From NCBI GenBank assembly GCA_033391075.1, contig JAWPMV010000001.1, positions 1,674,001 through 1,738,000 on the forward strand: a DNA stretch of 64,000 nucleotides. Direction: 5' to 3'. The position numbers and the translations under genes were made by a program. Under the pieces are notes generated by a model. It did not search any database and had not been told where the DNA came from. It saw nothing but the letters and a program-made list of their open reading frames with translations. Positions 1 through 64,000 of the stretch are shown here, piece by piece; positions within the stretch are counted from its first letter, which is position 1; every line of letters starts with the position of its first letter. This DNA comes from Bacteroidia bacterium (lineage in GTDB: Bacteria > Bacteroidota > Bacteroidia > J057).

Positions 1-337
1 CGTCATCTGCTCCTTCAACATCAATCTCAAATTCTTCATAGAGACCTGCAGGAATCTGGACATTGGGAAGGGCTGGATTGGCTGTACCTGTCAAAAGATC
101 CAAAACTGTTTCAATGGACGATTCGACTTCTATTTCCTGATCATTGGCCAATTCGCCTTCAAATTCGATCTCACTGATACGCATATACGCTTCATCGATC
201 TGGATGTTTAAGGCGGAGTTGCTTGTAGAGTCGAGACGAACAGAAATACCCATACCATTGGGATCGATCTGTACATCCTCGCAGGACATAAAAAACAGGA
301 GGGGAATACTTATCGCAATTAGAATTTTTTGGAACAT
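1..337 (-). CDS. Surface lipoprotein, DUF4382-like (C-terminus outside window)
   Basis: The reading frame starts at the ATG whose complement is at 335-337 and stays open to the window edge, giving about 112 residues, so only the N-terminus is present. The first 19 residues are a lipoprotein signal: MFQK, a hydrophobic stretch, then the lipobox FMSC with Cys19. The mature part has a beta-rich look, with 'MRISEIEFEG' followed by 'TVLDLLTG' and 'IPAGLYEEFEIDVEG'. This order of strand, Leu-rich segment and 'PAG-Y' is what I know from DUF4382-type lipoproteins, so that family is the best guess. It is likely an outer-membrane-anchored protein of unknown role. The DUF1080 gene lies upstream on the same strand, 150 bp away. 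Confidence 0.6.
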   Translation of the reverse strand, partial: MFQKILIAISIPLLFFMSCEDVQIDPNGMGISVRLDSTSNSALNIQIDEAYMRISEIEFEGELANDQEIEVESSIETVLDLLTGTANPALPNVQIPAGLYEEFEIDVEGADD

Positions 338-487
338 AATATTGGTTTTTGTGGGTTTTTCCACAAAGATCATTCCCTGCCTGAAATCTTTCTTTTAGCT
401 TATTATTCGCATGCTTTTCGTAAAAAATCATCCCAAATCAAGAAGACAATTCTCAATTTGGGATGGATTTTCGTCAATGGTATGTAC

Positions 488-1174
488 TTAATCCAGAATT
501 TTCAATCTGATATCTTTGTAGTGGGTCTCACTCTTGGGATCATGAGCTTGTAAACCAACCGTCCCTTCACCTATTCTTCGTTTCTTGCTCCAGTCCTCAG
601 GCTGAGTCCAGTCAACGGTCGTCTCACCATTAACCTTGATTATGATGCGGTTATCCTTAACAAGGATGTGGTAATCAAACCATTCTTTATCAGTAGAAGG
701 GGCCGCATCCTGGTAGACAAACACTTCCCGGTTTTTTCCCACTTTCACTACATAAGGCTCAACGTCTTTGGGTGCAAACATATTTACAACTCCATACAAG
801 CTTCCGGTTTTGCGAGGATCAGAATGGGTAGAATTTACCTGTGCTTCAAAGCCCAGATCCGGCCATCCTTTTTTCTGGTATTTGGTATGGAAATATACCC
901 CTGAATTTGAATTGGCAGTTGTCATGACTTTGAGCTTGAGTTCAAAGTTTTTGAAAGAGGTTTCTTCTCCATCGGGAGTATAGAAAATATGGGCACGGCC
1001 TCCTTTGCATATAAGGCTTCCGTCCTTTACCATAAATGAGCCATTGTTCTCTGTACTCGCGGTCCAGTTGTGAGTGGATTCTCCATTAAAGATAGAGATA
1101 AAGCCATCCTCCTCCTGTGCAGAGAGAAATAGTAGAGGGAATAGCAGAAATGAAAAAATTAGTAGTCGTTTCAT
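488..1174 (-). CDS. DUF1080 (3-keto-disaccharide hydrolase-type) secreted protein
   Basis: This 228-residue protein begins with a clear signal peptide (MKRLLIFSFLLFPLLFLSAQ), so I place the start at 1174 rather than at the in-frame ATG 36 bp upstream, which would bury the signal. The mature part follows the DUF1080 pattern: 'FISIFNGESTHNWTAS' near the N-terminus, a sandwich-like middle with 'GVYFHTKYQKKGWPDLGFEAQ', and the ending 'GTVGLQAHDPKSETHYKDIRLKIL'. Members of this family bind or cleave sugars (3-keto-glycosides) in the periplasm or at the surface. It is a single-domain protein of normal length. It stands alone between the lipoprotein gene and the DUF4407 operon, on the same strand as both. 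Confidence 0.85.
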   Translation of the reverse strand: MKRLLIFSFLLFPLLFLSAQEEDGFISIFNGESTHNWTASTENNGSFMVKDGSLICKGGRAHIFYTPDGEETSFKNFELKLKVMTTANSNSGVYFHTKYQKKGWPDLGFEAQVNSTHSDPRKTGSLYGVVNMFAPKDVEPYVVKVGKNREVFVYQDAAPSTDKEWFDYHILVKDNRIIIKVNGETTVDWTQPEDWSKKRRIGEGTVGLQAHDPKSETHYKDIRLKILD

Positions 1175-1259
1175 ATAGATCAATTTTTGAGTGTAAATAG
1201 ACCGATTCAAGCCCAGGGCTTATTTCGGCTAATCATCTACAAATAAGAGAAAAATATTT

Positions 1260-2612
1260 CTACATGACGGGTTGACGGTCAAATTCTTCCATAAATTTCT
1301 CCACCTTAAATTCTTCTGATGCAATTGACTTGATTTTATCTTCCAATTGGCTAATCCGACTTTTCATTTCTCCTTTTTGGAACTCCCGGATCTGACTTTG
1401 GTCTTCAATCTCTTGTAGAGTCTCCGAATAGCGAGCCATGACTCTTTGCTCATATTCTCCACTGGAAGAAAGCATCTTCGAAACGATAGGCAAGGATTCT
1501 ATACTGAGGAAAATGAATAGGATAAACCAGGAGGTATATTTTCTTTGGGGGTGTTCTTCATTATAGATATAGTCATCCAGACTATCAAGCTTACCGAAAA
1601 GATCATTGATAGATCGTTCGATAGTGGCTTTATTTTCCTGAGATTGTCGATTGATTTGCTGGATTTCCCGATCCTTTTTCCTCTCGCTTCGCTCTATGTT
1701 GTTTTCAACTTTATCCAGTTCATCATGCATCTCATCCAGAGAAAGGAAGATCAGTTCCTCTTCTGTAATTCCTTCGGCCAACAATTCTCTACGCATACGG
1801 GTCGTATCATTGCGGGCTTCTCGATTTCCATTTTCATAGGCCTGAATTCTGGATCGTCCTTGTTTGTTGAGCGATTTTCTAGGAGGGGAATAAGAAGAAT
1901 CTACGCGGATGTAGCGTGTGTCAGAAAGGCTTTTGATTCGTGAGATCGCCTTATTATTAGCAGAAATCCGCCAAAGCTGCTTTTTCCTGGCTTGTTTGTA
2001 TCGATCTATTTTTGCTGCCTTATCCAGTTCCAGTAATACTGCTTCTTTTTTTACCGAGTCTTTTCCCAATTGTTCATCCAGATAAGAAAGCTGTGAGGTT
2101 TCAATCAAACCTTCCTGAGATTTTTTCAATTCTTCTACGGCTGTGGTCATTCCTTCTTTAGCTATCTGGTCCTGAAAGAGCCAAAGCTCGAAAGGTTTGG
2201 TGATGATAAGCGAAATGAGGAGCGCTATTCCCAGCCTGAGGAGGATAAAAGAAAAGGACTTCATCTTTCGACTCAGAAATCCTGTTTTAGCGGCCGTTGC
2301 TGAACGATCTTCCTGCTGTTTTTTGATCCTGTTTTTTCGCTCGCTGGCAATAGAGGCAATCAAGAGCCGATCTATCGTAATGATAAGAAAGGCCCACACA
2401 ATGCCTGCACCCAGGGGAAGCATCCAGCTATTCGGTCCTGCTTCAGGGCCGTTCATGATCAGCTTGGCAGTGAAGCTCCCCGTGATGAAAGCAAAAATTC
2501 CCGTAATCAAAACGAAAGTTCCGATGATGGAGTGCCAGATTCTTTCTGTTTTATCCTCAACTTCCTGGAGGACTTTTGAATCTGAGGTGGCTAAAAACCA
2601 AAGAAATTTCAT
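1260..2612 (-). CDS. DUF4407 family membrane protein with coiled coil
   Basis: This 450-residue integral membrane protein has TM helices at about 29-51, 64-81 and 120-138, a long charged coiled-coil region (about 150-355), and a fourth TM helix at about 360-380 followed by a coiled-coil tail. The 'ITIDRLLIAS' segment at the end of TM2 and 'RLGIALLISLIITKPFELWLF' around TM3 are hallmarks of DUF4407. The family has no established biochemical role. It is the last gene of the minus-strand operon that carries the SEDS-PBP fusion, 11 bp after the TPR-like gene. Its position suggests a membrane scaffold or regulator of that envelope machine, which is inference only. Confidence 0.8.
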   Translation of the reverse strand: MKFLWFLATSDSKVLQEVEDKTERIWHSIIGTFVLITGIFAFITGSFTAKLIMNGPEAGPNSWMLPLGAGIVWAFLIITIDRLLIASIASERKNRIKKQQEDRSATAAKTGFLSRKMKSFSFILLRLGIALLISLIITKPFELWLFQDQIAKEGMTTAVEELKKSQEGLIETSQLSYLDEQLGKDSVKKEAVLLELDKAAKIDRYKQARKKQLWRISANNKAISRIKSLSDTRYIRVDSSYSPPRKSLNKQGRSRIQAYENGNREARNDTTRMRRELLAEGITEEELIFLSLDEMHDELDKVENNIERSERKKDREIQQINRQSQENKATIERSINDLFGKLDSLDDYIYNEEHPQRKYTSWFILFIFLSIESLPIVSKMLSSSGEYEQRVMARYSETLQEIEDQSQIREFQKGEMKSRISQLEDKIKSIASEEFKVEKFMEEFDRQPVM

Positions 2613-2623
2613 GGGGCTATAGG

Positions 2624-3391
2624 TTAAGCAGTTTTACCGTAACATTTATCCAATTCTTCTATCAGACTCAATCCCAATTTGCATTTGGCGATAATGGATA
2701 CTACCTGATCTGTTTCTCGAATTTTGAGGGCTTTGTTAAACTCTTGTAAGGCCAGGTCAAATCGATTTTCCCGGTATAGTTCCAGGCCCGTAGATACAGC
2801 GAGTTTAAATGCGACCCTTTCCTCTATTTCGCCTTCATAAGCATAGGTTTCCGGTGCATGTGTATGTGCAGGAGCTGGATTGGGAACTCTATGCGATGAC
2901 TCAGTTGTTTCTTGCGAAAAATCTGGATAGGAGATCTCTCCTTCTTCAGCAAGGATTTTTCTGATCTGTAGCATTTGTGCCTGCATAAAGGCTCTCGCCT
3001 TATCCTTTATTTTGGGATTTTTGGGATAACGTTCGTAGGCACTACTTGCATTTTTGAGAAACTTCAGGCCCATTTCTTTATTCCCTTTGCCCAGCAGTTT
3101 CTTCCCTTCCAGTTGAAAATGAAGGAAAAGACTAAAATAAATTCGCTTGTCGGCTTCCATGATTTCTTCCGGCGTATGGCTGAGATCTTTGGCCGCCTCA
3201 AAAAAGGAAATAGCATGTGCAAGCTCTTTACTCGCATAAGCCAATTCTCCTCCTTTGAAATAGCTTGCTCTCAGCTTATTCCGTTCCCATAAACTATTGG
3301 GAATACTTCCCTTTAATTGACTAAGGGCTCGATCAAATGATTTGATCTGTAGGAAGTGTTCCGCTTTGTCTAGTGCCTGTTGAAAATTCAT
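2624..3391 (-). CDS. TPR-like helical protein
   Basis: This soluble protein of 255 residues has no signal peptide. Residues 1-145 are alpha-helical pairs resembling tetratricopeptide repeats ('ALDKAEHFLQIKSFDRALSQL', 'AISFFEAAKDLSHTPEEI'). A Pro/Thr/His-rich linker covers about 155-190. A C-terminal helical unit ('GLELYRENRFDLALQEFNKAL') also fits a TPR and ends with 'IVSIIAKCKLGLSLIEEL'-type helices. TPR proteins are usually assembly adaptors. It sits 11 bp after the small bitopic protein gene and 11 bp before DUF4407 in the same operon, so it probably acts as an adaptor on the cytoplasmic side. No enzyme motif is visible. Confidence 0.7.
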   Translation of the reverse strand: MNFQQALDKAEHFLQIKSFDRALSQLKGSIPNSLWERNKLRASYFKGGELAYASKELAHAISFFEAAKDLSHTPEEIMEADKRIYFSLFLHFQLEGKKLLGKGNKEMGLKFLKNASSAYERYPKNPKIKDKARAFMQAQMLQIRKILAEEGEISYPDFSQETTESSHRVPNPAPAHTHAPETYAYEGEIEERVAFKLAVSTGLELYRENRFDLALQEFNKALKIRETDQVVSIIAKCKLGLSLIEELDKCYGKTA

Positions 3392-3402
3392 AAGCTTTTC
3401 TT

Positions 3403-3942
3403 CTATTTGAGATCTTTATCCTGATTGACCAATCCTACCAACATCTGGTAGGGAATACTGATACTTCTACTATTTCCTTTTCTCCGAATCTTGAGTTCGA
3501 ATCCATAAACATCATCATCATAGGCAAGTTGCATATCCAGGTTTTCGCTCAGGAAGTCCTTGAATTTTCCTAAGTCCGGATAGGGATCTGCTGTCATCTT
3601 ATTGAAGCAAGGGAGGTTGAAAGCAGATCTGGAGCTGTTTTCGTCCTCATCCAGATACACCCGCAAATAGCCCCAATGTGAACTCGTATCAATTTTGATA
3701 GAAGGATTCTTTATCTGACTTTTTTGAAGAAGTCTGAGATAGTAATCATACTTGATCTCACCATATTGCCGCTCATTCAGGACAGAGTCCTTTTTAATAG
3801 CTTGTTGGCTGAAACTATGATTGGAATTATGAGTTGGAACTGGATTTAACATAAAACCAAAGAGAGCTAGAGCAATAAGGATCAGAATGAAAAAAATGAG
3901 ATCCTTTTTGAGTTCCTTGTGTATTTTTAGTCTTTGCTGCAT
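3403..3942 (-). CDS. Small bitopic membrane protein of the SEDS-PBP operon
   Basis: This protein of 179 residues has a Lys-rich N-terminal segment (1-13), one TM helix at about 14-32, and an extracytoplasmic remainder. I do not recognise a family. The outer part contains a Ser/Asn-rich linker and then a compact domain with 'HWGYLRVYLDEDENSSRSAF', one Cys, and a basic 'KIRRKGNSRSISIPYQML' ending. The layout (short cytoplasmic tail, one TM, small outer domain) is like FtsL/FtsB/MreD-type accessory factors only in topology, not in sequence. It begins 5 bp after the stop of the SEDS-PBP fusion, so translation of the two is probably coupled and the proteins likely work together. Confidence 0.65.
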   Translation of the reverse strand: MQQRLKIHKELKKDLIFFILILIALALFGFMLNPVPTHNSNHSFSQQAIKKDSVLNERQYGEIKYDYYLRLLQKSQIKNPSIKIDTSSHWGYLRVYLDEDENSSRSAFNLPCFNKMTADPYPDLGKFKDFLSENLDMQLAYDDDVYGFELKIRRKGNSRSISIPYQMLVGLVNQDKDLK

Positions 3943-3947
3943 GTTTT

Positions 3948-6900
3948 CTATTTAATGTGTTGCATTTGGTACCTGAATACCCCTGATTTTTCTACTGCAC
4001 GAATCAGCTTTTGATTCAGGGCCGCATTATTTCCCCGACTATTGAAATAGGAAATATAGATCACAAAGAGAGGCTGGCTATCAGCATCTTCTATCTCGCG
4101 ATAGGGATCATTGAGGTCTTCTTTGCTAATGATGAGCATGAGATGTCGATCATCAAATTTTGTTTTTTCTCCTTTGATAGTTCCCGTTTTTGCATAATAG
4201 TATAAGCGTTCCTGGCCTTTCTTCCTTTTGGTCAGCTGCTTGTAAGCCCGTGCCGTACCAGAGAGTAATACTTCCTCCAGACCCTGCATGGTATTGTCAG
4301 CATGGAAGCGGAGGTATTTGTCAAAATTCTCCCAGCTTTCCTGATCGTAATTGATTGCCTGGAAACTAAGGGTACCTGCAGTATCAAGCGTTGCGTTTAT
4401 ATTTCGGTTTAAACTGGCCATACGTGCGCCCATTTCTGCCATCTTCAAAGGCGTAACTTCTATCGGGAAGCCTCCTACCGTACTTTGCCTGATTCCATTG
4501 ATGTCAAAGAGGTCTCCGCTTCTGTCAATCTGGTAAAAGTGAGACATCTCGGGATAGGACCAGATTTGATAGGAGGAACGGGAGTTTAATAGCTCTTCCT
4601 GTTGGATCATTTGAGGAGAAAAATTTGCATCCTTCATCCTCGACTGATCTATAGGCTTCTGGACCTGAAAATCGAAATTCTCGGAAAGGCCATTAGAAAG
4701 GACAGAATTCAAATCACTCATTATGCCACCGGAAGATGCTTGTGGCCAGTATTGTTTGTCTGGATTGAAAACATATTCGCGGCCATTTTTCCCAAATTTT
4801 ATGCGGGGGAAATTATGCTCCAATTCGGGACTGATTGGTAAAAGGATATGGCCCAGTTTGCCAGGCTTGATTTGGGATTTGCCCCTTAATGCCATGAGAT
4901 CATCCTTGCGATAAGATCCCAGGAACATAATGAGCGAATGATAAAGATTGCTGGACTTGCTTAGGTAACTGATGTTGTTATAGCTTTTATCCAAATCCTG
5001 AGGCCCCAGTCTCCATCGGCCTTGCATGCGATGGCCAGCATAGCGCTTGACATAAGGGGATTTTAGGTTCGCTTCTAACTCGTCTTTGCGATTGGGCCAG
5101 ACAAATTCCATGGATTCCCAGGGATTGATATTTACCCCCGAAGTAACGGCCGTATACATGATGGGCTTGATGCTGGATCCAGGACCATTGTCCAGTCTCT
5201 GCAGGCATCGGTTTCCAAATATGGTTCGCTCACTTCCTCTATCACTTTCCAGATAAAACTTCTGAAAGAGTTCAGAGTATTCACGTGTATTATTTGGATT
5301 AAAGCGACTATCAGGATCTTTTTTGTAGTCTATCATAGAGCGAATCCTGCCCCGATGATCCATGGTAACCATACTCATATCCGTGTCTCCATGTTTCTGC
5401 ATATAAGCTTCAACGATTTCATAAAGCTCTTCACTAAGAGAATAGTCAATGGAAACGTGGACGCTACTATCTCTGAGCTTTTCATCCCGGGATAAAGTCT
5501 GGGATAAAAGATTCGCATAATTGTACGACCATATTGATTTACTACCCAAGGGAAAGAGAAGCTCCTGTTTCCCATTTAACCAAAGGTTTTTTGCCAGATA
5601 TCTGTTCTCCGAACTCACCATTTTGAGCTGAACAGGATTTTCCTGATGATCATATAGATTGATATAATCCTTTGATTCCAATCTATAAGCAAAGGAACGA
5701 GAAGGGTTATTTTTGCTGCTGATCCGGAACTGATCGTTGACAATAGAAAAGTTTCCTTTGTTCGAATTGAGGTCTCCCGATTCGATGCTAATGAGAACCA
5801 AAGGTTTGCCATCAAAGGTCCAGCTAGCCGGAAAAGAGGCAATGCTGATATTGTTGATGTCTTCATTAAGATAAGAAAGGTCGCTATCAGAATCTCTCAG
5901 GCCAGCTTTTTGGAATATGTTGTTCCTCAAGTTTCGGTTATCGACCTGAACAGAAGGCCTATCTGTTTGATTTCTGTAGATGATCTCATGCGTGTTACCG
6001 GTATTTCCAGAGAGCAATGATCCCTTCCATCTTTTTTCCAATTCTTCCGGAGCCCTTAGGAGGTAATAGTTATTGTTGACGGCGAACTCATAGTATTGAG
6101 ATTCCGGTCTGCGCAAATGAAGGATTTGCTGAGGATCGTCCAGTTTGTCTTTGGCGGATTGCTGCACAAAATGATCCCAGACAGAGAGGGTAAATTCATC
6201 ATCTCCTTGTCTGTTCTTTACTTCTGCATAAGAAGGAATTCCCTTTTCACTGGCCCATATTTCAAATGCCTTTATCAGAGAATCAGGTGCTTGAATATTG
6301 GCTCTTCTTTGGAATGTCTGGAAATCTACATTGAGCTTATTCATTTTCGACTGGGTATTCTCAAGGGTTTTCCCCAGCGTAAAACGATGTATATTTTCAT
6401 CTCCTTTATTGCGCTTTCCTCCCTTGGCCAAAACAGGGGCGATGCAAATAAATATTAGAAGCAGCAGCCAGTTTTTAACCCGTAAGAAATTCTCATTCGG
6501 TCTTTTGGAGGCAAATCTTCCTGCACTTTCCTCTTTCAAAAAGAAAATAAGGGTAAGCAAGAGACTGAGGGTGAAAAACAGGGTCATCCGACTTTGCATA
6601 CTGATGAGGGGAAAATCCTGCCCGAAGAAAGCAAAGCGATTACTTACGGTCATCCAGATAAAGAAACCTTGAATGCCCAATAGTAAAGGGATACCTGCCA
6701 GAGCGAGATTACTACCTGAGAAGATATTGTATCGGTAAATGATTCCGGCAAAAAGAAACCCAAATAAGAGCACCAATCCCAAAACAGTCAATTGGGAATG
6801 CTCAGCAATGATATAGCGGAGGATCACCAGATCCGTTGTTTGCGAGATATAAGAGGCACCTTTATTGAAGTGAGGTCGGAGGGTGAAGTATTTATCTGAA

Positions 6901-9593
6901 TCCTTTTGAAGGAGTTGATCGATAAACCACTGGTTTTGTGAGGCTTCCAGCAATTTTCGACTTTGATAACTCTCGAAAGAAATCTCACTGGATATTTCCT
7001 CCAGACTCTTGTTGTGAATAGATGCCCGGTATTTGATATAGGTATATTCCTCAGAAACCTTTTTTCCCGGATTCTCCATAATCCCACTAGCTACCAGGCT
7101 TCCCAAGGCAAGTAAGCAAGTGCTTAGGGCTATCAGGCTGATTCCAGCGATTTTACTGCTTTGTGGATACTTTACCCTAAATCCATAGGCTTTATATCCC
7201 AGATAAGAGAGAAAAAGTAAAGCCGTGAAGATACCTATCCAAAAACTGATGGCCGCCTTGTCGATCAGGATGTCTATGAGATAAGTTGAGTAAAATATGG
7301 ACAGCCCAATGCTAAAAAATACCAGGAGGGTAGCTATTCCCCTTTTCCAGGAAACTCGATTTCCTTTTACCGCACTTATCCCTAAACCAAATCCCAGACT
7401 TAAGGCTCCAAATAAAAGGAATACGATGGAAAAGCCTGCATCTTTCATGAGCAGCCAAATCCAGGTGCTACTTCCATTGAGGAGGCCTAACCAGAAAAGA
7501 TTGTTCTCTAGCAGAGATGCCTGGTTTTGTCCTTTATTTTCTGTCCAGTATTTGAACAAAGGAATGCTCAATAGGAAGAATCCCAAAACCGGAAAAGCAA
7601 TATTGGTAAATCGTTCCAATCTTTCCGGGAAAAAAAGCTCCGTACAAAAAATGAAGGTCCAGTTTGCTGCAAAAGCAATTAGCCAGACTTTATATTTTTC
7701 CCACCAAATTCGCAGCGGTGCTTCTTCTTCTAAGGGAGCATGCTGAAAGAAAGAGAAATTTTTTATTTTCTGTGCCAGGGGAATCCTTTCTACCCAGGTC
7801 TGAAAAATGAGGTATTGAGTGATAATGGCTACAAAGAAAAATCCTATGGCCATATAGGTATCTCGAAAATATACGGGTGAACGGAGCTTGCTAAATATTT
7901 TCAGGTCTATGTCTTCCAAGGGAAGAAAAGTGGCACTTCGCCAGAGCAAAAGCATGCGAACGGTCATGAAGCCCATAAGGAGTCCGTAGATGAGAATTTC
8001 CGCCTTACTAATCTCCTGTTCTTTTTTGATCAGGATGAGGATAAAGCTGAGCAAGGCGATCCAAAAGACCATGCCGAAGATGTGCGAAGTTTGAATGGGA
8101 TTGCTGGCCCTCAGATCATTGAATCTGAACATCCATTGTGGAGTTTTTACGCTAATCTCCGGACTTAGCGAAGAAGAGGTACGCAAAACTTTGAGGGCAA
8201 TGGAATCGGTTTCTCCCATAGAAGTCCGGAGATAGCGATATCCTTTTTCCTCTTTCAAATCAATGGCAGTTCTTTTTTCGCCAGCTTTGTTATAAGAAAA
8301 CTCCCGAAAGCCTGTTGTGCTAAGGTATATGGTGTCTCCTGCCAAATAAGTATCCGGCAGAGGTTCGATGGTGTTTCTGAATTGATCAAGCACTGAAAAG
8401 GACAGGGAGTCATCCGCTTCCCCCAGAAAATACTTGAATACTCCATTGAAGTGGAGGAAATGCTCATCAGCTTCGAACTTTGGAAAATGATAGCCCGCAT
8501 CATAATCGTTCTGCAGGATTTCCAGGGTTGAGGAAGAAATGAATAGGTGCTGCTCACTATCCCGAGGGCCATCCGATCTCAATTTTCGTCTTAGAGGAAA
8601 TTCATGAAAAAGACTGATGCGAGCCCCTTCACGCGAAACTTTATAGGCATCTGTAGCTCTTGTACCACCTAGCCCCAGGAAAAAATGTTGGCTTTCTCCT
8701 AAGCGTATGAAATGACTTTGCTGAAAATCTTCACTCAGTAATTTGTTCCCTTCGAAGTCTTTGAAATAAAGACCGGGAGTTTGGCTCATATTCTCTCCAG
8801 GGAAGAGTCTTAAGGGAGAAAGATTGACCTCTTTGCGGTCGCGATAAAAACTGTTTCTCAGCAAATAGCTATCCTCTATGAGGCTAAGCAAAGTATCAGA
8901 TAGATCGACCCGATAGGTGTTTCTGAGAATGCTTCGAAGCTCAAGTCCTATATTGAGTCTACGAGAGAAACGACTGTTATAAACCAGGCTATCAGATTCC
9001 CTGAAATAGGTGATCCTGTACGTACAACTATCCCGCAGACCTGGCTTGCTTTTCCCCAGGAGGCCCTTCATTTTATTTCCCCATTCAGCCTGAGAGCTTT
9101 GCTTTTCTTTGATTTCCAGTTTGAGCCAGGGTACTTCGATATTCAGAGAATCATTCCAAATTCCTAATTCAAATCCTTTGGAAATATCCAATCCAATTCC
9201 CGTATTGCCTAAATCAAAGGCCCCTGCCTGATGGCTACTTTCTGTGAAAATGGGCTCATGGAAATTGTAGGTTCTTAGCTCAAGCTTCTTTGCACTATCA
9301 GGATGTCTCCTTAGGATAAGTTGGCCTTTTTTACTATTGAGCATGGCCATTTCGGGGAAATACTCATTGGCCAGATAGAGAGAATCTTCAAACTGTATTC
9401 CCAATGCTTGCAAATTGTGGTAATCTGCATTGCTATAGATTTCAAAGTCAGGATTAACATAACGGCTGATGGTCCAGCAAGAAAGAATTCCTATGAGGCC
9501 AAGGGCGCACATATAGATTCGTTTCGATTTTTCTGCTTTGAGGAGAAAAGCCGATATGATAAGTATGGCAAATAATAGTGTGCTAAGGGTCAT
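3948..9593 (-). CDS. Fused SEDS-like glycosyltransferase and penicillin-binding transpeptidase (1881 aa)
   Basis: This giant membrane protein appears to join both halves of a peptidoglycan synthase. Two N-terminal TM helices are followed by a large extracytoplasmic region (about 45-500) that I do not recognise. About ten TM helices then run from about 508 to 1020. In their last loop, 'QTTDLVILRYIIAE' matches the SEDS motif with Asp921 at the position of the catalytic Asp of FtsW/RodA (D297 in E. coli FtsW), and 'GIQGFFIWMTVSNRFAFFGQ' plus 'FPLIS' matches the following SEDS helix. After a last TM (about 1045-1060) comes a class B PBP-like periplasmic part with SxxK at Ser1473-Lys1476, SxN at Ser1547-Asn1549 and KTGT at 1802-1805. 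All three active-site motifs are intact. Ordinary RodA (about 370 aa) and PBP2 (about 630 aa) are much shorter, so the N-terminal domain is extra. Confidence 0.8.
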   Translation of the reverse strand: MTLSTLLFAILIISAFLLKAEKSKRIYMCALGLIGILSCWTISRYVNPDFEIYSNADYHNLQALGIQFEDSLYLANEYFPEMAMLNSKKGQLILRRHPDSAKKLELRTYNFHEPIFTESSHQAGAFDLGNTGIGLDISKGFELGIWNDSLNIEVPWLKLEIKEKQSSQAEWGNKMKGLLGKSKPGLRDSCTYRITYFRESDSLVYNSRFSRRLNIGLELRSILRNTYRVDLSDTLLSLIEDSYLLRNSFYRDRKEVNLSPLRLFPGENMSQTPGLYFKDFEGNKLLSEDFQQSHFIRLGESQHFFLGLGGTRATDAYKVSREGARISLFHEFPLRRKLRSDGPRDSEQHLFISSSTLEILQNDYDAGYHFPKFEADEHFLHFNGVFKYFLGEADDSLSFSVLDQFRNTIEPLPDTYLAGDTIYLSTTGFREFSYNKAGEKRTAIDLKEEKGYRYLRTSMGETDSIALKVLRTSSSLSPEISVKTPQWMFRFNDLRASNPIQTSHIFGMVFWIALLSFILILIKKEQEISKAEILIYGLLMGFMTVRMLLLWRSATFLPLEDIDLKIFSKLRSPVYFRDTYMAIGFFFVAIITQYLIFQTWVERIPLAQKIKNFSFFQHAPLEEEAPLRIWWEKYKVWLIAFAANWTFIFCTELFFPERLERFTNIAFPVLGFFLLSIPLFKYWTENKGQNQASLLENNLFWLGLLNGSSTWIWLLMKDAGFSIVFLLFGALSLGFGLGISAVKGNRVSWKRGIATLLVFFSIGLSIFYSTYLIDILIDKAAISFWIGIFTALLFLSYLGYKAYGFRVKYPQSSKIAGISLIALSTCLLALGSLVASGIMENPGKKVSEEYTYIKYRASIHNKSLEEISSEISFESYQSRKLLEASQNQWFIDQLLQKDSDKYFTLRPHFNKGASYISQTTDLVILRYIIAEHSQLTVLGLVLLFGFLFAGIIYRYNIFSGSNLALAGIPLLLGIQGFFIWMTVSNRFAFFGQDFPLISMQSRMTLFFTLSLLLTLIFFLKEESAGRFASKRPNENFLRVKNWLLLLIFICIAPVLAKGGKRNKGDENIHRFTLGKTLENTQSKMNKLNVDFQTFQRRANIQAPDSLIKAFEIWASEKGIPSYAEVKNRQGDDEFTLSVWDHFVQQSAKDKLDDPQQILHLRRPESQYYEFAVNNNYYLLRAPEELEKRWKGSLLSGNTGNTHEIIYRNQTDRPSVQVDNRNLRNNIFQKAGLRDSDSDLSYLNEDINNISIASFPASWTFDGKPLVLISIESGDLNSNKGNFSIVNDQFRISSKNNPSRSFAYRLESKDYINLYDHQENPVQLKMVSSENRYLAKNLWLNGKQELLFPLGSKSIWSYNYANLLSQTLSRDEKLRDSSVHVSIDYSLSEELYEIVEAYMQKHGDTDMSMVTMDHRGRIRSMIDYKKDPDSRFNPNNTREYSELFQKFYLESDRGSERTIFGNRCLQRLDNGPGSSIKPIMYTAVTSGVNINPWESMEFVWPNRKDELEANLKSPYVKRYAGHRMQGRWRLGPQDLDKSYNNISYLSKSSNLYHSLIMFLGSYRKDDLMALRGKSQIKPGKLGHILLPISPELEHNFPRIKFGKNGREYVFNPDKQYWPQASSGGIMSDLNSVLSNGLSENFDFQVQKPIDQSRMKDANFSPQMIQQEELLNSRSSYQIWSYPEMSHFYQIDRSGDLFDINGIRQSTVGGFPIEVTPLKMAEMGARMASLNRNINATLDTAGTLSFQAINYDQESWENFDKYLRFHADNTMQGLEEVLLSGTARAYKQLTKRKKGQERLYYYAKTGTIKGEKTKFDDRHLMLIISKEDLNDPYREIEDADSQPLFVIYISYFNSRGNNAALNQKLIRAVEKSGVFRYQMQHIK

Positions 9594-9820
9594 GAGGGGT
9601 TTTTTAGTTCAAATTCAAGTGCCAAGTGTAAATTCCTTTTGATTGAAAATTGATCTTTGACTCTATGATTGGGTTTTGTTGCAATTTTTTAGAAAAGTTG
9701 CAGATCCTTCGCTTCGCTCTGGATTGAAGAGTCGGAACGGACAAACCAAGGCCAACTCCTCCATCCATTTGCCCAGGTGCGTTCCATCTCCAACGCGCCT
9801 TTTTTGAGTCCATAAGGCTA
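9594..9820. other. 227-bp intergenic gap inside the operon, with a dispersed-repeat-like motif
   Basis: This is the only sizeable gap between genes of the 1260-15769 operon. A 76-codon frame crosses it on the minus strand but has no credible protein character. Reading the minus strand, it contains 'GAGCGAAGCGAAGGATCT' (around 9700-9720), which resembles the arm of the inverted repeat at 36221-36332. It also has GGAACG at 9734-9739 facing CGTTCC at 9780-9785. I see no clear terminator, so the operon may continue through it, or an internal promoter may lie here. Confidence 0.4.
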
Positions 9821-12643
9821 TTATTTAAGTACATCGGGACTGAGGTAAACGCCGTTTACGAGTACGCCATCCAACTCTTTAATGCCCAATTCTGTTGCGA
9901 GCTTGCGAATCACTTTGCTTGCCTGGGAAATATCAGGGGCAAAAGAAAATGCTTTATAAGATTTGGGATCAAGGTCTTTGACCGTCTGAGTTTTGCGAAT
10001 GAGATGTACATTGAGCCTTTCTTCATGTATTTCAATAGAAGGCAAGGAACGATATCTCAAGTAATCGCAGCTGTGAAGGCCCAGATGAAAGAGCTCTGTA
10101 TAAAAATCCACCTTTTCTTCTTCGCTGAGATGTAAGGGGTCCAGACGATCCAGTTTTTTGAGCATTTGCCCATAGCCTTTGTAGAGATTTTTGATATAAT
10201 CTGCATCCAGATCGTTCTGCCCCTTGGACTGAATCACCTGTTTGTAGATGTCTATCATGGTCCCGAATTTTGCGACCCTTTCTGGTCCAATCCGATACTC
10301 AGACAAAGCCTTTTCTGTATTCAAACCCGGGATCAATTCGGTCAATACTTTATCCAGTTCTTCCAAACTGTTTTGGCTCTCTTCGCTGATGGCCAGGCGT
10401 ATTTGTTGGTAGATCAGGCCATTGATGAGAGGTTTGACTACTTCTGGTCTGAAATTGAGCTTGTGAAGCCCGGATTCCTGATAAATACTTAGGTCTGTCA
10501 ACAAAGCCAGCACCTGATCAACCAGAGAAATGAAGGCTAGTTTGACATCTTTGTCTTGCTTAAGGGATGTGCTGATTTTGTCAATTGTAATTTTCGTTGG
10601 CTGCGTCGCCTGCTCTATCAGCTGCGCATTTTTGAGATGCTTCTGAATTTCTCCTTTGCTATTCTTATCCAGCACCAGGATATGGATCAGTTTTTCCAGC
10701 TCTTGTATTTTATCCGAACCCTTATTCAGGTGTTTGCAGATATCTATCAGTTTTCCCAATGCTAGCTTGCTTTCCCCCTTGAGCTGAAGTTCGAAAGATT
10801 CATGGAGGCTCAGCTTATCTGATAATTTCGCCCAGGATTTTTGAAGCTCTGTTTTATGGTGGCTGTCCATATAGGAGACGAAACTCCCAATCACCTTACG
10901 GATATCAGCTCGAATATCGACTATGTCGAGTATACTTTGATCTACTCCATTTACCTGATCCAGCTTTTCTCCCAAAGGCTTTAATTCTTTTTCCGGGAGA
11001 TTTAGGATTTCTCCTGAGTTCAGAAGGAAGCTCTTTAAATCATCTAATAGATTATCTATTTCGCTTCGGCTTATGATCAGGCATAGTTGACTAATAAAAT
11101 TCTCATAACTAGTGAGTCTTTCTCCTCTAAGTTTCGATTCCTGATCCAAACCCAATTTTTCACCGAGTAAAGCCGAATACTTTTGATTAAGTAATTGGTA
11201 GGTCTTTTCCAATTCAAAACTTTTCTCCCGTTCGGTTTCCAATTGCTTATAGAGGAATTCTTCCTGTTTGTTGAATTGGGTTTGGAGAAAGTTTTTATAA
11301 TCAGAACCCTGTCGTTCCAGTTCATGGCTCAATTTGCTTATCTCAGTATAGAGGCCGTTTTGGCCTTCTTTCTGTTGGAGCTTATCGAGAATTTCGTTGA
11401 GAATGCCCAACTGCTCTCCATTCGTTTCAGAAGAAGCTATTTGTGGAATTTGAACTTCTATTTTCTCTACCTGTCCATGGGTATGACTACTTCCATTGGG
11501 AAGCGCTAATTGAAATTTTTCAATCTTCTGTTGGAGAATTTGGCTTACTTCTTTGATCTCATGGGCGGCGACACGGCTATTTTCAGTAAGGATGAAACTT
11601 AGCTCTTTGCTATCTTTTGCACTCTCGATTTCGTGGACAAAAATTCGGGTGCGGTCGCCCAGTTTTCTGCTTCCGTTTGTTGAAGAGATTTGTACTTTCT
11701 CTATAGGTTTGGCTGTATCACCAATGGGGGTATTGGCTTTTTCCTTTGGTTCTTTTTTCTTTCTCAGTCTAAAAAAACTCAGACCAAGTGGAACGAACAT
11801 CAAAGCTGAAAATAGGGGAAAGAACCAGGCTTGCCAGGGATTGCTTTGGCTTGGTACGTAGGTAGATGGAGTTTGAATTTCTGCCCGAAGGTTCTTATTC
11901 ATATGGGCAAGCAATAAATCATTCGGGTTTTCCAGAGATTTTGTCTCCGCTACATCCTGAAATTCCCCTCCTTCCAGGTAAATTTCTTCTTTTTCTTTCA
12001 ATAGAAAGGCAAGGGAGTTGATGATTACCTCCTGATAACTTGGCTTTTGTCTGGCATTGAGGAGGTTTTCCAATTCCGCTTCATCCGAAATTCCTAACTG
12101 ATTCAAGATGAGGGCTATTTTTTGTTCCTTGCTGTTCCCGATTATGAAATCCGGTTTTGCTTCTGCAAGCATATCCTCATAATTCCTGAAAGAAGGAAAG
12201 ATTACTTCATTGAAACTCCTTAAAAAAACTTTGTCCAGTTTGTCTTTGTTTTCCTGGGAAAAGCGATAATAGTCCAGATTAGAGGTCGCGGAAATCGGCC
12301 CTTTCTGAAGCGGAATATAGAGGCTCCCACTAGGGTAAGCGAAATAGAGGCTGTCCTTGCCTGGAGACATGTAAATCCGAACTACCCGACTTTGTTTAAT
12401 CTGTATGAGTTTATTCCCCTGAATAAATCCATGTTTTTCTCCTGCTGGATTCTTTAATTGAAGGGCCTTCGCTCGCAGCTTTTCCAGGGTTTGGGCGGCT
12501 GGATCTTTTTGTGGATTTTCTCTGAATTCCAGTGAGGGAAAGAGAAAAATAAGCGAAAAGAATAAACCCAAGCCCAATAACAAAGCCATGATGCTATAGG
12601 AATAGAGGGGATCTCTCTTGATATGTTGATTCATTTTTTCCAT
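9821..12643 (-). CDS. Two-TM coiled-coil protein of the SEDS-PBP operon
   Basis: This protein of 940 residues is not one I can assign to a family. It has TM1 at about 17-36, an extracytoplasmic part of about 230 residues, TM2 at about 270-290 followed at once by a basic stop-transfer segment (RLRKKKEPKEK), and about 640 cytoplasmic residues that are mainly helical. Coiled coil is strongest at about 390-540 ('LYTEISKLSHELERQ', 'QLETEREKSFELEKTYQLLNQ'). No Walker motif is visible. The layout would let it carry a signal from the periplasm to a cytoplasmic filament or ATPase. It is encoded 18 bp after the SrfB-like ATPase and before the SEDS-PBP fusion, so a linker role similar to MreC/RodZ is plausible but unproven. 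Met4 is an equally possible start. Confidence 0.7.
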   Translation of the reverse strand: MEKMNQHIKRDPLYSYSIMALLLGLGLFFSLIFLFPSLEFRENPQKDPAAQTLEKLRAKALQLKNPAGEKHGFIQGNKLIQIKQSRVVRIYMSPGKDSLYFAYPSGSLYIPLQKGPISATSNLDYYRFSQENKDKLDKVFLRSFNEVIFPSFRNYEDMLAEAKPDFIIGNSKEQKIALILNQLGISDEAELENLLNARQKPSYQEVIINSLAFLLKEKEEIYLEGGEFQDVAETKSLENPNDLLLAHMNKNLRAEIQTPSTYVPSQSNPWQAWFFPLFSALMFVPLGLSFFRLRKKKEPKEKANTPIGDTAKPIEKVQISSTNGSRKLGDRTRIFVHEIESAKDSKELSFILTENSRVAAHEIKEVSQILQQKIEKFQLALPNGSSHTHGQVEKIEVQIPQIASSETNGEQLGILNEILDKLQQKEGQNGLYTEISKLSHELERQGSDYKNFLQTQFNKQEEFLYKQLETEREKSFELEKTYQLLNQKYSALLGEKLGLDQESKLRGERLTSYENFISQLCLIISRSEIDNLLDDLKSFLLNSGEILNLPEKELKPLGEKLDQVNGVDQSILDIVDIRADIRKVIGSFVSYMDSHHKTELQKSWAKLSDKLSLHESFELQLKGESKLALGKLIDICKHLNKGSDKIQELEKLIHILVLDKNSKGEIQKHLKNAQLIEQATQPTKITIDKISTSLKQDKDVKLAFISLVDQVLALLTDLSIYQESGLHKLNFRPEVVKPLINGLIYQQIRLAISEESQNSLEELDKVLTELIPGLNTEKALSEYRIGPERVAKFGTMIDIYKQVIQSKGQNDLDADYIKNLYKGYGQMLKKLDRLDPLHLSEEEKVDFYTELFHLGLHSCDYLRYRSLPSIEIHEERLNVHLIRKTQTVKDLDPKSYKAFSFAPDISQASKVIRKLATELGIKELDGVLVNGVYLSPDVLK

Positions 12644-12661
12644 TGTGTGGGTAGCTAAGGA

Positions 12662-15600
12662 TTAAATACCGAGGATATCGCTGAGGTCATCTGGCTTATT
12701 CTTTTTCAATTTTTGAGGATCTCTAATCAAACCGATGCCGTCTCCTAAGCTTTCTTCTTCCTCATTTTCTTCTTCCTTGTGTTCTGTCCCATTTAGGGGA
12801 AGTATTTCCTCTGCTTTTTCTCCATTTATTCGCTTGCCAGTTTCATGATCCAGTCCCAATTGCTCGAAACTTTCTACGGGCACCAATTCAAGACTCTCCT
12901 CTTTGATTTCTTCATCAGGTCCTTCCAACTCCTCTGAAATCAGAATCGGATCTGCGGAGAATATGTCATCCATATTGGGCAATTCGGTATGTGCTCCCAG
13001 GTATTTTTCTGCCAGCTCACGGGCCAATTTATCGTGCTCTTCTTTTGCTTTTAGCGCCTGATGATCTATCACGGATATGGGTAACTTCGATCCTCCTAAT
13101 TCGATGAAAGGGAAGACTGATTTGATGAGGAGGCCATCCTTCTGAGAAGTATCCTCCAATTGAAGACCGATTTTTCGGGTCTCCTTTATCCTGCCATCCT
13201 CATCCAGAATCCTGCAATAGAAATCTTCTCCTCCATAAAACAATTTGAAGTCATGTCCCTGCATCCATTTTTCAATATTGACCTTGTCGCCATTGATGAA
13301 TACAGTGGAGCCACGAGGGATGATGTTGGAGCCAGAAAGGAAGAAATTGATGTCGACTTCTGAGATGTTACGGTTGTGCCATAGGCTGCTTCCCCTGCTC
13401 AAATGCACCACAAAATTTCTTTTAAACCAATCTCCAACGGGCTTCAACTGGTTCTGGAATTTGTTCAGGGCTTTTTTTCCATTCTGAAGCTTTGAAGTTG
13501 GCTCTGTAGATTCTCCATTAAGTTTTCCTTCTTTCTTTTCTCCATTGATATGGGGCCTGTTCTCTTCTATTTGATTTACGAATGGAATGCCTATTAAAGA
13601 AGAAAGATGATTGATCTCTTGTTGACCCAGGGCCCCATGCAGACAGACTTTTTTAGGATTGTTGGCCATGGTCATGAAATTGCTATCGGCCAGGCCTTCT
13701 GTTTCCCATACGAAATCACTCAGTTTCTCCTTCATTTTTTTGAGTAAATCCTGAAAGAGAAAGGACCTGCCTGCAAAAAGGATTTTTTTGAATTTCAGTC
13801 TTTTGCCATCCACTTTGAGAGAGGATAAATTTTGACAAAAGGTTTCGGCCATTTCTTCTACCTGCTGCTCAATGAATCCAAAGTCATCCTGAATTGAAAA
13901 GGAACGCTGAAAAGAATTTCTATCGTAGTTTTCAATTTTGAAGATGTTGATGATCCATTTATTCAGGGTTGCGAGTGGAGAATTGGATTCGTTCTTATCT
14001 ACATAGTCTGTAAGAGAAATTTCTTCTCCATCTTCTCGCATATTGGATCGATAGGCTGGATCCAATACATATGCTTCTTTGATACGGGTCCTTATTTCAT
14101 CTGCTTTGAGTTTCTGAGTTGCTGGATCATTAAAGGAAATTTTCAATTGCTCGATCAAGCTTAAAAATTCGATAATCTCATTTAGATTTGCGTCAGAAGA
14201 GTGGGAGAGGAGATAGGTTTCCATAAACTCTCGACGCTTGTTGGCATCTTCTGAATAAAAAATGGCTAATACAGTTTCTATAAAAGAATAACTGATGAGA
14301 TTTCCTGCGCCAATAAAGCCATCTCGATAAATACTCGAATAGCTTTTGATGTCTCCTTCTTCATTCTCTTTGTCTACCCGAATAATGGAGATATCGGTTG
14401 TCCCCTTTCCTCCGTCAATGATTAGAAACTGATCCTGGTATTGAGGATCGAGCTCATTGAGCATCCCGAGAAAAGTCGCATCACTTTCAGATAAAATCTG
14501 GATCTCCAGACCAGCAAACTGATAACTTTCATATAAGTCTTTCTGCCAGTCTTTTAGCAAGCCTTCGATCAATTCATGGATCAGGGATTGACGATATACA
14601 TTGGGTACCAGAAGCGTCAGGTGGACATAGGGAGAAATCCGCTCCCGTGTCGCTTTCCGGATGACTTTGAAAAGGGTATGTAAAAACTTATTGAGCGCTA
14701 TGCGGTAAATCAGGTGGTTGAGTTGGGAAAAACTCACATCTTTGGAACCCATGGGATCGGGATTGTCCGCTTCTTTTTCAAACTGAATACGCTTATTGAA
14801 AAAATCTTTTAGTGCAGCGAGTTTGAGATTGGGGGCCAAAAATCTGTGTTTTGCCCATAAGTCCTCGATTTGTTTGCTGGTAAGAACGTTTACCAATTCT
14901 TCAGAATCCTCAACTCTTTGTGTCAGACTGAATCCTAATTCGGGATCAGAACCCGGCTGTCCCGGAGGATCATTGGGGCCTGATTTTCCGTGCTTATTTT
15001 TGATGAAGATATCTGATTTGAACAAGCTTTCATCTTCCAATTCCTGGTAGAACATTTTTCGCCCGTCCTTCCTGCGCAATTCCCCTTCCTTATATCCATA
15101 AAAATCTTCAGCGATGCGTGAAAGTATATCCACATCATCCTTTTTCCCGTGGGGATTGATAATCCGCATCTGCAGAGAATCAGAACCGAAATCAATGATT
15201 CCTCGATAAAGCGGATTTTGACGGTCCTTTTCTGTTATGATATGTATAATCAGGGTGCAGAGATAGCTTGGGCCTTTATGAGGTGCCTGAAATTCTATTT
15301 CCAGATAAATCCGATCCAGGTGTTTTTTGGGATCTTTAGCTTTATCTTTTTTCAGGATGAGTGAGCTTTGGCCAGCTACTGAAAAAAACAATTGATCGTC
15401 GGCCATTTTTAGGCTTTTACTCCCATTTTGCTCGCCTTTTTTTAAGAGGAGCCCGGAACCTGAATTGAGTTCGGGTTCGAACTTCAGTTTGATGAATGCC
15501 TGCTGTAAATCTGAGTTACCCGGAAGAATCCGATCTTTAGGGAAATCCTTTTGTTCACTGATCGTACAGATCGCTTTTTGTAAACTAAAATCAGCGGTAC

Positions 15601-15769
15601 CGTTGAGGCTGACGAAATTTGTATCATCAAAAATCTTGAGGATTTCCTGATTGCCCTGGGATTCCTGAACGAAGAACTGATGAAAAGGGTCAGAACCTTC
15701 GTAGTATGATTTTTTCAGGTTGCATACGTGCATCCGTCTCCCATATAGTCTAAGGGGAAAAGCGTACAT
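12662..15769 (-). CDS. SrfB-like actin/Hsp70-fold ATPase (1035 aa)
   Basis: This cytoplasmic protein carries the ATP-binding motifs of the actin-Hsp70-sugar kinase fold. Phosphate-1 is 'IIDFGSDSLQMRI' with Asp193. Phosphate-2 is 'LIIDGGKGTTDISII' with Asp452, Gly-Gly, Thr-Thr and Asp459. An adenosine-type motif is 'KILFAGRSFLFQDLLKKM' near residue 660. The length and the strongly conserved phosphate-2 strand fit the family called virulence factor SrfB (about 1000 aa), which is my best match from memory; MreB (about 340 aa) is far shorter. The C-terminal 250 residues are a beta-rich region followed by an acidic Glu-rich tail ending at 'LSDILGI'. First gene of the operon; the following coiled-coil gene is 18 bp away. 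It probably drives or scaffolds the envelope machine encoded after it. Confidence 0.7.
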   Translation of the reverse strand: MYAFPLRLYGRRMHVCNLKKSYYEGSDPFHQFFVQESQGNQEILKIFDDTNFVSLNGTADFSLQKAICTISEQKDFPKDRILPGNSDLQQAFIKLKFEPELNSGSGLLLKKGEQNGSKSLKMADDQLFFSVAGQSSLILKKDKAKDPKKHLDRIYLEIEFQAPHKGPSYLCTLIIHIITEKDRQNPLYRGIIDFGSDSLQMRIINPHGKKDDVDILSRIAEDFYGYKEGELRRKDGRKMFYQELEDESLFKSDIFIKNKHGKSGPNDPPGQPGSDPELGFSLTQRVEDSEELVNVLTSKQIEDLWAKHRFLAPNLKLAALKDFFNKRIQFEKEADNPDPMGSKDVSFSQLNHLIYRIALNKFLHTLFKVIRKATRERISPYVHLTLLVPNVYRQSLIHELIEGLLKDWQKDLYESYQFAGLEIQILSESDATFLGMLNELDPQYQDQFLIIDGGKGTTDISIIRVDKENEEGDIKSYSSIYRDGFIGAGNLISYSFIETVLAIFYSEDANKRREFMETYLLSHSSDANLNEIIEFLSLIEQLKISFNDPATQKLKADEIRTRIKEAYVLDPAYRSNMREDGEEISLTDYVDKNESNSPLATLNKWIINIFKIENYDRNSFQRSFSIQDDFGFIEQQVEEMAETFCQNLSSLKVDGKRLKFKKILFAGRSFLFQDLLKKMKEKLSDFVWETEGLADSNFMTMANNPKKVCLHGALGQQEINHLSSLIGIPFVNQIEENRPHINGEKKEGKLNGESTEPTSKLQNGKKALNKFQNQLKPVGDWFKRNFVVHLSRGSSLWHNRNISEVDINFFLSGSNIIPRGSTVFINGDKVNIEKWMQGHDFKLFYGGEDFYCRILDEDGRIKETRKIGLQLEDTSQKDGLLIKSVFPFIELGGSKLPISVIDHQALKAKEEHDKLARELAEKYLGAHTELPNMDDIFSADPILISEELEGPDEEIKEESLELVPVESFEQLGLDHETGKRINGEKAEEILPLNGTEHKEEENEEEESLGDGIGLIRDPQKLKKNKPDDLSDILGI

Positions 15770-15808
15770 ATCTATTGAATTTATGAGCTTTGTTTTTCGC
15801 TAGAATAA

Positions 15809-15850
15809 GGTGTAAATGATCGAGATTAATGATCTCTATGTGTGTTTACC
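15809..15850. promoter_or_regulatory. Dyad upstream of the SrfB/SEDS-PBP operon
   Basis: An inverted repeat GAGAT-TAATG-ATCTC (15822-15836) lies 53-67 bp upstream of the SrfB-like start codon. It is flanked by a looser outer dyad, GGTGTAAAT on the left and TGTTTACC on the right. The size and place fit an operator or promoter-proximal binding site. No regulator gene is adjacent, so the binder is unknown. Confidence 0.35.
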
Positions 15851-15928
15851 ATTAGGTAAAGCCATACCGGTCCATGCAACAAAAAGTTGCGCGAAATAAC
15901 TTAAATATGTTATGTGAGGATTTTTATG

Positions 15929-16813
15929 TTAGTAAGCTGCTAAACCATAATTGATGTTTTGTTCTTGATGAGCCTTTATGTATCCATCAAAATCTCCAGC
16001 TTTCCCATTTATCTTCAGGTTCGGGTTCCGTTTGTTGAACTCTTTTTCTAAAGACTGCAAAAATTTCTCATCGTTTAAAGTTTTGCGAAAAAAGACGACA
16101 TTTCTCCAATAGTGTCGATAGTTATATGCACCTGCATAGTGCTTGATAGCTACCTGGATATCGGTTTCGTCAGCTTTCCTCCTTCGCTTTCTAAAACAGC
16201 TCAACATGCGTCCGACTGCATCGAGGTTCAGAATGGGGTGAAAGCGATCATCGTGTTGTATGAGTTTCTTTCTATCATAATTATTCTTTTCAATCAGGTT
16301 TCTCAGCATTCTGCCGTGGGTCTTGGATTTCAGTAGATTAAAGCCTTTGTACGTCTTCAATCCAAAGTCTGAGGCTGTACTTCCCTGCATATGACAAATG
16401 CCAATTCCTCCATCATCCAGGCAATTGGGTAGCATATCTGCTCCTCCTGTTTCCTGTATGACCATAGCCAAAACCAGGTTTTTAGGGAGATCGTATTTCT
16501 TTTCTACTTTCTCCGAAATATTTTGAAATCTCAAGGCTCGCAATACACGGCCCATGTTTTTTGTCTTGGAATCTACGGCATCAACGCCGCAACGGCTGAC
16601 CTTGCCGATCATACGCAGATTTTCCATGACGGGTTCCTTATGAATAACTTTGTAGGAGAAATTCTTACCAGGCTTGCTTTTTTTGCAAGTATTATTGGTA
16701 AGTCCCTGGACGGGAGCCTTCCTCTGAACAGCTAATTTGTTAACAGAGATCGGTCCGCTAATTAAGAACAGGATTAATGAGTAAGTAAGTACGCTATGCA
16801 TTCTTTCTATCAC
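15929..16813 (-). CDS. Lytic transglycosylase-like (SLT fold) exported protein
   Basis: This protein of 294 residues has an N-terminal signal segment (about 1-27). The domain at about 105-240 has the order of a soluble lytic transglycosylase: 'YDLPKNLVLAMVIQETGG' with the candidate catalytic Glu121, then 'DDGGIGICHMQGSTASDFGL' in place of the usual G-LM-Q motif, and later 'IQVAIKHYAGAYNYRHYW' like the N-Y-G-G region. Such enzymes cut the glycan strands of peptidoglycan in the periplasm. The gene lies 159 bp upstream of the SEDS-PBP operon on the same strand, so a cleaving enzyme is next to a synthesising machine. It may be co-regulated with the operon. An in-frame ATG at 16801 is an alternative start. 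Confidence 0.75.
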   Translation of the reverse strand: MIERMHSVLTYSLILFLISGPISVNKLAVQRKAPVQGLTNNTCKKSKPGKNFSYKVIHKEPVMENLRMIGKVSRCGVDAVDSKTKNMGRVLRALRFQNISEKVEKKYDLPKNLVLAMVIQETGGADMLPNCLDDGGIGICHMQGSTASDFGLKTYKGFNLLKSKTHGRMLRNLIEKNNYDRKKLIQHDDRFHPILNLDAVGRMLSCFRKRRRKADETDIQVAIKHYAGAYNYRHYWRNVVFFRKTLNDEKFLQSLEKEFNKRNPNLKINGKAGDFDGYIKAHQEQNINYGLAAY

Positions 16814-17443
16814 TTAATAAGTTCAGATATCGGTATATCCGGATCGAACGAGTATTAAGAAAATTTTGATAGTTACTGTAGCACAGCTCCTGATGGGGAG
16901 GCCTTCTTCTACGTTTGTTATTTCTACAAGTATCACTCCTGATACCCTAAATTCTATCAAACAATTTGAAATTTTCTTAAAAATCAGTAAGCAGGTGTCA
17001 TATCTATACACTTCTGAACGATCGCAGATGTATAATAGACCGTTGTTTTTTCCGAGGGTTGCAGGCATTCTTTTGACCCTTCCGCTGCGGCCCCGTTTCT
17101 CTCAGGAGAGAAAGAACGCGCATATGGCAGTTTGGGATGAAGAAAGATATAAGTACGATTGCAGGATATGTGGTCACTCCTTTGGATCGTAGAGTCAAGG
17201 GAGTGTGGGCCTGAGGTGGTGGGTTCTCTTTAAATCTGCAATCATGCAGCAAATTATTGGCATTAAATAGCTACTGCCATCTGGATTTCAGATGAATTAC
17301 GGAAATTCACCAAAGCCAAAATTAGACGATTGGGGGTTTTGCGCTTTACCGTAAAAACTTAGAATGCCTTCTAAAAATCCGTTCCGAATCCTTGAACGAT
17401 TGATGTTTGTTTGTAATACTACTCACATTAACACATCAAGATC
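16814..17443. other. 630-bp region without a convincing gene
   Basis: The reading frames here (the longest about 108 codons) lack protein-like composition and overlap each other on both strands. One structural element is visible: a perfect hairpin TTTCTCTC-AG-GAGAGAAA at 17096-17113, with no T-run after it. The region separates the minus-strand lytic transglycosylase from the plus-strand gene at 17444 and so should hold the promoters of both. No clear Bacteroidota promoter could be fixed. Confidence 0.5.
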
Positions 17444-18043
17444 ATGCATTCTACCTCCTCCCTTAGATGCTTTATCAAGCAAAACCGCTCAGCCCTTTAT
17501 TGCTTTTTCTTAAGTGGTCTTTTCTTTTTCCTTGCTTCATTGGATATGCAAGGCAGCAATTCAGGAAAACTTGTTTCCATCAGTCCGTTAATCGGACCGG
17601 AGATTGACCATGATGAATACTTTCGATACCGTTTTCAGGAAATCGAAGATGTTCATAAGAGAGATTTTCTTTCTGCCCGAGTTTTTCAATTGAAAGAAAA
17701 CCTCTTCCTGTTGCAAATAGAATTAAAAGGCGGTAAAGAGCGCATAAAATCCTTCAAGAAGGATATCCTCACTCTTTTCCGTTTGAATGTTCAACGATAT
17801 GGTAAAAAATTGCTGAGAAGTTATGATAGACTCGAATCTGAAATGGATGAAGGGCAACATCCTATTGTTCGGATTGAATTGACCAATGATATCAATATGA
17901 TTGGGCAAGTGATATCTCTCGGAACAGATACTCTCAGCCTGAAGAGCAGCATCGGGGAATTTAAATTCTCTTTAGAGACAGTCAGGCTTATCACATTCGA
18001 GGAGCAGATCGATTCGAAAGATGGTATTGCCTTTGCCAAATAA
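17444..18043 (+). CDS. Exported protein of unknown function with small beta-rich C-terminal domain
   Basis: This protein of 199 residues has a hydrophobic N-terminal segment at about 18-34 ('YCFFLSGLFFFLASLDMQG'), likely a signal peptide or anchor. The middle is charged and helical. The last 50 residues ('RIELTNDINMIGQVISLGTDTLSLKS' and onwards) read like a five-strand LSm/SH3-type barrel of the kind often attached to Bacteroidota envelope proteins. I do not recognise the family. The gene stands alone; a convergent gene begins at 18138 on the other strand. Confidence 0.55.
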   Translation: MHSTSSLRCFIKQNRSALYCFFLSGLFFFLASLDMQGSNSGKLVSISPLIGPEIDHDEYFRYRFQEIEDVHKRDFLSARVFQLKENLFLLQIELKGGKERIKSFKKDILTLFRLNVQRYGKKLLRSYDRLESEMDEGQHPIVRIELTNDINMIGQVISLGTDTLSLKSSIGEFKFSLETVRLITFEEQIDSKDGIAFAK

Positions 18044-18137
18044 TAGGTGGGGCCTAAATAAGAGCTTACAAATTATGAGCGCTCCTTATGGGAAAAGCGC
18101 GATTGGAGCATCCTCGTCTGGGGGTGCTTCCTGTGCC

Positions 18138-18596
18138 TCAGGCAAACTCTGAAAATATTCTTTGCTGAAGGTCGTATTGGATTGCTGCCTGTCTTTCGAT
18201 CATTTCTCGGGGAATATGGCAACTCAGACTTCTGGAAAATAATTCATCATTAAAATAGGGATCAAAAAGACTGATATAGTCTCTTTCGTATTGGGTGATA
18301 CTTTCCCATTTCAGATTCAAGGCCAAAAAATGAACAGCATCGAAGGCTTTATTGGATTGATGAAAATTGCAGCGCGCCTGTATTCCTTTCATCGTAGCAC
18401 CTACATAAACAACTGCTCCTTTAAGGGTAAGAAAATAGACTCCCTGCCTACGATTTTTAAAGGGACTGAGTCGCTTTGAAAAGTATTTGATCTTGCCCGG
18501 CCGGTAGATAGGAAAATGTATAGACGCATCAAAGAGAGCAATAAGCTCAGCCTGGGTGAATAGCGCATACAAGCCTTTGGCCTTGTTGGGAGTCAT
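18138..18596 (-). CDS. GIY-YIG nuclease-domain protein
   Basis: This protein of 152 residues has a GIY-YIG core: Gly52-Val-Tyr54, then Val63-Tyr64-Val65-Gly66 within 'RQGVYFLTLKGAVVYVGAT', Arg75, and a downstream 'TQYERDYISLFDPYFN' with candidate metal-binding Glu104 and Asn116. These match the expected order and spacing of catalytic residues for this nuclease fold. The first 45 residues are an extra N-terminal extension ('LYALFTQAELIALFDASIHF'). Stand-alone proteins of this type occur in mobile and host contexts; no transposon or phage gene lies nearby. The function could be DNA repair or restriction-like, but nothing here decides it. Confidence 0.75.
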   Translation of the reverse strand: MTPNKAKGLYALFTQAELIALFDASIHFPIYRPGKIKYFSKRLSPFKNRRQGVYFLTLKGAVVYVGATMKGIQARCNFHQSNKAFDAVHFLALNLKWESITQYERDYISLFDPYFNDELFSRSLSCHIPREMIERQAAIQYDLQQRIFSEFA

Positions 18597-18836
18597 TTTT
18601 GCTTACGTATGGGTAATAGGCAAAGTAGAAAAAAATCAAGTTCGATTCAAGGTTTTGTATAAAGCATGGGTTCAAAATATTTGAACAGGTAGATTTTATG
18701 TGGGCCTGGTAGATTCCGAGGAATTGCTTTTAATAGGCAGTATTTTTGCTTTTTTGCCTATAAGAAGACAATTTATTTCATGGGAAATCGAGAAACTATT
18801 AACTCGTATTTTCCCTTCGAAAGCAACATCAAATTT

Positions 18837-20000
18837 ATGCATCCCCCAAAAAGGATACTACCTATCATTGTAGGTGCTCAATTTCTTTGTACGTCTTTAT
18901 GGTTTGCCGGAAATGCTGTAATGGAGGCCTTAATTGAAGATTTTGAGCTGGCCGAAACAGCCCTTAGCTATCTGACTTCTTCTGTCCAATTTGGATTTAT
19001 CTGTGGAACGCTAGTCTTTGCTTTCCTGGCGATTGCTGATCGCTTTTCCCCATCTAGGGTTTTCTTTCTTAGTGCAATCTTGGGTGCGACTTTCAATTTA
19101 GGAACCATCTGGGAGGCAAACAGCTTATTGAGTTTGGTGTTTTTTCGATTTATGACGGGTTTCTTTCTGGCTGGTATTTATCCGGTAGGAATGAAAATAG
19201 CTGCTGATTATTTTAAAAAAGGGCTGGGCAAATCCCTGGGTTTTCTGGTAGGTGCTCTGGTATTTGGTACAGCTTTCCCTCACATCCTATCCGGTTTTTT
19301 TTCTACCGAAAACTGGACGCAGATTATCACTATTACTTCTTCTTTGGCAGTATTAGGAGGGGGCTTGATTTTCTTTTTGGTTCCCGATGGACCCCATAGA
19401 GTCCCAGGGAAAAAACTGGAATTGAAAGCCGCTGCGAACATTTTTCAATCCCGAGGATTCAGATCAGCTGCTTTTGGGTATTTCGGTCATATGTGGGAAC
19501 TCTATGCTTTCTGGGCTTTTGTTCCTTTTATGCTCATTTATTTCCAATCGATTCATCCTTCATCATCTTTTGATATTTCACTCTGGTCATTTCTGATTAT
19601 CGGGATTGGAGGATTGGCCTGTATGTTGGGAGGATATATAGCAAAAAAACAGGGTACAAAACTAACAGCTGCCAGGGCCTTATTGCTCTCATTGCTTTGT
19701 TGTATCCTCTGTATCTTCATGTTCAGGCTTTCTTCTCCCTACTTATTTCTGGCCTTCCTTCTTTTTTGGGGGGCGGTTGTTGTCGCAGATTCTCCCCTGT
19801 TTTCTACACTCGTAGCAGATAATGCCAATCCTGAATTAAAAGGTAGTGCATTGACTATCGTGAATTGCATCGGTTTTGCTATCAGTATTTTGAGTATTCA
19901 GTTGATAGGTTTTTTGGTGAATGTCATTCCAGTGGAATATGCCTTTATATTTTTGGCTATAGGCCCCCTTCTAGGGCTGATTGCGCTGAAAGACTCTTAG
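18837..20000 (+). CDS. MFS transporter
   Basis: This major facilitator superfamily permease of about 387 residues has about twelve hydrophobic helices. It shows the MFS signature loop after TM2 in altered form ('LAIADRFSPSRVFF') and an inter-lobe loop around 'VPDGPHRVPGKKLELKAAANIF'. I prefer the ATG at 18837, which places TM1 ('ILPIIVGAQFLCTSLWFAG') close to the N-terminus; an ATG at 18780 would add 19 residues. The substrate is unknown. It lies 106 bp before the trehalase gene in the same direction. Sugar transport would be a guess, since this subfamily ('GAQFLCTSLWFAGNA') also resembles cyanate/nitrate-like MFS carriers. Confidence 0.8.
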   Translation: MHPPKRILPIIVGAQFLCTSLWFAGNAVMEALIEDFELAETALSYLTSSVQFGFICGTLVFAFLAIADRFSPSRVFFLSAILGATFNLGTIWEANSLLSLVFFRFMTGFFLAGIYPVGMKIAADYFKKGLGKSLGFLVGALVFGTAFPHILSGFFSTENWTQIITITSSLAVLGGGLIFFLVPDGPHRVPGKKLELKAAANIFQSRGFRSAAFGYFGHMWELYAFWAFVPFMLIYFQSIHPSSSFDISLWSFLIIGIGGLACMLGGYIAKKQGTKLTAARALLLSLLCCILCIFMFRLSSPYLFLAFLLFWGAVVVADSPLFSTLVADNANPELKGSALTIVNCIGFAISILSIQLIGFLVNVIPVEYAFIFLAIGPLLGLIALKDS

Positions 20001-20106
20001 GTCCGCAGAGATCCAAGAGTTAATTCGCTTAGCTGAAAATCCATGCATTTTCTTGTAAATTGCAGCCATAGCGAATCAGCTAGCTAATTATTTGAAAGCA
20101 ATTGAC

Positions 20107-21657
20107 ATGATAAAACGGAATCCAGGCGTATTTTTTCTACTCCTTATTATTTCTTTAAGCGCCTGCAAAACTACTACTACACAAGCCCCTAAGATATTAT
20201 CTCCGGCGGCTTATTATGGCAGCGAACTTTACCACGATATTCAGCTTGCCCATTTGTATCCAGATAGCAAGACTTTTTCAGATGCAGTTCCCAAAAGAGC
20301 CCTCTCAGAAATTATCGATGCCTATGCATTGGTAAAAGATTCTGAGGGATTTGCTTTGAAAAGCTTTGTAGAAGCCAATTTTGAATTGCCCGGAGCTTTT
20401 CAGGAATCCTTTAAATCAGACCTTAACCGTAGCATGGAAGAGCATATAGCCGCTCTATGGTCCGAACTTACTCGAAATCCTGATCAGTTCAATCCCCATG
20501 CTTCCCTGCTCCCCTTACCCAAAAGATATATAGTGCCTGGAGGAAGATTTCGTGAGATCTATTATTGGGATAGCTATTTTACGATTGAAGGCTTACTCTT
20601 GCATGATCCTGTTTTGGCAGAGGAAATGCTTGATAACTTTGCCTTCCTGATTGATTCTTTAGGCTTTATTCCCAATGGAAATAGAAACTATTATCTGACT
20701 CGTTCCCAGCCTCCTTTCTTTGCCCTGATGGTAGGAGCTATCTCAAGGGAAAATGATGATAAGTTGCTGAAGTATGTTCCCCAATTACAAAAGGAATATG
20801 ACTATTGGATGCTGGATAATAAAAAGGTGAATGTGAAGGGAATGACTTTGAATAAATACCATGACACAGGTATTACTCCTCGACCTGAAAGTTATAGAGA
20901 GGATTTCGAATTGGCAGAGGAATTGAACTCCGATGAAGCCAGACAAAAATTATATAGCAATCTGAGAAGCGGCGCCATGAGTGGTTGGGATTATAGTACG
21001 AGATGGTTTGCTGACAATCAAAATCTGGCAAGTATAGAGATCAATGATATTCTTCCGGTAGATCTGAATTGTCTCTTATATTATTTGGAAGATTTATTAG
21101 CTCAGGGATATGATTTGGCTGGAAATGAAGAAAAGCAATTATTCTTTGAAAAAGCTGCAAAACAACGCAAAGAAAATATCCAGCAATTGTTCTGGAATGA
21201 GGAAAGCGAATATTTTGAGGACTATCATGTTCTCAACGAAAAACATACCGGACGTAGAACGCTTGCAGGAGCCTTTCCAATCTTTATGAAAATAGCCAGT
21301 GAAGAGCAGGCTTCTGGAGTTAAAAACACCCTGGAATCTGAATTCCTGAAGCCCGGAGGATTTGTTACGTCCCTTCAAAATTCCGGTCAGCAATGGGACG
21401 CTCCCAACGGCTGGGCTCCCTTGCAATGGATCAGCATCAATGGCCTGAAAAACTATGGATATGAGGCTGTAGCTAATGAAGCGGCAAATCGATGGATAAA
21501 TATCAATCGAAAAGTTTATCGGAATACGGGTAAAATGATGGAAAAATACAATGTAATGGATACTACTTTGACCGCAGGAGGAGGAGAATATCCCAATCAG
21601 GACGGTTTTGGGTGGACAAATGGAGTAGTTACAGCCTTACTGGATCAACAGAAATAA
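20107..21657 (+). CDS. treA: Trehalase (GH37) lipoprotein
   Basis: This periplasmic or outer-membrane alpha,alpha-trehalase splits trehalose into two glucose molecules. The two family signatures are intact: P144-GGRFREIYYWDSYF-158 and Q429-WDAPNGW with Asp431. The protein has 516 residues, as expected for TreA/TreF. The start is set at the ATG 20107, because it gives a lipoprotein signal (MIKRNPGVFFLLLIISLSAC, lipobox LSAC); a TTG five codons upstream is in frame but less likely. It follows the MFS gene and is followed by a hairpin at 21736-21766. Confidence 0.93.
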   Translation: MIKRNPGVFFLLLIISLSACKTTTTQAPKILSPAAYYGSELYHDIQLAHLYPDSKTFSDAVPKRALSEIIDAYALVKDSEGFALKSFVEANFELPGAFQESFKSDLNRSMEEHIAALWSELTRNPDQFNPHASLLPLPKRYIVPGGRFREIYYWDSYFTIEGLLLHDPVLAEEMLDNFAFLIDSLGFIPNGNRNYYLTRSQPPFFALMVGAISRENDDKLLKYVPQLQKEYDYWMLDNKKVNVKGMTLNKYHDTGITPRPESYREDFELAEELNSDEARQKLYSNLRSGAMSGWDYSTRWFADNQNLASIEINDILPVDLNCLLYYLEDLLAQGYDLAGNEEKQLFFEKAAKQRKENIQQLFWNEESEYFEDYHVLNEKHTGRRTLAGAFPIFMKIASEEQASGVKNTLESEFLKPGGFVTSLQNSGQQWDAPNGWAPLQWISINGLKNYGYEAVANEAANRWININRKVYRNTGKMMEKYNVMDTTLTAGGGEYPNQDGFGWTNGVVTALLDQQK

Positions 21658-21730
21658 GGAGCGATTCTGATCGCTTTAAGTAAAAGCTGAACATTATCGA
21701 TCGCTTTTGCGATTAATCATACTTTTTTAA

Positions 21731-21770
21731 AAAAGGCCTGATTAGGGGATATTGCTCTGATCAGGCTTTC
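21731..21770 (+). terminator. Possible terminator after trehalase
   Basis: GCCTGAT (21736-21742) pairs with ATCAGGC (21760-21766), flanked by AAAA on the left and TTT on the right. The loop is long (17 nt) and the T-run short, so it is only a moderate candidate. It lies 74 bp after the trehalase stop. Confidence 0.45.
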
Positions 21771-21873
21771 AGTTTAGATGCCTGAAAATCATTCGGGTAT
21801 GTGAAATGGGGATAAGATTTCGTATTTTGTTTATTATTGCCTAGGAAACCATTGTTAATTGCTTCACACCCGT

Positions 21874-24800
21874 ATGCGTACCCTCGCAGCCATAATGTTT
21901 ACTGACATTGCAGGTTATACTGCATTGATGCAGGAGGACGAGGAAAATGCCAGAGAAATTCGGAACGCTCATCGTTCGATCTTCAATCGGCACAGCAATA
22001 CTTATCAGGGGCAAATTTTACAATATTATGGAGATGGGACCCTGAGTACCTTTAAATCTGTTTACCAGGCGGTTCGTTGCGGAATTGAATTGCAACAATC
22101 TTTCCAAGCGGAAGGAATACCCGTCAGGATCGGAATCCACCTGGGAGAGATCATATTTGATCAGGAAGAAATTATCGGAGATGCCGTAAATGTAGCCTCT
22201 CGAATAGAATCTTTGGCTGCAGTTGGAAGTGTATTGCTTTCCGGGAAAATTCAAGCTGAGTTAAGCAATCGTTCTGATATTGATCTTAGGTATTTAGGGG
22301 AATTTCAGTTTAAAAATGTCTCTCAGTCAATTGAGGTATTTGCAGTAGAAGCTGAGGGGCTTTATGTACCCCTTTCTCAGGACTTAGGTGGGAAGCTCGA
22401 GAACAAAAACAGGATTTTAGAATTACCTGCTTATTCAAATTCATTTATCGGAAGGAATCATCAAGTAAAATCCTTATGTGATTTACTGGATGATGAAAAA
22501 ACTCGATTGATTACAATCCTGGGTCCGGGTGGGATGGGCAAAACTCGCCTGGCGAGTCGAGTAGGTGAGTTGAAAGCAGAAGATTTTAGTCATGGGGTAT
22601 GCTTTGTCCCGCTTGACAGCCTAAATGATCCCACACAAGTACCCCTTCACATTGGCAATCAGTTGGGATTAAAAGAAAGTTTCCATGGGACCTGGTTGGA
22701 AGTGGTAATTGAGTTTCTACAAAACAAGCAGCTATTATTGATCCTGGATAATTTGGAGCAAATTCTGCAAGCAGGGCTTGCCATACAAAACATCGTACAA
22801 AGCTGCCCCGGAGTAAAAGTTCTTGTTACCAGTCGTGAAATCCTGGCTTTGTCAGAGGAAATTGAATTTACGCTGGGCAGTCTAAATCGCCCCAATCCCT
22901 TACTTTTTCCCGGTCCAAATGAATTACTTCAATTTGAAGCGATTCATCTATTTGTACAGCAAGCGCAACTTTCTGTTCCAAATTTTCAACTTACTCAAGA
23001 AAATGCCGAAGCAGTCGTCAAGATTTGCCATTTCCTAGAAGGACTTCCATTACCCATAGTGTTGGCCTCTGCTCGGCTAAAACTTTTTTCTCCCAGGGTA
23101 ATATTTATGAAGCTGGAAGGTGACAATGCCCTTTTAAAAACCAAAACAAAAAATGTAAGTCCACGGCACCAAACCATAAAAAATACCGTCAGATGGAGCT
23201 ATGATCTCTTAGATGCAGAGGAACAACTTATTTTCCAAAGGCTTTCTCTCTTTCAAGGAGGATTTACCCTTGATTCTCTGGAGGCTGTTTGTCCAGATGT
23301 CGATTCATTGGAGGTAGTCGAATCTTTTATCAATAAGAGTCTGATTGTAAAAGGAAAGGAAGTGGATCTTGTTCCTCGTTTTCGCATGCTAAAACTTATA
23401 CGCGATTATGGATTGGAGCAATTAGAGACAAATCCTGAGGCGGCAAGCTATCAGAATGATTTTGCAAACTATTTCATGAAATTTACGGAGGAAGCTATCC
23501 AAAAGCTGGGAACAGAGCAGCAAATAAAGTGGACTTCTCTCATGGATGCCGAATATCAGAATCTCTCTGCAGCTCTGGAATGGCTGATCAAGCATCTACC
23601 TCTCGCAGCGGCACAAATGGGGGCTCAGCTTTGGCCCTTTCATATAAACAGGGGATACCTAAGAGAGGGCTTGAATATGGTTGAAGCTCTAATGTCTCTG
23701 GAAGTGGAAGAAGAAGCTACCAGGGCGAAGCTGCTTCAGGGAGCAGGTTCTCTTTCTCATAATCTGGGAGACTATTTGAAGGCGAAGGAATACTTTGAGC
23801 TCTCTCTCGAATTGACCCAAAGTTTGGGGAATAAAGAAGAGATTGCACGTGCAATGAATCATGTAGCCTGGGCTGGATGGAGAGTGGGGAATTATGCATC
23901 TACCCTCTCTTATGCAGAATCAGCAAATAAGATATTTGAAGAGCTCGGAGATGAGCTCGGACAGGCGGTTTCCCAAAATAATATCTCATGGATATCTCAT
24001 TACCGAGGCTTTTTTGAAGAAGCAGAAAAAGGCCAAAGAAAAGTACTCGAAATACAAAAAAAGTATGACAACCGAAGAGGAGAAGCCTTTGCCAATGTTT
24101 GTTTAGCGAGGGTATGTCTGAAATTGGGGAAATACTTTGAGGCTGAAAATTTGATTGAACAAAGTATAGGGCTTTTTCAAGAACTTAAGAGCCAACAACT
24201 ATTAGCCTTTACCCATTTAATAAAAGCTGAGCTTGCCCTTGAACAAAAGGAATATCGACAAGCAAGGAGTATCCTTATTGAGCATTGCCTGACACAATTC
24301 GAAAAGATTGGAGATGTATGGGGAGTAGCAAGCAGTAATCATTATTTAGGAAAGAGGAGTATAGCTTCGAAAGAATACAAGGAGGCTAATAATTATTTGA
24401 ATCGAGGATTGGAACTCTTCCGCAAAGCCTCTGATAAATTTGGGGAAGCAAGCATTTACATTAGCCTGAGTCAATTGAACCAGGAGATCAATAAGGTGTC
24501 TGCTGTCATGGGATACTTGGATACCGCAATAGAACTGGCCAGACATATGCAAGCGCATGAATTGCTTATGCAGGCTTATCTGTGCAAAAGCCATCAATGT
24601 CTGAAAGAAGCCCCTGAAAAATCTCTGCAATATTTACTTCTGGCAGATTTTTATGCGGGAAAACTGGGCGAATTTCAATTCCAAAGCTTTCAATCTTCTA
24701 TAGAATCCCATTTGCTGGAAATAAGCGGAGTTTTACCTGCAAAAATGGATAAGTCTGCCAGAGATCTTTGGGAGGAACATGAGTTTGAAGATTTATTCGG

Positions 24801-25245
24801 AGCTGCACATATAAACTCTAGATTGGAAAATTGGCTGCGAAAGCAATCCGAGGAACAAAAGCCAAGAGAAGATGCCTCTCCAATACTTCAGGAAGTAGGA
24901 AATGAAGAAGCTGAAGACTCCTTCGTGAAAAAGATTCGTCAGCTTGTCGAAGATAGATTGGTAGACCCTGACTTTTCTGTATCTGAACTCTGCAAAGATG
25001 CGGGCTATAGCCACTCTCAATTACACCGAAAACTCCACTCGGCATCTGGCAAATCAATCAGCAGCTTTATCCGTGATATCCGTTTAGCAAAAGCAAAACA
25101 ACTACTCAAAGATCCACAATTGACGGTTGCTGCTGTTGCCTATGACAGCGGATTTAAGGATCCAGATTACTTCTATCGGGTCTTCAAGAAGAACTTTAAG
25201 ATGACCCCTCGTGAATATCAAAAGCAGATGGGATATATCTCTTGA
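21874..25245 (+). CDS. Class III cyclase - STAND ATPase - TPR - AraC fusion regulator
   Basis: This protein of 1123 residues has four parts. Residues 1-165 are a class III nucleotide cyclase domain: 'FTDIAGYT' with metal Asp11, 'YYGDG' with Asp54, and 'GDAVNVASRIE' with Asn106 and Arg110. The usual adenine-selecting Lys four residues before Asp54 is Gln50. Residues about 185-450 are an NB-ARC/STAND ATPase with Walker A G217-PGGMGKT-224 and Walker B 'LLLILDN' with Asp292. Residues about 530-960 are TPR-like repeats. Residues 1030-1123 are a double helix-turn-helix of the AraC type ('VSELCKDAGYSHSQLHRKL', 'VAAVAYDSGFKDPDYFYRVFKK'). It is likely a signal-integrating transcription factor. I chose the ATG at 21874, which gives MRTLAAIMFTDI; an in-frame TTG lies 15 bp upstream. 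The gene stands alone, so its targets cannot be named. Confidence 0.85.
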   Translation: MRTLAAIMFTDIAGYTALMQEDEENAREIRNAHRSIFNRHSNTYQGQILQYYGDGTLSTFKSVYQAVRCGIELQQSFQAEGIPVRIGIHLGEIIFDQEEIIGDAVNVASRIESLAAVGSVLLSGKIQAELSNRSDIDLRYLGEFQFKNVSQSIEVFAVEAEGLYVPLSQDLGGKLENKNRILELPAYSNSFIGRNHQVKSLCDLLDDEKTRLITILGPGGMGKTRLASRVGELKAEDFSHGVCFVPLDSLNDPTQVPLHIGNQLGLKESFHGTWLEVVIEFLQNKQLLLILDNLEQILQAGLAIQNIVQSCPGVKVLVTSREILALSEEIEFTLGSLNRPNPLLFPGPNELLQFEAIHLFVQQAQLSVPNFQLTQENAEAVVKICHFLEGLPLPIVLASARLKLFSPRVIFMKLEGDNALLKTKTKNVSPRHQTIKNTVRWSYDLLDAEEQLIFQRLSLFQGGFTLDSLEAVCPDVDSLEVVESFINKSLIVKGKEVDLVPRFRMLKLIRDYGLEQLETNPEAASYQNDFANYFMKFTEEAIQKLGTEQQIKWTSLMDAEYQNLSAALEWLIKHLPLAAAQMGAQLWPFHINRGYLREGLNMVEALMSLEVEEEATRAKLLQGAGSLSHNLGDYLKAKEYFELSLELTQSLGNKEEIARAMNHVAWAGWRVGNYASTLSYAESANKIFEELGDELGQAVSQNNISWISHYRGFFEEAEKGQRKVLEIQKKYDNRRGEAFANVCLARVCLKLGKYFEAENLIEQSIGLFQELKSQQLLAFTHLIKAELALEQKEYRQARSILIEHCLTQFEKIGDVWGVASSNHYLGKRSIASKEYKEANNYLNRGLELFRKASDKFGEASIYISLSQLNQEINKVSAVMGYLDTAIELARHMQAHELLMQAYLCKSHQCLKEAPEKSLQYLLLADFYAGKLGEFQFQSFQSSIESHLLEISGVLPAKMDKSARDLWEEHEFEDLFGAAHINSRLENWLRKQSEEQKPREDASPILQEVGNEEAEDSFVKKIRQLVEDRLVDPDFSVSELCKDAGYSHSQLHRKLHSASGKSISSFIRDIRLAKAKQLLKDPQLTVAAVAYDSGFKDPDYFYRVFKKNFKMTPREYQKQMGYIS

Positions 25246-25454
25246 AGAAATCTTCTCTGAATGCCTGAGAAATGTGCCCTTCGCCTGGAAACTGGACAAA
25301 TTCATCATTTTACTGGACGAGTATTGCAATTACTGGACGGGGATTGCATGTCCCTTGACCTATGTATCAGAAGTGGCAATATTGGGCCCAAGCTCGAGAA
25401 AAATGAAGCTTAAGGGCCAATGCCCACTTTTTATAAACTGTAATTATCACACCT

Positions 25455-25853
25455 ATGGACATGCCAATCGAAATTAAAACACCCGGGGTACATCACGTTG
25501 CCATTAGAGTAAGTGATATGGCTCAATCAAAAAACTTTTACCTGAAAAAGCTGGGCTTTAAAGCTGCCCTGGATCAGCCTGAGTTGGTCATATTTTTTGC
25601 AGGAAATACAGCGATTGCTTTAAAAGGACCTGAAGGCAAGGTGGCGAAAGATGATTCTTTCAATCCTTTTCGGGTAGGTCTGGATCATATAGCGCTCGCT
25701 TGTGATGATCGGGATGAACTGGAAAGGGTTGCCCAGGCCCTCAAAGAGCATAGCATCGAGAATACAGGTATCAAACTCGATGAAACTCTTCAAAAAGATT
25801 ATATCGCCTTCAAAGATCCGGATCGTATCTCCTGGGAATTTTATTCAATCTAG
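25455..25853 (+). CDS. VOC (glyoxalase/dioxygenase-like) family protein
   Basis: This single-unit vicinal-oxygen-chelate protein has 132 residues. It starts with 'GVHHVAIRVSDMAQSKNFYLKKLGF', the first beta-alpha module, and continues with 'GLDHIALACDDRDELERVAQAL' and the ending 'FKDPDRISWEFYSI'. These match the two-module VOC pattern and supply His and Glu metal ligands at the expected places. The family includes glyoxalase I, dioxygenases and fosfomycin-resistance enzymes; the sequence does not decide between them. It stands alone on the plus strand. Confidence 0.8.
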   Translation: MDMPIEIKTPGVHHVAIRVSDMAQSKNFYLKKLGFKAALDQPELVIFFAGNTAIALKGPEGKVAKDDSFNPFRVGLDHIALACDDRDELERVAQALKEHSIENTGIKLDETLQKDYIAFKDPDRISWEFYSI

Positions 25854-25986
25854 TACAAAAGGAGATTCCTAAATCTCAAACAAGGATTATTCAACTTACA
25901 TAAGACCAGGCCCAATCCCACAAAGAGAAGCTCTTTGTAGCAGGGAATACTTATGCCAAATTTTTAGAAAATAATTTCAAAATCAA

Positions 25987-26508
25987 ATGAACAAATTCAT
26001 CATATTTTTAGCCCTCAGCCTTTGTTTCCAAATGGCCTGTACGCCTGTAGAAAAGATGGAAGCTCGCACAGATTCCCTCCCTTCAGTCGATTATGAAAAC
26101 GAAAAAGCCGCAATATTAAAAGTTATCAATGAAGAATCTGCAGGATTCTGGGATAAGGATTTTGACCGATATGCCGACTGCTGGGTAAAGGGTTCTCATG
26201 TACGAACCATGGGCTGGTGGGAAGATGGAGGCGTAACAGTGGTAGAAGGCTGGGAAGAACGTGCCCAAAGAACCAAAGCTCATATGGTAGCAAGTCCGGA
26301 ACCTAATCCAACAGCTACCGATGTCATCAGAAAGAACATGAACATTAGAATATTCAATGAAGTTGCCTGGCTTACTTTCGACCAATACGGAGAAGATACA
26401 GGCGATGAAAGTATGGATATGCCTGGCTTAAGCCGCGAAACGAGGATACTGGAGAAGGTCGACGGAAAGTGGAAGATTGCCTATGTCGGCTGGCTCCTTG
26501 AGGGGTAG
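25987..26508 (+). CDS. NTF2/SnoaL-like lipoprotein
   Basis: This protein of 173 residues has a lipoprotein signal (MNKFIIFLALSLCFQMAC, lipobox QMAC followed by Thr). The mature domain, from about residue 35, has the helix-rich start 'EKAAILKVINEESAGFWDKDF' and 'CWVKGSHVRTMGWWEDG' of SnoaL/NTF2-like cone folds, and ends with 'ILEKVDGKWKIAYVGWLLEG', the typical last strand. Such domains bind small hydrophobic ligands or act as simple enzymes. It is probably anchored to the outer membrane. A strong terminator follows at 26551. Confidence 0.75.
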   Translation: MNKFIIFLALSLCFQMACTPVEKMEARTDSLPSVDYENEKAAILKVINEESAGFWDKDFDRYADCWVKGSHVRTMGWWEDGGVTVVEGWEERAQRTKAHMVASPEPNPTATDVIRKNMNIRIFNEVAWLTFDQYGEDTGDESMDMPGLSRETRILEKVDGKWKIAYVGWLLEG

Positions 26509-26550
26509 GGAAAAGCTAAATAAATTGTTAGGAATAAGTTCCTAATTTTG

Positions 26551-26586
26551 ACAGGCCTTATGCAATTGCATAAAGCCTGTTTTTTC
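26551..26586 (+). terminator. Rho-independent terminator
   Basis: ACAGGCCTTATGCAA pairs with TTGCATAAAGCCTGT across the dyad centre with a single mismatch, followed directly by TTTTTT. It ends transcription 40-80 bp after the NTF2-like lipoprotein gene. Confidence 0.85.
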
Positions 26587-26619
26587 TGGAACATTTTGGA
26601 CCCAAGATAAACTCCTTAA

Positions 26620-27429
26620 ATGAAAGCATTGATCCTACAAATGAGAGGGACAGATGATCCTAGTAGAGAGGTGGAGCGTGCTCAGTACCTGACTTATACG
26701 GGATTGAGTGAATCCGAAGTAGATTTCGTGGATTTGTATGAACATGCGGACCTTGATCCTTTGAGTTTGCTCAATTATGATGTGCTCTTCATAGGTGGGA
26801 TTTCTAAAGATGAACCAGAGGAACTGAGTTGGCCAAAAGAAAAATTTCCTTTCATCCAGAACCTGCGAGCCAGCATGCAATTAGCTATCGATAAAAAGAT
26901 ACCTGCATTCTTGTCTTGTGGAGGCTTTGTCATTGCTGGTGATATGCTGGGGGGAGAAACCCTGGCTAAATTGGATAATCATGAATTGGGAGTAATTGGT
27001 ATCCAAAAAGCTCCAGCAGCAGAGAAGGATATTTTGCTGGCACCCATTTCTTCGACTTTGCCTATCGTCTGTGGCCATATCAAATATTTTGAACAGCCTC
27101 CTCCGGGAACAGAACTTTTGTATTTCTCCGATACTTATGAAGCAGGTATTCCGCTGCAGGCCTTTAAGGTTAAGGGGGCACCTTTTTATGCCTTTCAGGG
27201 CCATCCGGAAATCTCCAGTTCAGATCTTTTCGATCGAATCAAACCCATGATGTATAGAAAGCACTACTTCCCGAAACGGAAAGGGCATCCGGAGGATGAA
27301 AAATACGGTTACAATCATCAGGCCTTCCTTGATGCATCAAGTATTAGAAATGATACCACAGAAGCCCAAAATTTGCTAAAGCGCTTTGTAGACTTGGTGC
27401 GGGTAGGAGCTTTTTCAAATGAAGACTAA
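26620..27429 (+). CDS. Class I glutamine-amidotransferase-like protein
   Basis: This protein of 269 residues has the class I GATase fold. The nucleophile elbow is 'AFLSCGGFVIAG' with Cys100. The catalytic His-x-Glu is in 'FQGHPEIS' (His195, Glu197). This order matches stand-alone GMP-synthase-like amidotransferases that hydrolyse glutamine or act on gamma-glutamyl peptides. The C-terminal 70 residues ('YRKHYFPKRKGHPEDEKYGYNHQ' and onwards) are longer than in the minimal domain. No synthetase partner is adjacent, so its substrate is unknown. The stop overlaps by 4 bp with the stop of the convergent CoiA-like gene. Confidence 0.8.
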   Translation: MKALILQMRGTDDPSREVERAQYLTYTGLSESEVDFVDLYEHADLDPLSLLNYDVLFIGGISKDEPEELSWPKEKFPFIQNLRASMQLAIDKKIPAFLSCGGFVIAGDMLGGETLAKLDNHELGVIGIQKAPAAEKDILLAPISSTLPIVCGHIKYFEQPPPGTELLYFSDTYEAGIPLQAFKVKGAPFYAFQGHPEISSSDLFDRIKPMMYRKHYFPKRKGHPEDEKYGYNHQAFLDASSIRNDTTEAQNLLKRFVDLVRVGAFSNED

Positions 27430-28340
27430 GTCTTCAATTTTTTGACCTCTTTCAGCATATTTTTATCAGCGAAAAATTCGGTATAGCTATGCCCCTTGAA
27501 TTCAACCGGAATTCGGGAATCAGCAAAGCGTTTTTTTATATAGGCTTCCAACCTCCCATAGGATTCTTTTTCGAAAACGACTTTGCTTCTTGCCGCCCTC
27601 TCTTCTCCAAAGTGATGCTTAATTACGGCTTTCAATTCCTGAAGGCGCTCCTTGGCTGTACGTGTAGTAATGCCAATCTTCCAGGCCGCTGTATCCTTCT
27701 TTTTTGACGGAATATGGATGCAGTACAAGCGGGCAGTAAGAAGCCTTGATTTGATGTTCTCAAAAACTTTCAGTCGTATAATATCAATAGCTTCTTTTCC
27801 TGTGCGGAGGAAATACTCGAAATCTTTGAGCTTTTGGGCCTGTAAGTCTGAAAACTCATTTACCGATAATAAACCCAATCCAATTTTGGCTTGCTGAGTA
27901 AAACGATGCCAATTTCCCCAGGCTTCCAGATGCCGGCTTTCAACTAATCGCTCCCATACCTTGTGAAGATTCAGTATGTCGTTTTGGAATAGCAGGTGAA
28001 AGGCAGAGTTTTTCTGCCCTTTGCGATGAAAAGGCTCTAAGGCAAATTGATCGTATAGGATTCTCAGGGCTCTCTTTTCTGTGTCACTAAGTGGGCTGGC
28101 ATAAAAATCTGTGTAAAAGGGAATAGCAGGAACAATTTCATCCAGACCTCCTTTTTCAATGCTTTTGCATGTATGTCCTGTATGTGCGAAATGATGGGTC
28201 AGGATCTCTCCCTTTTTTGCAATGAGTTTGGCCTGACAAAAGGGACAAGACAAAAGAGAGCTGCCGCTTTCTACCTGAGAGATGTGAACGATTTGGTCAT
28301 TATCATCCAGTCCGTAGGGGAGAAAAACTTCTGTTGCCAT
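27426..28340 (-). CDS. CoiA-like zinc-finger and T5orf172/GIY-YIG-like domain protein
   Basis: This protein of 304 residues has two recognisable ends. The N-terminus matches the CoiA-type start: 'LLSCPFCQAKLIAKKGEILTHHFAHTGHTC', with Cys32, Cys35, His50 and His53. Its C-terminus (about 200-285) contains 'AAWKIGITTRTAKERLQEL' and a later 'ESYGRLEAYIKKRFADSR', the pattern of T5orf172/GIY-YIG-related nuclease domains. Such proteins may act on incoming DNA or in competence or defence, but that is inference. No other DNA-uptake gene is nearby. A second GIY-YIG protein lies 9 kb away at 18138, with no close sequence relation visible. Confidence 0.65.
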   Translation of the reverse strand: MATEVFLPYGLDDNDQIVHISQVESGSSLLSCPFCQAKLIAKKGEILTHHFAHTGHTCKSIEKGGLDEIVPAIPFYTDFYASPLSDTEKRALRILYDQFALEPFHRKGQKNSAFHLLFQNDILNLHKVWERLVESRHLEAWGNWHRFTQQAKIGLGLLSVNEFSDLQAQKLKDFEYFLRTGKEAIDIIRLKVFENIKSRLLTARLYCIHIPSKKKDTAAWKIGITTRTAKERLQELKAVIKHHFGEERAARSKVVFEKESYGRLEAYIKKRFADSRIPVEFKGHSYTEFFADKNMLKEVKKLKT

Positions 28341-28365
28341 CTGACTTGTGTTTTAAAAGGAGTTT

Positions 28366-29826
28366 TTATTCAATTCCCCCCCAGCACATGTATTTCATGT
28401 TCACAAATTCATCAATGCCGTATTTAGAACCTTCTCTTCCGATGCCGCTTTCCTTTATTCCTCCGAAAGGGGCTACGGTCGTAGAAATCATACCTGTATT
28501 GATGCCAACCATACCGTATTCCAGGGCTTCTGCAACTCGCCAGATTCTTGCGTAATCTCTTCCATAAAAATAAGAAGCCAGGCCATATTGGGTATCATTG
28601 GCAAGTTTGATGACTTCTTCTTCTGTATCGAATGAAAAAACGGGAGCAATCGGACCAAAAATCTCCTCATTGAAGAGCATCATATCTTTCGATGGATGAG
28701 TAATGAGCGTAGGTTCGTAGAGGAGAGAATTATGGGGAGAGACTTTTCCTCCCGTCATAATGTTGGCTCCTCCGCTTTTGGCATCTTTTACGATCTTATC
28801 TACAAAATCCACAGCTTTATAGGTAATCATTGGTCCAATATTTACTCCTTCATCCAGTCCATTTCCCATCTTGAGTTTTGAGATAGCGGTGGATAGTTTT
28901 AGAATAAATTCATCGTAAATGCCAGCCTGGGCGAAGATCCGATTAGAACAAACGCAGGTCTGTCCGGCATTTCTGAATTTAGAAGCAATCGCACCTTCTA
29001 CCGCTGCATCAATATCCGCATCCTCAAAGACAATGAAAGGAGCATTTCCTCCCAACTCCAGAGAGACCTTTTTTACAAAGTCGGCAGATTGTTTTAGAAG
29101 GATTTTCCCCACAGCTGTCGAGCCGGTAAAGGAGATTTTTTTGACTTTGGGATTGCTGGTCAATTCCTCCCCAATAGCAGGAGCGTCCAGGGTCGTAATG
29201 ATATTCAAAACACCTGGAGGGAAACCTGCCTGTTCTCCTAATTCTGCCAAAGCAAGAGCCGATAGAGGGGTGAGCTCAGAAGGCTTTATCACCACCGTAC
29301 AAGCTGCTGCCAAAGCCGGAGCGACTTTACGTGTGATCATGGCATTGGGGAAATTCCAGGGAGTAATAGCTCCCACTACCCCTACAGGCTGCTTGATAAC
29401 AGTAATTCGCTTATCTCGGCCATGGCCCGGAATCACATCACCATAGATTCTTCTTGCTTCCTCAGCATACCATTCCACAAAGCTGGCCCCATAACGAATT
29501 TCACCTTTGGCTTCCGCTAGTGGTTTGCCCTGCTCAATGGTAAGGAGTTTTGCCAGATCATCCAGATTTTCCATTTGTAACTCATACCATCTTCTCAAAA
29601 TTTGGGCTCGTTCTCCGGCTGCATATTCTTTCCAGACCTCAAAGGCCTTGTATGCAGCATCAATGGCTTGTTTACACTCGATCACTCCCAAATCCGGGAC
29701 TTTCGCAATCAATTGTTGATCAAAGGGATTTGCTACCCCAAAAGTTCGACCCTTTCTGGCATTTACCCATTTTCCATCTATATAAGCCTGATTCTTAAAA
29801 AGGGAGTAATTTCTGAGTTCTAGCAT
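28366..29826 (-). CDS. gabD: Succinate-semialdehyde dehydrogenase (NADP+)
   Basis: This aldehyde dehydrogenase of 486 residues has the full superfamily pattern: 'ITPWNFPNAMITRKVAPALAA', 'KPSELTPLSALALAELGEQ', the nucleotide motif 'SFTGSTAVGK', the active-site 'LELGGNAP' and the catalytic Cys291 in 'NAGQTCVCSNR'. The C-V-C pair, the NPFD start and the ending 'GGIKESGIGREGSKYGIDEF' are typical of GabD, which oxidises succinate semialdehyde to succinate in the GABA shunt. It lies 103 bp after an Nramp-like transporter gene on the same strand. Other short-chain semialdehydes are possible substrates. Confidence 0.85.
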   Translation of the reverse strand: MLELRNYSLFKNQAYIDGKWVNARKGRTFGVANPFDQQLIAKVPDLGVIECKQAIDAAYKAFEVWKEYAAGERAQILRRWYELQMENLDDLAKLLTIEQGKPLAEAKGEIRYGASFVEWYAEEARRIYGDVIPGHGRDKRITVIKQPVGVVGAITPWNFPNAMITRKVAPALAAACTVVIKPSELTPLSALALAELGEQAGFPPGVLNIITTLDAPAIGEELTSNPKVKKISFTGSTAVGKILLKQSADFVKKVSLELGGNAPFIVFEDADIDAAVEGAIASKFRNAGQTCVCSNRIFAQAGIYDEFILKLSTAISKLKMGNGLDEGVNIGPMITYKAVDFVDKIVKDAKSGGANIMTGGKVSPHNSLLYEPTLITHPSKDMMLFNEEIFGPIAPVFSFDTEEEVIKLANDTQYGLASYFYGRDYARIWRVAEALEYGMVGINTGMISTTVAPFGGIKESGIGREGSKYGIDEFVNMKYMCWGGIE

Positions 29827-29929
29827 AATGAGTTTGGAAATAGAATTAGTAGGTAAACCTCTTTGTAGGGTATGAATGCAGAACCAAAATAATGGATTTT
29901 GTCTTTAGTCTTGAGAAAATGTTAAATCC

Positions 29930-31246
29930 TCAATTGAAAAGTTGAATCACATAATAAATCCCAAAGCCAGACATAGCGGCTAATCCCACATAAGCCAGGA
30001 CCATAAGCCATTGAGGAGCTTTATGAGAATCAGGAACTTCTTTGCTTTGAATGGCACGCAGGTTAAGAAAGGCTATTAGAGGAGCGGTGAGAAAGGATAG
30101 GGTAGTAGCAGCTTCCAAAATCGCGATCATGCCTCCCTGAAAAAGGGTAAATAATAGAAATCCTCCTAATCCTATCAGGATGATGAAAAAATTGTACATG
30201 CGGCTAATAAAGGCCTCGCCTTCTTCATCAGAAATCGGCTGCAAAATGCCCTCCGTTTCTTCAAACTTCAATTCATACTTGAAAGCTCGAAGTCCACGAG
30301 CAAAACTACGGGCGAAAGAATCCCAGGCTGTGATTAGGGTTCCATAGATGGTTCCAAATGCCGCAATAGCCATAATCGGATAGGCCCAATCTCCCAAATT
30401 TGCTGTAAAAACTGCCAATAATTGATTGGAGAACTGTGTAGAATTCCCTTCCAGCAATTGCCCGCTGCCATAAACGCTGAAGGCCCCAATCGTCAGGAAC
30501 ATCAAGGCAAGAATTACGGTGAACCCATAGCCCAGATTGAAATCGAAGAGAGCTTCTTTCAGGCTAGGTCGATAATTGGTGCTTCTGCTTTTATCCACCA
30601 CCCAAATGCTGTTCATGGCTGAGGTTTCCATACCCGATGGCATCCAACCAATGAGACTCACCATCAAAAGGAGAGCTGCTCCTTCGAAGATGTGATTATT
30701 GGGCGTGAAATCCGGCGCTTTCTCTATGGGCCCCTTGAAAACTACGGCCAGAAATGCAGTTACTACGGTTACGAAAAGGACAATGGATACCAGCTTAATG
30801 AAATTATCAAGTGCAGTGTATCTTCCGATAAGCAGGAGAGCAGCGGTAAACACAAATATGCTCCCCATCAAAGCGGGGAGAGGAATCCCGGACATGCCAT
30901 ACATGGTACTCAAAATCCCTGCACTTACAGCTCCGACTGCACCTACAACCGCAAACATGCTCACGAATATCATTGCGAGGAAGATTAACACCGCCCATTT
31001 TCCCTGATCTTTATATCCTTTGAGTAAACTATAACCTGTTGCATTGGCATAGCGAGGACCAAATTCATAGAAAGGATATTTGAGGATAAGAGCAGCCAGA
31101 ATGATCCAAATAAATATCAGACCATGATGAGCTCCTGCCCGTGTGGATAGAACTAAATGAGAAGTTCCAATGGCGGTACTGGCAAAAAGGAGACCGGGGC
31201 CCAGGCTTTTGAGGCGATTTTTCCAGTTGTTTTGAGTATCGTTCAC
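29930..31246 (-). CDS. Nramp-family transporter lacking the canonical DPGN motif
   Basis: This protein of 438 residues has about eleven TM helices. The Nramp opening is recognisable: 'LGPGLLFASTAIGTSHLVLS' and then 'AGAHHGL'. In metal-transporting Nramp proteins the first unwound helix carries Asp-Pro-Gly-Asn; here the equivalent is 'STAIGTSH', so the metal-binding Asp and Asn are missing. Related non-canonical Nramp proteins carry other ions or have unknown substrates. The long inside loop 'RAFKYELKFEETEG' and a 'GMETSAMNSIWVVDKS' segment are further markers of this branch. It lies between a PhoD-like gene and gabD on the same strand. Confidence 0.75.
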   Translation of the reverse strand: MNDTQNNWKNRLKSLGPGLLFASTAIGTSHLVLSTRAGAHHGLIFIWIILAALILKYPFYEFGPRYANATGYSLLKGYKDQGKWAVLIFLAMIFVSMFAVVGAVGAVSAGILSTMYGMSGIPLPALMGSIFVFTAALLLIGRYTALDNFIKLVSIVLFVTVVTAFLAVVFKGPIEKAPDFTPNNHIFEGAALLLMVSLIGWMPSGMETSAMNSIWVVDKSRSTNYRPSLKEALFDFNLGYGFTVILALMFLTIGAFSVYGSGQLLEGNSTQFSNQLLAVFTANLGDWAYPIMAIAAFGTIYGTLITAWDSFARSFARGLRAFKYELKFEETEGILQPISDEEGEAFISRMYNFFIILIGLGGFLLFTLFQGGMIAILEAATTLSFLTAPLIAFLNLRAIQSKEVPDSHKAPQWLMVLAYVGLAAMSGFGIYYVIQLFN

Positions 31247-31300
31247 GTTATTTAGCTTTTGTAGGTACGGATACTGAAAGGCAATATCTTCTTTTGGAAA

Positions 31301-32917
31301 TTAAGTTGAAAGCTTTTGGAAAGCCTCCAGTTCCTTAATTTCATCCAGATCATCCCTGCTCCAAAGATATTTATACATATTCACCTGGACTTTCCGGCTG
31401 TCGATATCTACAATAGAGAATCCGTTTTCCTCGACATTCTCAAAGTCTTCTTCCATGTGGATCGAATTTGGGGTGGAGGCTTTGATTTTTCGGAAGGTAG
31501 AGGGAAAGACGGTACAACCTAAAGCGCCTGCAATAAGGGCGTGTATGGGATTGCTTTCGAAGTCAAGATCTCCATTTCTGTACATTCTGCCAGATGCGAA
31601 AGTGTGCAGATCCCCACTGATCGTTACGGGGCTTCTGAATTTGGCTTCATGCATAGCTGAAAGTATGCGATTGTGCTGATTCTGCCATCCTCTTTTCCAC
31701 ATAAATTTGGGTAAATCATCATGAAGAACTCCATCCTGCCCAAGTATATCCGGATACCATTCCAGCCATTTTCCTGCTGACCATCCATAGGGTGTGGAAG
31801 GCACATGTATGCAATGTTTGATGTCCTGGGATTGGGTTCTTTTGATTAGCCAGTTTTCTGCAGCTTCGGGAATGAAAATAGCTTTTGTTCCGTTTAGGTC
31901 TACAAATCTTCGGCAATCATACATCAAGAGTTCTGCCAGTTTTCCATATCGGAGGGTTCCAAAAGCTTCTGAACTCGCTTCCACGCGATCTTTGGCTCCT
32001 GAACCCGGCAAGTCCAAGGGACGATTTTCATCCGGCAAAAACTCGGGGAAATACATTTGCTGAACCATCCTTCCAAGGGCCAATTGGAAAGCTTTTGGAG
32101 GAAAAGTTATGATGGCATCATTGGCTTCATCATTTTCAAAATAATCGTGATCATCATTGAAAATAAATATAGGCGTAGATCGGCAAGCCGTTCCATAAAG
32201 ATCAATGATTTGGGGACTAACTACTTTTTTCAATACCTCCTCATTCTCCGTTCCCAGGATTGGAAGGCTCTCATCAAATTTGCCCGCAAGCTCAATGGCT
32301 CTTGGGTCCTGCATAGTGCCTAATCGTTTCTTTCCATTGCCATTCAAATCCCAATAGACGGTATCTCCAATAATGATCAGGGCATCCGGTTTCAAACTCA
32401 GGCCTCGATGGAGGAGTTCGACTCTTTTTCGGGCGAAATGATCGGGAGATTCCTTTTCCTCATCAGGAACCGGAAGCATATCCTGAACTTTGGGATGGCC
32501 TCCAGCACAGGAATAGATCATCAATCGCAAGTGATCTGGATCGGCATCTGTTTTGGGAAAGGTTTTCAAGGGCCAACTATCACAAAGGGCCAGCCCCTGT
32601 TCGAATATCTGTAACTCATAAGTCCTTTCTGCTTCCAGTCCCTGACAATCAAAGGCCCAAAACAGGCCTTTGCTATCCCTCATTTGACCTTCGAATGACA
32701 TATTTCCGACCTTCAATATGGGGGTCTTTACTACTCTCTTGAAAGAGGTAGAGATAAGCATTCGATTGTGGTTGAGGGTAGGGAGAATGTGCGCAAGATC
32801 TCCCGCATGCCAATTGCTTTCACCTGGGCCTGTATAGCTCTCCTCATTCAGGCAACCGATCAGGGAAATTCCTGTTCCTAGGACGAAGCTGGATTTGATA
32901 AAAGTGCTTCTCTTCAT
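31301..32917 (-). CDS. PhoD-like metallophosphoesterase
   Basis: This exported enzyme of 538 residues has an N-terminal signal ending at about residue 22 ('GTGISLIGC' gives a plausible lipobox). An immunoglobulin-like domain follows ('GLEAERTYELQIFEQGLAL'). The phosphoesterase core has 'ALIIIGDTVYWDLNG', 'IFIFNDDHDYFENDEAND' and 'VTISGDLHTFAS', which are the metal-binding Asp, Asn/Asp-His and Asp-x-His motifs of PhoD-type enzymes. The family releases phosphate from phosphodiesters such as phospholipids or teichoic acids, with Ca/Fe. It ends the series of genes that follows the sulfatase, 5 bp after the sulfatase stop. Confidence 0.8.
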   Translation of the reverse strand: MKRSTFIKSSFVLGTGISLIGCLNEESYTGPGESNWHAGDLAHILPTLNHNRMLISTSFKRVVKTPILKVGNMSFEGQMRDSKGLFWAFDCQGLEAERTYELQIFEQGLALCDSWPLKTFPKTDADPDHLRLMIYSCAGGHPKVQDMLPVPDEEKESPDHFARKRVELLHRGLSLKPDALIIIGDTVYWDLNGNGKKRLGTMQDPRAIELAGKFDESLPILGTENEEVLKKVVSPQIIDLYGTACRSTPIFIFNDDHDYFENDEANDAIITFPPKAFQLALGRMVQQMYFPEFLPDENRPLDLPGSGAKDRVEASSEAFGTLRYGKLAELLMYDCRRFVDLNGTKAIFIPEAAENWLIKRTQSQDIKHCIHVPSTPYGWSAGKWLEWYPDILGQDGVLHDDLPKFMWKRGWQNQHNRILSAMHEAKFRSPVTISGDLHTFASGRMYRNGDLDFESNPIHALIAGALGCTVFPSTFRKIKASTPNSIHMEEDFENVEENGFSIVDIDSRKVQVNMYKYLWSRDDLDEIKELEAFQKLST

Positions 32918-32922
32918 TTCAA

Positions 32923-34410
32923 TTAATAAATAGCATGTGCTTTTGCAATGAGTCTGACGAGTTCTTTTTTTAGCTCTTCTATAAGAGGCCCTTTATCCTT
33001 CTGCTTTACAAGATTTTCTAATTCAAACGGATCATCTGCCAGATTGTAGAGCTCATTTTTCTCTGGATGCCGTATCCAGTGAATATATTTATAATCTCCC
33101 GAGCGTATGACCTTATAATCAGTATTGATCAGCCAGGGCATAGGATTCTCATAGCTATAGTATTCAACCAGAAAGGATGTTCTCCAATTTGCTTCATTTG
33201 GCTTTTGAAAAAGGGGAAGGAGAGATTTTCCCTGGATAGAAGCTTTTGCAGGCAGACCTGCCAGTTCTATAAAACTGGCTGCATAATCAATCGAAAGGAC
33301 AAATTCATCGATGATGCTTCCCGCTTGAATGAGTTTGGGATAGCTTATGAGTAAAGGCGTCCGAATGGCCTCTTCATAGGGTAATCTTCGCTCGACGCTC
33401 AATCCATGTTCTCCATAAAAATATCCATTATCACTGGTAAATACCAGGAAGGTGTTTTCATAAAGATCATGATCCTTGAGGTATGTCAGGATTTTACCGA
33501 GGCCATCATCCACTGCCAGGAGCATTTCTGAACGTGCCTGGATTGTCGATTGTCTCGTAAAATCGTCCATCAAATTATCCCCTCTTCCAATGCGATTTTC
33601 GGCTTTTGTCTTTTGGACCAGCGTTCCACCTATTACCGTTTGACTATCAATGGCTGCATAATCATTTAAGGCATTTTTTCGCTTTTCAAAATTTTTACCT
33701 GCGTATTTCCCTTCATGTCTCGGAGCGGGAATAAACCTTGCCGGATAATTTGGGTCGGCTTTGCCATTGTCGAGCTGCCTCAAATCGGGATGTATAGCTT
33801 TGTGGCCGATGTACAAAAAGAAGGGATTTTCCTTATGATTGTCTATAAAGGAAAGGGCCTTATCTGTCATTACATCTGTGACATATCCACTTATCGTATC
33901 AAATGCCCCATTTTCATAAAAAATGGGATTCAGTGTTCTGCCCTGACCTGGAAGGCAGGACCAATAATCATATCCCGGTCTGGCAGTCGGATCATTTCCC
34001 ATATGCCACTTTCCTATATGACCGGTGGTATATCCTGCCTTTTGTAAATCTTTAGCAAATAAGTTGAGTTGGTGACTTGCCTTGTTTCGGGCCACGTTGT
34101 CTATGATCCCATGGGTGGAGGGATATTGTCCGCTAAGCATACTCGCCCGATTGGGGGAGCATAAAGGTGAAACGTGATAGGCATGGGTAAATCTTGCGCC
34201 TTCTTTAGCTAGTTTGTCAATGTGAGGGGTTTGCAGATAGGGATGGCCGGCAGCCGAAAATTCATCCCATCGCATATCATCTACCACGATGAAAATAAAA
34301 TTCGGCTTTTGCTCTTCGGATAGTTGGTTCTGACCCAGCAGTGAGCTATGAAAAATGAAAAAGCTCAGGACAAGGAAAAGACAAAGCTTAGCAAATGAAG
34401 AGGTATTCAT
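32923..34410 (-). CDS. Sulfatase (formylglycine type)
   Basis: This secreted protein of 495 residues has a signal peptide (about 1-26, ending at LLGQ). The N-terminal metal site is 'NFIFIVVDDMRWDEFSA', with the two Asp ligands. The formylglycine motif is C84-SPNRASML-91, so the protein needs the maturation enzyme that turns Cys84 into formylglycine. A second metal half-site is 'FLVFTSDNGYFYGEHGL'. The substrate is not decided by sequence; marine Bacteroidota use many such enzymes on sulfated polysaccharides. Start at ATG 34410. The PhoD-like gene follows after 5 bp; the AMS dehydrogenase of the kynurenine cluster lies 140 bp upstream. Confidence 0.9.
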   Translation of the reverse strand: MNTSSFAKLCLFLVLSFFIFHSSLLGQNQLSEEQKPNFIFIVVDDMRWDEFSAAGHPYLQTPHIDKLAKEGARFTHAYHVSPLCSPNRASMLSGQYPSTHGIIDNVARNKASHQLNLFAKDLQKAGYTTGHIGKWHMGNDPTARPGYDYWSCLPGQGRTLNPIFYENGAFDTISGYVTDVMTDKALSFIDNHKENPFFLYIGHKAIHPDLRQLDNGKADPNYPARFIPAPRHEGKYAGKNFEKRKNALNDYAAIDSQTVIGGTLVQKTKAENRIGRGDNLMDDFTRQSTIQARSEMLLAVDDGLGKILTYLKDHDLYENTFLVFTSDNGYFYGEHGLSVERRLPYEEAIRTPLLISYPKLIQAGSIIDEFVLSIDYAASFIELAGLPAKASIQGKSLLPLFQKPNEANWRTSFLVEYYSYENPMPWLINTDYKVIRSGDYKYIHWIRHPEKNELYNLADDPFELENLVKQKDKGPLIEELKKELVRLIAKAHAIY

Positions 34411-34550
34411 TGTTTCGCAGTAGTAGAGTAGTATGTAGAGATCAGAAGATAAGCAATGTAGCTTCCTTTGACCAAAAAATGTGAAAAGATTGCCTCAATT
34501 CAAGGCATATTTATCTGCTTCTACCTTAAAAATCCCAAGGACAAGGCTAC

Positions 34551-35987
34551 TTAAAACTGTATACATACATTTTTGGGTTCGGTGAAAAATCGGAGGGCTT
34601 CAAATCCTCCTTCGCGACCTATACCAGAATTCTTTACTCCCCCAAAGGGAGTCCTCAAGTCCCGCAGCAGCCAGCAATTGATCCAGACGATACCGGCATG
34701 TATGTTTTTGGCAATGCGATGAGCTCGGCTGAGATTTTCTGTCCAGATGGTACAGGATAAGCCATATTCTGTGCTATTGGCATAAAGCAGGGCTTCTTCT
34801 TCGGTCTCGAAAGGCATGATAGTAACTACCGGTCCAAAAATTTCTTCCTGATTCGTACGGCAATCCTGGGGCAATCCTTCGATGATAGTCGGGGAAATAT
34901 ACCATCCCTTTTCATAAGCTTCCGGGAAGACTGCTTCTCCTCCGGCCAAAATTTTTCCTCCTTCTTCCTTGGCCAGCCGAATGTACGAAAGCACTTTCTC
35001 ATAATGTACTTTTGATACAAGGGCTCCTAAATTAGAAGAATCATCCGAGGGATGTCCCACTTTCAGTGCTTTAGTGCGTTCGACAAAATCCTTTTTGAAT
35101 CTTTCGTATATCGACTTTTCAACCAGTATCCTCGATCCACACAGACAAATCTGCCCCTGATTGGCAAAAGAAGATCGAATAGTCGTATCCAGCATCTTTT
35201 CATAATTACAATCAGCAAAAATGAGGTTGGGGTTCTTTCCTCCCATTTCGAGTGAGACCTTCTTAAAAGCCGGAGCACATACTTTCGCAATTTCTGCTCC
35301 TACAGCTGTACTACCGGTAAAGGAAATGGCTTTGATCCTGGGATGTTTGCTGAGTTCTGCGCCTACACGGGGGCCGTCTCCATGCACGATATTGAGCACT
35401 CCTTTTGGGAGACCGGCTTCTATGCAAATTTCAGAGAGCAAATAAGCAGACATGGGAGTTACCTCTGAAGGTTTAGCAATCACAGTATTTCCTGCTGCCA
35501 GAGCCGGCGCTATTTTCCAGGTAAAGAGATAGAGGGGTAAATTCCAGGGAGATATGGTAGCAACTACTCCCAACGCCTGACGCAGGGTATAGTTGATGGC
35601 ATCGCTCATTTCATGGGAATGAGTGGAAAACTGCGTGATGGCCTGGGCGAAGAAACGGAAGTTAGAGGAGGCACGAGGAATGTCCACTTTCTTTGCAAGC
35701 CAGATGGGTTTTCCATTGTCTAATGATTCTGCTTTTGCCAGTTGGTCAAGCTTTTCCTCAATCAGTTCAGCAATTCTGTAGAGGACTCGACTTCTTTCAT
35801 CATTTGAACTTCCTGACCAGGCTGGGAAAGCTGCTTCAGCAGCTTCTAGGGCTTTCTCTACATCGGATATATCTGAATTTGGAACCCGGGCATATACCTC
35901 TCCACAAGAAGGATCGAAAAGATCCAGGTATTTTCCTTGTATGGGAGAAATTAGTTCTCCGTTTATGTAGTTACTGATTGATTTCAT
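34551..35987 (-). CDS. nbaE: 2-aminomuconic 6-semialdehyde dehydrogenase
   Basis: This aldehyde dehydrogenase of 478 residues has the core motifs 'ISPWNLPLYLFTWKIAPALAA', 'KPSEVTPMSAYLLSEI', 'SFTGSTAVGAEIAK', 'LEMGGKNPNLIF' and the nucleophile Cys281 in 'NQGQICLCGSR'. The branch that has 'SPWNLPLYLFTWK' and 'GQICLCGSRI' oxidises 2-hydroxymuconate or 2-aminomuconate semialdehyde with NAD+. Position next to ACMSD and the deaminase makes the amino form the likely substrate: it converts 2-aminomuconate semialdehyde to 2-aminomuconate. It is the last catabolic gene before the sulfatase. Confidence 0.85.
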   Translation of the reverse strand: MKSISNYINGELISPIQGKYLDLFDPSCGEVYARVPNSDISDVEKALEAAEAAFPAWSGSSNDERSRVLYRIAELIEEKLDQLAKAESLDNGKPIWLAKKVDIPRASSNFRFFAQAITQFSTHSHEMSDAINYTLRQALGVVATISPWNLPLYLFTWKIAPALAAGNTVIAKPSEVTPMSAYLLSEICIEAGLPKGVLNIVHGDGPRVGAELSKHPRIKAISFTGSTAVGAEIAKVCAPAFKKVSLEMGGKNPNLIFADCNYEKMLDTTIRSSFANQGQICLCGSRILVEKSIYERFKKDFVERTKALKVGHPSDDSSNLGALVSKVHYEKVLSYIRLAKEEGGKILAGGEAVFPEAYEKGWYISPTIIEGLPQDCRTNQEEIFGPVVTIMPFETEEEALLYANSTEYGLSCTIWTENLSRAHRIAKNIHAGIVWINCWLLRDLRTPFGGVKNSGIGREGGFEALRFFTEPKNVCIQF

Positions 35988-36345
35988 AAGGGTATTTTAT
36001 TCTATTTCTGAAGGATTGTTTTCTTTTACCTTAGATGAGATCCTTCATTGATAATTCAGGACAGTCAGCACAAAAAATCAAGCTGCTGCAAAGCGCGCCA
36101 TCCCGCTTTCCTGCCCCTCAGCCTGTGCAGCAGTGAGGCCCTGTCGCTCCAGGAGCTTACATTTTATTTCATGCAGCAGCAAAGTCCTGTCGCCACTTGG
36201 GTATATTTTTCAAAGCCTGCTGTCAGCCTGAGCGAAGAGGAAGGGTCTCAATTCTGTATCTTAGGTTCTCCTTTGAGTTGAGAAGAAAAGATGGGAAGAA
36301 ATTGAGGTCCCTCAACGGGGCTCGGGATGACATTTTCTGTTGGAT
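35988..36345. other. 358-bp spacer between AMS dehydrogenase and deaminase genes
   Basis: No gene is seen. The left half is rich in GCAGC/GCTGC. The right half holds the inverted repeat described separately at 36221-36332. The kynurenine genes are tightly packed elsewhere, so this spacer looks like an insertion of repeated DNA into the cluster. Confidence 0.5.
36221..36332. repeat. Inverted repeat of dispersed-element type
   Basis: TGTCAGCCTGAGCGAAGAGG (arm 36221-36249) matches, in reverse complement, TGTCATCCCGAGCCCCGTTG (arm 36304-36332) with some mismatches; both arms end with a G-rich AGGG..CTC. The 54 bp between them is not coding. It resembles the scattered 'GTCATCCTGAGC' palindromes common in bacterial genomes. 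A similar 'GAGCGAAG' motif lies at about 9700-9720. Confidence 0.6.
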
Positions 36346-36789
36346 TTACTTCCCCGGATTCCAGATTACGTTTTGGTTCGAAGGCAAATATGCAACTGCC
36401 TTTATTTCAATCAGTAGATTGGGGTGGGGGAGCTGGTGAACGGCTACAGTAGTTCTTGCCGGGCCTGTCTCATGATCGAAGAAGCTTCCATACACTTCAT
36501 TATAGCCTTTGAAATCTTCCATATCGACCAGGAAACTGGTTATATCTATAAGATGGCTTAGATCGGCTCCTTCGCTTTTGAGTACCTCTCCGATGTTTTC
36601 TATCACAGCTTTGGTTTGGGCGCGTATGTCCAATTGCCAATTCCCAGCTTCATCTTGCACGGCGCCAACATGGGTATTGTCTTTGCGGCGGCTACTGGTT
36701 CCAGATACATAGAGGAAGTCTCCTACACGTTTTACATGAGGATAATTGCCTAAGGGCTGGGCTTTGTCTTTGAGTACTTTTCCACTCAT
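36346..36789 (-). CDS. nbaF: RidA-family 2-aminomuconate deaminase
   Basis: This protein of 147 residues belongs to the YjgF/YER057c/RidA family: '[17 protein letters not shown]' at the N-terminus, '[21 protein letters not shown]', and the pocket motif '[21 protein letters not shown]' with the conserved Arg. The first residues ([21 protein letters not shown]) match the aminomuconate deaminase branch rather than housekeeping RidA. It would convert 2-aminomuconate to 4-oxalocrotonate plus ammonia. Its place between the kynB-like gene (26 bp upstream) and the AMS dehydrogenase supports this. Confidence 0.85.
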
Positions 36790-36815
36790 GGTATTTAGGG
36801 TTTGCTTAGCGGAAA

Positions 36816-37577
36816 TTAGGACTTCTTATTGAGTTTGTAAAGGACGGGTTTGCTTGGAGCTGCATCCAGGGGCATGGATGGAAATTGCAGGTTTAGCAGA
36901 TAGAGCCCATCTTCGATTTCATCCGGAACATAGATCAGTTCTGTAATGGTACAATCTGCCCGTGAATCGTCCAGGGCCTCGCGATGAAATACTTTCCAAA
37001 ATACATGATGAGACAAGAGTTTGCCCTCATCACTTTCTCTATCTACAGAAGGAAGATCAATCAATAAATGTTTGACTTTATTTTCCACCAAAAACTTCAT
37101 GGCTTCGTGGTGCAAATACGGAGGATTTTTGCCCGAATAATTTTTGTTCAGTTTTTCCTCAGAATTGGGCAAGGTTCTGATGATAATGGCTTCCTCTATT
37201 CTTTCAGGCAAAGCCGCCTGAAGCTTCTCTTTCGTAATTACTCGATCTCCCCCTTCTTTTTCTTCAAGGGAAATGCTGAGCACATTCGCAAAGAAATGAA
37301 ATTGTTTCAGTTGGTCATTGAGGGATTGATGCTTGAGCGTAATGTGGCCGAGACATTCGGTATGTGTCCCATTTCCATGAGGATTCATTTCCACATCGAA
37401 AAAGTTTACCGGAGATCCCATTTTTACCGAACCCACAAAATCAATCGCCATAACCGGACTGATTTTAAAATCGTCAGCAAAAAAACATTTTACTTGCCCT
37501 AATGGAATCGAGATATCCAGGGGCTGATTAAGATCAGCCTCATAATTTTCGCCTGCATGTGTCAATTGAATTCTCAT
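36816..37577 (-). CDS. kynB: Kynurenine formamidase-like cyclase-family protein
   Basis: This protein of 253 residues is in the KynB/cyclase metal-dependent hydrolase family. The metal motif is '[14 protein letters not shown]' (canonical HxGTHxD here reads HGNGTHTE). '[25 protein letters not shown]' is the second family motif and supplies the later His. KynB hydrolyses N-formylkynurenine to kynurenine and formate; the cluster has no other formamidase, which supports the role. It is longer than typical KynB (about 210 aa) because of insertions around 85-130. The kmo stop overlaps its start by 4 bp. Confidence 0.8.
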
Positions 37578-38920
37578 CCGTTAATACTCATTAGTTTTCG
37601 GTGGTAAACTTCGAGAGGAATTTGGTCGAAATCGTCTTGGCTACACAAATCCAATAAAAGTTGATCCTGCTTCCTCCCACGTATCATTGCCTTTTCATAA
37701 GGCAGCTCGGGTTGGAATGTTACCAGGGAATATTTGGAATAGTAATCCGGAAATTCCTGCTCTAATTGCATTTCGATCTTCCGCTTTCTCATGAAATTCA
37801 AATCATCTACATGATCTCTCATTTCATAGAAATTGTCAATGGCCAAATCTGCAATAGCATCGGTATTCTTTTTTCGTTTGTCCTGGAAAGTCGTGAATAC
37901 TTTTTCCCAGTTTGCCCCCTCTTTCTCCAAAATTTCATCAAACACCCGCACATCTTCCAAAGATGCATTCATCCCCTGACCATAAAAGGGAACAATGGCA
38001 TGAGAAGCATCTCCCATGATCAAGCCTTTGCCAAATGCCTGCCAGGGATAGCATTTGATGGTTCCAAGGGTTCCCACCGGATTCTCGGCAAACTCTTCCT
38101 GATAGTGGGGAATGTAGGGGAGTAAGCTTGGATAATATTCATGAAAGAAGGCTTCCAGTTTTTCGCTTGTATCTAATCCGTTAAATCCGATTTCAGTATC
38201 AAAAGGATGAAACATGGTCAGGGTAAAGCTGCCGTCGAGATTTGGCAAAGCAATGATCATGAAACTTCCTCTAGGCCAGATATGAAGGGCTTCTTTCTCA
38301 ATCTTCCAGCTTCCACTGGCATCGGGATGGATGCTCAATTCCTTGTATCCATGTCTGAGAAAATCCTGTGAATAATTGAATAGCAATTCGGTAGTATGTC
38401 CCATCATGCTTCTTCTGACGATAGAACCCGCACCATCTGTCCCAATCACAATGGCTCCCTGATCTTCTTTTGTTCCTTCTGCACTCCGATAGGAAATGCG
38501 AGCTTCTCTCAAGTCTATGTTGAGTACTTTGGCGTCAAAATGAAGTTCTATATTTTCATAGCCTTCTGCTTCATTGAGCAAGGCAATATTTAAACCTGGA
38601 CGAGATACCGAATTGATATAATCAGCCGATCTTCCACTATAGGGCGAAAGAAAAGGTGCTCCCTCTACGGGATGAATCATTCGTCCTTTCATAGGGATGC
38701 AGGTCTCGAGGATGCTTTCCTTTAAATTAGCTGAATCCAGGGCCATCAGACCGCGATTAGACAAGGCCAGATTTATGGACCTGCCGGCATCCAGCACCTC
38801 TCCCCGCATATCCGTTCTTTTCTCATAAAGGGCGACTTTATACCCTCTTTGTGCCATTCTTATGGCTAGTAAACTTCCACAGAGCCCTGCTCCAACTATG
38901 ATGATTTTTTCTTTATTCAT
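37574..38920 (-). CDS. kmo: Kynurenine 3-monooxygenase
   Basis: This FAD-dependent aromatic hydroxylase of 448 residues opens with the dinucleotide motif 'IIIVGAGLCGSLLAIRMAQRG', has 'DAGRSINLALSNRGLMALD' which is diagnostic for KMO, 'VIGTDGAGSIVRRSMM', and the FAD motif 'LIMGDASHAIVPFYGQGMN'. It uses NADPH and O2 to make 3-hydroxykynurenine. Eukaryotic KMO has a C-terminal membrane anchor; here the C-terminus is polar, so the enzyme is probably soluble. It is followed by kynB with a 4-bp overlap and preceded by kynU with 8 bp. Confidence 0.95.
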   Translation of the reverse strand: MNKEKIIIVGAGLCGSLLAIRMAQRGYKVALYEKRTDMRGEVLDAGRSINLALSNRGLMALDSANLKESILETCIPMKGRMIHPVEGAPFLSPYSGRSADYINSVSRPGLNIALLNEAEGYENIELHFDAKVLNIDLREARISYRSAEGTKEDQGAIVIGTDGAGSIVRRSMMGHTTELLFNYSQDFLRHGYKELSIHPDASGSWKIEKEALHIWPRGSFMIIALPNLDGSFTLTMFHPFDTEIGFNGLDTSEKLEAFFHEYYPSLLPYIPHYQEEFAENPVGTLGTIKCYPWQAFGKGLIMGDASHAIVPFYGQGMNASLEDVRVFDEILEKEGANWEKVFTTFQDKRKKNTDAIADLAIDNFYEMRDHVDDLNFMRKRKIEMQLEQEFPDYYSKYSLVTFQPELPYEKAMIRGRKQDQLLLDLCSQDDFDQIPLEVYHRKLMSING

Positions 38921-38928
38921 AAGTTCAA

Positions 38929-40212
38929 TTACAAACGCTCAGCAATTGCAGATTTTAATATCGTATAAAAATGATGTACATCCTCATAAGAATTGTACAT
39001 AGCCGTAGGAGCCACACGAATCACATCCGGCTCTCTCCAGTCAGCAATAACTCCCTTTTCACTGATTATGTTAAAGAGATCTTTGGTAGCATTTTTTACG
39101 CGAATAGAAAGTTGTGATCCCCTTTGGGTAGGATCTGCGGGAGTAATGATTTCCACGACATCCTCTCCCAAAGATTTTACCAGGTATTCCAGATATCCCG
39201 TAAGCTGAATGGCTTTTTTCCGCAAGCGATCCATGCCCACTTCCTCAAAGAGTTTCAAAGAAGACCAAACGGCAGCCATTGCCATGATAGGAGGATTGCT
39301 CAACTGCCAGGCTTCTGTGCTGGGAATGGGTTCAAAGGCATCTCTCATTTTGAAACGAGTATCCTTATTGTGTCCCCACCATCCTTCAAAGCGAGGAAGA
39401 GAATTGTTGTGATGATGTCGTTCATGCACAAAAACGCCCCCCATACCTCCGGGACCCGAATTGAGGTATTTATAATTGCACCAGACAGCAAAATCGCAGC
39501 CGGAATTATGGAGATCCAGAGGAAGATTGCCTGCTCCATGCGCACAGTCAAAGCCAACATAGCAACCCTGCGCATGTCCCCATTCGCTGATCTTTTTCAT
39601 GTCGAAATACTGACCGGTATAGTAATTACTATTGCCCAGCATGATGAGAGAAATTTCTTCTCCCTGTTCCTGAATCAGAGCTTGAATATCCTCTTCTCTC
39701 AGGCAGTATTCTCCTTCTCGGGGTTTGAGTTCAATCAAACATTCTTTAGGCTCAAGTCCACGAAATCGAATTTGAGATTCGACGGCATATTTATCTGAGG
39801 GAAAAGCATCTGATTCTATGACTACTTTTCTCCGCTTTCCTTTGACCTGATAAAAGGAAACCATCATCAAGTGGAGGTTGACTGTAAGGGTATTCATGAC
39901 CACCACTTCTTTGGGCTTTGCGCCTACAACTTTAGCCATGGCTGCAGTCAGGAATTCATGGTAGGGCATCCATGGGTTTTTTGCATGAAAATGCCCTTCG
40001 ACTCCTAATTTCTTCCAATCCTTGAGCTCCTGCTGGAGAGCTTCTTCTGTCGATTTGGCCTGGAGGCCCAGAGAGTTTCCGCAGAAATAGATGTATTCCT
40101 CGCCATTTTCCTGAAGAGGCAAATGAAAGTGCGATCTATAGGACCTTAATTCGTCCTGCTCATCCAGTTTGCGCGCATAAGCAAGCTCTAATTGATGCGT
40201 CTTTACGGTCAT
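38929..40212 (-). CDS. kynU: Kynureninase
   Basis: This PLP enzyme of 427 residues splits 3-hydroxykynurenine (or kynurenine) into 3-hydroxyanthranilate and alanine. Visible motifs are 'YFCGNSLGLQAKS' (N-terminal substrate loop), 'VVVMNTLTVNLHLMMVSFY', 'FDCAHGAGNLPLDLH' with the PLP-pairing Asp, and 'AVWCNYKYLNSGPGG' with the Schiff-base Lys. The length fits the family. The gene abuts ACMSD (stop at 40213) and is followed 8 bp later by kmo, so it is inside the operon. Confidence 0.95.
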   Translation of the reverse strand: MTVKTHQLELAYARKLDEQDELRSYRSHFHLPLQENGEEYIYFCGNSLGLQAKSTEEALQQELKDWKKLGVEGHFHAKNPWMPYHEFLTAAMAKVVGAKPKEVVVMNTLTVNLHLMMVSFYQVKGKRRKVVIESDAFPSDKYAVESQIRFRGLEPKECLIELKPREGEYCLREEDIQALIQEQGEEISLIMLGNSNYYTGQYFDMKKISEWGHAQGCYVGFDCAHGAGNLPLDLHNSGCDFAVWCNYKYLNSGPGGMGGVFVHERHHHNNSLPRFEGWWGHNKDTRFKMRDAFEPIPSTEAWQLSNPPIMAMAAVWSSLKLFEEVGMDRLRKKAIQLTGYLEYLVKSLGEDVVEIITPADPTQRGSQLSIRVKNATKDLFNIISEKGVIADWREPDVIRVAPTAMYNSYEDVHHFYTILKSAIAERL

Positions 40213-41301
40213 TTAGCTTTGTAATGTATTCTGTGAAACCCTTTGTAAAAACTGATCTTTTTCATCTCCACATAGCCAACGAACTACATTGTCATACCAT
40301 ATTTCATGGTGCTGTTCCTGGGTGATCACTCCTTCTTCTACTGCCAGATCCAGCAATTTGCCCGGATAGGAAGATTGAGCTTCACTTTCCATTTCCCCTA
40401 AAGGATAAGGATCATCCAAACCTAGAATGATCTGGTCCGTACCTTTTTGCCGTCTAACCATGAGATCCAAAGAGAAGGTATCATGAACCAGGGTGTCGAA
40501 ATAAATATTGGGATGTCCGATTGCTTTTCGGGGTCTTACCTGACCTTCAAACAAATCTGGACGTCCATCAAATCCCTGCGTCCTTCTTCCAATATTGAGG
40601 TGATTCAACTGACCTCCATGGGCGAAACATACCCGAATATTGGGATACTTATCATAAAGTCCGTCCAGGGTATAAAAGTGATAGGCATCTGCACATTGAG
40701 CAATCATCCAAATCAGGTGGAATCGCCAGGCTTTATTTTGGAGCTGGATGAACTTTTCTCCATCATAAGGATGAATTTCTATGGCAAGTTTGTATTTGTT
40801 TGCCAATTCCAGAATAGGAGCTGTTTCCTTATCAAAAATGCCTCTCCAGGTTCCAATCGAGTCCATATAATGGGTGGGCAAGCAAAGGACTTTTAATCCC
40901 AGTTCCTCTACACATCGCTCAATTTCCCAGCAAGCACCATCTATGAAACCTGCATGAACAACAAAACCACAAGTGAATTTTGTGGGATGGTCATGCTGGA
41001 CCTGAGCGTTGAAATCATTCTGAAAGCGCAGGGCATATTTCATATCGCGAATGCGAAGCCCATTTCCGTACAATTGGGAAAGGTTCAGGACGACCGCATG
41101 GTCTATGCGGTTTTTTTCCATCCATTCCAGTTTTTCATTGAGAAAGAAACTGGAATCCGTTACCGGACGTTTCCAGCCTTTTTGAAGCATATATTCTCTG
41201 TCCTCGTCAATCCAGAAAATCTCTTTTTCCTTCAAATAGGAAGGGATTTGTTCCGGATAAGGCAGGAGATGGGAGTGACCATTGATGCGTAATTTGTTCA
41301 T
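40213..41301 (-). CDS. nbaD: 2-amino-3-carboxymuconate-6-semialdehyde decarboxylase (ACMSD)
   Basis: This amidohydrolase-fold enzyme has 362 residues when started at the ATG 41301 (MNKLRINGHSHLLPYPEQ). An upstream ATG at 41433 is in frame but would overlap 98 bp of the 3-HAO gene. The metal motif is His9-x-His11, with 'VCFAHGGQLNHLN' and 'IILGLDDPYPLGE' supplying later ligands and the active Asp. ACMSD decarboxylates the product of 3-hydroxyanthranilate dioxygenase, steering carbon away from quinolinate and NAD synthesis into catabolism. It lies next to the gene of that dioxygenase. Confidence 0.92.
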   Translation of the reverse strand: MNKLRINGHSHLLPYPEQIPSYLKEKEIFWIDEDREYMLQKGWKRPVTDSSFFLNEKLEWMEKNRIDHAVVLNLSQLYGNGLRIRDMKYALRFQNDFNAQVQHDHPTKFTCGFVVHAGFIDGACWEIERCVEELGLKVLCLPTHYMDSIGTWRGIFDKETAPILELANKYKLAIEIHPYDGEKFIQLQNKAWRFHLIWMIAQCADAYHFYTLDGLYDKYPNIRVCFAHGGQLNHLNIGRRTQGFDGRPDLFEGQVRPRKAIGHPNIYFDTLVHDTFSLDLMVRRQKGTDQIILGLDDPYPLGEMESEAQSSYPGKLLDLAVEEGVITQEQHHEIWYDNVVRWLCGDEKDQFLQRVSQNTLQS

Positions 41302-41335
41302 CGCTATTGGCTTGGAGGGGGCTAAGGTGAAAATT

Positions 41336-41851
41336 CTATTTGGGCGGTTCCATTTTTGCACCGCATGAATCACAGGTTCGCAAACCTTCATTGGAGTAAT
41401 ACTTGTCAAATAAGACAGGCATATCCGTCTCAATATTTTTTAGCATAAAGGGTTCCTCGTAGAGTTTGTTGTGGCAGTTTTCACAAAACCATGCAAGGCC
41501 ATCTTCCATATCTTCTTCTCTTTTTTGCTCTATTACCAGCCCTACTGTATTGGGACCTCTTTGTGGAGAGTGAGGGATATTGGGGGGTAAATAAAAGACT
41601 TCTCCTTCGCGGATATGAATATCTCTGGCTTCTCCTTCTTCAATAACCTTTAGAATAATATCTCCTTCTACCTGGTAAAAGAACTCAGGCGTTTGATTCA
41701 GGTGATAGTCTTTGCGAGAATTGGGACCACCGACTACCATCACAATGTAATCTTCATTGTAGATGGCTTTGTTTCCAACGGGTGGTTTGAGAAGATGTCT
41801 GTTATCCTCTATCCAAGCTTTGAAATTGATTGCCGGAGCTAATTTTGCCAT
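41336..41851 (-). CDS. nbaC: 3-hydroxyanthranilate 3,4-dioxygenase
   Basis: This cupin enzyme of 171 residues opens the ring of 3-hydroxyanthranilate. The iron ligands are visible in their family positions: His50 and Glu56 in 'DYHLNQTPEFFYQ', and His94 in 'PPNIPHSPQR'. The C-terminus carries the extra rubredoxin-like site of bacterial HAOs: 'CENCHNKLYEE' and 'CDSCGAKM' (two CxxC pairs). The protein is soluble and should act as a dimer. It is 38 bp after kynA and 34 bp before ACMSD. Confidence 0.95.
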   Translation of the reverse strand: MAKLAPAINFKAWIEDNRHLLKPPVGNKAIYNEDYIVMVVGGPNSRKDYHLNQTPEFFYQVEGDIILKVIEEGEARDIHIREGEVFYLPPNIPHSPQRGPNTVGLVIEQKREEDMEDGLAWFCENCHNKLYEEPFMLKNIETDMPVLFDKYYSNEGLRTCDSCGAKMEPPK

Positions 41852-41889
41852 AGTTTTTTAAGGATTAAAGGTGAAAGAAAGCTGATGAT

Positions 41890-42993
41890 TTATTTTGTGT
41901 TGAAATGGAAGTTCAGTTGTGCTAAAATCTCTTTGGGCAAAGCGGGTAATTCAGATCGAGGGATCAATAAGGTTGAGATGTTGTGAAAATCTGAAAAGAT
42001 CTGATGTTCCTGGGCCGTTTTTGCCAGATATTCATGCCCGGATGAGCCTCCGGTTCCGATTTTATTTCCAATCATTCGCAATACCATTTGGGCATGACGA
42101 AATCTCCAGCTGGTCATTTGATTGTCGATATCAATGAGGCAACTGATAAATTGAAAAGGGAGTTGTAAAATGGGCTCATCGCGATAGAGATTGATGAAAA
42201 GCGCTCCTATAGTTGCCTCATAAGAGAGGCGTTTTTTTCCCTCCTTTAACAATTTTTCGTGTGTTTCTCTTTCTAGAATGGCTTGAAAGTAGGTGTCCAT
42301 ACTCCCCGTCATTTTCTTCCGCATCTCTTTCTCTTTATCCGTCAGGTATTCGGAAGAAAGGATTGCCTGGCTTTCTTTTTCCAGCATCTGATTTACTGAC
42401 TGTTTGTAAATAGAAAGGAAATCAAAGCCATTTAAGTTTAGGAAAGGAACCCTTCCGAGCCAATCGTTAACCTTTTCCAATAAGGTGCCTCCCTCATATA
42501 TGGAATCCAGTTGCGCTTGTTGTTCTTCTGGAAAAACAGAACTATATCTATGACCGTGATAGGTCATTCTTTGTTTTTCCGGCAAACCCAGTAAGCACTC
42601 GACGGCTCTGAATTGAAAACTTTGAAAGCCTGAGGCCGGAAAGAGATAATTTCTGAAATCCAGGAAATCCAAAGGCGTCATGCTTTCCATGATGGCGATT
42701 TGTTCGACTAGCAATTTCAGGATGCTTTCCACCCTTCTCATTCTTCCTATCGCTATACTCAGGTCGCGATCTTTTACTTCCTGCCCAGCAAACAATTCCA
42801 GAACAGAATTCAGTTCATGAATGATCTGCTTGAACCAGAGTTCATATACCTGATGCACAATGATGAAAAGCATTTCTTCATGGGCTGGTTCTTCCAGTTT
42901 AGCACTTCTCAAATCCTGGGCATTCAGAAGTTTGCCGAGTTGCAAGTACTCCTGGTAATGTATGGTCGTATATTTACCTTCTTTTGTTTTCAT
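41890..42993 (-). CDS. kynA: Tryptophan 2,3-dioxygenase
   Basis: This heme enzyme of 367 residues has the TDO signature: 'HEEMLFIIVHQVYELWFKQIIHEL', 'FRNYLFPASGFQSFQFRAVE', 'HRYSSVFPEE' and the substrate loop 'IGTGGSSGHEYL'. It commits tryptophan to the kynurenine pathway by making N-formylkynurenine. The N-terminus is short and the ring-binding His is in 'ELWFKQIIHE'. The IclR regulator gene ends just 3 bp upstream, so both likely form one transcript. The sequence is somewhat longer than Xanthomonas TDO (about 300 aa) and nearer to eukaryotic length. Confidence 0.95.
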   Translation of the reverse strand: MKTKEGKYTTIHYQEYLQLGKLLNAQDLRSAKLEEPAHEEMLFIIVHQVYELWFKQIIHELNSVLELFAGQEVKDRDLSIAIGRMRRVESILKLLVEQIAIMESMTPLDFLDFRNYLFPASGFQSFQFRAVECLLGLPEKQRMTYHGHRYSSVFPEEQQAQLDSIYEGGTLLEKVNDWLGRVPFLNLNGFDFLSIYKQSVNQMLEKESQAILSSEYLTDKEKEMRKKMTGSMDTYFQAILERETHEKLLKEGKKRLSYEATIGALFINLYRDEPILQLPFQFISCLIDIDNQMTSWRFRHAQMVLRMIGNKIGTGGSSGHEYLAKTAQEHQIFSDFHNISTLLIPRSELPALPKEILAQLNFHFNTK

Positions 42994-42996
42994 TCT

Positions 42997-43773
42997 TTAG
43001 GGTTTAAAATATCCGATTCTGTTTCGGATGGCGTCAGCCCCATTTTTCAGAGTAGCTACATAATCCGAGACCTTCTCTTCTTCGAATCTGTTGGATGGGC
43101 CTGAAGCACTCAGGCTGGCGACTACTTCATTTTTTTGATTGAAAATGGGAACAGCTACACAGATCAATCCTATTTCAAATTCTTCTCGATCAATCGCAAA
43201 GCCATTTCGCCTGATTTGTTTCAATTCTTTTAATAGAAGATCTTGTCGGGTAATTGTGTTTTGGGTAAAAGCTATAGGGCCTTTTCCGTTCATGATGGCT
43301 TTTATGCTTTGCTTCTGCAAATCTTCCTCTTGAAAAGCCAGAAGCATCTTTCCTAAAGAAGTAGCATAAGCCGGATTATAGCTTCCGATATGACTGCTGA
43401 TTTTCAGGCCCTGAGGGCTCTCCACTTTGTCCACATAAAAAACCTGGTGATTTTTCAAGACAGCTATGTGCACGGTTTCTGTGATGCTGCCAGCAACTTT
43501 GATCAGCTCCGGATGGGTATTGTCCACAAAGGCTGTTTGCAAGTGGACCCGATTTCCCAATTCGAATAGTTTTAGACCTAAACTGTATTTCTCAGTGGAA
43601 GGATCTTTGTATAAAATTCCCAACTTGCCCATATCAGAAAGAAATCGATAAACAGTACTCTTGTTTGAACCGATAGCTTCTGCCAATTCCGTAACTCCCC
43701 ACTCCGGTTTTTGAACCGTGAAGTACTCGAGGATTGCGAAGGTCTTTTGTACTGAACTCTTGAGCTCTTTCAT
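42997..43773 (-). CDS. IclR-family transcription regulator of the kynurenine cluster
   Basis: This protein of 258 residues has an N-terminal winged helix ('WGVTELAEAIGSNKSTVYRFLSDMGKLGIL', about 21-50) and the IclR effector domain ('SLGLKLFELGNRV', 'NPAYATSLGKMLLAF', 'EFEIGLICVAVPIFN'). It lies at the head of the kynurenine genes on the same strand, 3 bp from kynA. Known IclR proteins often activate or repress aromatic catabolic genes next to them, with a pathway metabolite as ligand (kynurenine would be a guess). The dyads at 43816-43832 and 43847-43863 upstream of its start are candidate binding sites. Confidence 0.88.
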   Translation of the reverse strand: MKELKSSVQKTFAILEYFTVQKPEWGVTELAEAIGSNKSTVYRFLSDMGKLGILYKDPSTEKYSLGLKLFELGNRVHLQTAFVDNTHPELIKVAGSITETVHIAVLKNHQVFYVDKVESPQGLKISSHIGSYNPAYATSLGKMLLAFQEEDLQKQSIKAIMNGKGPIAFTQNTITRQDLLLKELKQIRRNGFAIDREEFEIGLICVAVPIFNQKNEVVASLSASGPSNRFEEEKVSDYVATLKNGADAIRNRIGYFKP

Positions 43774-44014
43774 GGGTAAAGAAAGATTTTGAGATCTTGG
43801 TCTTTGAATATAGTCGTTTTATATAATGAAACAGCGTTTTACTTAATGATTAAATATAAATCATATTCATGTGAAGTAAAAATTTGGGGGGTAAAAACTG
43901 GGTCCATCTCCGCTTTTTAAATGTTCTCCTTGAAGTCCTCCGTTTTGGTCAAGCTCCCTTTTTTTTTGCTCAGAAAAAGGGAGTGAGGGCATAATGCGGG
44001 GCGTACATAGCGAA
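43774..44014. promoter_or_regulatory. Upstream region of the kynurenine operon with paired dyads
   Basis: Two 17-bp AT-rich imperfect dyads face the IclR start: GTTTTATATAATGAAAC (43816-43832, arms GTTT/AAAC) and TGATTAAATATAAATCA (43847-43863, arms TGATT/AATCA). Their centres are 31 bp apart, about three helix turns. Their form is like IclR operators. Further out, CTCCCTTTTT (43954-43963) pairs with AAAAAGGGAG (43974-43983) to make a strong hairpin that could end read-through from the iorB side. Confidence 0.45.
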
Positions 44015-44052
44015 AAAAAACCTCAAGTACCTACCAGCACCTGAGGTTTTTT
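44015..44052 (-). terminator. Terminator after iorB
   Basis: AAAAAACCTCA (44015-44025) pairs perfectly with TGAGGTTTTTT (44042-44052). On the minus strand the stem is followed by a T-run. It lies 18 bp after the iorB stop and, being symmetric, could work in both directions. Confidence 0.85.
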
Positions 44053-44070
44053 CTTATTTGGAAAGATAGA

Positions 44071-46236
44071 CTAAGACAGTTTCATGGGTAAATCAGTCAG
44101 CCGCTTTCCTGTGATCCTTTTCACTGCATTGGCAATGGCGGCTGCAATGGGGCCGAGTGGAGGTTCACCGACCGGTAGAGGCACATCTGCACCCTGGATC
44201 AAGTGAACATCAATCTCTTTAGGCGCATTACGCATGAGGGCCATATCATAGGGGCCATAAATGGTCGGGAAGAGTTTTCCGTCCTTCAATCCCATTTTTT
44301 CATGCATAGAGGCACTCATACCCATGATAATGGAACCTTCACACTGAGCCCTTACCTGATCGGGATTTACAGCAATTCCACAATCAAAGGCACAGACAAC
44401 TTTGTGAACCTTGATTTGATTGTTTTCTACGGAAACCTCTACAACCTGAGCGCAGGGAGCATTCGCATCTATAGAGGCCGCAATGCCCATCGCACGATTC
44501 CCATTCGCAGTATCCTGGTAATTTCCTTTCTCAGCAGCCAGTTCGATTACCTTCTTGATCCGAAGAGCATTCCCATCATTTCCTAACATAGCCAGACGAA
44601 AATCAACCGGACTTTTACCTGCTTTTATCGCCATCTCGTCAATGAAACTTTCGATGGCAAAGGTATTGGCTAATAAGCCCAAACTTCTCCACCAACTCGT
44701 AGCAAAAGGGAGATCGCTATGCCATTGTACAGCTCTTCTGCTATCCAGATTGTCGTACATGATATTTCCTCCTCTCAGAGCACCTGCGTCTGCTCCCAAA
44801 ACGGTGTGAAGGGCTGCTGGCATGATCACTGAATTGTAGGCCACGTCCCCACTTGCATAATGGTGTTCAAGGGACTTCATATTGCCATTCTCTGTCAGAG
44901 ATCCACGCATGATATGATTCGTCGGGGGTCTGAATGTATCATGTTGAAATTCTTCTTTTCGGGTAAAGAAATATTTAACCGGCTTGCCAACTTCTTTGGA
45001 CATGAGTGCAGCACGTACTGCATGTATGGTATTCAACCTTCGCCCAAATCCTCCTCCCAGATAAGTTCCAATTACATTCACATTTTCAAGCTCTAGCCCT
45101 AATGCCTCTGCGACTTGTTGTTGGGTAATACCAATGACCTGAGTGGATAGAATAACGCTAGCCTTTCCATCTGCTACAGAAGCTACGGCTCCATTGGGTT
45201 CTATTTGGGCATGGGCACCTATAGGACTATTAAATTCCATGGATAATGTGTTCTCGTCTTCAACATCGAGAGCTCCTCCATGTTTTTGGGTGATCATTTT
45301 ATCTCCATTCCCCACTTTGATAACTGCTCTGAGATCTTCTTCAGTCCATTTCTTAGGAATGTCCCATTCGACTTTTAGCTTTCTTTTGGCTGCCAATGCC
45401 TGAGGATAGGACTCTGCTATTACTCCTACCCAGTCATCCTTACGGATAACTTTCACCACTCCCGGCATTTTTTCTGCCGCACTTGTGTCCACACTTTTCA
45501 TGCTGGCCCCTACATGCTCAGGTCTGACCACAGCTGCATGAAGCATGTTTTCCATTTGGGCATCCATTCCGAAAATGGGTTCGCCCATGATTTTGGCTTT
45601 TAGGTCAATACGAGCTACAGGTTTTCCCACATATTTATAATCCTTCAAAGGTCTTAGTTCCGGTGTGTCTGGCAAGCTCCAATCGCTAACATCCGCTACT
45701 GCCTCTGCATAGGTCATGGTTTTTCCACCGCCTGAGACGATCCCTTCAGCTGTACTTAAAGCAGAGACTGATGTCCCCAGTTTAGCTGCCGCTTCCAGTT
45801 TGATTTTTTCCCTCATAGTTGCAGCCATTTCACGCAGGGGTTGGAAGAGTTGAGCAACAGATAAACTTCCTCCCGTACTCAGGCCATCTATGATCCCGGA
45901 AGCTGTTTCTGCAGCTTTTACAGTGATCTGGCTAATATTTACATCCAATTCATCCGCAAGTATCTGGGCGAAACTGGTGAAAGAGCCCTGGCCCATTTCT
46001 ACTTTTGGAGAACGGAGAGTAATACTATTATCGCTTCCCACTTCAATCCAGAGATTCGCTTCTGTTCCGCTTCCTGTATAAGGAGCTACCAGGGTTTCTG
46101 ATAATTCAATGATGCTTCTTCTTAGGGAATTTCTGAAAACATAGGTTCCCAGGGCAAGAACTCCCAGGGTTCCTAATCCTCCCCTAACGAGAAACTTCCT
46201 GCGTGAAGTCTTTTTTGATTTCTTTGTTTCTGACAT
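44071..46236 (-). CDS. iorB: Molybdenum hydroxylase large subunit (isoquinoline 1-oxidoreductase beta-like)
   Basis: This protein of 721 residues binds molybdopterin. The N-terminus has a Tat-type signal (SRRKFLVRGGLGTLGVLALG), so it is likely exported folded. Family motifs are 'IEVGSDNSITLRSPKVEMGQG', 'GTYLGGGFGRRLN', 'ALHTVLGADAGALRGGN' and the C-terminal 'VGEPPLGPIAAAIANAVKRITGKR', whose Glu is the catalytic base in this enzyme family. The group includes IorB and related aldehyde or N-heterocycle oxidases; the true substrate is unknown. With the 2Fe-2S subunit and the cytochrome c encoded upstream it forms a complete electron path from substrate to the respiratory chain. It is not a xanthine dehydrogenase, which has a FAD domain. 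Confidence 0.88.
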   Translation of the reverse strand: MSETKKSKKTSRRKFLVRGGLGTLGVLALGTYVFRNSLRRSIIELSETLVAPYTGSGTEANLWIEVGSDNSITLRSPKVEMGQGSFTSFAQILADELDVNISQITVKAAETASGIIDGLSTGGSLSVAQLFQPLREMAATMREKIKLEAAAKLGTSVSALSTAEGIVSGGGKTMTYAEAVADVSDWSLPDTPELRPLKDYKYVGKPVARIDLKAKIMGEPIFGMDAQMENMLHAAVVRPEHVGASMKSVDTSAAEKMPGVVKVIRKDDWVGVIAESYPQALAAKRKLKVEWDIPKKWTEEDLRAVIKVGNGDKMITQKHGGALDVEDENTLSMEFNSPIGAHAQIEPNGAVASVADGKASVILSTQVIGITQQQVAEALGLELENVNVIGTYLGGGFGRRLNTIHAVRAALMSKEVGKPVKYFFTRKEEFQHDTFRPPTNHIMRGSLTENGNMKSLEHHYASGDVAYNSVIMPAALHTVLGADAGALRGGNIMYDNLDSRRAVQWHSDLPFATSWWRSLGLLANTFAIESFIDEMAIKAGKSPVDFRLAMLGNDGNALRIKKVIELAAEKGNYQDTANGNRAMGIAASIDANAPCAQVVEVSVENNQIKVHKVVCAFDCGIAVNPDQVRAQCEGSIIMGMSASMHEKMGLKDGKLFPTIYGPYDMALMRNAPKEIDVHLIQGADVPLPVGEPPLGPIAAAIANAVKRITGKRLTDLPMKLS

Positions 46237-46253
46237 GATTTAGGTATTTAGGA

Positions 46254-46721
46254 TTAGGAATTAGCATTTTTCAATTCAGCGGCTTTGTGAATAGCTTTAC
46301 GCATCCGGTAATAAGTCGCGCAACGGCAGACATTGACGATATTGGCATCTATGTCCTCATCTGTTGGATTTGGAATGCGTTCCAACATGGCAGCGGTAGC
46401 CATGATAAATCCTGGTTGACAATAGCCACATTGAGGAACTACTTCGTCTGCCCAGGCCTGCTGTGCAGGGTGTAAATTATCTCCATCACTTAGCCCCTCG
46501 ATCGTGGTAACTTCCTTGCCGGCCACAGCTTGAATGGGGTAGGAGCAAGAACGAATGGCCTCGCCATTTACGTGCAGGGTACAAGCCCCACAGGCGGCCT
46601 TTCCACAGCCAAATTTTGTCCCTTTCAAATCCAGGACATCCCGAACTACCCAGAGTAGGGGAGTATGCCCATCTACCTCGACGGTTTGCGGGCTTCCATT
46701 TATGGTGAATGAAATCTTCAT
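46254..46721 (-). CDS. iorA: Molybdenum hydroxylase 2Fe-2S subunit (isoquinoline 1-oxidoreductase alpha-like)
   Basis: This protein of 155 residues has two [2Fe-2S] clusters. The plant-ferredoxin-like motif is 'KFGCGKAACGACTLHVNGEAIRSC'-like (Cys-rich, about 38-60), and the helical one is 'PQCGYCQPGFIMA' with 'VNVCRCATYYRMRKAI'. The 18-bp spacing to iorB and 31-bp spacing to the cytochrome gene show one transcript. It passes electrons from the Mo site to the cytochrome c. No signal peptide is present, so it is probably carried out with the Tat-bearing partner. Confidence 0.92.
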   Translation of the reverse strand: MKISFTINGSPQTVEVDGHTPLLWVVRDVLDLKGTKFGCGKAACGACTLHVNGEAIRSCSYPIQAVAGKEVTTIEGLSDGDNLHPAQQAWADEVVPQCGYCQPGFIMATAAMLERIPNPTDEDIDANIVNVCRCATYYRMRKAIHKAAELKNANS

Positions 46722-46752
46722 TGTATTCGAATTTATTAGATAGTGCGTTTGA

Positions 46753-47370
46753 TTATTCTTCAGGAATGATGGCTCCTTGTGCAGCCCAATCTTTTACCGC
46801 TTTGATATAATCTTCTTTTGAAACTGGCGGCAATTCTCTGGGATTTCCTTCCGCATCCACGCCTGGTTCCCAGGCCCAAAGGACCAGTTCATGTTCGGTA
46901 AGGTGCTTTACGATTTCAGCCAGACTTCTATTCCCATTATTTGCACGGTCCATCATAGATTGGGCGATTTCTACCCGGCTTAATCCTTCCCACTGCATAG
47001 CCAAAGGAGCGAGGCTCCACTCAGGTGCTCCGGGTACGCCTGAAAAATCATTGTTTTCATGTTGGTGGCAACCTTCACAACGTAAGGCTGCTACTCCATG
47101 ATTATCCGGACCCCTTTGCACGCCAAAGTTATGGGGGTGGCTATCCTCTCCCTGTCGGGGACGATCTCCAGAAGGGTGACAATTGACACAGCGTTTGTGA
47201 GTGAGGACTTTCATCATCAGGTCAAAAGGAGTGTCATCAGCCGCTTCTAGTATAGTAGTGCTAAGTGGATGGTTATCAGGTGTCTTTTCCTCGCTCAGGC
47301 TCGTAAAGCCTACGGTAGCCACTGCTATTAGGAAAAATAATAGAAAATAAAGATGAGTTTTTGTGGGCAT
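46753..47370 (-). CDS. Diheme cytochrome c, electron acceptor of the iorAB enzyme
   Basis: This exported protein of 205 residues has an N-terminal signal/anchor (about 7-22) and two CxxCH heme sites: Cys61-Val-Asn-Cys64-His65 and Cys98-Glu-Gly-Cys101-His102. The segment between is rich in His/Pro/Gly ('DSHPHNFGVQRGPDNHG'), which may give the distal ligands. It is the first gene of the cytochrome-iorA-iorB unit and likely takes electrons from the Mo enzyme. A TetR regulator gene precedes it, and the palindrome 47398-47413 lies between them, only 28 bp upstream of this start. Confidence 0.85.
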   Translation of the reverse strand: MPTKTHLYFLLFFLIAVATVGFTSLSEEKTPDNHPLSTTILEAADDTPFDLMMKVLTHKRCVNCHPSGDRPRQGEDSHPHNFGVQRGPDNHGVAALRCEGCHQHENNDFSGVPGAPEWSLAPLAMQWEGLSRVEIAQSMMDRANNGNRSLAEIVKHLTEHELVLWAWEPGVDAEGNPRELPPVSKEDYIKAVKDWAAQGAIIPEE

Positions 47371-47397
47371 AATGTATGTGATTAACTCAAATAATGA

Positions 47398-47413
47398 GTA
47401 AGTAATTACTTAC
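47398..47413. promoter_or_regulatory. Perfect 16-bp palindrome, likely TetR operator
   Basis: GTAAGTAATTACTTAC is a perfect palindrome in the 59-bp gap between the TetR stop and the cytochrome start, 28 bp upstream of the latter. This is the place and shape of an operator that the neighbouring TetR protein would bind to control cytochrome-iorA-iorB. Confidence 0.65.
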
Positions 47414-47429
47414 AAATTAGGCAAAAAAA

Positions 47430-47954
47430 TCATTCAAATCCATATTTCTTCAAAAGAAGATGCTTCATTCCCTCTTTATCCTGCAATGCCCCTCTAACAG
47501 CTGCGGCTGCCAGGCCATCCATCAAATGGATAATATAATCAGCTTCTAATTCCGGATTATTTTCCCCTAGTTCCTTAAAAGCATTCTCTAAGGCTATTCT
47601 TAGGGGTTTCATTTTTTCGTATGTGTCAACCTCTAGTTCCCATTTAAGCTTGAACTGCAATCTCCAAAAATCGAATTCAGTCTCTGGTATATTGAAATTC
47701 ATTTCCAGGGTTTTTCTGATCAATTCTCTCGGATCGGTCTCCATGATTACGTCCATGTAGATCTTTTTTGCTTTATTCTCTCCATCTTTGAGAACTGCCT
47801 CTAATAAGCCCTCTTTATTACTAAAATGCCTAAAAATCAATGCTTCTGATACCTCAGCATTCTCTGCGATCTCCCTTGTGGAAGTCGAATGGTACCCTTT
47901 TTCGGCAAATAATTTAAGTGCGGACTGCAAGATCTTTCCCTGCTTTTCTGTCAT
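47430..47954 (-). CDS. TetR-family repressor of the iorAB unit
   Basis: This regulator of 174 residues has the TetR N-terminal helix-turn-helix: 'ILQSALKLFAEKGYHSTSTREIAENAEVSEALIFRHFSNKEGLLEAVL' read in two parts (helices 1-3 and the link to helix 4). The remaining 115 residues form the ligand-binding and dimer domain, with no resemblance to a named subfamily that I recognise. It lies directly upstream of the cytochrome gene on the same strand, and the palindromes at 47398 and 47977 suggest control of both that unit and its own gene. The effector is presumably the enzyme's substrate. Confidence 0.87.
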   Translation of the reverse strand: MTEKQGKILQSALKLFAEKGYHSTSTREIAENAEVSEALIFRHFSNKEGLLEAVLKDGENKAKKIYMDVIMETDPRELIRKTLEMNFNIPETEFDFWRLQFKLKWELEVDTYEKMKPLRIALENAFKELGENNPELEADYIIHLMDGLAAAAVRGALQDKEGMKHLLLKKYGFE

Positions 47955-47976
47955 GAGAGGATGCGGTAAGCAATAT

Positions 47977-47998
47977 TAATGAGGACTTACTCACAAAT
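47977..47998. promoter_or_regulatory. Candidate second TetR site upstream of tetR
   Basis: TAATGAGGACTTACTCAC repeats elements of the sequence around 47398-47413 (TAATGAG, CTTAC and ACAAAT occur in the same order in both). It has inner arms TGAG/CTCA. It lies 23 bp upstream of the tetR start, fitting autoregulation. Confidence 0.4.
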
Positions 47999-48030
47999 AT
48001 AGAGATAAAATTGGATTTGTGTATGACATA

Positions 48031-48057
48031 CAAAAACCCCTTCACAGAGTGAAGGGG
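48031..48057 (-). terminator. Rho-independent terminator after the OMP gene
   Basis: CCCCTTCAC (48037-48045) and GTGAAGGGG (48049-48057) form a perfect 9-bp stem with a 3-nt loop. On the minus strand the stem is followed by TTTTT. It lies 64 bp after the OMP-like gene. Confidence 0.9.
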
Positions 48058-48120
48058 TAATGAACATAGACCTGATTAGCCAACATCTTTTGAGCATGTG
48101 GCCGTGGAATCGTATTCTCG

Positions 48121-48747
48121 CTAGAAATAAAATTGTAATCCAATGGAGAGGTCAATCTGATTGGTTCGGGTTTCTGTCGAAGAACTTATACCAGCTTCGG
48201 TGGTATTGAAATTACTTCTGGCATAATTGTACTTGGCTAAGGCCTCAATACCTAAAGATTGGGTAGAGAAAACCGTGATTCCAGGTCCAAAGCCTACCGC
48301 AAAAATATTGGACTTTACACTTCTACTTATTCCCGCTATTTCCTGGGTGTCAGAAGAACTTCCGAAGCCAAAATCTGATTGAAAAAAAAAGGCGATATTA
48401 TTTTGAACCGGAAGATAGTAACGGAAAAATGGGCCAAAAAGCAGGTCACTGTCATTTACCTCATCTTCATTGGGTTCTTTCACCGAATTGAAGGTGTAAT
48501 CAAGCCCGCCTCCCACTACAAAATTGTCAGCAATGAAATAGCCCACATTTGGAGCGATATTGATCTGGATGGCAGAAGGACCATCTCCTTCTTCATTCAA
48601 ATCGGTACTTTCAACTTTTACCTTTGAGTCTGCTGTTGAAAATCCCAGGGTAGAACCGACAAGAAAATTTCCTTTACTGATGGATTGGGCAGATAGGTTT
48701 CCTAAAATAAAAACGACTGAGACCAGACTTACTAATAGCTTTTTCAT
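48121..48747 (-). CDS. Outer-membrane beta-barrel protein
   Basis: This protein of 208 residues has a signal peptide (MKKLLVSLVSVVFILGNLSAQ) and a small porin-like barrel. It starts with 'ISKGNFLVGSTLGFSTADSK' and shows alternating strands and turns ('GYFIADNFVVGGGLDYTFNSV', 'LFGPFFRYYLPVQNNIAFF', 'FGSSS', 'FAVGFGPGITVF'), ending in Phe as outer-membrane proteins do. It matches the general OMP_b-brl group. Function is not decided. It is transcribed alone, with a terminator at 48031. Confidence 0.85.
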   Translation of the reverse strand: MKKLLVSLVSVVFILGNLSAQSISKGNFLVGSTLGFSTADSKVKVESTDLNEEGDGPSAIQINIAPNVGYFIADNFVVGGGLDYTFNSVKEPNEDEVNDSDLLFGPFFRYYLPVQNNIAFFFQSDFGFGSSSDTQEIAGISRSVKSNIFAVGFGPGITVFSTQSLGIEALAKYNYARSNFNTTEAGISSSTETRTNQIDLSIGLQFYF

Positions 48748-49117
48748 AATTCATGTGTTTTGGGGACAATGTTTCTGTGTTTGTAAATAGGCTTGTCCCT
48801 TGTTTGACCTAATGTTTGTCTCTGGCAAGTAAAGGCCGCATTGTTTATAAAAAGCTGAGACAAGTAGGTCTATGAGTTGATTTTGGGCAGGAAGTGTGTT
48901 ATCAGAATTTATCTATGATGCTGTCAAAAATCCTTGGAGTGTTTTTTTTTGGCCATCCATCCGAAATGATATTGCTGGTATGGGAACGAAGCTTAAGCTA
49001 AGTAGCTTCGCGTATTCCTAATCTAATGGAGAGTTCTCGACATCGGGCAATTTTTGATAAATTGAGAATTGTTGGGCTTCGAACTCCCTTTATTTTTCAC
49101 CTACTTCAACCTACTAC
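48748..49117. other. 370-bp divergent intergenic region
   Basis: This region separates the minus-strand OMP gene from the plus-strand flavoprotein gene and should hold both promoters. A hairpin CGAAGCT (48987-48993) facing AGCTTCG (49004-49010), extended by weaker pairing to 48982-49017, is the only clear structure. No protein gene or RNA was recognised. Confidence 0.45.
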
Positions 49118-50455
49118 ATGACTGCTACAACTACTCAAGAGAAAGAAACTGATTACCTCATTATCGGAGCTGGGGCTATGGGAATTGCTTTTGCCGACGA
49201 AATATTTAGTAGAAAGCCTCAGCTGAAAATCACCATCATTGACCGTAGGGAGAAGGCAGGTGGGCATTGGAATGATGCCTATCCCTTTGTTCGTTTACAT
49301 CAACCCGCTGCCTTTTATGGGGTTAATTCTCTTGTCCTGGGAAATGGGAGTAATGATCTTTCCTCCAAAACAGAATTGCTTGCCTATTATGATAAGATAA
49401 TGGAGAAGTTTTTGGCTAGTGGAAGGGTAGAATTTTTAGCGGAACATGATTACCTGGGAGATGGGAAGGTAGTGAGTCTCAAAAATCCAGCACAACGGTA
49501 TACCTATAAGATCAACAAAAGCCTGGTGGATGGGACTTATATGAAAGTAGAAGTTCCTTCAACCCATGCTCCTAAATATAAGGTAGGTGCAGGGGTGCAT
49601 TTGCTGCCGGTAAATGAACTGCTACATAGCCATGACAAATGGGAGAAATTTTATGTTGTGGGTAGTGGGAAAACCGGAATGGATGCTATTCTTTTTCTTC
49701 TTGATAAGGAGGTTCCTGTTGAAAATATTTTTTGGATCAGTCCTAATGATTCCTGGCTTTTCAATCGGGCGTTTATCCAAGAGGGTTCAGTCGCGGAAGA
49801 AGTGCTAAAACATGGGGATTGCATGAAAGTAGCTCAGAAGTCAGAGGAGATCTTTTTAGAAATGGAAAAGAAAGGAGGAATCCTGCGTTTGGATAAAAAA
49901 ATATCTCCTGGCAAATGGCGCTGTGCTACCGTGAGCCCAGAGGAATTGGAAAAATTGCAGACAATCAGGCAGGTAATCCGTTTAGGTCGGGTAAAAAGTA
50001 TAAGCCCTACAGATATTGAATTTGAAGAAGGAAAGTTGGCTTATTCGGGCAAAGCGCTTTTTGTACATTGCTCAGCCAATGGGTTAGCCAAACGGAAAAA
50101 GGTCCCGATTTTTTCTGACGGGAAAATCACTTTACAATCTATTCTATTTTGTCAGCAGGTGTTTAGCGCGGCCACTATTGCTCGCTTATCTTTGGCAAAC
50201 ATAAGTGAAAAGCGAAAAAATCAATTGACTCCGGTTCCACATCCGGAGTATAAAGAGGATTGGCCAAAGGCTTATTCTACCAGCATAAATAATTTACTAT
50301 TGGTTCATAAGGTATTCCCGTTATGGATGTTTAGGTCCCGCCTGAATTTTATGAGCCATGAACCCATGCTTACCTATTTTGCTTATGCAGCTAAAGCCAT
50401 GTTAATGGCTCCAGCATTAGAAAAAGCTGCCAAAAGAATGCCCGCCCTTCATTGA
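49118..50455 (+). CDS. FAD/NAD(P)-binding flavoprotein, monooxygenase-like
   Basis: This protein of 445 residues has an N-terminal Rossmann motif 'YLIIGAGAMGIAFADEI' with 'ITIIDRREKAGGHWNDAYPF', the pattern of class B flavin monooxygenases (the 'GGHW' after the acidic residue). A second Rossmann segment is 'FYVVGSGKTGMDAILFLL'. A central 'LHQPAAFYGVNS' follows the first motif. The typical FxGxxxHxxxW fingerprint of BVMOs is not visible, so the reaction is open: oxygenation or a simple oxidase. The gene is followed 81 bp later by a styrene-oxide-isomerase-like gene, so the pair may epoxidise an alkene and isomerise the epoxide (inference). Confidence 0.75.
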   Translation: MTATTTQEKETDYLIIGAGAMGIAFADEIFSRKPQLKITIIDRREKAGGHWNDAYPFVRLHQPAAFYGVNSLVLGNGSNDLSSKTELLAYYDKIMEKFLASGRVEFLAEHDYLGDGKVVSLKNPAQRYTYKINKSLVDGTYMKVEVPSTHAPKYKVGAGVHLLPVNELLHSHDKWEKFYVVGSGKTGMDAILFLLDKEVPVENIFWISPNDSWLFNRAFIQEGSVAEEVLKHGDCMKVAQKSEEIFLEMEKKGGILRLDKKISPGKWRCATVSPEELEKLQTIRQVIRLGRVKSISPTDIEFEEGKLAYSGKALFVHCSANGLAKRKKVPIFSDGKITLQSILFCQQVFSAATIARLSLANISEKRKNQLTPVPHPEYKEDWPKAYSTSINNLLLVHKVFPLWMFRSRLNFMSHEPMLTYFAYAAKAMLMAPALEKAAKRMPALH

Positions 50456-50536
50456 TTGTTGATGTATTGCAATCAAGCGGATTTTCGGAACTCTTTTTCC
50501 TGGATTTACAAAAAACCTATTAAAACAGATACTACT

Positions 50537-51019
50537 ATGACTATTACTACTGATCAAAGACGGATGGTCCAGAACGGTCTGGGCGTAATCCTGCTCGGTC
50601 TTATTGGAGGATTCTTCCTGGGCTGGAATGTAATCGGATTCATTTCTTTTCCTCCGCTACCGATTTCAATAGATTATCAGGTTCCGGGAACTACGGCTGC
50701 CTGGCGAGCTGTTCATACTGGAAATATTATGAATGGGATTATGGCTTTGGTCTTTGCCCTGGCTTTTAATTGGTGTGATTTGAGTAAAAAATTGTCCAAA
50801 AGAATTTCCTGGGCAGTGGTGGTGATTATCTGGGGAAATGCCATTTTTTACGTAGCTGCAGCTTTTGCCCCCAATCATGGTTTGTCATTCGGAGATAATG
50901 CCGCTGGAGCAGGAAATCTGGCCGGTATTATTGCTTATGTGCCTGCAATTGTTGCCGCCTATGCTTTGATTGTTGTGGTGATTATTTTGTTGAGAAATGT
51001 GAAAACGGCTACGGAATAA
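50537..51019 (+). CDS. Styrene-oxide isomerase-like four-TM protein
   Basis: This integral membrane protein of 160 residues has four TM helices. Started at the ATG 50537, it has His60 in 'WRAVHTGNIMNG', Asn66, Asn101 and Tyr105 ('WGNAIFYV'). From memory these correspond to His58 (heme ligand), Asn64, Asn99 and Tyr103 of styrene oxide isomerase (StyC), at a constant offset of two, and the surrounding 'VPGTTAAW' and 'APNHGLSFGDN' also resemble StyC. SOI rearranges aryl epoxides to aldehydes using a heme b. An upstream ATG at 50456 gives 27 further residues that look like random coding. It lies between the flavoprotein and a porin gene, suggesting a degradation or detoxification unit. Confidence 0.75.
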   Translation: MTITTDQRRMVQNGLGVILLGLIGGFFLGWNVIGFISFPPLPISIDYQVPGTTAAWRAVHTGNIMNGIMALVFALAFNWCDLSKKLSKRISWAVVVIIWGNAIFYVAAAFAPNHGLSFGDNAAGAGNLAGIIAYVPAIVAAYALIVVVIILLRNVKTATE

Positions 51020-51108
51020 AAGATTTATGATTGCCTCAGCATGCTACATTTTTACTAAGTTGCCTGAGTTGGGAAAGAGGGAGTATTGATTACTGATTGC
51101 TGCTACTC

Positions 51109-52500
51109 ATGAATTCTATTTACGCGACCTGTATTTTTCTTCTCCTCTTTAGCTTCAGGGCTTTTGCTCAACCTGGACCTTTTAAGATTTACAGGTGTTT
51201 CGATGATTTCTCTTATTTGTTGGGGAATGATACGCTGGAGAAAAAATACTATGAGCATTTGAAATACATGCCTCTTAGCAAAGACAAGCAGGCATCGATC
51301 TCTATCGGAGGGGAGCTAAGAGAGCAATATCAATTATTCAGAAATATCAATTTTGGGGATTTGCGGCCCGGGGTGGAAGAGGATAAAAACGGACATCTTT
51401 GGCATCGGTTTATGTTACATGCGGATGTACGTTTGGGAGAGCAATGGCGGCTTTTTACCCAGATCAATTCTACTTTCGCTTTCAATAAACCCGATCTTAC
51501 TCCTCAAATTGATGAAGATCCCCTGGCCTTGCATCAGGCATTCATTCAGTGGAGGCCCAAAGGAACATCTGGCTTTTTTGCTCAACTCGGCAGGCAGGAA
51601 ATTAGTTTTGCTTCCCCCTATATTGTTGCTGTTCGTGAGGTGCCTAACAATAGACTAAACTTTGATGCGATCATGTTGGGCCTGGAAAAAAAATCCTATA
51701 AGCTCTACTCTTTTTTGGCAACTCCCATTATTTCTCAGAATGGAGTGTTGGACAATAGCCGCATTCCGGAATATATCTGGTCTCTTTATGGGGTTTTTCC
51801 TTTAGGGAAAAGAACGCTGGACGCTTATTATGTGGGATTCTATTCAGAGAATAATGCTTATAATTTTCAGAGGGGCATAGAGAATCGCCAAACCCTTGGC
51901 ATGCGAATGTATCAAAGAGCGAGAGAAGGCCTTGTTTATGATATGCTGGCTATGTATCAGTTTGGGAATTTTAATAGTGCTTCTATTTCTGCCTACTATT
52001 TGTCGGCGGATGCGGCTTTCCGAATTCCCCTGAAGGGCCATAGTTTTATACCCGGCTTTAGTCTCAAATATATAAGCGGAGATAAGTCTCCTACGGACAA
52101 TGTCCTGAATACCTACAATATGTTGTTTTCGAAACCTTCTTTCGGTCTATCTATTCCGATAGGAGCCACGAATCTGGTCGATCTTGGCCCTTCTTTCGAA
52201 TACAATCCTCCCGCTAATTTTCGGATCATCATGAGTAGCCATTTTATGTGGCGGCAAAATGAGAATGATGGTATTTATACCCCCGGTCGAGTTCAAACCC
52301 GCCCAAATGTAGCCCAGCTTTTTCAGTCAGATCAGAAGGATATTGGGCAAAAACTGAGTATGGAGCTTTGGTATCTGCCAGATTATACCTGGAATTTGTA
52401 CTTCGAGCTTACTCATATATTGCCTGGAATGTTTGTGAAAGAAACAGGTCAGGGCCAGGCTATCTCCTATTTTTCCGGTAAATTCACCTTTAAGTTTTGA
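51109..52500 (+). CDS. Alginate-export-type outer-membrane porin
   Basis: This protein of 463 residues has a signal peptide (MNSIYATCIFLLLFSFRAFAQ), with the ATG at 51109 preferred over the TTG 12 bp upstream. The rest is a large beta-barrel of the Alg_exp family: 'ISIGGELREQYQLFRNINFG', 'WHRFMLHADVRLGEQWRLF', 'LHQAFIQWRPKGTSGFFAQLGRQEI' and a C-terminal 'LYFELTHILPGMFVKETG' strand set ending in Phe. Such porins let hydrophobic or anionic compounds cross the outer membrane. It follows the SOI-like gene by 89 bp in the same direction and may serve the same substrate. Ends before a terminator at 52651. Confidence 0.83.
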   Translation: MNSIYATCIFLLLFSFRAFAQPGPFKIYRCFDDFSYLLGNDTLEKKYYEHLKYMPLSKDKQASISIGGELREQYQLFRNINFGDLRPGVEEDKNGHLWHRFMLHADVRLGEQWRLFTQINSTFAFNKPDLTPQIDEDPLALHQAFIQWRPKGTSGFFAQLGRQEISFASPYIVAVREVPNNRLNFDAIMLGLEKKSYKLYSFLATPIISQNGVLDNSRIPEYIWSLYGVFPLGKRTLDAYYVGFYSENNAYNFQRGIENRQTLGMRMYQRAREGLVYDMLAMYQFGNFNSASISAYYLSADAAFRIPLKGHSFIPGFSLKYISGDKSPTDNVLNTYNMLFSKPSFGLSIPIGATNLVDLGPSFEYNPPANFRIIMSSHFMWRQNENDGIYTPGRVQTRPNVAQLFQSDQKDIGQKLSMELWYLPDYTWNLYFELTHILPGMFVKETGQGQAISYFSGKFTFKF

Positions 52501-52802
52501 GTTGAATTATTATCAGACTACAGTAATCAATAGGCATGGTTAAAGCAGGTGAAACTGCATCAATAATTTCAGGATTAGAGGTTAATTTCTTTTTGCTTCA
52601 ATTTTTGGGCATAAGCTTGTTCATAAGGCTATTTGCCTCGACTTCAAATGAATAAAAGTCTAATAATTACTTCCGGAGGCTTTTATTTTTTATATTGATC
52701 CATGTGAATGTCCATAATTCTGACAAGAAAACGACATCTATTGTAGCAGCTTGCAATCCCCTTTTAAATTTCTATCTACAGTACTTCCGGTAAGCCTAAC
52801 CT
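52501..52802. other. 302-bp spacer with terminator
   Basis: No gene was found. It carries the terminator at 52651-52694, after which the upstream region of the small protein at 52803 begins. Confidence 0.5.
52651..52694 (+). terminator. Terminator after the porin gene
   Basis: AATAAAAGTCT (52651-52661) pairs with AGGCTTTTATT (52677-52687, with one G-U wobble) and is followed by a T-rich run. It lies 150 bp after the porin stop. Confidence 0.65.
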
Positions 52803-53138
52803 ATGCAAACAACTAGCTTAAATAAGATAGAGATAAACCAGCTTCTTTCCGCTGGAAAGTTTTGGCAAGTCTTGAAGAAATTAGAAGAATCTGAACATGC
52901 TAATTTATTCGAAGATCGTCTGAAGGGAGTTCAAGAAGATCTTTCTGCTTTTGATCAGGGGAAAAAGTCCCCTAATAAATTCCAAGAACAGCCTACACAA
53001 AACCAGCTATGTGATACCTTCAGAGCATTGATAAAGGATTTATGTAAGCCTGGAGAACATCAACTCAAAACTCTACCTATGAGGACAAAAAGGAAAAATA
53101 TTCCATTAGAGTTTTTGAATTCTAGTCAGCAAAAATAG
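52803..53138 (+). CDS. Small helical protein, effector-associated-domain (EAD11)-like
   Basis: This soluble protein of 111 residues has no signal. The sequence runs 'IEINQLLSAGKFWQVLKKLEES' then 'RLKGVQEDLSAFDQGKKSPNKF' and 'NQLCDTFRALIKDLC'. This order of three to four helices resembles the effector-associated domain EAD11, which in Bacteroidota is attached to signalling or defence proteins as a death-fold-like adaptor. Here it is a free-standing single domain with a basic C-terminal tail. No conflict-system gene is adjacent; a TonB-receptor-like gene follows 101 bp downstream. The assignment is tentative. Confidence 0.5.
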   Translation: MQTTSLNKIEINQLLSAGKFWQVLKKLEESEHANLFEDRLKGVQEDLSAFDQGKKSPNKFQEQPTQNQLCDTFRALIKDLCKPGEHQLKTLPMRTKRKNIPLEFLNSSQQK

Positions 53139-53239
53139 ATTCTTTTCTTGCCCTTGTAAGTTTATCCAAATTACCTCCCTGCCGCAATTAATATCTTTTT
53201 GGCGTACTAATTGCGCATAAAGTCTTATACCTAAGAACT

Positions 53240-55681
53240 GTGAAAAGAAGTATTCTCATATTACTTCTCCTATTTACTTTAGCCGGAGAATTCATGGGGC
53301 AGAACCATTCCAGCCTAAAGGGATATGTTTCGGCCGATGGGATTCCAGAGATAAGTTACGCTAAGGTTCATCTCTACCTGATAGAAGATAGTAGTATCGT
53401 TGCCAGGACCTTAACAGATGAACAAGGGGAATTTTGGTTTAAAGCCTTAGCTGCGGATAACTATCAATTGAAAATCAGCTTCCCAGGATTCCTGCCTTTT
53501 GTATCGGGAGTTGTTTCTTTGGGAGCTGATGAACATCTGGACTCACTCAATATAGAGTTAGTAAAGGAGGCAGAATTCCTCGATAAAATCGATATAACTG
53601 CGCGCAGGAAGACAATAATTCTAAAGGCTGACAGAACTATATTCAATATATCCGGAACCATACATGATAATGGGCTCAACAGCCTGGAATTATTAAAGAA
53701 AGCACCTGGAGTCGTAGTTAATAGCCGAGAAGAAATCAGCCTTGCCGGCCTCCCCAATGTCCAGGTTCAGGTAAATGGTAAACAAGTCCCTTTATCTGGT
53801 TCTGATTTAGCAGCATTTTTAAAAACTATTCCTTCTTCAGAGGTCGAAAAAATTGAACTTATCAATAATCCTTCTGCAAGTTATGATGCTTCGGGAAGTG
53901 GGGGAATTATCAACATAATACTTAAGAAAAATAAATTACACGGTTCTAAAACCATCCTCAACCTTGGTTATTCCAAAGCTAGGGCTCCCTGGTATAACGG
54001 TGGAGTGAATTCCTATATTCGAAACAAAAAACTTAGTCTTTTTGGGAGCTATAACATTAATTCTGGGACCAACCTGAGCGAAGGAAGCAGTCTTCGTATT
54101 CAGGATGCATTTTCTATCAGTCAGGAGAATGAGATTCAGAGTAATTGGGATACCCATAGTTTTCGGACTGGGCTGGATATATTCCTTAACGAAAAATCAA
54201 GTTTGGGTTTTCAATTCCGGAAATTCAATACCCGTTATGAAAGGGAGGAGAATTCAGATGCTCCCATTTTCGGAAGTAGTCTGGAAAGAATAGATAGCAT
54301 ATTGATATCTACTTTCAGGAACCAGGGTAGGCGTAGTAATTTAACGGCCAACCTTAATTTTCGATCTCGTTTTTCCCGGGACCATAGCTTTTCAATTGAT
54401 GCCGATTTTGGAAGCCTGCTAAATCCAAACTTTAGCCAGCAGCCCAATACTTACCTAAATGCTAACAGGTCGAGAAGCCTGAGTGAATTTAACTTTGAGA
54501 GTGAAAAGGAAACAGCCATTGATCTCTGGGTACTCAGGTCAGATATGGAACTGAATTTTGGCAAGAGTAAAATTCAGACAGGTGTAAAAGAAACTTATTC
54601 TAAAACTACCAATTCCTTTGATTTTTTTAATGTTAACCCTTTTAGGGTACTTGATTTTCAAAGAAGCCAGGATTTCGAGTACAGGGAGTTAATCTCTGCT
54701 CTATACGCAGATTTTCAACATTCATCTGAGAAGGTTAATGTTCAGGCTGGAGTCAGAGCCGAATATACTCAACTAGAAGGTGTTCTGCAGGCCATTCAAA
54801 ATTCAGGCCCGGATACCTTTAAAAGATCCTATCTTGACCTTTTTCCGAGTGCAGGTATTTCTGTAAACCTGAATGACAAAAATAGCTTTCAGCTAAATTA
54901 CAGTCGAAGAATAAATCGACCTTCCTATACGCATTTAAATCCTTTTCTCAACCAACTGGATGAGTTAAGCTTTGAGGAGGGGAATCCATCATTACTTCCT
55001 GAATATAGCAATCGCTTTCAGCTAACTCATGGTTTGAACTACCAGATTTTTACCAGCATAAGTTATAGTCACACACGAAATAAAATTGTTAGGGTCCGGG
55101 AAAGCAAGGGTATTTCATCCACGATATTTCGCTATAAAAATCTGGCCGAACAATTTAACCTGAGTATTTCTACCAGCATGAATTTTCAACTTGCTTCCTG
55201 GTGGAATATGTATAACAATTTTATGTTCTACCATTTGCGGAATCGTGCGGATTTTGGAACGGGGAAAATAGTAAATGATCAGGTATCGTCCTTTTATGTG
55301 TACAGTCAACAAAGCATTAGTCTTCCTGCTAACTTCAACTTTGAGCTATATGGTTGGTACAATTCTCCCGCTCTGTCTGGAGCAAATATGCGGGCTTCTT
55401 CGGTATGGAGCCTGGATGCAGGCATTAGCAAGAAGCTTTTGAATGAAAGAGCGAAATTAAACCTCACCATAAGTGATATCTTTTTCACCAATCGCTGGCA
55501 AAGTCAAGGGGTTTTCGACAACATAGAAATCTATTCACAGGGTTCTTGGGATAGCCGAAGGATCAACCTGTATTTTTCACTTGCACTTGGGAAGACCAGT
55601 GTGGGAGAATTAAAATTAAAGGATGGGCTAAAAGCCGAAGGCAATCGAATCGATTTGGAGCAGGAAGGGAAAAAATGGTGA
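53240..55681 (+). CDS. TonB-dependent receptor-like outer-membrane protein (OMP_b-brl_3 type)
   Basis: This protein of 813 residues has a signal peptide (MKRSILILLLLFTLAGEFMG) that begins at a GTG codon (53240-53242). The only nearby ATG would lose it, so GTG is the true start. A carboxypeptidase-regulatory-like domain (about 25-110) is followed by a plug ('LKKAPGVVVNSREEISLAGL', 'VQVNGKQVPLSGSDLAAFLK', 'IPSSEVEKIELINNPSASYDA', 'GSGGIINIILKK') and a 22-strand type barrel to the C-terminus. It lacks a SusD partner, so it is not a classical polysaccharide locus. The likely role is uptake of iron complexes, peptides or other large molecules. The last 35 residues are unusually charged and extend past the barrel end. 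Confidence 0.88.
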   Translation: MKRSILILLLLFTLAGEFMGQNHSSLKGYVSADGIPEISYAKVHLYLIEDSSIVARTLTDEQGEFWFKALAADNYQLKISFPGFLPFVSGVVSLGADEHLDSLNIELVKEAEFLDKIDITARRKTIILKADRTIFNISGTIHDNGLNSLELLKKAPGVVVNSREEISLAGLPNVQVQVNGKQVPLSGSDLAAFLKTIPSSEVEKIELINNPSASYDASGSGGIINIILKKNKLHGSKTILNLGYSKARAPWYNGGVNSYIRNKKLSLFGSYNINSGTNLSEGSSLRIQDAFSISQENEIQSNWDTHSFRTGLDIFLNEKSSLGFQFRKFNTRYEREENSDAPIFGSSLERIDSILISTFRNQGRRSNLTANLNFRSRFSRDHSFSIDADFGSLLNPNFSQQPNTYLNANRSRSLSEFNFESEKETAIDLWVLRSDMELNFGKSKIQTGVKETYSKTTNSFDFFNVNPFRVLDFQRSQDFEYRELISALYADFQHSSEKVNVQAGVRAEYTQLEGVLQAIQNSGPDTFKRSYLDLFPSAGISVNLNDKNSFQLNYSRRINRPSYTHLNPFLNQLDELSFEEGNPSLLPEYSNRFQLTHGLNYQIFTSISYSHTRNKIVRVRESKGISSTIFRYKNLAEQFNLSISTSMNFQLASWWNMYNNFMFYHLRNRADFGTGKIVNDQVSSFYVYSQQSISLPANFNFELYGWYNSPALSGANMRASSVWSLDAGISKKLLNERAKLNLTISDIFFTNRWQSQGVFDNIEIYSQGSWDSRRINLYFSLALGKTSVGELKLKDGLKAEGNRIDLEQEGKKW

Positions 55682-55745
55682 TGTTTTAGAGAGCAATGGC
55701 TCCGGTATGAACTCATAGAAAAGAACTTATTTTTTCTCAGATAGA

Positions 55746-56906
55746 TCAGTATCCACAAATCCCCAGTATTTTTTGAAGTACTTTTTCTGCATGAAAATAT
55801 TCAAAGGCTATTTCTTTGGCTGCCATTGCATGAATATGGGGATCTTTTTTTAGCATATTGAATGCATCCGCAGCTTCTCGAACGTCATTTACAGCCAATA
55901 AACCTTTACCGATAGGTAAATGGGATGAAAATCCTGTATCCTGGTGAATCACGGGCTTACCTGCCTGGAGGTAATAGGCCATTCGATCTCCTGTCCATGC
56001 ATCCCAAAGTTGGGAATGGATCTGCTTGGCCACAGAGAATTCCCCCGCTGAGTTGGCCAGGTAGTTGAGGTAGGAATTCACACTTCGAGATACGTGATTT
56101 GCATCACGGATTTCCCATCCCTGGTTTTTGAGTTTTTTGGAAGGAATATCTTTTCCTGAAACCGCCATTTCCAGTTTTGCGTCTGTCCGGGAAGGAAGGT
56201 CGATAAATTTATAAAATGCCTCTGCTTTTTGTCCATAAACCTGGCCTTCGTACTCAAGGACTTTATTCGCCCGCCAATTCATCACGGTTGTAAAAGCTGC
56301 ATCAGGATTTGAGTTAATCGGAATTCCTTCGAAAACACCCTGCAAAACTGGTGGAAAAAAGGGCTTCCAGTCGATGCCATCATCGGGGGCCAGGCTGGCA
56401 GCTGTACGAATATTCAGACCTGTGGTAATGTAGTGGTCAAATGATGGGATTTCCAAGGCCATTTCCCGCATTCTTTTGAAATTGATCTGAGACCATCCCG
56501 GTTCCCCATCTACGTAAATGCGCTTGCTGGGAAGCTGAGATTCTTCCTCCCATTCTCTCCATTCCAATTCAAAAAAAATATCAGCACTTTTAAACACGGA
56601 TTCAATTTCAGCTTTGCTATGCCCATGATAATTTCCATGTACATCTACAAAACACCAGTTGTCTGAATTGATGCCGTACTTTTGAAAAAGCTCTTTTAAA
56701 ACTTTAATCCCATAGCCTGGATCATTGGTCCAGCTGTCTTTTTCGAGGTCATGGCAACCGTATTCCCAATTCAGTTTTTCAACATAAAACACCTCATGAC
56801 CCAGGCGTACCAGTCCCGCCAGAAAACTTAAGAAATATAGGCTCATCCCCCCCATAGGATAGCGGACCATTCTTCCATTCAGAATTATGCGTAATTTATT
56901 TTTCAT
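55746..56906 (-). CDS. GT-B glycosyltransferase paralogue A
   Basis: This is one of four related proteins in the window (here 386 residues). The N-terminal domain has 'RYPMGGMSLYFLSFLAGLVRLGHEVFYVEK' in part, and then 'YGCHDLEKDSW'. The C-terminal domain has 'AGEFSVAKQIHSQLWDAWTGDR', 'AYYLQAGKPVIHQDTGFS', 'LPIGKGLLAVNDVREA' and 'EYFHAEKVLQKIL', the nucleotide-sugar half of CgeB-like GT-B enzymes. It should transfer a sugar to a cell-surface glycan from the cytoplasm. It is the last gene of the operon. The pairwise similarity to 56916-58064 is strong along the whole length. Confidence 0.8.
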   Translation of the reverse strand: MKNKLRIILNGRMVRYPMGGMSLYFLSFLAGLVRLGHEVFYVEKLNWEYGCHDLEKDSWTNDPGYGIKVLKELFQKYGINSDNWCFVDVHGNYHGHSKAEIESVFKSADIFFELEWREWEEESQLPSKRIYVDGEPGWSQINFKRMREMALEIPSFDHYITTGLNIRTAASLAPDDGIDWKPFFPPVLQGVFEGIPINSNPDAAFTTVMNWRANKVLEYEGQVYGQKAEAFYKFIDLPSRTDAKLEMAVSGKDIPSKKLKNQGWEIRDANHVSRSVNSYLNYLANSAGEFSVAKQIHSQLWDAWTGDRMAYYLQAGKPVIHQDTGFSSHLPIGKGLLAVNDVREAADAFNMLKKDPHIHAMAAKEIAFEYFHAEKVLQKILGICGY

Positions 56907-56915
56907 AGGATGTAC

Positions 56916-58064
56916 TTAGAATCCGTAATTGGAGAGCAGTTTTTTCATAAGCTTTTTTGCATCAAAATATTCGTGAGCTATTTCTTTGGCTGCTTTGGAA
57001 TGATGACGATAATCCTTTCTGAGCCTGCTAATGGCATCTGCCGCTTCTTCAGCTGTCTTTACTGCCATCAGCCCCAATCCAGTAGGAAGATGGGCAGAAA
57101 ACCCCGTATCCTGCTGTACGACGGGTTTTCCTAGCTGAAGGTAATAGGCCATTCTATCTCCTGTCCACCCTGTCCACAATTGGGAGTGGAATTGCTTGGC
57201 CACGGTAAACTCACCGAAGGAAGCTGCTATATACCGGAGGTAGGAATCAATGCTGGTAGCGATATCGTCTGCATTTCTGACCTGCCATTTATGAGATAAT
57301 AATCTCTCTCTCGGTACATTTTTCCCTGAAACGGCTACTTCCATATTCGCCTCTGTCAATTCAGGTAATCGAATAAAGGTTTCAAATGCTTCTCCTTTTT
57401 GTCCATAGGTGATGCCTTTATGGTTGAGAATTTTGTTTGATCTCCAGTTCATAATGGTGGTAAAAGGAGCATTTTTCGTTGTATTCACCTCTATGTCATC
57501 GAAGACATCTAATAAGACAGGAGGCATGATGATGTCCCACTTGATACCGATATCCGGACTTTTGGTAGTTCGAAATCCGATATTTTGCCCCACGGTTACG
57601 TAATGATCAAAATGAGGAATGGTCATTTGGGCATCCCGCATTTTTTCCAGTTTGATTTGGAACCATCCCGGTTCACCATCAATAAATATTCTTTTAGGGA
57701 CCATTTGGGATTCTTCTTCCCATTCGCCCCATTCCATTTCAATAAAAAGGTCTGCTGTTTTAAAAATCTCTTCAATAACAGTTTTATCAAGGCCCCAATA
57801 TTGTCCCGCAACATCAACAAAGCACCATTTATCGGCCATTCCATATTCAGTAAGGACTTGCTGTATTATCCCTAAGCCATACGTAGGATCATCGCTCATA
57901 GAACGCTTGGCGACATCATAGCATCCGTATTCGTAATCGCATTTTTCTACAAAATAGACTTCATGTCCCAGGCTCATTAAGCCTTTTAGCCAGCTTAAAT
58001 GCCATAAGGTCATCCCTCCAAGCGGATATTTAACGATCGTACCATTTACAATTATTCTAGCCAT
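56916..58064 (-). CDS. GT-B glycosyltransferase paralogue B
   Basis: This protein of 382 residues is the closest partner of the gene at 55746: both have 'DGEPGW', 'WEEESQ', 'FTTIMNWRSN' or 'FTTVMNWRAN', and 'WTGDRMAYYLQ-GKPV' in the same positions. The N-terminal motif is 'VKYPLGGMTLWHLSWLKGL'. The pair probably arose by tandem duplication. Acceptors are probably different sugars of the same polymer. It lies 9 bp before paralogue A and 3 bp after the deacetylase-like gene. Confidence 0.8.
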   Translation of the reverse strand: MARIIVNGTIVKYPLGGMTLWHLSWLKGLMSLGHEVYFVEKCDYEYGCYDVAKRSMSDDPTYGLGIIQQVLTEYGMADKWCFVDVAGQYWGLDKTVIEEIFKTADLFIEMEWGEWEEESQMVPKRIFIDGEPGWFQIKLEKMRDAQMTIPHFDHYVTVGQNIGFRTTKSPDIGIKWDIIMPPVLLDVFDDIEVNTTKNAPFTTIMNWRSNKILNHKGITYGQKGEAFETFIRLPELTEANMEVAVSGKNVPRERLLSHKWQVRNADDIATSIDSYLRYIAASFGEFTVAKQFHSQLWTGWTGDRMAYYLQLGKPVVQQDTGFSAHLPTGLGLMAVKTAEEAADAISRLRKDYRHHSKAAKEIAHEYFDAKKLMKKLLSNYGF

Positions 58065-58067
58065 GAC

Positions 58068-59549
58068 TTAAGGATTTAGCTTGATTTTCCATGCCTGTTC
58101 ATCTTTTAGTTCCCATTCCCAGTCGGTATCTTTTCCATTAATTGAAACTTGAAGTCCCTTAAGTTTATCCAGCTTCCTGTCTATTATGGAAAGCCTGAAG
58201 GGAAGTTGCGGAAGTAGGTCCTTTCCTGATTGAAGCTTTATTTCTAATATTTCTTTTTTCGTTTCGGCTTCTATTTTTAACTGAAGGCGGGCAAGTAACT
58301 CCTGAAAATCTATGAATTCTCTACTGCCCGCTAGTTCCCAGCTTTGGAGAGAGCTTTCCAACCAAGGTATTCCCTCATTGATTAGATCGAAATCATGGAA
58401 GTATGCCACCACTGGCCAGGAACCCTTGAAAAAATCAGCATGAGCTTCGTCCAAATAGGGGGATTGTATCTGCTGACACCAACAAATACGGTTATCGATT
58501 CTTATACCCAGGTAATAACTGGCAATCAATTGATAACCTGCAGCAAGCACCCACATTTGGGCAAGTTCTGTAAAGACTTCTCCCGGGAATACAAAAGTCA
58601 AGGGAGGGGAATCAAAATACTCATTGATCAGGGCCGATGCTTTGTATTCGGGACGTTCATGTGCTGGGGACTTTTCCAAAATCCTACAGGCATCCTTGCT
58701 GTATTCTCTGTACCAGTTTACATTTTCATGCTTATCAGTAGCGGCATGCCAGGCCTTGAGGTCTGGATAGAGATGAGTATACCCATGAGCAGCTATGGAC
58801 AAAAGCTCTTGGTCTTTCAAATGTTTCAATCCTCTAAATTCAGAGGGAGATTGAAGCGGTGAATGGTTAATTCCCGCTGAATCATCAACCCAGGCTGAAA
58901 CATAAGCAATGCTCATACGTGCAGTTTTTTGGTCCAGAATTTCTCCCAGTTGCATCCATTCTTTTTCCTGCAGTTTTTTTGCCAGGTATTGATTGTGATG
59001 AAAGGGTTCAGAACTGCCTGGATCGTCCATACGCAATACCGTACTTCCCTGCCAATCCAAATGTATTTGAGGCCCCTTTAGGTGCTGACAAATTAACTTC
59101 CGGACTTGATCTGCGTAGGCTGGGTTTTCCGCTTGTTTATGCATCGGAGAAAAGGGAAATTCAAGCAATGTTCCGGATTTATAAATGCTGGCTGCAACTT
59201 GTTCTGCCTCTTCATTCCAGACAAGCAAACATCTTTCTACATGTTGTAGCCAGGACAAGAATAGCTTTTGTTGCTCCTTGGGATATTGCCCCCATTTCCC
59301 GCATAGGACTAACAGCCTGGGAGATTGGGCTTGTTTTGATTTATTTAGGAACCGAGTAGGACTTTGTATTTCTACTTCCCAACCCATAAAATGAAAAAAC
59401 ATAAAGTAATCCAGGCTTTCTCTTTCTTTAGCATCTATCCATCCCCCATGTCCCCACAGGGAGTGGCTGGGATTTACCAGCTGCTCCTCGCTCAGGATGC
59501 ATACTTTCATCCCCTTAGCGTTTCGATATGGAGAATTAGGGTTTTTCAT
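58068..59549 (-). CDS. Polysaccharide deacetylase-like (NodB-type) protein
   Basis: This protein of 493 residues has NodB metal-site motifs in its middle: 'VLRMDDPGSS' with Asp175-Asp176, and 'SIAAHGYTHLYPD' with His255 and His259. The N-terminal 165 residues have no clear family. The C-terminal 90 residues are beta-rich ('IKLQSGKDLLPQLPFRLSI'), perhaps a sugar-binding domain. It may remove acetyl groups from a surface glycan. There is no signal peptide, which is unusual for a periplasmic deacetylase, so it may act on cytoplasmic lipid-linked sugars. It overlaps the GT4 gene by 4 bp. Met14 is an alternative start. Confidence 0.65.
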   Translation of the reverse strand: MKNPNSPYRNAKGMKVCILSEEQLVNPSHSLWGHGGWIDAKERESLDYFMFFHFMGWEVEIQSPTRFLNKSKQAQSPRLLVLCGKWGQYPKEQQKLFLSWLQHVERCLLVWNEEAEQVAASIYKSGTLLEFPFSPMHKQAENPAYADQVRKLICQHLKGPQIHLDWQGSTVLRMDDPGSSEPFHHNQYLAKKLQEKEWMQLGEILDQKTARMSIAYVSAWVDDSAGINHSPLQSPSEFRGLKHLKDQELLSIAAHGYTHLYPDLKAWHAATDKHENVNWYREYSKDACRILEKSPAHERPEYKASALINEYFDSPPLTFVFPGEVFTELAQMWVLAAGYQLIASYYLGIRIDNRICWCQQIQSPYLDEAHADFFKGSWPVVAYFHDFDLINEGIPWLESSLQSWELAGSREFIDFQELLARLQLKIEAETKKEILEIKLQSGKDLLPQLPFRLSIIDRKLDKLKGLQVSINGKDTDWEWELKDEQAWKIKLNP

Positions 59550-60850
59550 TTTCTTCTCAGATAGTTGGGAAATAGATTTTTGTGGGATAATACTTCTTCA
59601 AAACCCTTTGTCAGAGCCTTTCCTACAGCCTGAATGGAAAACTTGTCTTCGGCGATCTCCCGGACGAATGCTGACATTTTTCTTGCAGTATGAGGATTCT
59701 GTGCTTGTTCCTTCATTGCTAGATAAAGCGACTGGTCATCTCCTGCTTCAAAAATCCACCCGCTTTTTCCCGGAAGGACCAGTTCTCCAATTCCACCTAC
59801 ACTTGAGGAAATGACCGGGATGCCACAGGAAAAGGCTTCTCCAATTACCCCCGGAACTCCTTCCCTTGCCGAAGCCATAATAAGAACTTCCGAAGCGTTC
59901 AGGTAGTGGCATTTATCCTGATCCCCAGCGACCCATCCCAGAAAGTGGATTCTGTCTCCGGCTTCTTCTTTTGCCAAATACTTCAGATCAGATTCATCTT
60001 GCCCTTTACCCAAAACAAGCAGATCAATTTCATCGTATTCTTTGGTTATTTTGCCAAAAGCTTTGATTATGGATCCCAATCTTTTGAAGCGCTCGTTGAG
60101 TCTCCCGATGTATATGAAATACCTTCGATTTGGATCGAGTCCTGTTCGTCTGCAAGCTTCTTCTCGATCCATAGAGCGGTAGATGTCTGTATCGATGGGA
60201 GGGCGAATAATACTCATTTTACTCCTTGAGATCCTGTACCGCTGGTTTAGCATAGCCATTTCAGAATCTGCGGAGGGGAAAACCCAATCAGCTCTGGGCA
60301 GGGTAAATTTCCGGATCGACTTTCCTAAATATCCTTCTGGTGTACTCCCTGTGTGATAAGCCAGGAGAGGGATTCTCAAAACTCTGCTTAAGAGCCAGCA
60401 TATGTCGTATTTCCCACTGCAATAGTCCTGAACCAAAATAGCATCCGGTTTTAGGCTGATGAGTTTTCTGAAAAATTGAAAACTCCAGGGGAGCAGATAA
60501 GATGAAATACCTGCATAAGCCCGGTAGTGGGCTTGCCATCTCCAGGCAAAGGAAGGAAGGTAAAAGGCTTTCCAAAGTAGGCGATGAAGGAAGGATGATT
60601 TAAGCATGATGACTTCTCCTCCTATGTATTGATGCCTATCCTCATTTAATTCTGGTTTTAGGGTGAATGCCATCCATTTTATCATCCCTACCTTTTCTTG
60701 AATGATTCGTAACCAGGCATGGCTACCTGTATTGTGCCAGCTGGTCGCAAAATCCTTTTGGTTAACTCCATAATGGGGATAAAAGTCTTCAAATACGTCG
60801 GGGTAGTCGAAGAAGGCAATCGTGGGTCTACGGAGCTTATTTTTAGCCAT
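59546..60850 (-). CDS. Family 4 glycosyltransferase
   Basis: This protein of 434 residues is a typical GT4 enzyme. The C-terminal half has 'YIGRLNERFKRLGSIIKAFGKI', 'DLLVLGKGQDESDLKYLAK', 'IHFLGWVAGD' and the donor-binding 'REGVPGVIGEAFSCGIPVISSSVGGIGELV', with the EX7E pattern. The N-terminal half carries an acceptor domain with long hydrophobic segments and 'AYHTGSTPEGYLGK'. It would add a sugar to the growing polymer from a nucleotide donor. It overlaps the next gene downstream by 4 bp and the upstream gene by 8 bp, so it is in one operon with them. Confidence 0.9.
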   Translation of the reverse strand: MAKNKLRRPTIAFFDYPDVFEDFYPHYGVNQKDFATSWHNTGSHAWLRIIQEKVGMIKWMAFTLKPELNEDRHQYIGGEVIMLKSSFLHRLLWKAFYLPSFAWRWQAHYRAYAGISSYLLPWSFQFFRKLISLKPDAILVQDYCSGKYDICWLLSRVLRIPLLAYHTGSTPEGYLGKSIRKFTLPRADWVFPSADSEMAMLNQRYRISRSKMSIIRPPIDTDIYRSMDREEACRRTGLDPNRRYFIYIGRLNERFKRLGSIIKAFGKITKEYDEIDLLVLGKGQDESDLKYLAKEEAGDRIHFLGWVAGDQDKCHYLNASEVLIMASAREGVPGVIGEAFSCGIPVISSSVGGIGELVLPGKSGWIFEAGDDQSLYLAMKEQAQNPHTARKMSAFVREIAEDKFSIQAVGKALTKGFEEVLSHKNLFPNYLRRK

Positions 60851-62030
60851 GTTTCATGCATCTTTCGAGTAAAGAGTCCAGAACTTTATCTGAATCAAAG
60901 TAGGTTTCAGCTATTGATCTTGCAGCATCAGCATGTCTATCAATATTAGAAGCAGTTTCTTCCAGGGCTTCAATTGCTTCTTCAGGATTGGAGAAACATA
61001 GCAGACCTTCTCCTGTTTTCATGTAATTTGAAAATCCTGTATCCTGGAGTATCACCGGCCTACCACTGGCCAGGTAACAGGCGCTCCTTTCACTAAACCA
61101 GCCGGACCAGCTTTTGACATACCCATCTTTGGCTACACTAAATTCTCCCAGAGAGTCTTGCAGAAAGGATTGATAATCCCATGGATATAGCGCTACTTCC
61201 AGGGGATTGGTGATTGTCCAACCCGCCTGTCGTAATTCCTTTCGTGGGGCCTTGGGACTGCCCATTGCTATCTTAAATTCCTGTTTGCATTTTTCTGGGA
61301 TTTGGAAATAGGCTTGAAAGCTTTCTCTTTTCATGCCATAATGGACTCCTTTGTATTGCAAGTCCTTGTAGCTTCTCCATTGCATGATGGTTGTGAAGCT
61401 GCTGTTTTTATCTGGTTGCGAAGGTTTCCAGTTTGAAATGACTATGGGCTGCTTGCTTATTTGCCAGCTAAATCCATCATCAGGAATGCTGCAACCGCTA
61501 AGGTTTATATTGCCACCAAAGCTAAAGAAACGATTGTGTTGGGCACAGAGTTCTTTTCTTTTGGGCTCTGTAAGGTTTCTTATTTGGGTGAAAAGAGGGT
61601 CAGTGTCTATGAAAGCTCGATGAGGTATTTGCAGCCAAAAATCCCTCAAGACATTGGCACCTGATAAATTGAGAAGGAGATCAAATTCTCTGGTTTGATT
61701 TTTCAATTTTTCTCCCTGCGGACCGTAAAAAGTATCCGTCAGCCCATCATAATAGGCCCAGATTTCTTCCAGTTGAAAGCGTTTAAAGACTTTCGTCAAA
61801 TACTTGATTCCGTAAGAAGGGTCCTGATTATTTTCACCACTAATGGGATTATAACAGGCATATTCGCTATCTCCACTGTCTTCAAAATAGTATACTTCAT
61901 GCCCCAGCTTTTTTAGGCCCAATACGTATTGCAGGTGATGCCAGAACATTCCTCCCATGGGCCCCCTCAGAAGATAGCCCATCACCAGGATTTTTAAACC
62001 CTTTTTGTATTTAGGAGATCCCGAGTTCAT
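60843..62030 (-). CDS. GT-B glycosyltransferase paralogue C (divergent)
   Basis: This is the most divergent of the four paralogues (395 residues from the ATG at 62030; an ATG at 62060 adds ten residues and lengthens the overlap with the upstream gene). It keeps 'GPMGGMFWHHLQYVLGLKKLGHEVYYFED' in part, 'FTTIMQWRSYKDLQYKG', 'WFSERSACYLASGRPVILQDTGF' and 'ETYFDSDKVL'. A loop with 'LLLNLSGANVLRDFWLQIP' replaces the 'WEEESQ' segment of the others. It probably has another acceptor. It overlaps the next paralogue's 3' end by 20 bp. Confidence 0.78.
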   Translation of the reverse strand: MNSGSPKYKKGLKILVMGYLLRGPMGGMFWHHLQYVLGLKKLGHEVYYFEDSGDSEYACYNPISGENNQDPSYGIKYLTKVFKRFQLEEIWAYYDGLTDTFYGPQGEKLKNQTREFDLLLNLSGANVLRDFWLQIPHRAFIDTDPLFTQIRNLTEPKRKELCAQHNRFFSFGGNINLSGCSIPDDGFSWQISKQPIVISNWKPSQPDKNSSFTTIMQWRSYKDLQYKGVHYGMKRESFQAYFQIPEKCKQEFKIAMGSPKAPRKELRQAGWTITNPLEVALYPWDYQSFLQDSLGEFSVAKDGYVKSWSGWFSERSACYLASGRPVILQDTGFSNYMKTGEGLLCFSNPEEAIEALEETASNIDRHADAARSIAETYFDSDKVLDSLLERCMKHG

Positions 62031-63159
62031 GGCAAAATTCTTTGAGTACCCATTTTGCATCCAGAAGATCGCAGGCTATCTCTCGAGCTTTTTTAGAATG
62101 CTTAGCGTGATTTCCCCGGATTTCATCAATCGCAGTCAAAGCTTCATCTGAAGTAGTAAATGCGAACAAACCTTCTCCTACGGGTAAAAAATCTGAATAA
62201 CCCGTATCCTGTAAGATTACAGGTCTTCCACTTGCTAGATAAGCGCTACTTCTGTCGCTGAACCAGCCCGTACGATTGGCTACAAAAACCTGTTTACAAA
62301 CTGTCAGTTCTGCATAAGAATCCAGGATGTACCTTTTGAAGCGCTCATAGGAAAGGGTCATGGCTCTTCCGTCTTCGATTTGCCAGCCAAAACTTTTTAG
62401 GAGTTCCAGGGGAAGCTTTTTACCTGATACTGCTATTTCCAGAGGTGCGGAAGTTTGATTTGGGAGCTCAATTATTTTTTCGAACTCCAGGTCTTTTTGG
62501 CCAAAAGTTTTGCCTTTGTATTGGATAGGAGCATGGGAACGCCAATTCATGACCGTTGAGAAAGCCGCATTTTTCGGTGGAGGTTGTACTTCAAATAAGC
62601 CGGCATTGACGGGATGTAAGACATGCTTCCAGTTTTTAGATGCAGTAGGAGATGAACTTGCATCTGTACCCACAAGCATTCCGTTGGTAAAATAGTGATC
62701 ATAGCCAGATAATTGTTCACCTGCTTCCAGTCTGTGGCTCATTTTGATCTGGGTAAAAGCAGGTTCTCCATCTATCAATACCCTCATTTGACAGCCTTCG
62801 GATTCTTCTGCCCAGCTACCATGAGATCCCATGTCAATGAAAAGGTCTGCAGTACGAAAAATTTCCTCAACTTTCGTTTTGCTTAGGCCGTGGTACAAAT
62901 CTCCGTACTGTACAAAACACCAATTATTCTCTAATCCAAAGGGCTTCAATAATTCTTTCAGAACCTGTAGTCCATACGCGCAATCATTGCTCATTTCTTC
63001 TTTTATGGGATGATAACAGGCATTTTCGTATCCAAACTTTTCTACAAAGTAGATTTCATGCCCCAGTTTTTGAAAGCCTATGATGTATTGCAAAACCCAG
63101 GACAACATACCCCCTAATGGATATCGGACCATATATGAACCCAGAACTATCCGTGCCAT
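62011..63159 (-). CDS. GT-B glycosyltransferase paralogue D
   Basis: This protein of 382 residues starts 'MARIVLGSYMVRYPLGGMLSW' and continues 'GFQKLGHEIYFVEKFGYE', with 'FSTVMNWRSHAPIQYKGKTFGQK', 'TGWFSDRSSAYLASGRPVILQD' and 'LLDAKWVLKEF'. It shares the whole layout with paralogue B, with 'SWAEESEGCQMRVLIDGEPAF' in place of the acidic loop. The set of four suggests repeated duplication within the operon followed by change of specificity. Its start overlaps the end of the pyruvyl-transferase gene by 13 bp. Confidence 0.8.
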   Translation of the reverse strand: MARIVLGSYMVRYPLGGMLSWVLQYIIGFQKLGHEIYFVEKFGYENACYHPIKEEMSNDCAYGLQVLKELLKPFGLENNWCFVQYGDLYHGLSKTKVEEIFRTADLFIDMGSHGSWAEESEGCQMRVLIDGEPAFTQIKMSHRLEAGEQLSGYDHYFTNGMLVGTDASSSPTASKNWKHVLHPVNAGLFEVQPPPKNAAFSTVMNWRSHAPIQYKGKTFGQKDLEFEKIIELPNQTSAPLEIAVSGKKLPLELLKSFGWQIEDGRAMTLSYERFKRYILDSYAELTVCKQVFVANRTGWFSDRSSAYLASGRPVILQDTGYSDFLPVGEGLFAFTTSDEALTAIDEIRGNHAKHSKKAREIACDLLDAKWVLKEFCHELGIS

Positions 63160-64000
63160 AATTTTTCAGATAATAGGTAGCCTTGCAATTCCCCTTTCAG
63201 AGACTTTATTTTTTCTTTTGCATTTTTGCTAATCGTTTGGCTAAGTTTTCTGGTATTGCTTTCCAGACATTGGTCAAATGCCTGAGAAAGCCTCAGCGGG
63301 TCTATCTGGTCGGCATGAAATAGAATGGGCCATCCCAGTTCCATTACTTGTCGACTAATTTTGGCTCCTCCCCGAATTGGATCAATGGGTATGGGAGGCA
63401 CCCCATTTTTCAAGCTTAAAACTGTGCCATGAAGTCGAGTCGTTAGGACCAGGTCCATACGCGCGATCAAATTCTCTACTTCTGCCGGAGTACGAAGGCC
63501 ACCCGCATTATTTTCCAAAGCCGTGTCTATAGGGACAACCGCCATTTCACGTGACTGAATGAGTTTCTCGAAAGCTGAATTGGCGAATTCATGCAGGGCA
63601 TTCTCTCCGTATTCTTTTTGCTTATGGGCTAAGATCAATCCTACCACGGGAACTTGTTGGATAGATGCCGCCAGAGTAAAATCGGGATTGGCCATACGAG
63701 AACTGTCTCGTTCCAACAAAAAATCAAATGGATTCCACTCGTCAAGAGATTGGAGCATCGTAAGGTTAAGACCAATGTGTTTGCATGCCTTGAATTTCTC
63801 GAGAAATTCGGTGATCGGCCATCCATTCCCATACGGACCACAAACAAATATCACATGAGAGTATTTCTCTGGGCTTGCTTCCTCCCATAAAATACCTTCA
63901 CCAAAACTGGGTAGGCAGGCAAATTCGAATGGGATGTGTTTTTCATCCAACCAGCTACCCACCAAATCTCTCGCTATGAGATCACCTGCAGTTGCTCCCA
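63147..64000 (-). CDS. Polysaccharide pyruvyl transferase (5' end outside window)
   Basis: The frame runs unbroken to the window end and gives at least 284 residues. Upstream of the apparent TTG at 63965 it still reads 'GATAGDLIARDLVGSWLDEK', which fits the N-terminal 'GD' segment of this family, so the true start lies beyond 64000. The C-terminal half has 'MDLVLTTRLHGTVLSLKNGVP' and 'PIDPIRGGAKISRQ', the family signature. These enzymes add a pyruvate ketal to sugars of exopolysaccharides or secondary cell-wall polymers and so create negative charge. It overlaps paralogue D by 13 bp. Confidence 0.85.
   Translation of the reverse strand, partial: GATAGDLIARDLVGSWLDEKHIPFEFACLPSFGEGILWEEASPEKYSHVIFVCGPYGNGWPITEFLEKFKACKHIGLNLTMLQSLDEWNPFDFLLERDSSRMANPDFTLAASIQQVPVVGLILAHKQKEYGENALHEFANSAFEKLIQSREMAVVPIDTALENNAGGLRTPAEVENLIARMDLVLTTRLHGTVLSLKNGVPPIPIDPIRGGAKISRQVMELGWPILFHADQIDPLRLSQAFDQCLESNTRKLSQTISKNAKEKIKSLKGELQGYLLSEKLWHG

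Follow-up and report, generated by a model that had tools for sequence, protein, structure and literature searches.

The locus studied here raises the question whether one very large gene can code for both a peptidoglycan polymerase and its partner transpeptidase, and to what kind of wall-synthesis system such a protein would belong. The gene lies in a stretch of 64,000 nucleotides from a Bacteroidia bacterium (contig JAWPMV010000001.1, positions 1,674,001 to 1,738,000, hereafter the window). A preliminary description, which named no strand, had proposed a single-chain fusion of a SEDS (FtsW/RodA) polymerase with a penicillin-binding protein (PBP), bearing intact motifs and an extra outer domain. 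The gene proved to be on the minus strand (Table 1), many stops occurring on the plus strand over the same interval (3948-9593). The single-chain SEDS-PBP organization stood; the size ratio given with it did not. The description had also missed a conserved operon with an ATPase akin to MreB and Hsp70, a setting that alters the nature of the synthase system. The best reading of our results is a dedicated third synthase resembling the Rod complex, for which activity, substrate and outer-domain role are predicted.

Table 1. Features of the synthase gene and of the gene run in which it lies (window positions; operon genes are given in the order of transcription)
Feature	Position	Strand	Basis
Actin/Hsp70/MreB-superfamily ATPase, 1035 aa	12662..15769	minus	invariant motifs DFG, DxGxGTTDxS, GR
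940-aa protein, two predicted membrane helices then long cytoplasmic coiled coil	9821..12643	minus	position
Single-chain SEDS-bPBP protein, 1881 aa	3948..9593	minus	one uninterrupted ORF, ATG start
Two predicted membrane helices (H2-19, H24-46) with positively charged loop between, residues 1-46	9456..9593	minus	hydropathy and model
Beta-rich outer (periplasmic) domain, residues 47-500	8094..9455	minus	model; no convincing known fold
Extra membrane helix, residues 501-525, predicted to return the chain to the cytoplasm ahead of SEDS helix 1	8019..8093	minus	topology inferred
SEDS (FtsW/RodA) polymerase fold, residues 526-1028	6510..8018	minus	VIA-align and hhalign
Asp921 codon, SEDS catalytic Asp of extracellular loop 4 by alignment	6831..6833	minus	hhalign and family alignment
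Membrane helix starting the PBP half, residues 1035-1061	6411..6491	minus	hydropathy and model
Linker and PBP pedestal, residues 1062-1370	5484..6410	minus	solved-PBP matches start at about residue 1181
Class B PBP transpeptidase domain, residues 1371-1881	3951..5483	minus	profiles and fold
SxxK, residues 1473-1476 (SSIK)	5166..5177	minus	family alignment
SxN, residues 1547-1549 (SSN)	4947..4955	minus	family alignment
KTGT, residues 1802-1805	4179..4190	minus	family alignment
179-aa protein, one N-terminal membrane helix and outer part	3403..3942	minus	positional counterpart of conserved gene of about 150 aa
255-aa protein, weak TPR match, outside conserved core	2624..3391	minus	Pfam
DUF4407 membrane protein, 450 aa, end of run, outside conserved core	1260..2612	minus	Pfam, E 2.7e-33

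A class-level search recovered one full-length homologue (1828 aa, 27-28% identical) in Edaphocola flava, and 25 loci were found in the genome collection, belonging to Chitinophagales, Taibaiella, Edaphocola, Emticicia, Saprospiraceae, Prevotellaceae and a Phocaeicola MAG. Homologues ranged from about 1710 to 1880 aa and their distribution across Bacteroidota, including Saprospiraceae, Chitinophagaceae, Emticicia and Prevotellaceae, was patchy; for Chitinophagaceae, the family of Edaphocola, about 26 solid cases were recorded in 244 genomes. Two matches (G738 and the second one of G778) turned out to be PBPs of canonical size, about 700 aa, and were set aside, while a short partial match in G940 was not counted as a solid member. 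The family profile was made from an alignment of 23 homologues. In the translation, Asp921 (within SQTTDLVI) and the SxxK, SxN and KTGT motifs were all read at the residues first assigned to them, and all four were invariant in these 23 homologues. Since identity to the window protein was only about 23-30%, such invariance points to constraint and not to chance. Asp921 was also retained in six further, more distant loci.

Evidence for the identity of the C-terminal half came from both profiles and fold. The Pfam transpeptidase model PF00905 matched nine of the 23 family members (best E 2.3e-7), and the PBP2/MrdA model, which was the commonest NCBIfam match, six of them. When the synthase family was compared with PBPs by hhalign, an E-value of 6.2e-7 was obtained, and a second, weaker alignment (E 0.004) placed SxxK and SxN in register. 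The protein was modelled with AlphaFold in two overlapping parts (residues 1-1050 and 1030-1881). The second part displayed a middling mean pLDDT of 68, with most of the transpeptidase core at 80-94; Foldseek matched it to PBP3 (E 7e-11) and VIA-align to class B PBPs with Z-scores of 25.6-27.6, in alignments that reached up to 387 residues and took in the pedestal. The class B PBP-like fold extended from about residue 1180 to residue 1878. The features of this class were present (SxxK/SxN/KTG in a transpeptidase fold, N-terminal helix and pedestal), and Pfam revealed no GT51 domain in the window protein or its homologues. A class B PBP identity of this half is thus strongly supported by sequence comparison and modelling, as is, through profile-profile comparison and fold, the proposed union of SEDS and class B PBP with intact motifs in a single chain.

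For the SEDS half, direct searches of family libraries were negative. In single-sequence hmmscan no Pfam family matched the window protein directly, the Pfam SEDS model PF01098 matched 0 of the 23 family members, and the same search in the host genome recovered two ordinary SEDS genes and not the giant synthase. Likewise, single-sequence NCBIfam searching of the window protein returned a weak PBP fragment only, PADLOC nothing usable, and a profile search of PDB sequences with the synthase family no significant match. The SEDS assignment proposed for residues 508-1020 was therefore not borne out by a direct Pfam match, but it was by profile-profile comparison, in which the 23-member family, aligned by hhalign with FtsW/RodA proteins from relatives, gave an E-value of 3.4e-5 over residues 909-1020. 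There, Asp921 was aligned to the SEDS catalytic Asp and the stretch FFGQDFPLIS to the ECL5 motif TGxPLPLIS, with P995 and S998 on the motif. The reversed-profile control for this comparison yielded an E-value of 0.058 (0.058 and 0.61 for the reversed-profile controls overall). The alignment was limited to the C-terminal part of SEDS, and most SEDS-conserved loop residues were unrecognisable.

At the structural level, the model of residues 1-1050 displayed a middling mean pLDDT of 64, and Foldseek alone gave no significant match to it; the SEDS match was obtained when VIA-align was run on the lower-ranked Foldseek candidates. The best row was RodA 6bas (Z 16.6, 276 of 298 residues, rmsd 3.7, model residues 526-1025), followed by FtsW 8bh1 (Z 15.0), RodA-PBP2 6pl6 (14.8) and 8tj3 (14.6), these three over model residues of about 525-1027. 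All four first ranks were thus occupied by SEDS structures (Z 14.6-16.6), and the next row stood at Z 7.2. Since Foldseek was not significant, the SEDS claim draws jointly on VIA-align, the profile comparison and the conserved Asp. On these grounds we settle on a predicted RodA/FtsW fold for residues from about 526 to 1027, in a model of middling pLDDT. The refutation that the preliminary description had set for itself thus did not come about. The sequence of this half is very diverged, and SEDS proteins show a weak similarity to O-antigen ligases (PMC8765783), a likeness that would suit a GT-C enzyme of the O-antigen ligase or polymerase type, handling another undecaprenyl-linked glycan to which the transpeptidase would attach peptidoglycan or at which it would trim it. 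We regard this alternative as quite improbable, given that the four best structures were RodA or FtsW, that Asp921 fell on the SEDS Asp and that the same chain continues into a class B PBP with its pedestal.

Hydropathy, charge and models led to a self-consistent layout, in which both ends of the SEDS part would be cytoplasmic, with four elements placed outside, namely the outer domain, the Asp921-bearing loop 4, the pedestal and the transpeptidase. The extra outer domain had been estimated at about 450 residues, a size that proved correct (residues about 47-500), and it was found throughout the family between the N-terminal membrane hairpin and the SEDS bundle. Its pLDDT within the model of residues 1-1050 was mostly about 60-88, except for residues 164-189 and 429-482. 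The VIA-align matches of this domain (Z about 4, to pieces of a viral spike and of a carotenoid oxygenase) were judged to be noise. It was the least conserved large part of the synthase: the count of columns with at least 95% conservation was eight for the outer domain, 39 for SEDS, ten for the pedestal stretch and 45 for the transpeptidase part, indicating that constraint is strong on the catalytic parts and far weaker on the outer domain.

A synthase split into two adjacent ORFs of 589 and 1188 aa occurred in two genomes belonging to a single genus (L123:7317-12653 and L124:6943-12282), the first ORF comprising the outer domain and the first SEDS helices, the second one the remaining SEDS part and the PBP. 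This split form keeps the catalytic residues and the operon. The split point, near window residue 612, falls inside the helix bundle of SEDS instead of between two domains, so that the outer domain remains linked to SEDS. In two other loci, with ORFs of 1725 and 1736 aa, the pedestal stretch was shortened: L032:8510-13684 is devoid of roughly window residues 1200-1330, and in G897:C3:392114-397285 a gap separates profile positions 1174 and 1279. Both are possible natural deletion variants.

The synthase gene is the third of six that follow one another on the minus strand, from position 15769 down to position 1260. The ATPase gene is separated from the 940-aa gene by 18 bases, the latter from the synthase by 227, and the synthase from the 179-aa gene by five. 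Neighbouring genes were grouped by all-against-all clustering, and an ATPase gene was found near the synthase in all 24 loci with enough flank as well as in six of six further distant loci. Moreover, among 395 sampled Bacteroidota genomes, full-length matches to the ATPase and to the synthase occurred in the same two genomes only. The conserved core consisted of the ATPase gene, mostly a membrane/coiled-coil gene (220-440 aa), the synthase and a gene coding for a one-helix membrane protein of about 150 aa, with one or two further membrane-protein genes also shared. At locus L023 the ATPase gene was divergent, and no coiled-coil gene was seen there. For the window, it was mainly gene position that served to match the coiled-coil and small membrane proteins to their counterparts. 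The 940-aa protein did not cluster by BLAST with the coiled-coil counterparts of other loci; it stands in the place of the coiled-coil gene and its C-terminal tail resembles that of the L012 counterpart (LDGVLVNGVYLS and LDDVLLSGVKLS). DUF4407, the family of the last gene in the run of the window, was weakly matched by the coiled-coil gene of locus L123 (split form) as well. A defence-system reading of the locus found no support in the PADLOC search.

The ATPase motifs (DFGSESSQ-like, DxGKGTTDFS and GRGFLF-like) were invariant and followed the order phosphate-1, phosphate-2 and adenosine. By hhalign, the ATPase family matched MreB at E 9.9e-5 with the adenosine motif in order (the second match reached only 0.047) and Hsp70 at E 5.5e-5, while direct matches to MreB models were weak (8 of 22 members, and 4 of 22 in another search). 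The about equal fit of both profiles is what would be expected of an Hsp70-like chaperone for the assembly or quality control of a very large membrane enzyme, the synthase itself acting alone; matches to PDB sequences, mostly to Hsc70 and none of them significant, point in the same direction. Yet, the ATPase has no visible Hsp70 substrate-binding domain, its matches in the curated library were mostly to MreB/actin-like models and not to DnaK, and neither a J-protein nor an exchange factor was seen in the clusters, so that we hold a chaperone role to be rather unlikely. The profile match is local and does not separate a chaperone from a cytoskeletal role.

In the Prevotellaceae and Phocaeicola loci L013, L021 and L027, the core was followed at its 3' side by TerD-domain genes (E down to 5.5e-73) and by a gene for a protein with CW_7 cell-wall-binding repeats; two of these loci had a P-type cation ATPase gene there as well. 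Such neighbours, which link this lineage of the system to Ter-type stress genes, hint at a stress role; they were not seen in the other lineages. Stress-type TerD genes beside the Prevotellaceae copies, a large outer domain and a patchy distribution would together suit a sensor of beta-lactams or wall damage, whose catalytic parts were retained for binding and not for bulk synthesis, a very unlikely proposition for a chain in which the catalytic residues of both halves are invariant and no signalling domain was seen.

Two further observations concern the window. Just upstream of the ATPase gene, a 294-aa ORF (15929-16813, minus strand) showed a weak lysozyme-like match (E 0.061) and an ETGG-type stretch like that of lytic transglycosylases; it is possibly a wall-cutting enzyme. 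A gene run at 36816-42993 (minus strand) resembled the kynurenine (tryptophan breakdown) pathway, as judged from translations only.

The host genome contains two canonical SEDS genes besides. The first belongs to a cluster at C1:5253502-5259043 that includes genes for PBP and MreB; the second, at C1:4354511-4365955, is accompanied by a PBP gene and by an actin-family gene about as long as ftsA. Separate SEDS proteins of this host measure about 385-425 aa and PBPs about 620-705 aa, i.e. about 1050-1100 aa for the sum. The window protein is therefore about 1.8 times as long as such a pair, and the threefold size first put forward was overstated. No homologue of the giant synthase was found in 12 genomes from the family of the host, which, together with the canonical SEDS, PBP and MreB genes located elsewhere, argues for a third, optional set. 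Single ORFs that unite SEDS and PBP have been reported (PMC10449877), in agreement with the preliminary description, and the fusion itself is thus not new. An ordinary fusion of the host RodA-PBP2 or FtsW-FtsI would unite the same two enzymes. It is nevertheless extremely unlikely in this case, where separate SEDS, PBP and MreB genes are intact, no SEDS model matches, and the protein comes with a 450-residue extra domain and an ATPase operon of its own. Since the synthase is patchily distributed and its host retains the canonical sets, it probably serves under particular conditions (stress, special growth or wall repair) and has no housekeeping role.

We consider it probable that the locus codes for an accessory third peptidoglycan synthase, composed of a SEDS polymerase and a class B PBP in one chain and forming a dedicated complex with the operon products. 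Its closest analogue is the RodA-PBP2 Rod complex with MreB, where a SEDS polymerase, a class B PBP and an actin-family ATPase are likewise associated (RodA being the best structural match, Z 16.6). In the Rod complex, MreB acts through RodZ and MreC. The present system differs by a synthase made of one chain instead of two, to which an N-terminal hairpin, an outer domain and a linker helix are added, by an ATPase of 750-1035 aa across loci (about 340 for MreB), by its accessory and patchy nature, and by operon proteins among which Pfam and NCBIfam recognised no MreC, MreD or RodZ. The FtsW-FtsI divisome (with FtsA) displays the same enzyme pairing (FtsW 8bh1, Z 15.0), but no link to division genes was observed here and the other differences are those noted for the Rod complex. 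Class A PBPs also unite polymerase and transpeptidase in one chain; their polymerase is a GT51 domain, whereas that of the window protein is of SEDS fold. The fusions reported in reference PMC10449877 share with it both enzymes in one chain, and are set apart, from their description, by the size of the present family (about 1710-1880 aa), the outer domain preceding SEDS and the dedicated operon. Our searches of the open-licence literature brought up no description of a synthase of this size, of its outer domain, of its divergence from all SEDS models or, above all, of the dedicated actin-family ATPase operon.

In such a complex, the SEDS part would polymerise lipid II and pass the chain to the adjacent transpeptidase. 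The cytoplasmic ATPase may position or activate the synthase through the bitopic coiled-coil protein, by its topology a putative counterpart of RodZ and MreC, and the outer domain could activate or regulate the SEDS-PBP pair from within the same chain, in place of a separate MreC- or FtsQLB-like protein. The preliminary description had suggested a sensor or substrate-binding module for this beta-rich and poorly conserved domain, a role that it may also have. To the fuller picture of a hitherto undescribed, self-contained Bacteroidota wall-synthesis machine we give an even chance; its single operon would provide a one-chain polymerase/cross-linker that carries an activator domain, an actin-family ATPase reserved for it and a protein spanning the membrane between the two, all working beside the normal elongasome and divisome.

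SEDS-PBP pairs are major antibiotic targets, and their control by cytoplasmic actin-like proteins is an open question. Current protein-family libraries miss the synthase system described here. If our reading is true, a small operon in which nature has combined a single-chain synthase and its dedicated ATPase would offer a compact test system for such control, and bacteria, among them gut Prevotellaceae and environmental Bacteroidota, can own a third, accessory wall-building machine.

Follow-up and report, generated by a model that had tools for sequence, protein, structure and literature searches.

PMC11374702 and PMC12502698 present styrene oxide isomerase (SOI) as catalyzing a step in the degradation of styrene. 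The locus analyzed here raises the question of what an SOI-like protein does in a member of the Bacteroidota when the gene next to it encodes a flavoprotein other than the usual styrene monooxygenase. In the window, i.e., the whole stretch of 64,000 nucleotides that was analyzed, the first-pass annotation had recognized a flavoprotein, an SOI-like protein, and an outer membrane porin and had read the three as a possible epoxide pathway. The corresponding open reading frames are all present:

49118 to 50455, plus strand: FLAVO, open frame for a single-chain FAD/NAD(P)H-type flavoprotein, class B monooxygenase-like, 445 amino acids
50537 to 51019, plus strand: SOI2, styrene-oxide-isomerase-like four-helix membrane protein, 160 amino acids, predicted heme b protein
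51097 to 52500, plus strand: PORIN, Alginate_exp (PF13372) outer membrane beta-barrel, 467 amino acids from TTG

The SOI-like open frame extends from 50456 to 51019 and would encode 187 amino acids if begun at TTG. The in-frame ATG at 50537, which is also the start of a 74%-identical relative, is probably the better start and gives a protein of 160 amino acids. PORIN matched PF13372 with 162.3 bits at a cut-off of 25.2 (Pfam E value, 2e-47), a score above the family threshold that makes it a predicted alginate-export-type porin.

SOI2 is homologous to styrene oxide isomerase far above chance. It matched the NCBIfam StyC model NF045734 with an E value of 1.6e-29 and, by sequence, the SOI entries 8pnu (1.2e-17) and 30tw (7.9e-19) of the PDB. 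The predicted model (pLDDT 85.3) consists of four helices and matched 8pnu_A with an E value of 9.1e-9 and TM scores of 0.79/0.81; this was the sole match with an E value of ≤0.001 among the 530 with an E value of ≤10. SOI2 resembles StyC/SOI of Pseudomonas sp. VLB120 (PDB 8pnu/8pnv; NF045734) in length, its four helices, fold, the heme-ligand His, both catalytic Asn residues, and the catalytic Tyr, but differs from it by an identity of 26 to 37%, the replacement of D95 and T20 (the equivalent of T20 is Gly21), the lack of adjoining styAB genes, and a tree placement separate from the styrene-cluster clade. With 102.8 bits on NF045734, SOI2 stays under the curated cut-off of 150, whereas a styrene-cluster control reached 250. 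SOI2 therefore belongs to a divergent sister clade and is not StyC.

In the VLB120 enzyme, H58 ligates the heme, the exchange D95A impaired the enzyme, and Y103A inactivated it, as described in PMC11374702. The equivalent positions of SOI2 are encoded as follows:

50714 to 50716, plus strand: codon of His60, aligned with the heme ligand His58 of VLB120 SOI
50732 to 50734, plus strand: codon of Asn66, aligned with VLB120 Asn64
50825 to 50827, plus strand: codon of Ile97, at the place of the catalytic-network residue Asp95 of VLB120, not conserved
50837 to 50839, plus strand: codon of Asn101, aligned with VLB120 Asn99
50849 to 50851, plus strand: codon of Tyr105, aligned with VLB120 Tyr103

With the 160-residue start, the alignment agrees with the earlier observation that the four active-site residues are kept at a constant offset of two. 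Asp at the D95 position was found in all 26 styrene-cluster SOIs versus none of the 10 Bacteroidota relatives. The equivalents of His58 and Asn99 were kept in all 10 of these homologues and the full H/N/N/Y set in 7 of them, whereas N64H, D95E, and Y103F occurred together in the other three (L066, L067, and L070). That N64, D95, and Y103 change in concert suggests that the residues of the pocket are constrained together.

FLAVO contains two Rossmann-type nucleotide-binding motifs in a single chain, GxGxxG at G17 to G22 (GAGAMG) and GxGKT at residues 182 to 186 (GSGKTG). The glycines of both motifs, as well as GGHW at residues 48 to 51, were invariant in all 21 aligned members. The AlphaFold model (mean pLDDT 89.8) matched FMO, BVMO, and N-oxygenases of the PDB (best E value, 7e-12; Z, 15 to 20; Foldseek, VIA-align). 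Judged from this model, FLAVO has the class B flavin monooxygenase fold, and monooxygenase activity is predicted. With class B enzymes (FMO, BVMO, and N-hydroxylases; 4a9w/4c5o, 4usq, 5mq6, and 8z12 DiatB) it shares two dinucleotide-binding domains and the overall fold, but the identity is about 10 to 15%, and FxGxxxHxxx(Y/W), the fingerprint of class B, was sought ahead of the second Rossmann motif and was absent in all 21 aligned members. FLAVO gave no Pfam FMO-like match and no match to an NCBIfam equivalog above its cut-off. Class B enzymes mostly catalyze Baeyer-Villiger or N/S-oxidation, and epoxidation is unusual for the class.

Like the styrene monooxygenase StyA/StyB, FLAVO is supposed to act upstream of an SOI, but homology to StyA, a class E epoxidase, was undetectable. 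The statement that StyA is lacking held when the search was extended to the whole genome, in which a StyA query gave no match at an E value of ≤0.001. StyA was found in none of two genomes, that of the window (G000) and G416, and in three of three styrene-cluster genomes. With StyA missing, the flavoprotein becomes the candidate oxygenase. Among seven plasmid records with SOI relatives, four were examined, and all four are sty clusters with an annotated StyA. The phenylacetyl-CoA epoxidase PaaA is present in G000 and was found in none of the seven other module genomes, so styrene catabolism via phenylacetate is not a shared route, and conversion of styrene to phenylacetate is unsupported as a general role.

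The comparison of neighborhoods proposed in the first-pass annotation showed that the FLAVO-SOI pair is conserved: eight Bacteroidota loci hold the two genes side by side, in three arrangements. Besides the window, the order SOI1-FLAVO-SOI2 with 37-base gaps was found in Saprospiraceae UBA7328 (L015), and six more genomes have the two genes next to each other, in the same direction in L066, L067, L070, and L071 and divergent in L068 and L069. No gene family except FLAVO and SOI occurs in every one of the eight loci; any other shared family was confined to two at most. In a draw of 298 genomes, members of the FLAVO clade (58 to 66%) were present in seven of the eight genomes with a strong SOI match and in none of the 290 others (Fisher p = 2e-13, kinship ignored). 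The exception, G794 (L072), has an SOI homologue without the SOI-linked FLAVO clade. A ninth, weak profile match, L073 (G789), was excluded from the strong-SOI genomes because it is mutase-like. There is good support for a joint function of the flavoprotein and the SOI-like protein, because they are the only families in all eight loci and because of this co-occurrence. This part of the original three-gene proposal stands. The porin as its third member is not supported and was rejected, since no PORIN relative was found in the other seven loci. An SOI gene is rare in the phylum (1 of 395 Bacteroidota sampled). No close relatives of SOI or FLAVO were found on viral contigs, and of nine plasmid records with FLAVO relatives, six were examined, none of which had a detectable SOI within 5 kb.

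The FLAVOs linked to an SOI group together in a single clade, with support values of 100/100 in a smaller tree, which took 21 of the 22 Bacteroidota loci L084 to L105, and 100/99 in a wider-sampled tree, which took 8 of them. The cut locus L098 was omitted from both trees, and L040, a plasmid record matched in two pieces, was omitted from alignments and trees. In the smaller tree the clade stands apart from one including the DUF2855-linked members. These FLAVO-DUF2855 proteins (PF11017) belong to the same flavoprotein family (38 to 41% identity to FLAVO), but they form a separate clade, and their partner is DUF2855 and not SOI. The window genome carries its own fused FLAVO-DUF2855 paralogue (L046; G000:C1:4803474-4804727), whereas DUF2855 was neither beside nor fused to FLAVO in any of seven SOI-linked loci examined. 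The nearest outside relative of the clade (G916, 45%; L129) is the terminal gene of a 3.5-kb contig, with one flank visible. By our own reading of the sequence, the genes downstream of it resemble PHA synthase.

Based on homology, fold, residue conservation, gene linkage across genomes, and the absence of StyA, we propose a two-gene module in which FLAVO oxygenates an unsaturated substrate and the heme protein rearranges the product, a reading to which we give a little less than even chances. FLAVO would reduce its own FAD with NAD(P)H, activate O2, and transfer one oxygen to a substrate that is unsaturated and probably hydrophobic. We infer that this step comes first and that its product, most likely an epoxide, would pass to the membrane protein SOI2. 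SOI2 would be a trimeric ferric heme b enzyme with the heme held by His60; Fe(III) would serve as the Lewis acid, Tyr105 and Asn66 would hold the oxygen, and the product would be isomerized to a carbonyl compound by a Meinwald rearrangement. The earlier suggestion of an alkene being converted via an epoxide to an aldehyde is plausible because the heme ligand and the catalytic residues are kept; the loss of D95 and the absence of the catalytic Tyr in three relatives count against it. Counted against the module are this loss of D95 in all 10 Bacteroidota SOI homologues and the change of N64 and Y103 in 3 of them, the absence of an aldehyde dehydrogenase from the conserved unit, the missing class B fingerprint, and the SOI of G794 without the FLAVO clade.

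The two steps might also run in reverse order, which we regard as unlikely. The heme protein would then isomerize an epoxide made elsewhere, and FLAVO would be a Baeyer-Villiger-type enzyme that stands in for an aldehyde dehydrogenase and oxidizes the aldehyde or ketone so formed, yielding an acid or ester. In line with such an order, Baeyer-Villiger enzymes were among the best PDB fold matches of FLAVO, and a StyD relative was absent from the seven other module loci. In addition, three gammaproteobacterial loci of one lineage (L018, L020, and L022) contain a FLAVO relative (38%) 1.3 kb after a complete styABC; as an epoxidase is already there, the FLAVO relative would act on something else. 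This link to styABC is suggestive only. However, the grouping of the gammaproteobacterial FLAVO with the SOI-linked clade becomes weak with wider sampling (87/89, compared with 98/87 with fewer rows), a StyD relative is also present in L018 and L020, and FLAVO lacks the FMO/BVMO fingerprint.

Hydroxylamine chemistry is rather less probable still. Here, FLAVO would N-hydroxylate an amine and the heme protein would rearrange the hydroxylamine like hydroxylaminobenzene mutase. N-hydroxylases belong to the class B fold, and the mutase-like family (L073) matched the SOI profile with an hhalign probability of 92% and an E value of 6.8e-7, a remote match of a two-sequence profile in which the heme-ligand His and two Asn align. 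Yet SOI2 is much nearer to SOI (E value, 1e-17), the mutase-like proteins gave no meaningful pairwise BLASTP match, and their rows formed a separate long branch (100/100). From the pCNB pathway, we take the pCNB-type proteins to be mutases; the record calls the gene hypothetical. The L073 relative on plasmid pCNB adjoins a nitroreductase. Both the reversed order and hydroxylamine chemistry remain live rivals of the two-gene module.

It is about as improbable that the heme protein is no isomerase but a heme-binding electron-transfer or sensor partner of FLAVO. The loss of D95 throughout the clade and of Tyr103 in 3 of 10 members would fit such a role, but the H/N/N/Y set whole in seven, the joint N64/D95/Y103 change in the other three, and the His58 and Asn99 kept in every one are as expected of a working pocket. 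Chance adjacency of genes with separate functions, for which the 81-base gap between FLAVO and SOI2 in the window and the non-conserved PORIN neighbor might speak, is very improbable in view of exactly these two families being common to eight loci in three arrangements and of their co-occurrence (7 of 8 versus 0 of 290).

What is new is the outcome of the neighborhood comparison, a pair shared by eight Bacteroidota loci; our literature searches listed no paper that connects SOI to Saprospiraceae or gives it a flavoprotein partner besides StyA. Somewhat more tentatively than the module itself, we envisage a StyAB-independent system in Bacteroidota in which a class B-like flavin oxygenase may be the dedicated partner of a heme b Lewis-acid rearrangement enzyme with at least two active-site sets (N/aliphatic/Y and H/E/F versus N/D/Y) and a non-styrene substrate, and in which the heme rearrangement fold may extend to hydroxylaminobenzene-mutase-like proteins. 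FLAVO and SOI2 constitute a directly testable two-gene cassette, and the clade supplies natural heme-pocket variants of a biocatalyst of industrial interest. The recurrence of the pair in distant relatives suggests an uncharacterized oxygenate-then-rearrange pathway, and its conservation, with an unrelated oxygenase as the partner and in a phylum in which the SOI gene is rare, speaks for further epoxide or rearrangement substrates in nature.

The first-pass annotation had proposed that a flavoprotein, a small membrane protein resembling styrene oxide isomerase (SOI, StyC) and a porin form an epoxide pathway, and all three open reading frames are present. They are listed here with two further features of the window.

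49118-50455: FLAVO, single-chain flavoprotein, class B monooxygenase-like
50537-51019: SOI2, SOI-like four-helix membrane protein
51097-52500: beta-barrel porin (Alginate_exp, PF13372)
44071-47370, minus strand: molybdopterin large subunit (MoCoBD, Ald_Xan_dh_C), 2Fe-2S small subunit and two-CxxCH protein
55746-58064, minus strand: tandem pair of similar proteins (386 and 382 aa)

The 44071-47370 set, upstream of the FLAVO-SOI pair, is of the aldehyde-oxidoreductase type and had no counterpart around the other loci with the pair. The tandem proteins had no Pfam match at 0.001.

For SOI2, the ATG at 50537 is the better start, giving 160 aa; counted from it, H60, N66, N101 and Y105 correspond to H58, N64, N99 and Y103 of the VLB120 SOI, the constant offset of two claimed earlier. 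Homology to SOI is strong: the protein matched the NCBIfam StyC model (E 1.6e-29) and the solved SOIs (E 1.2e-17 and 7.9e-19), and its predicted four-helix fold matched PDB 8pnu at TM 0.79.

The VLB120 SOI study (PMC11374702) describes ferric haem b bound by H58, an epoxide oxygen positioned by Y103 and N64, inactive N99A and Y103A mutants, impaired N64A and D95A mutants, and one hydrogen-bond network comprising N64, D95 and Y103. The fifth residue, D95, which the first-pass annotation did not mention, is Ile97 in SOI2. Among 36 aligned SOI sequences, all five residues were present in the 26 from styrene-type clusters. All 10 Bacteroidota sequences kept H58 and N99. In seven of them N64 and Y103 are retained too and position 95 is I, V or M; those of loci L066, L067 and L070 carry His, Glu and Phe together at positions 64, 95 and 103. 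Because these residues share one hydrogen-bond network, the joint change suggests that the pocket still functions but has been re-tuned, and since the three proteins form a single tree branch (96/89), it may have happened once. Haem binding by the SOI-like protein is likely.

A sequence-pattern scan of genome contigs, which loses distant relatives, gave 24 SOI loci, 20 with StyA nearby. L015 (Saprospiraceae UBA7328) lacks StyA and has the order SOI1-FLAVO-SOI2 with gaps of 37 bases; the remaining loci without a StyA match (L026, L037, L038) are short or cut, and L037 has a StyB relative. In a sample of 298 genomes from the family of the L015 genome, a profile search matched SOI in nine (eight strongly, one weakly) and FLAVO matches occurred in 32. 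The 58-66% FLAVO clade was confined to seven of the eight genomes with a strong SOI match (Fisher p 2e-13, uncorrected for kinship; G845 and G873, with flanking genes in common, are plainly related), the exception being G794 (L072), whose SOI homologue comes without a member of this clade. In the sequence surrounding the genes in these seven, the two always adjoin, co-directionally with SOI ahead of FLAVO at L066, L067, L070, L071 and L015 and divergently at L068 and L069; the window has FLAVO ahead of SOI. When all ORFs were compared, FLAVO and SOI were the only families found at all eight pair loci, any further family being shared by at most two. The pair is conserved, and the porin is accordingly a local neighbour. 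Both genes are rare in the phylum: among the genomes sampled, SOI and FLAVO each occurred in 1/395, the window's own. Within the order, SOI occurred in 1/22.

The SOI tree, for which the tool warned that long branches meet, has three branches: SOI2 pairs with an L015 copy of 74% identity (99/98), the eight remaining Bacteroidota proteins group together (94/90), and so do the SOIs of styrene clusters (90/99). The SOI-linked FLAVOs form a single clade in both FLAVO trees (100/100 and 100/99). Its nearest outside relative, L129 (G916 contig C70), is cut by the contig end and followed by genes reading as PHA synthase and hydrolase. The family is broad, with relatives in 16/178 Actinomycetes-side and 3/175 Gammaproteobacteria-side genomes and in nine plasmid records. 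In Bacteroidota, FLAVO is commonly fused or adjacent to DUF2855, which was present at 17 of 27 examined non-SOI loci. One of these is the window genome's second FLAVO (G000:C1:4803474-4804727; L046:256-2763), fused to DUF2855 (PF11017), a family with no known function. At the gammaproteobacterial styABC loci L018, L020 and L022, a FLAVO relative lies 1.3 kb downstream of styC (3/3), at L020 behind an ORF reading as an AraC-type regulator; tree support joining these relatives to the SOI-linked clade was weak.

FLAVO has no StyA homology. As the first-pass annotation had held, StyA is absent: no match was found in the whole window genome, nor in that of L015, and the search was positive in 3/3 styrene-cluster genomes. 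The FLAVO model (mean pLDDT 89.8) resembles structures of class B FMOs, BVMOs and N-oxygenases; both dinucleotide-binding motifs are intact, and the class B fingerprint was not found in the alignment.

A functional link between FLAVO and the haem protein is well supported. FLAVO would use NAD(P)H and O2 to oxygenate an unsaturated substrate, and ferric haem b, by analogy with SOI, would act as a Lewis acid that rearranges what is formed, most likely turning an epoxide into a carbonyl; we infer the epoxide and the order of steps, and hold the whole reading at slightly under even chances. PaaA was found in the window genome yet in 0/7 other module genomes, so phenylacetate is not a shared end point. 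One rival inverts the order and includes a step of Baeyer-Villiger type; another is hydroxylamine chemistry. The weak ninth profile match (L073:6889-7323) is a 144-aa protein, not an SOI; its relative on the CNB-1 plasmid of Comamonas adjoins a nitroreductase, and the protein is presumably the hydroxylaminobenzene mutase. Profile comparison of such mutase-like membrane proteins (L073 and L076:4920-5372) with SOI gave 92% probability (E 6.8e-7), and the haem-ligand His and two Asn lined up. If the assignment holds, the mutase could belong to the SOI superfamily and bind haem, a lead, given that the mutase-side profile held two sequences. A third rival is a non-catalytic haem protein.

Searching one open-access library, we found no description of the FLAVO-SOI pair. 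Judged by its sequences, the pair is genuine and conserved, a two-gene variation on chemistry of a known kind.
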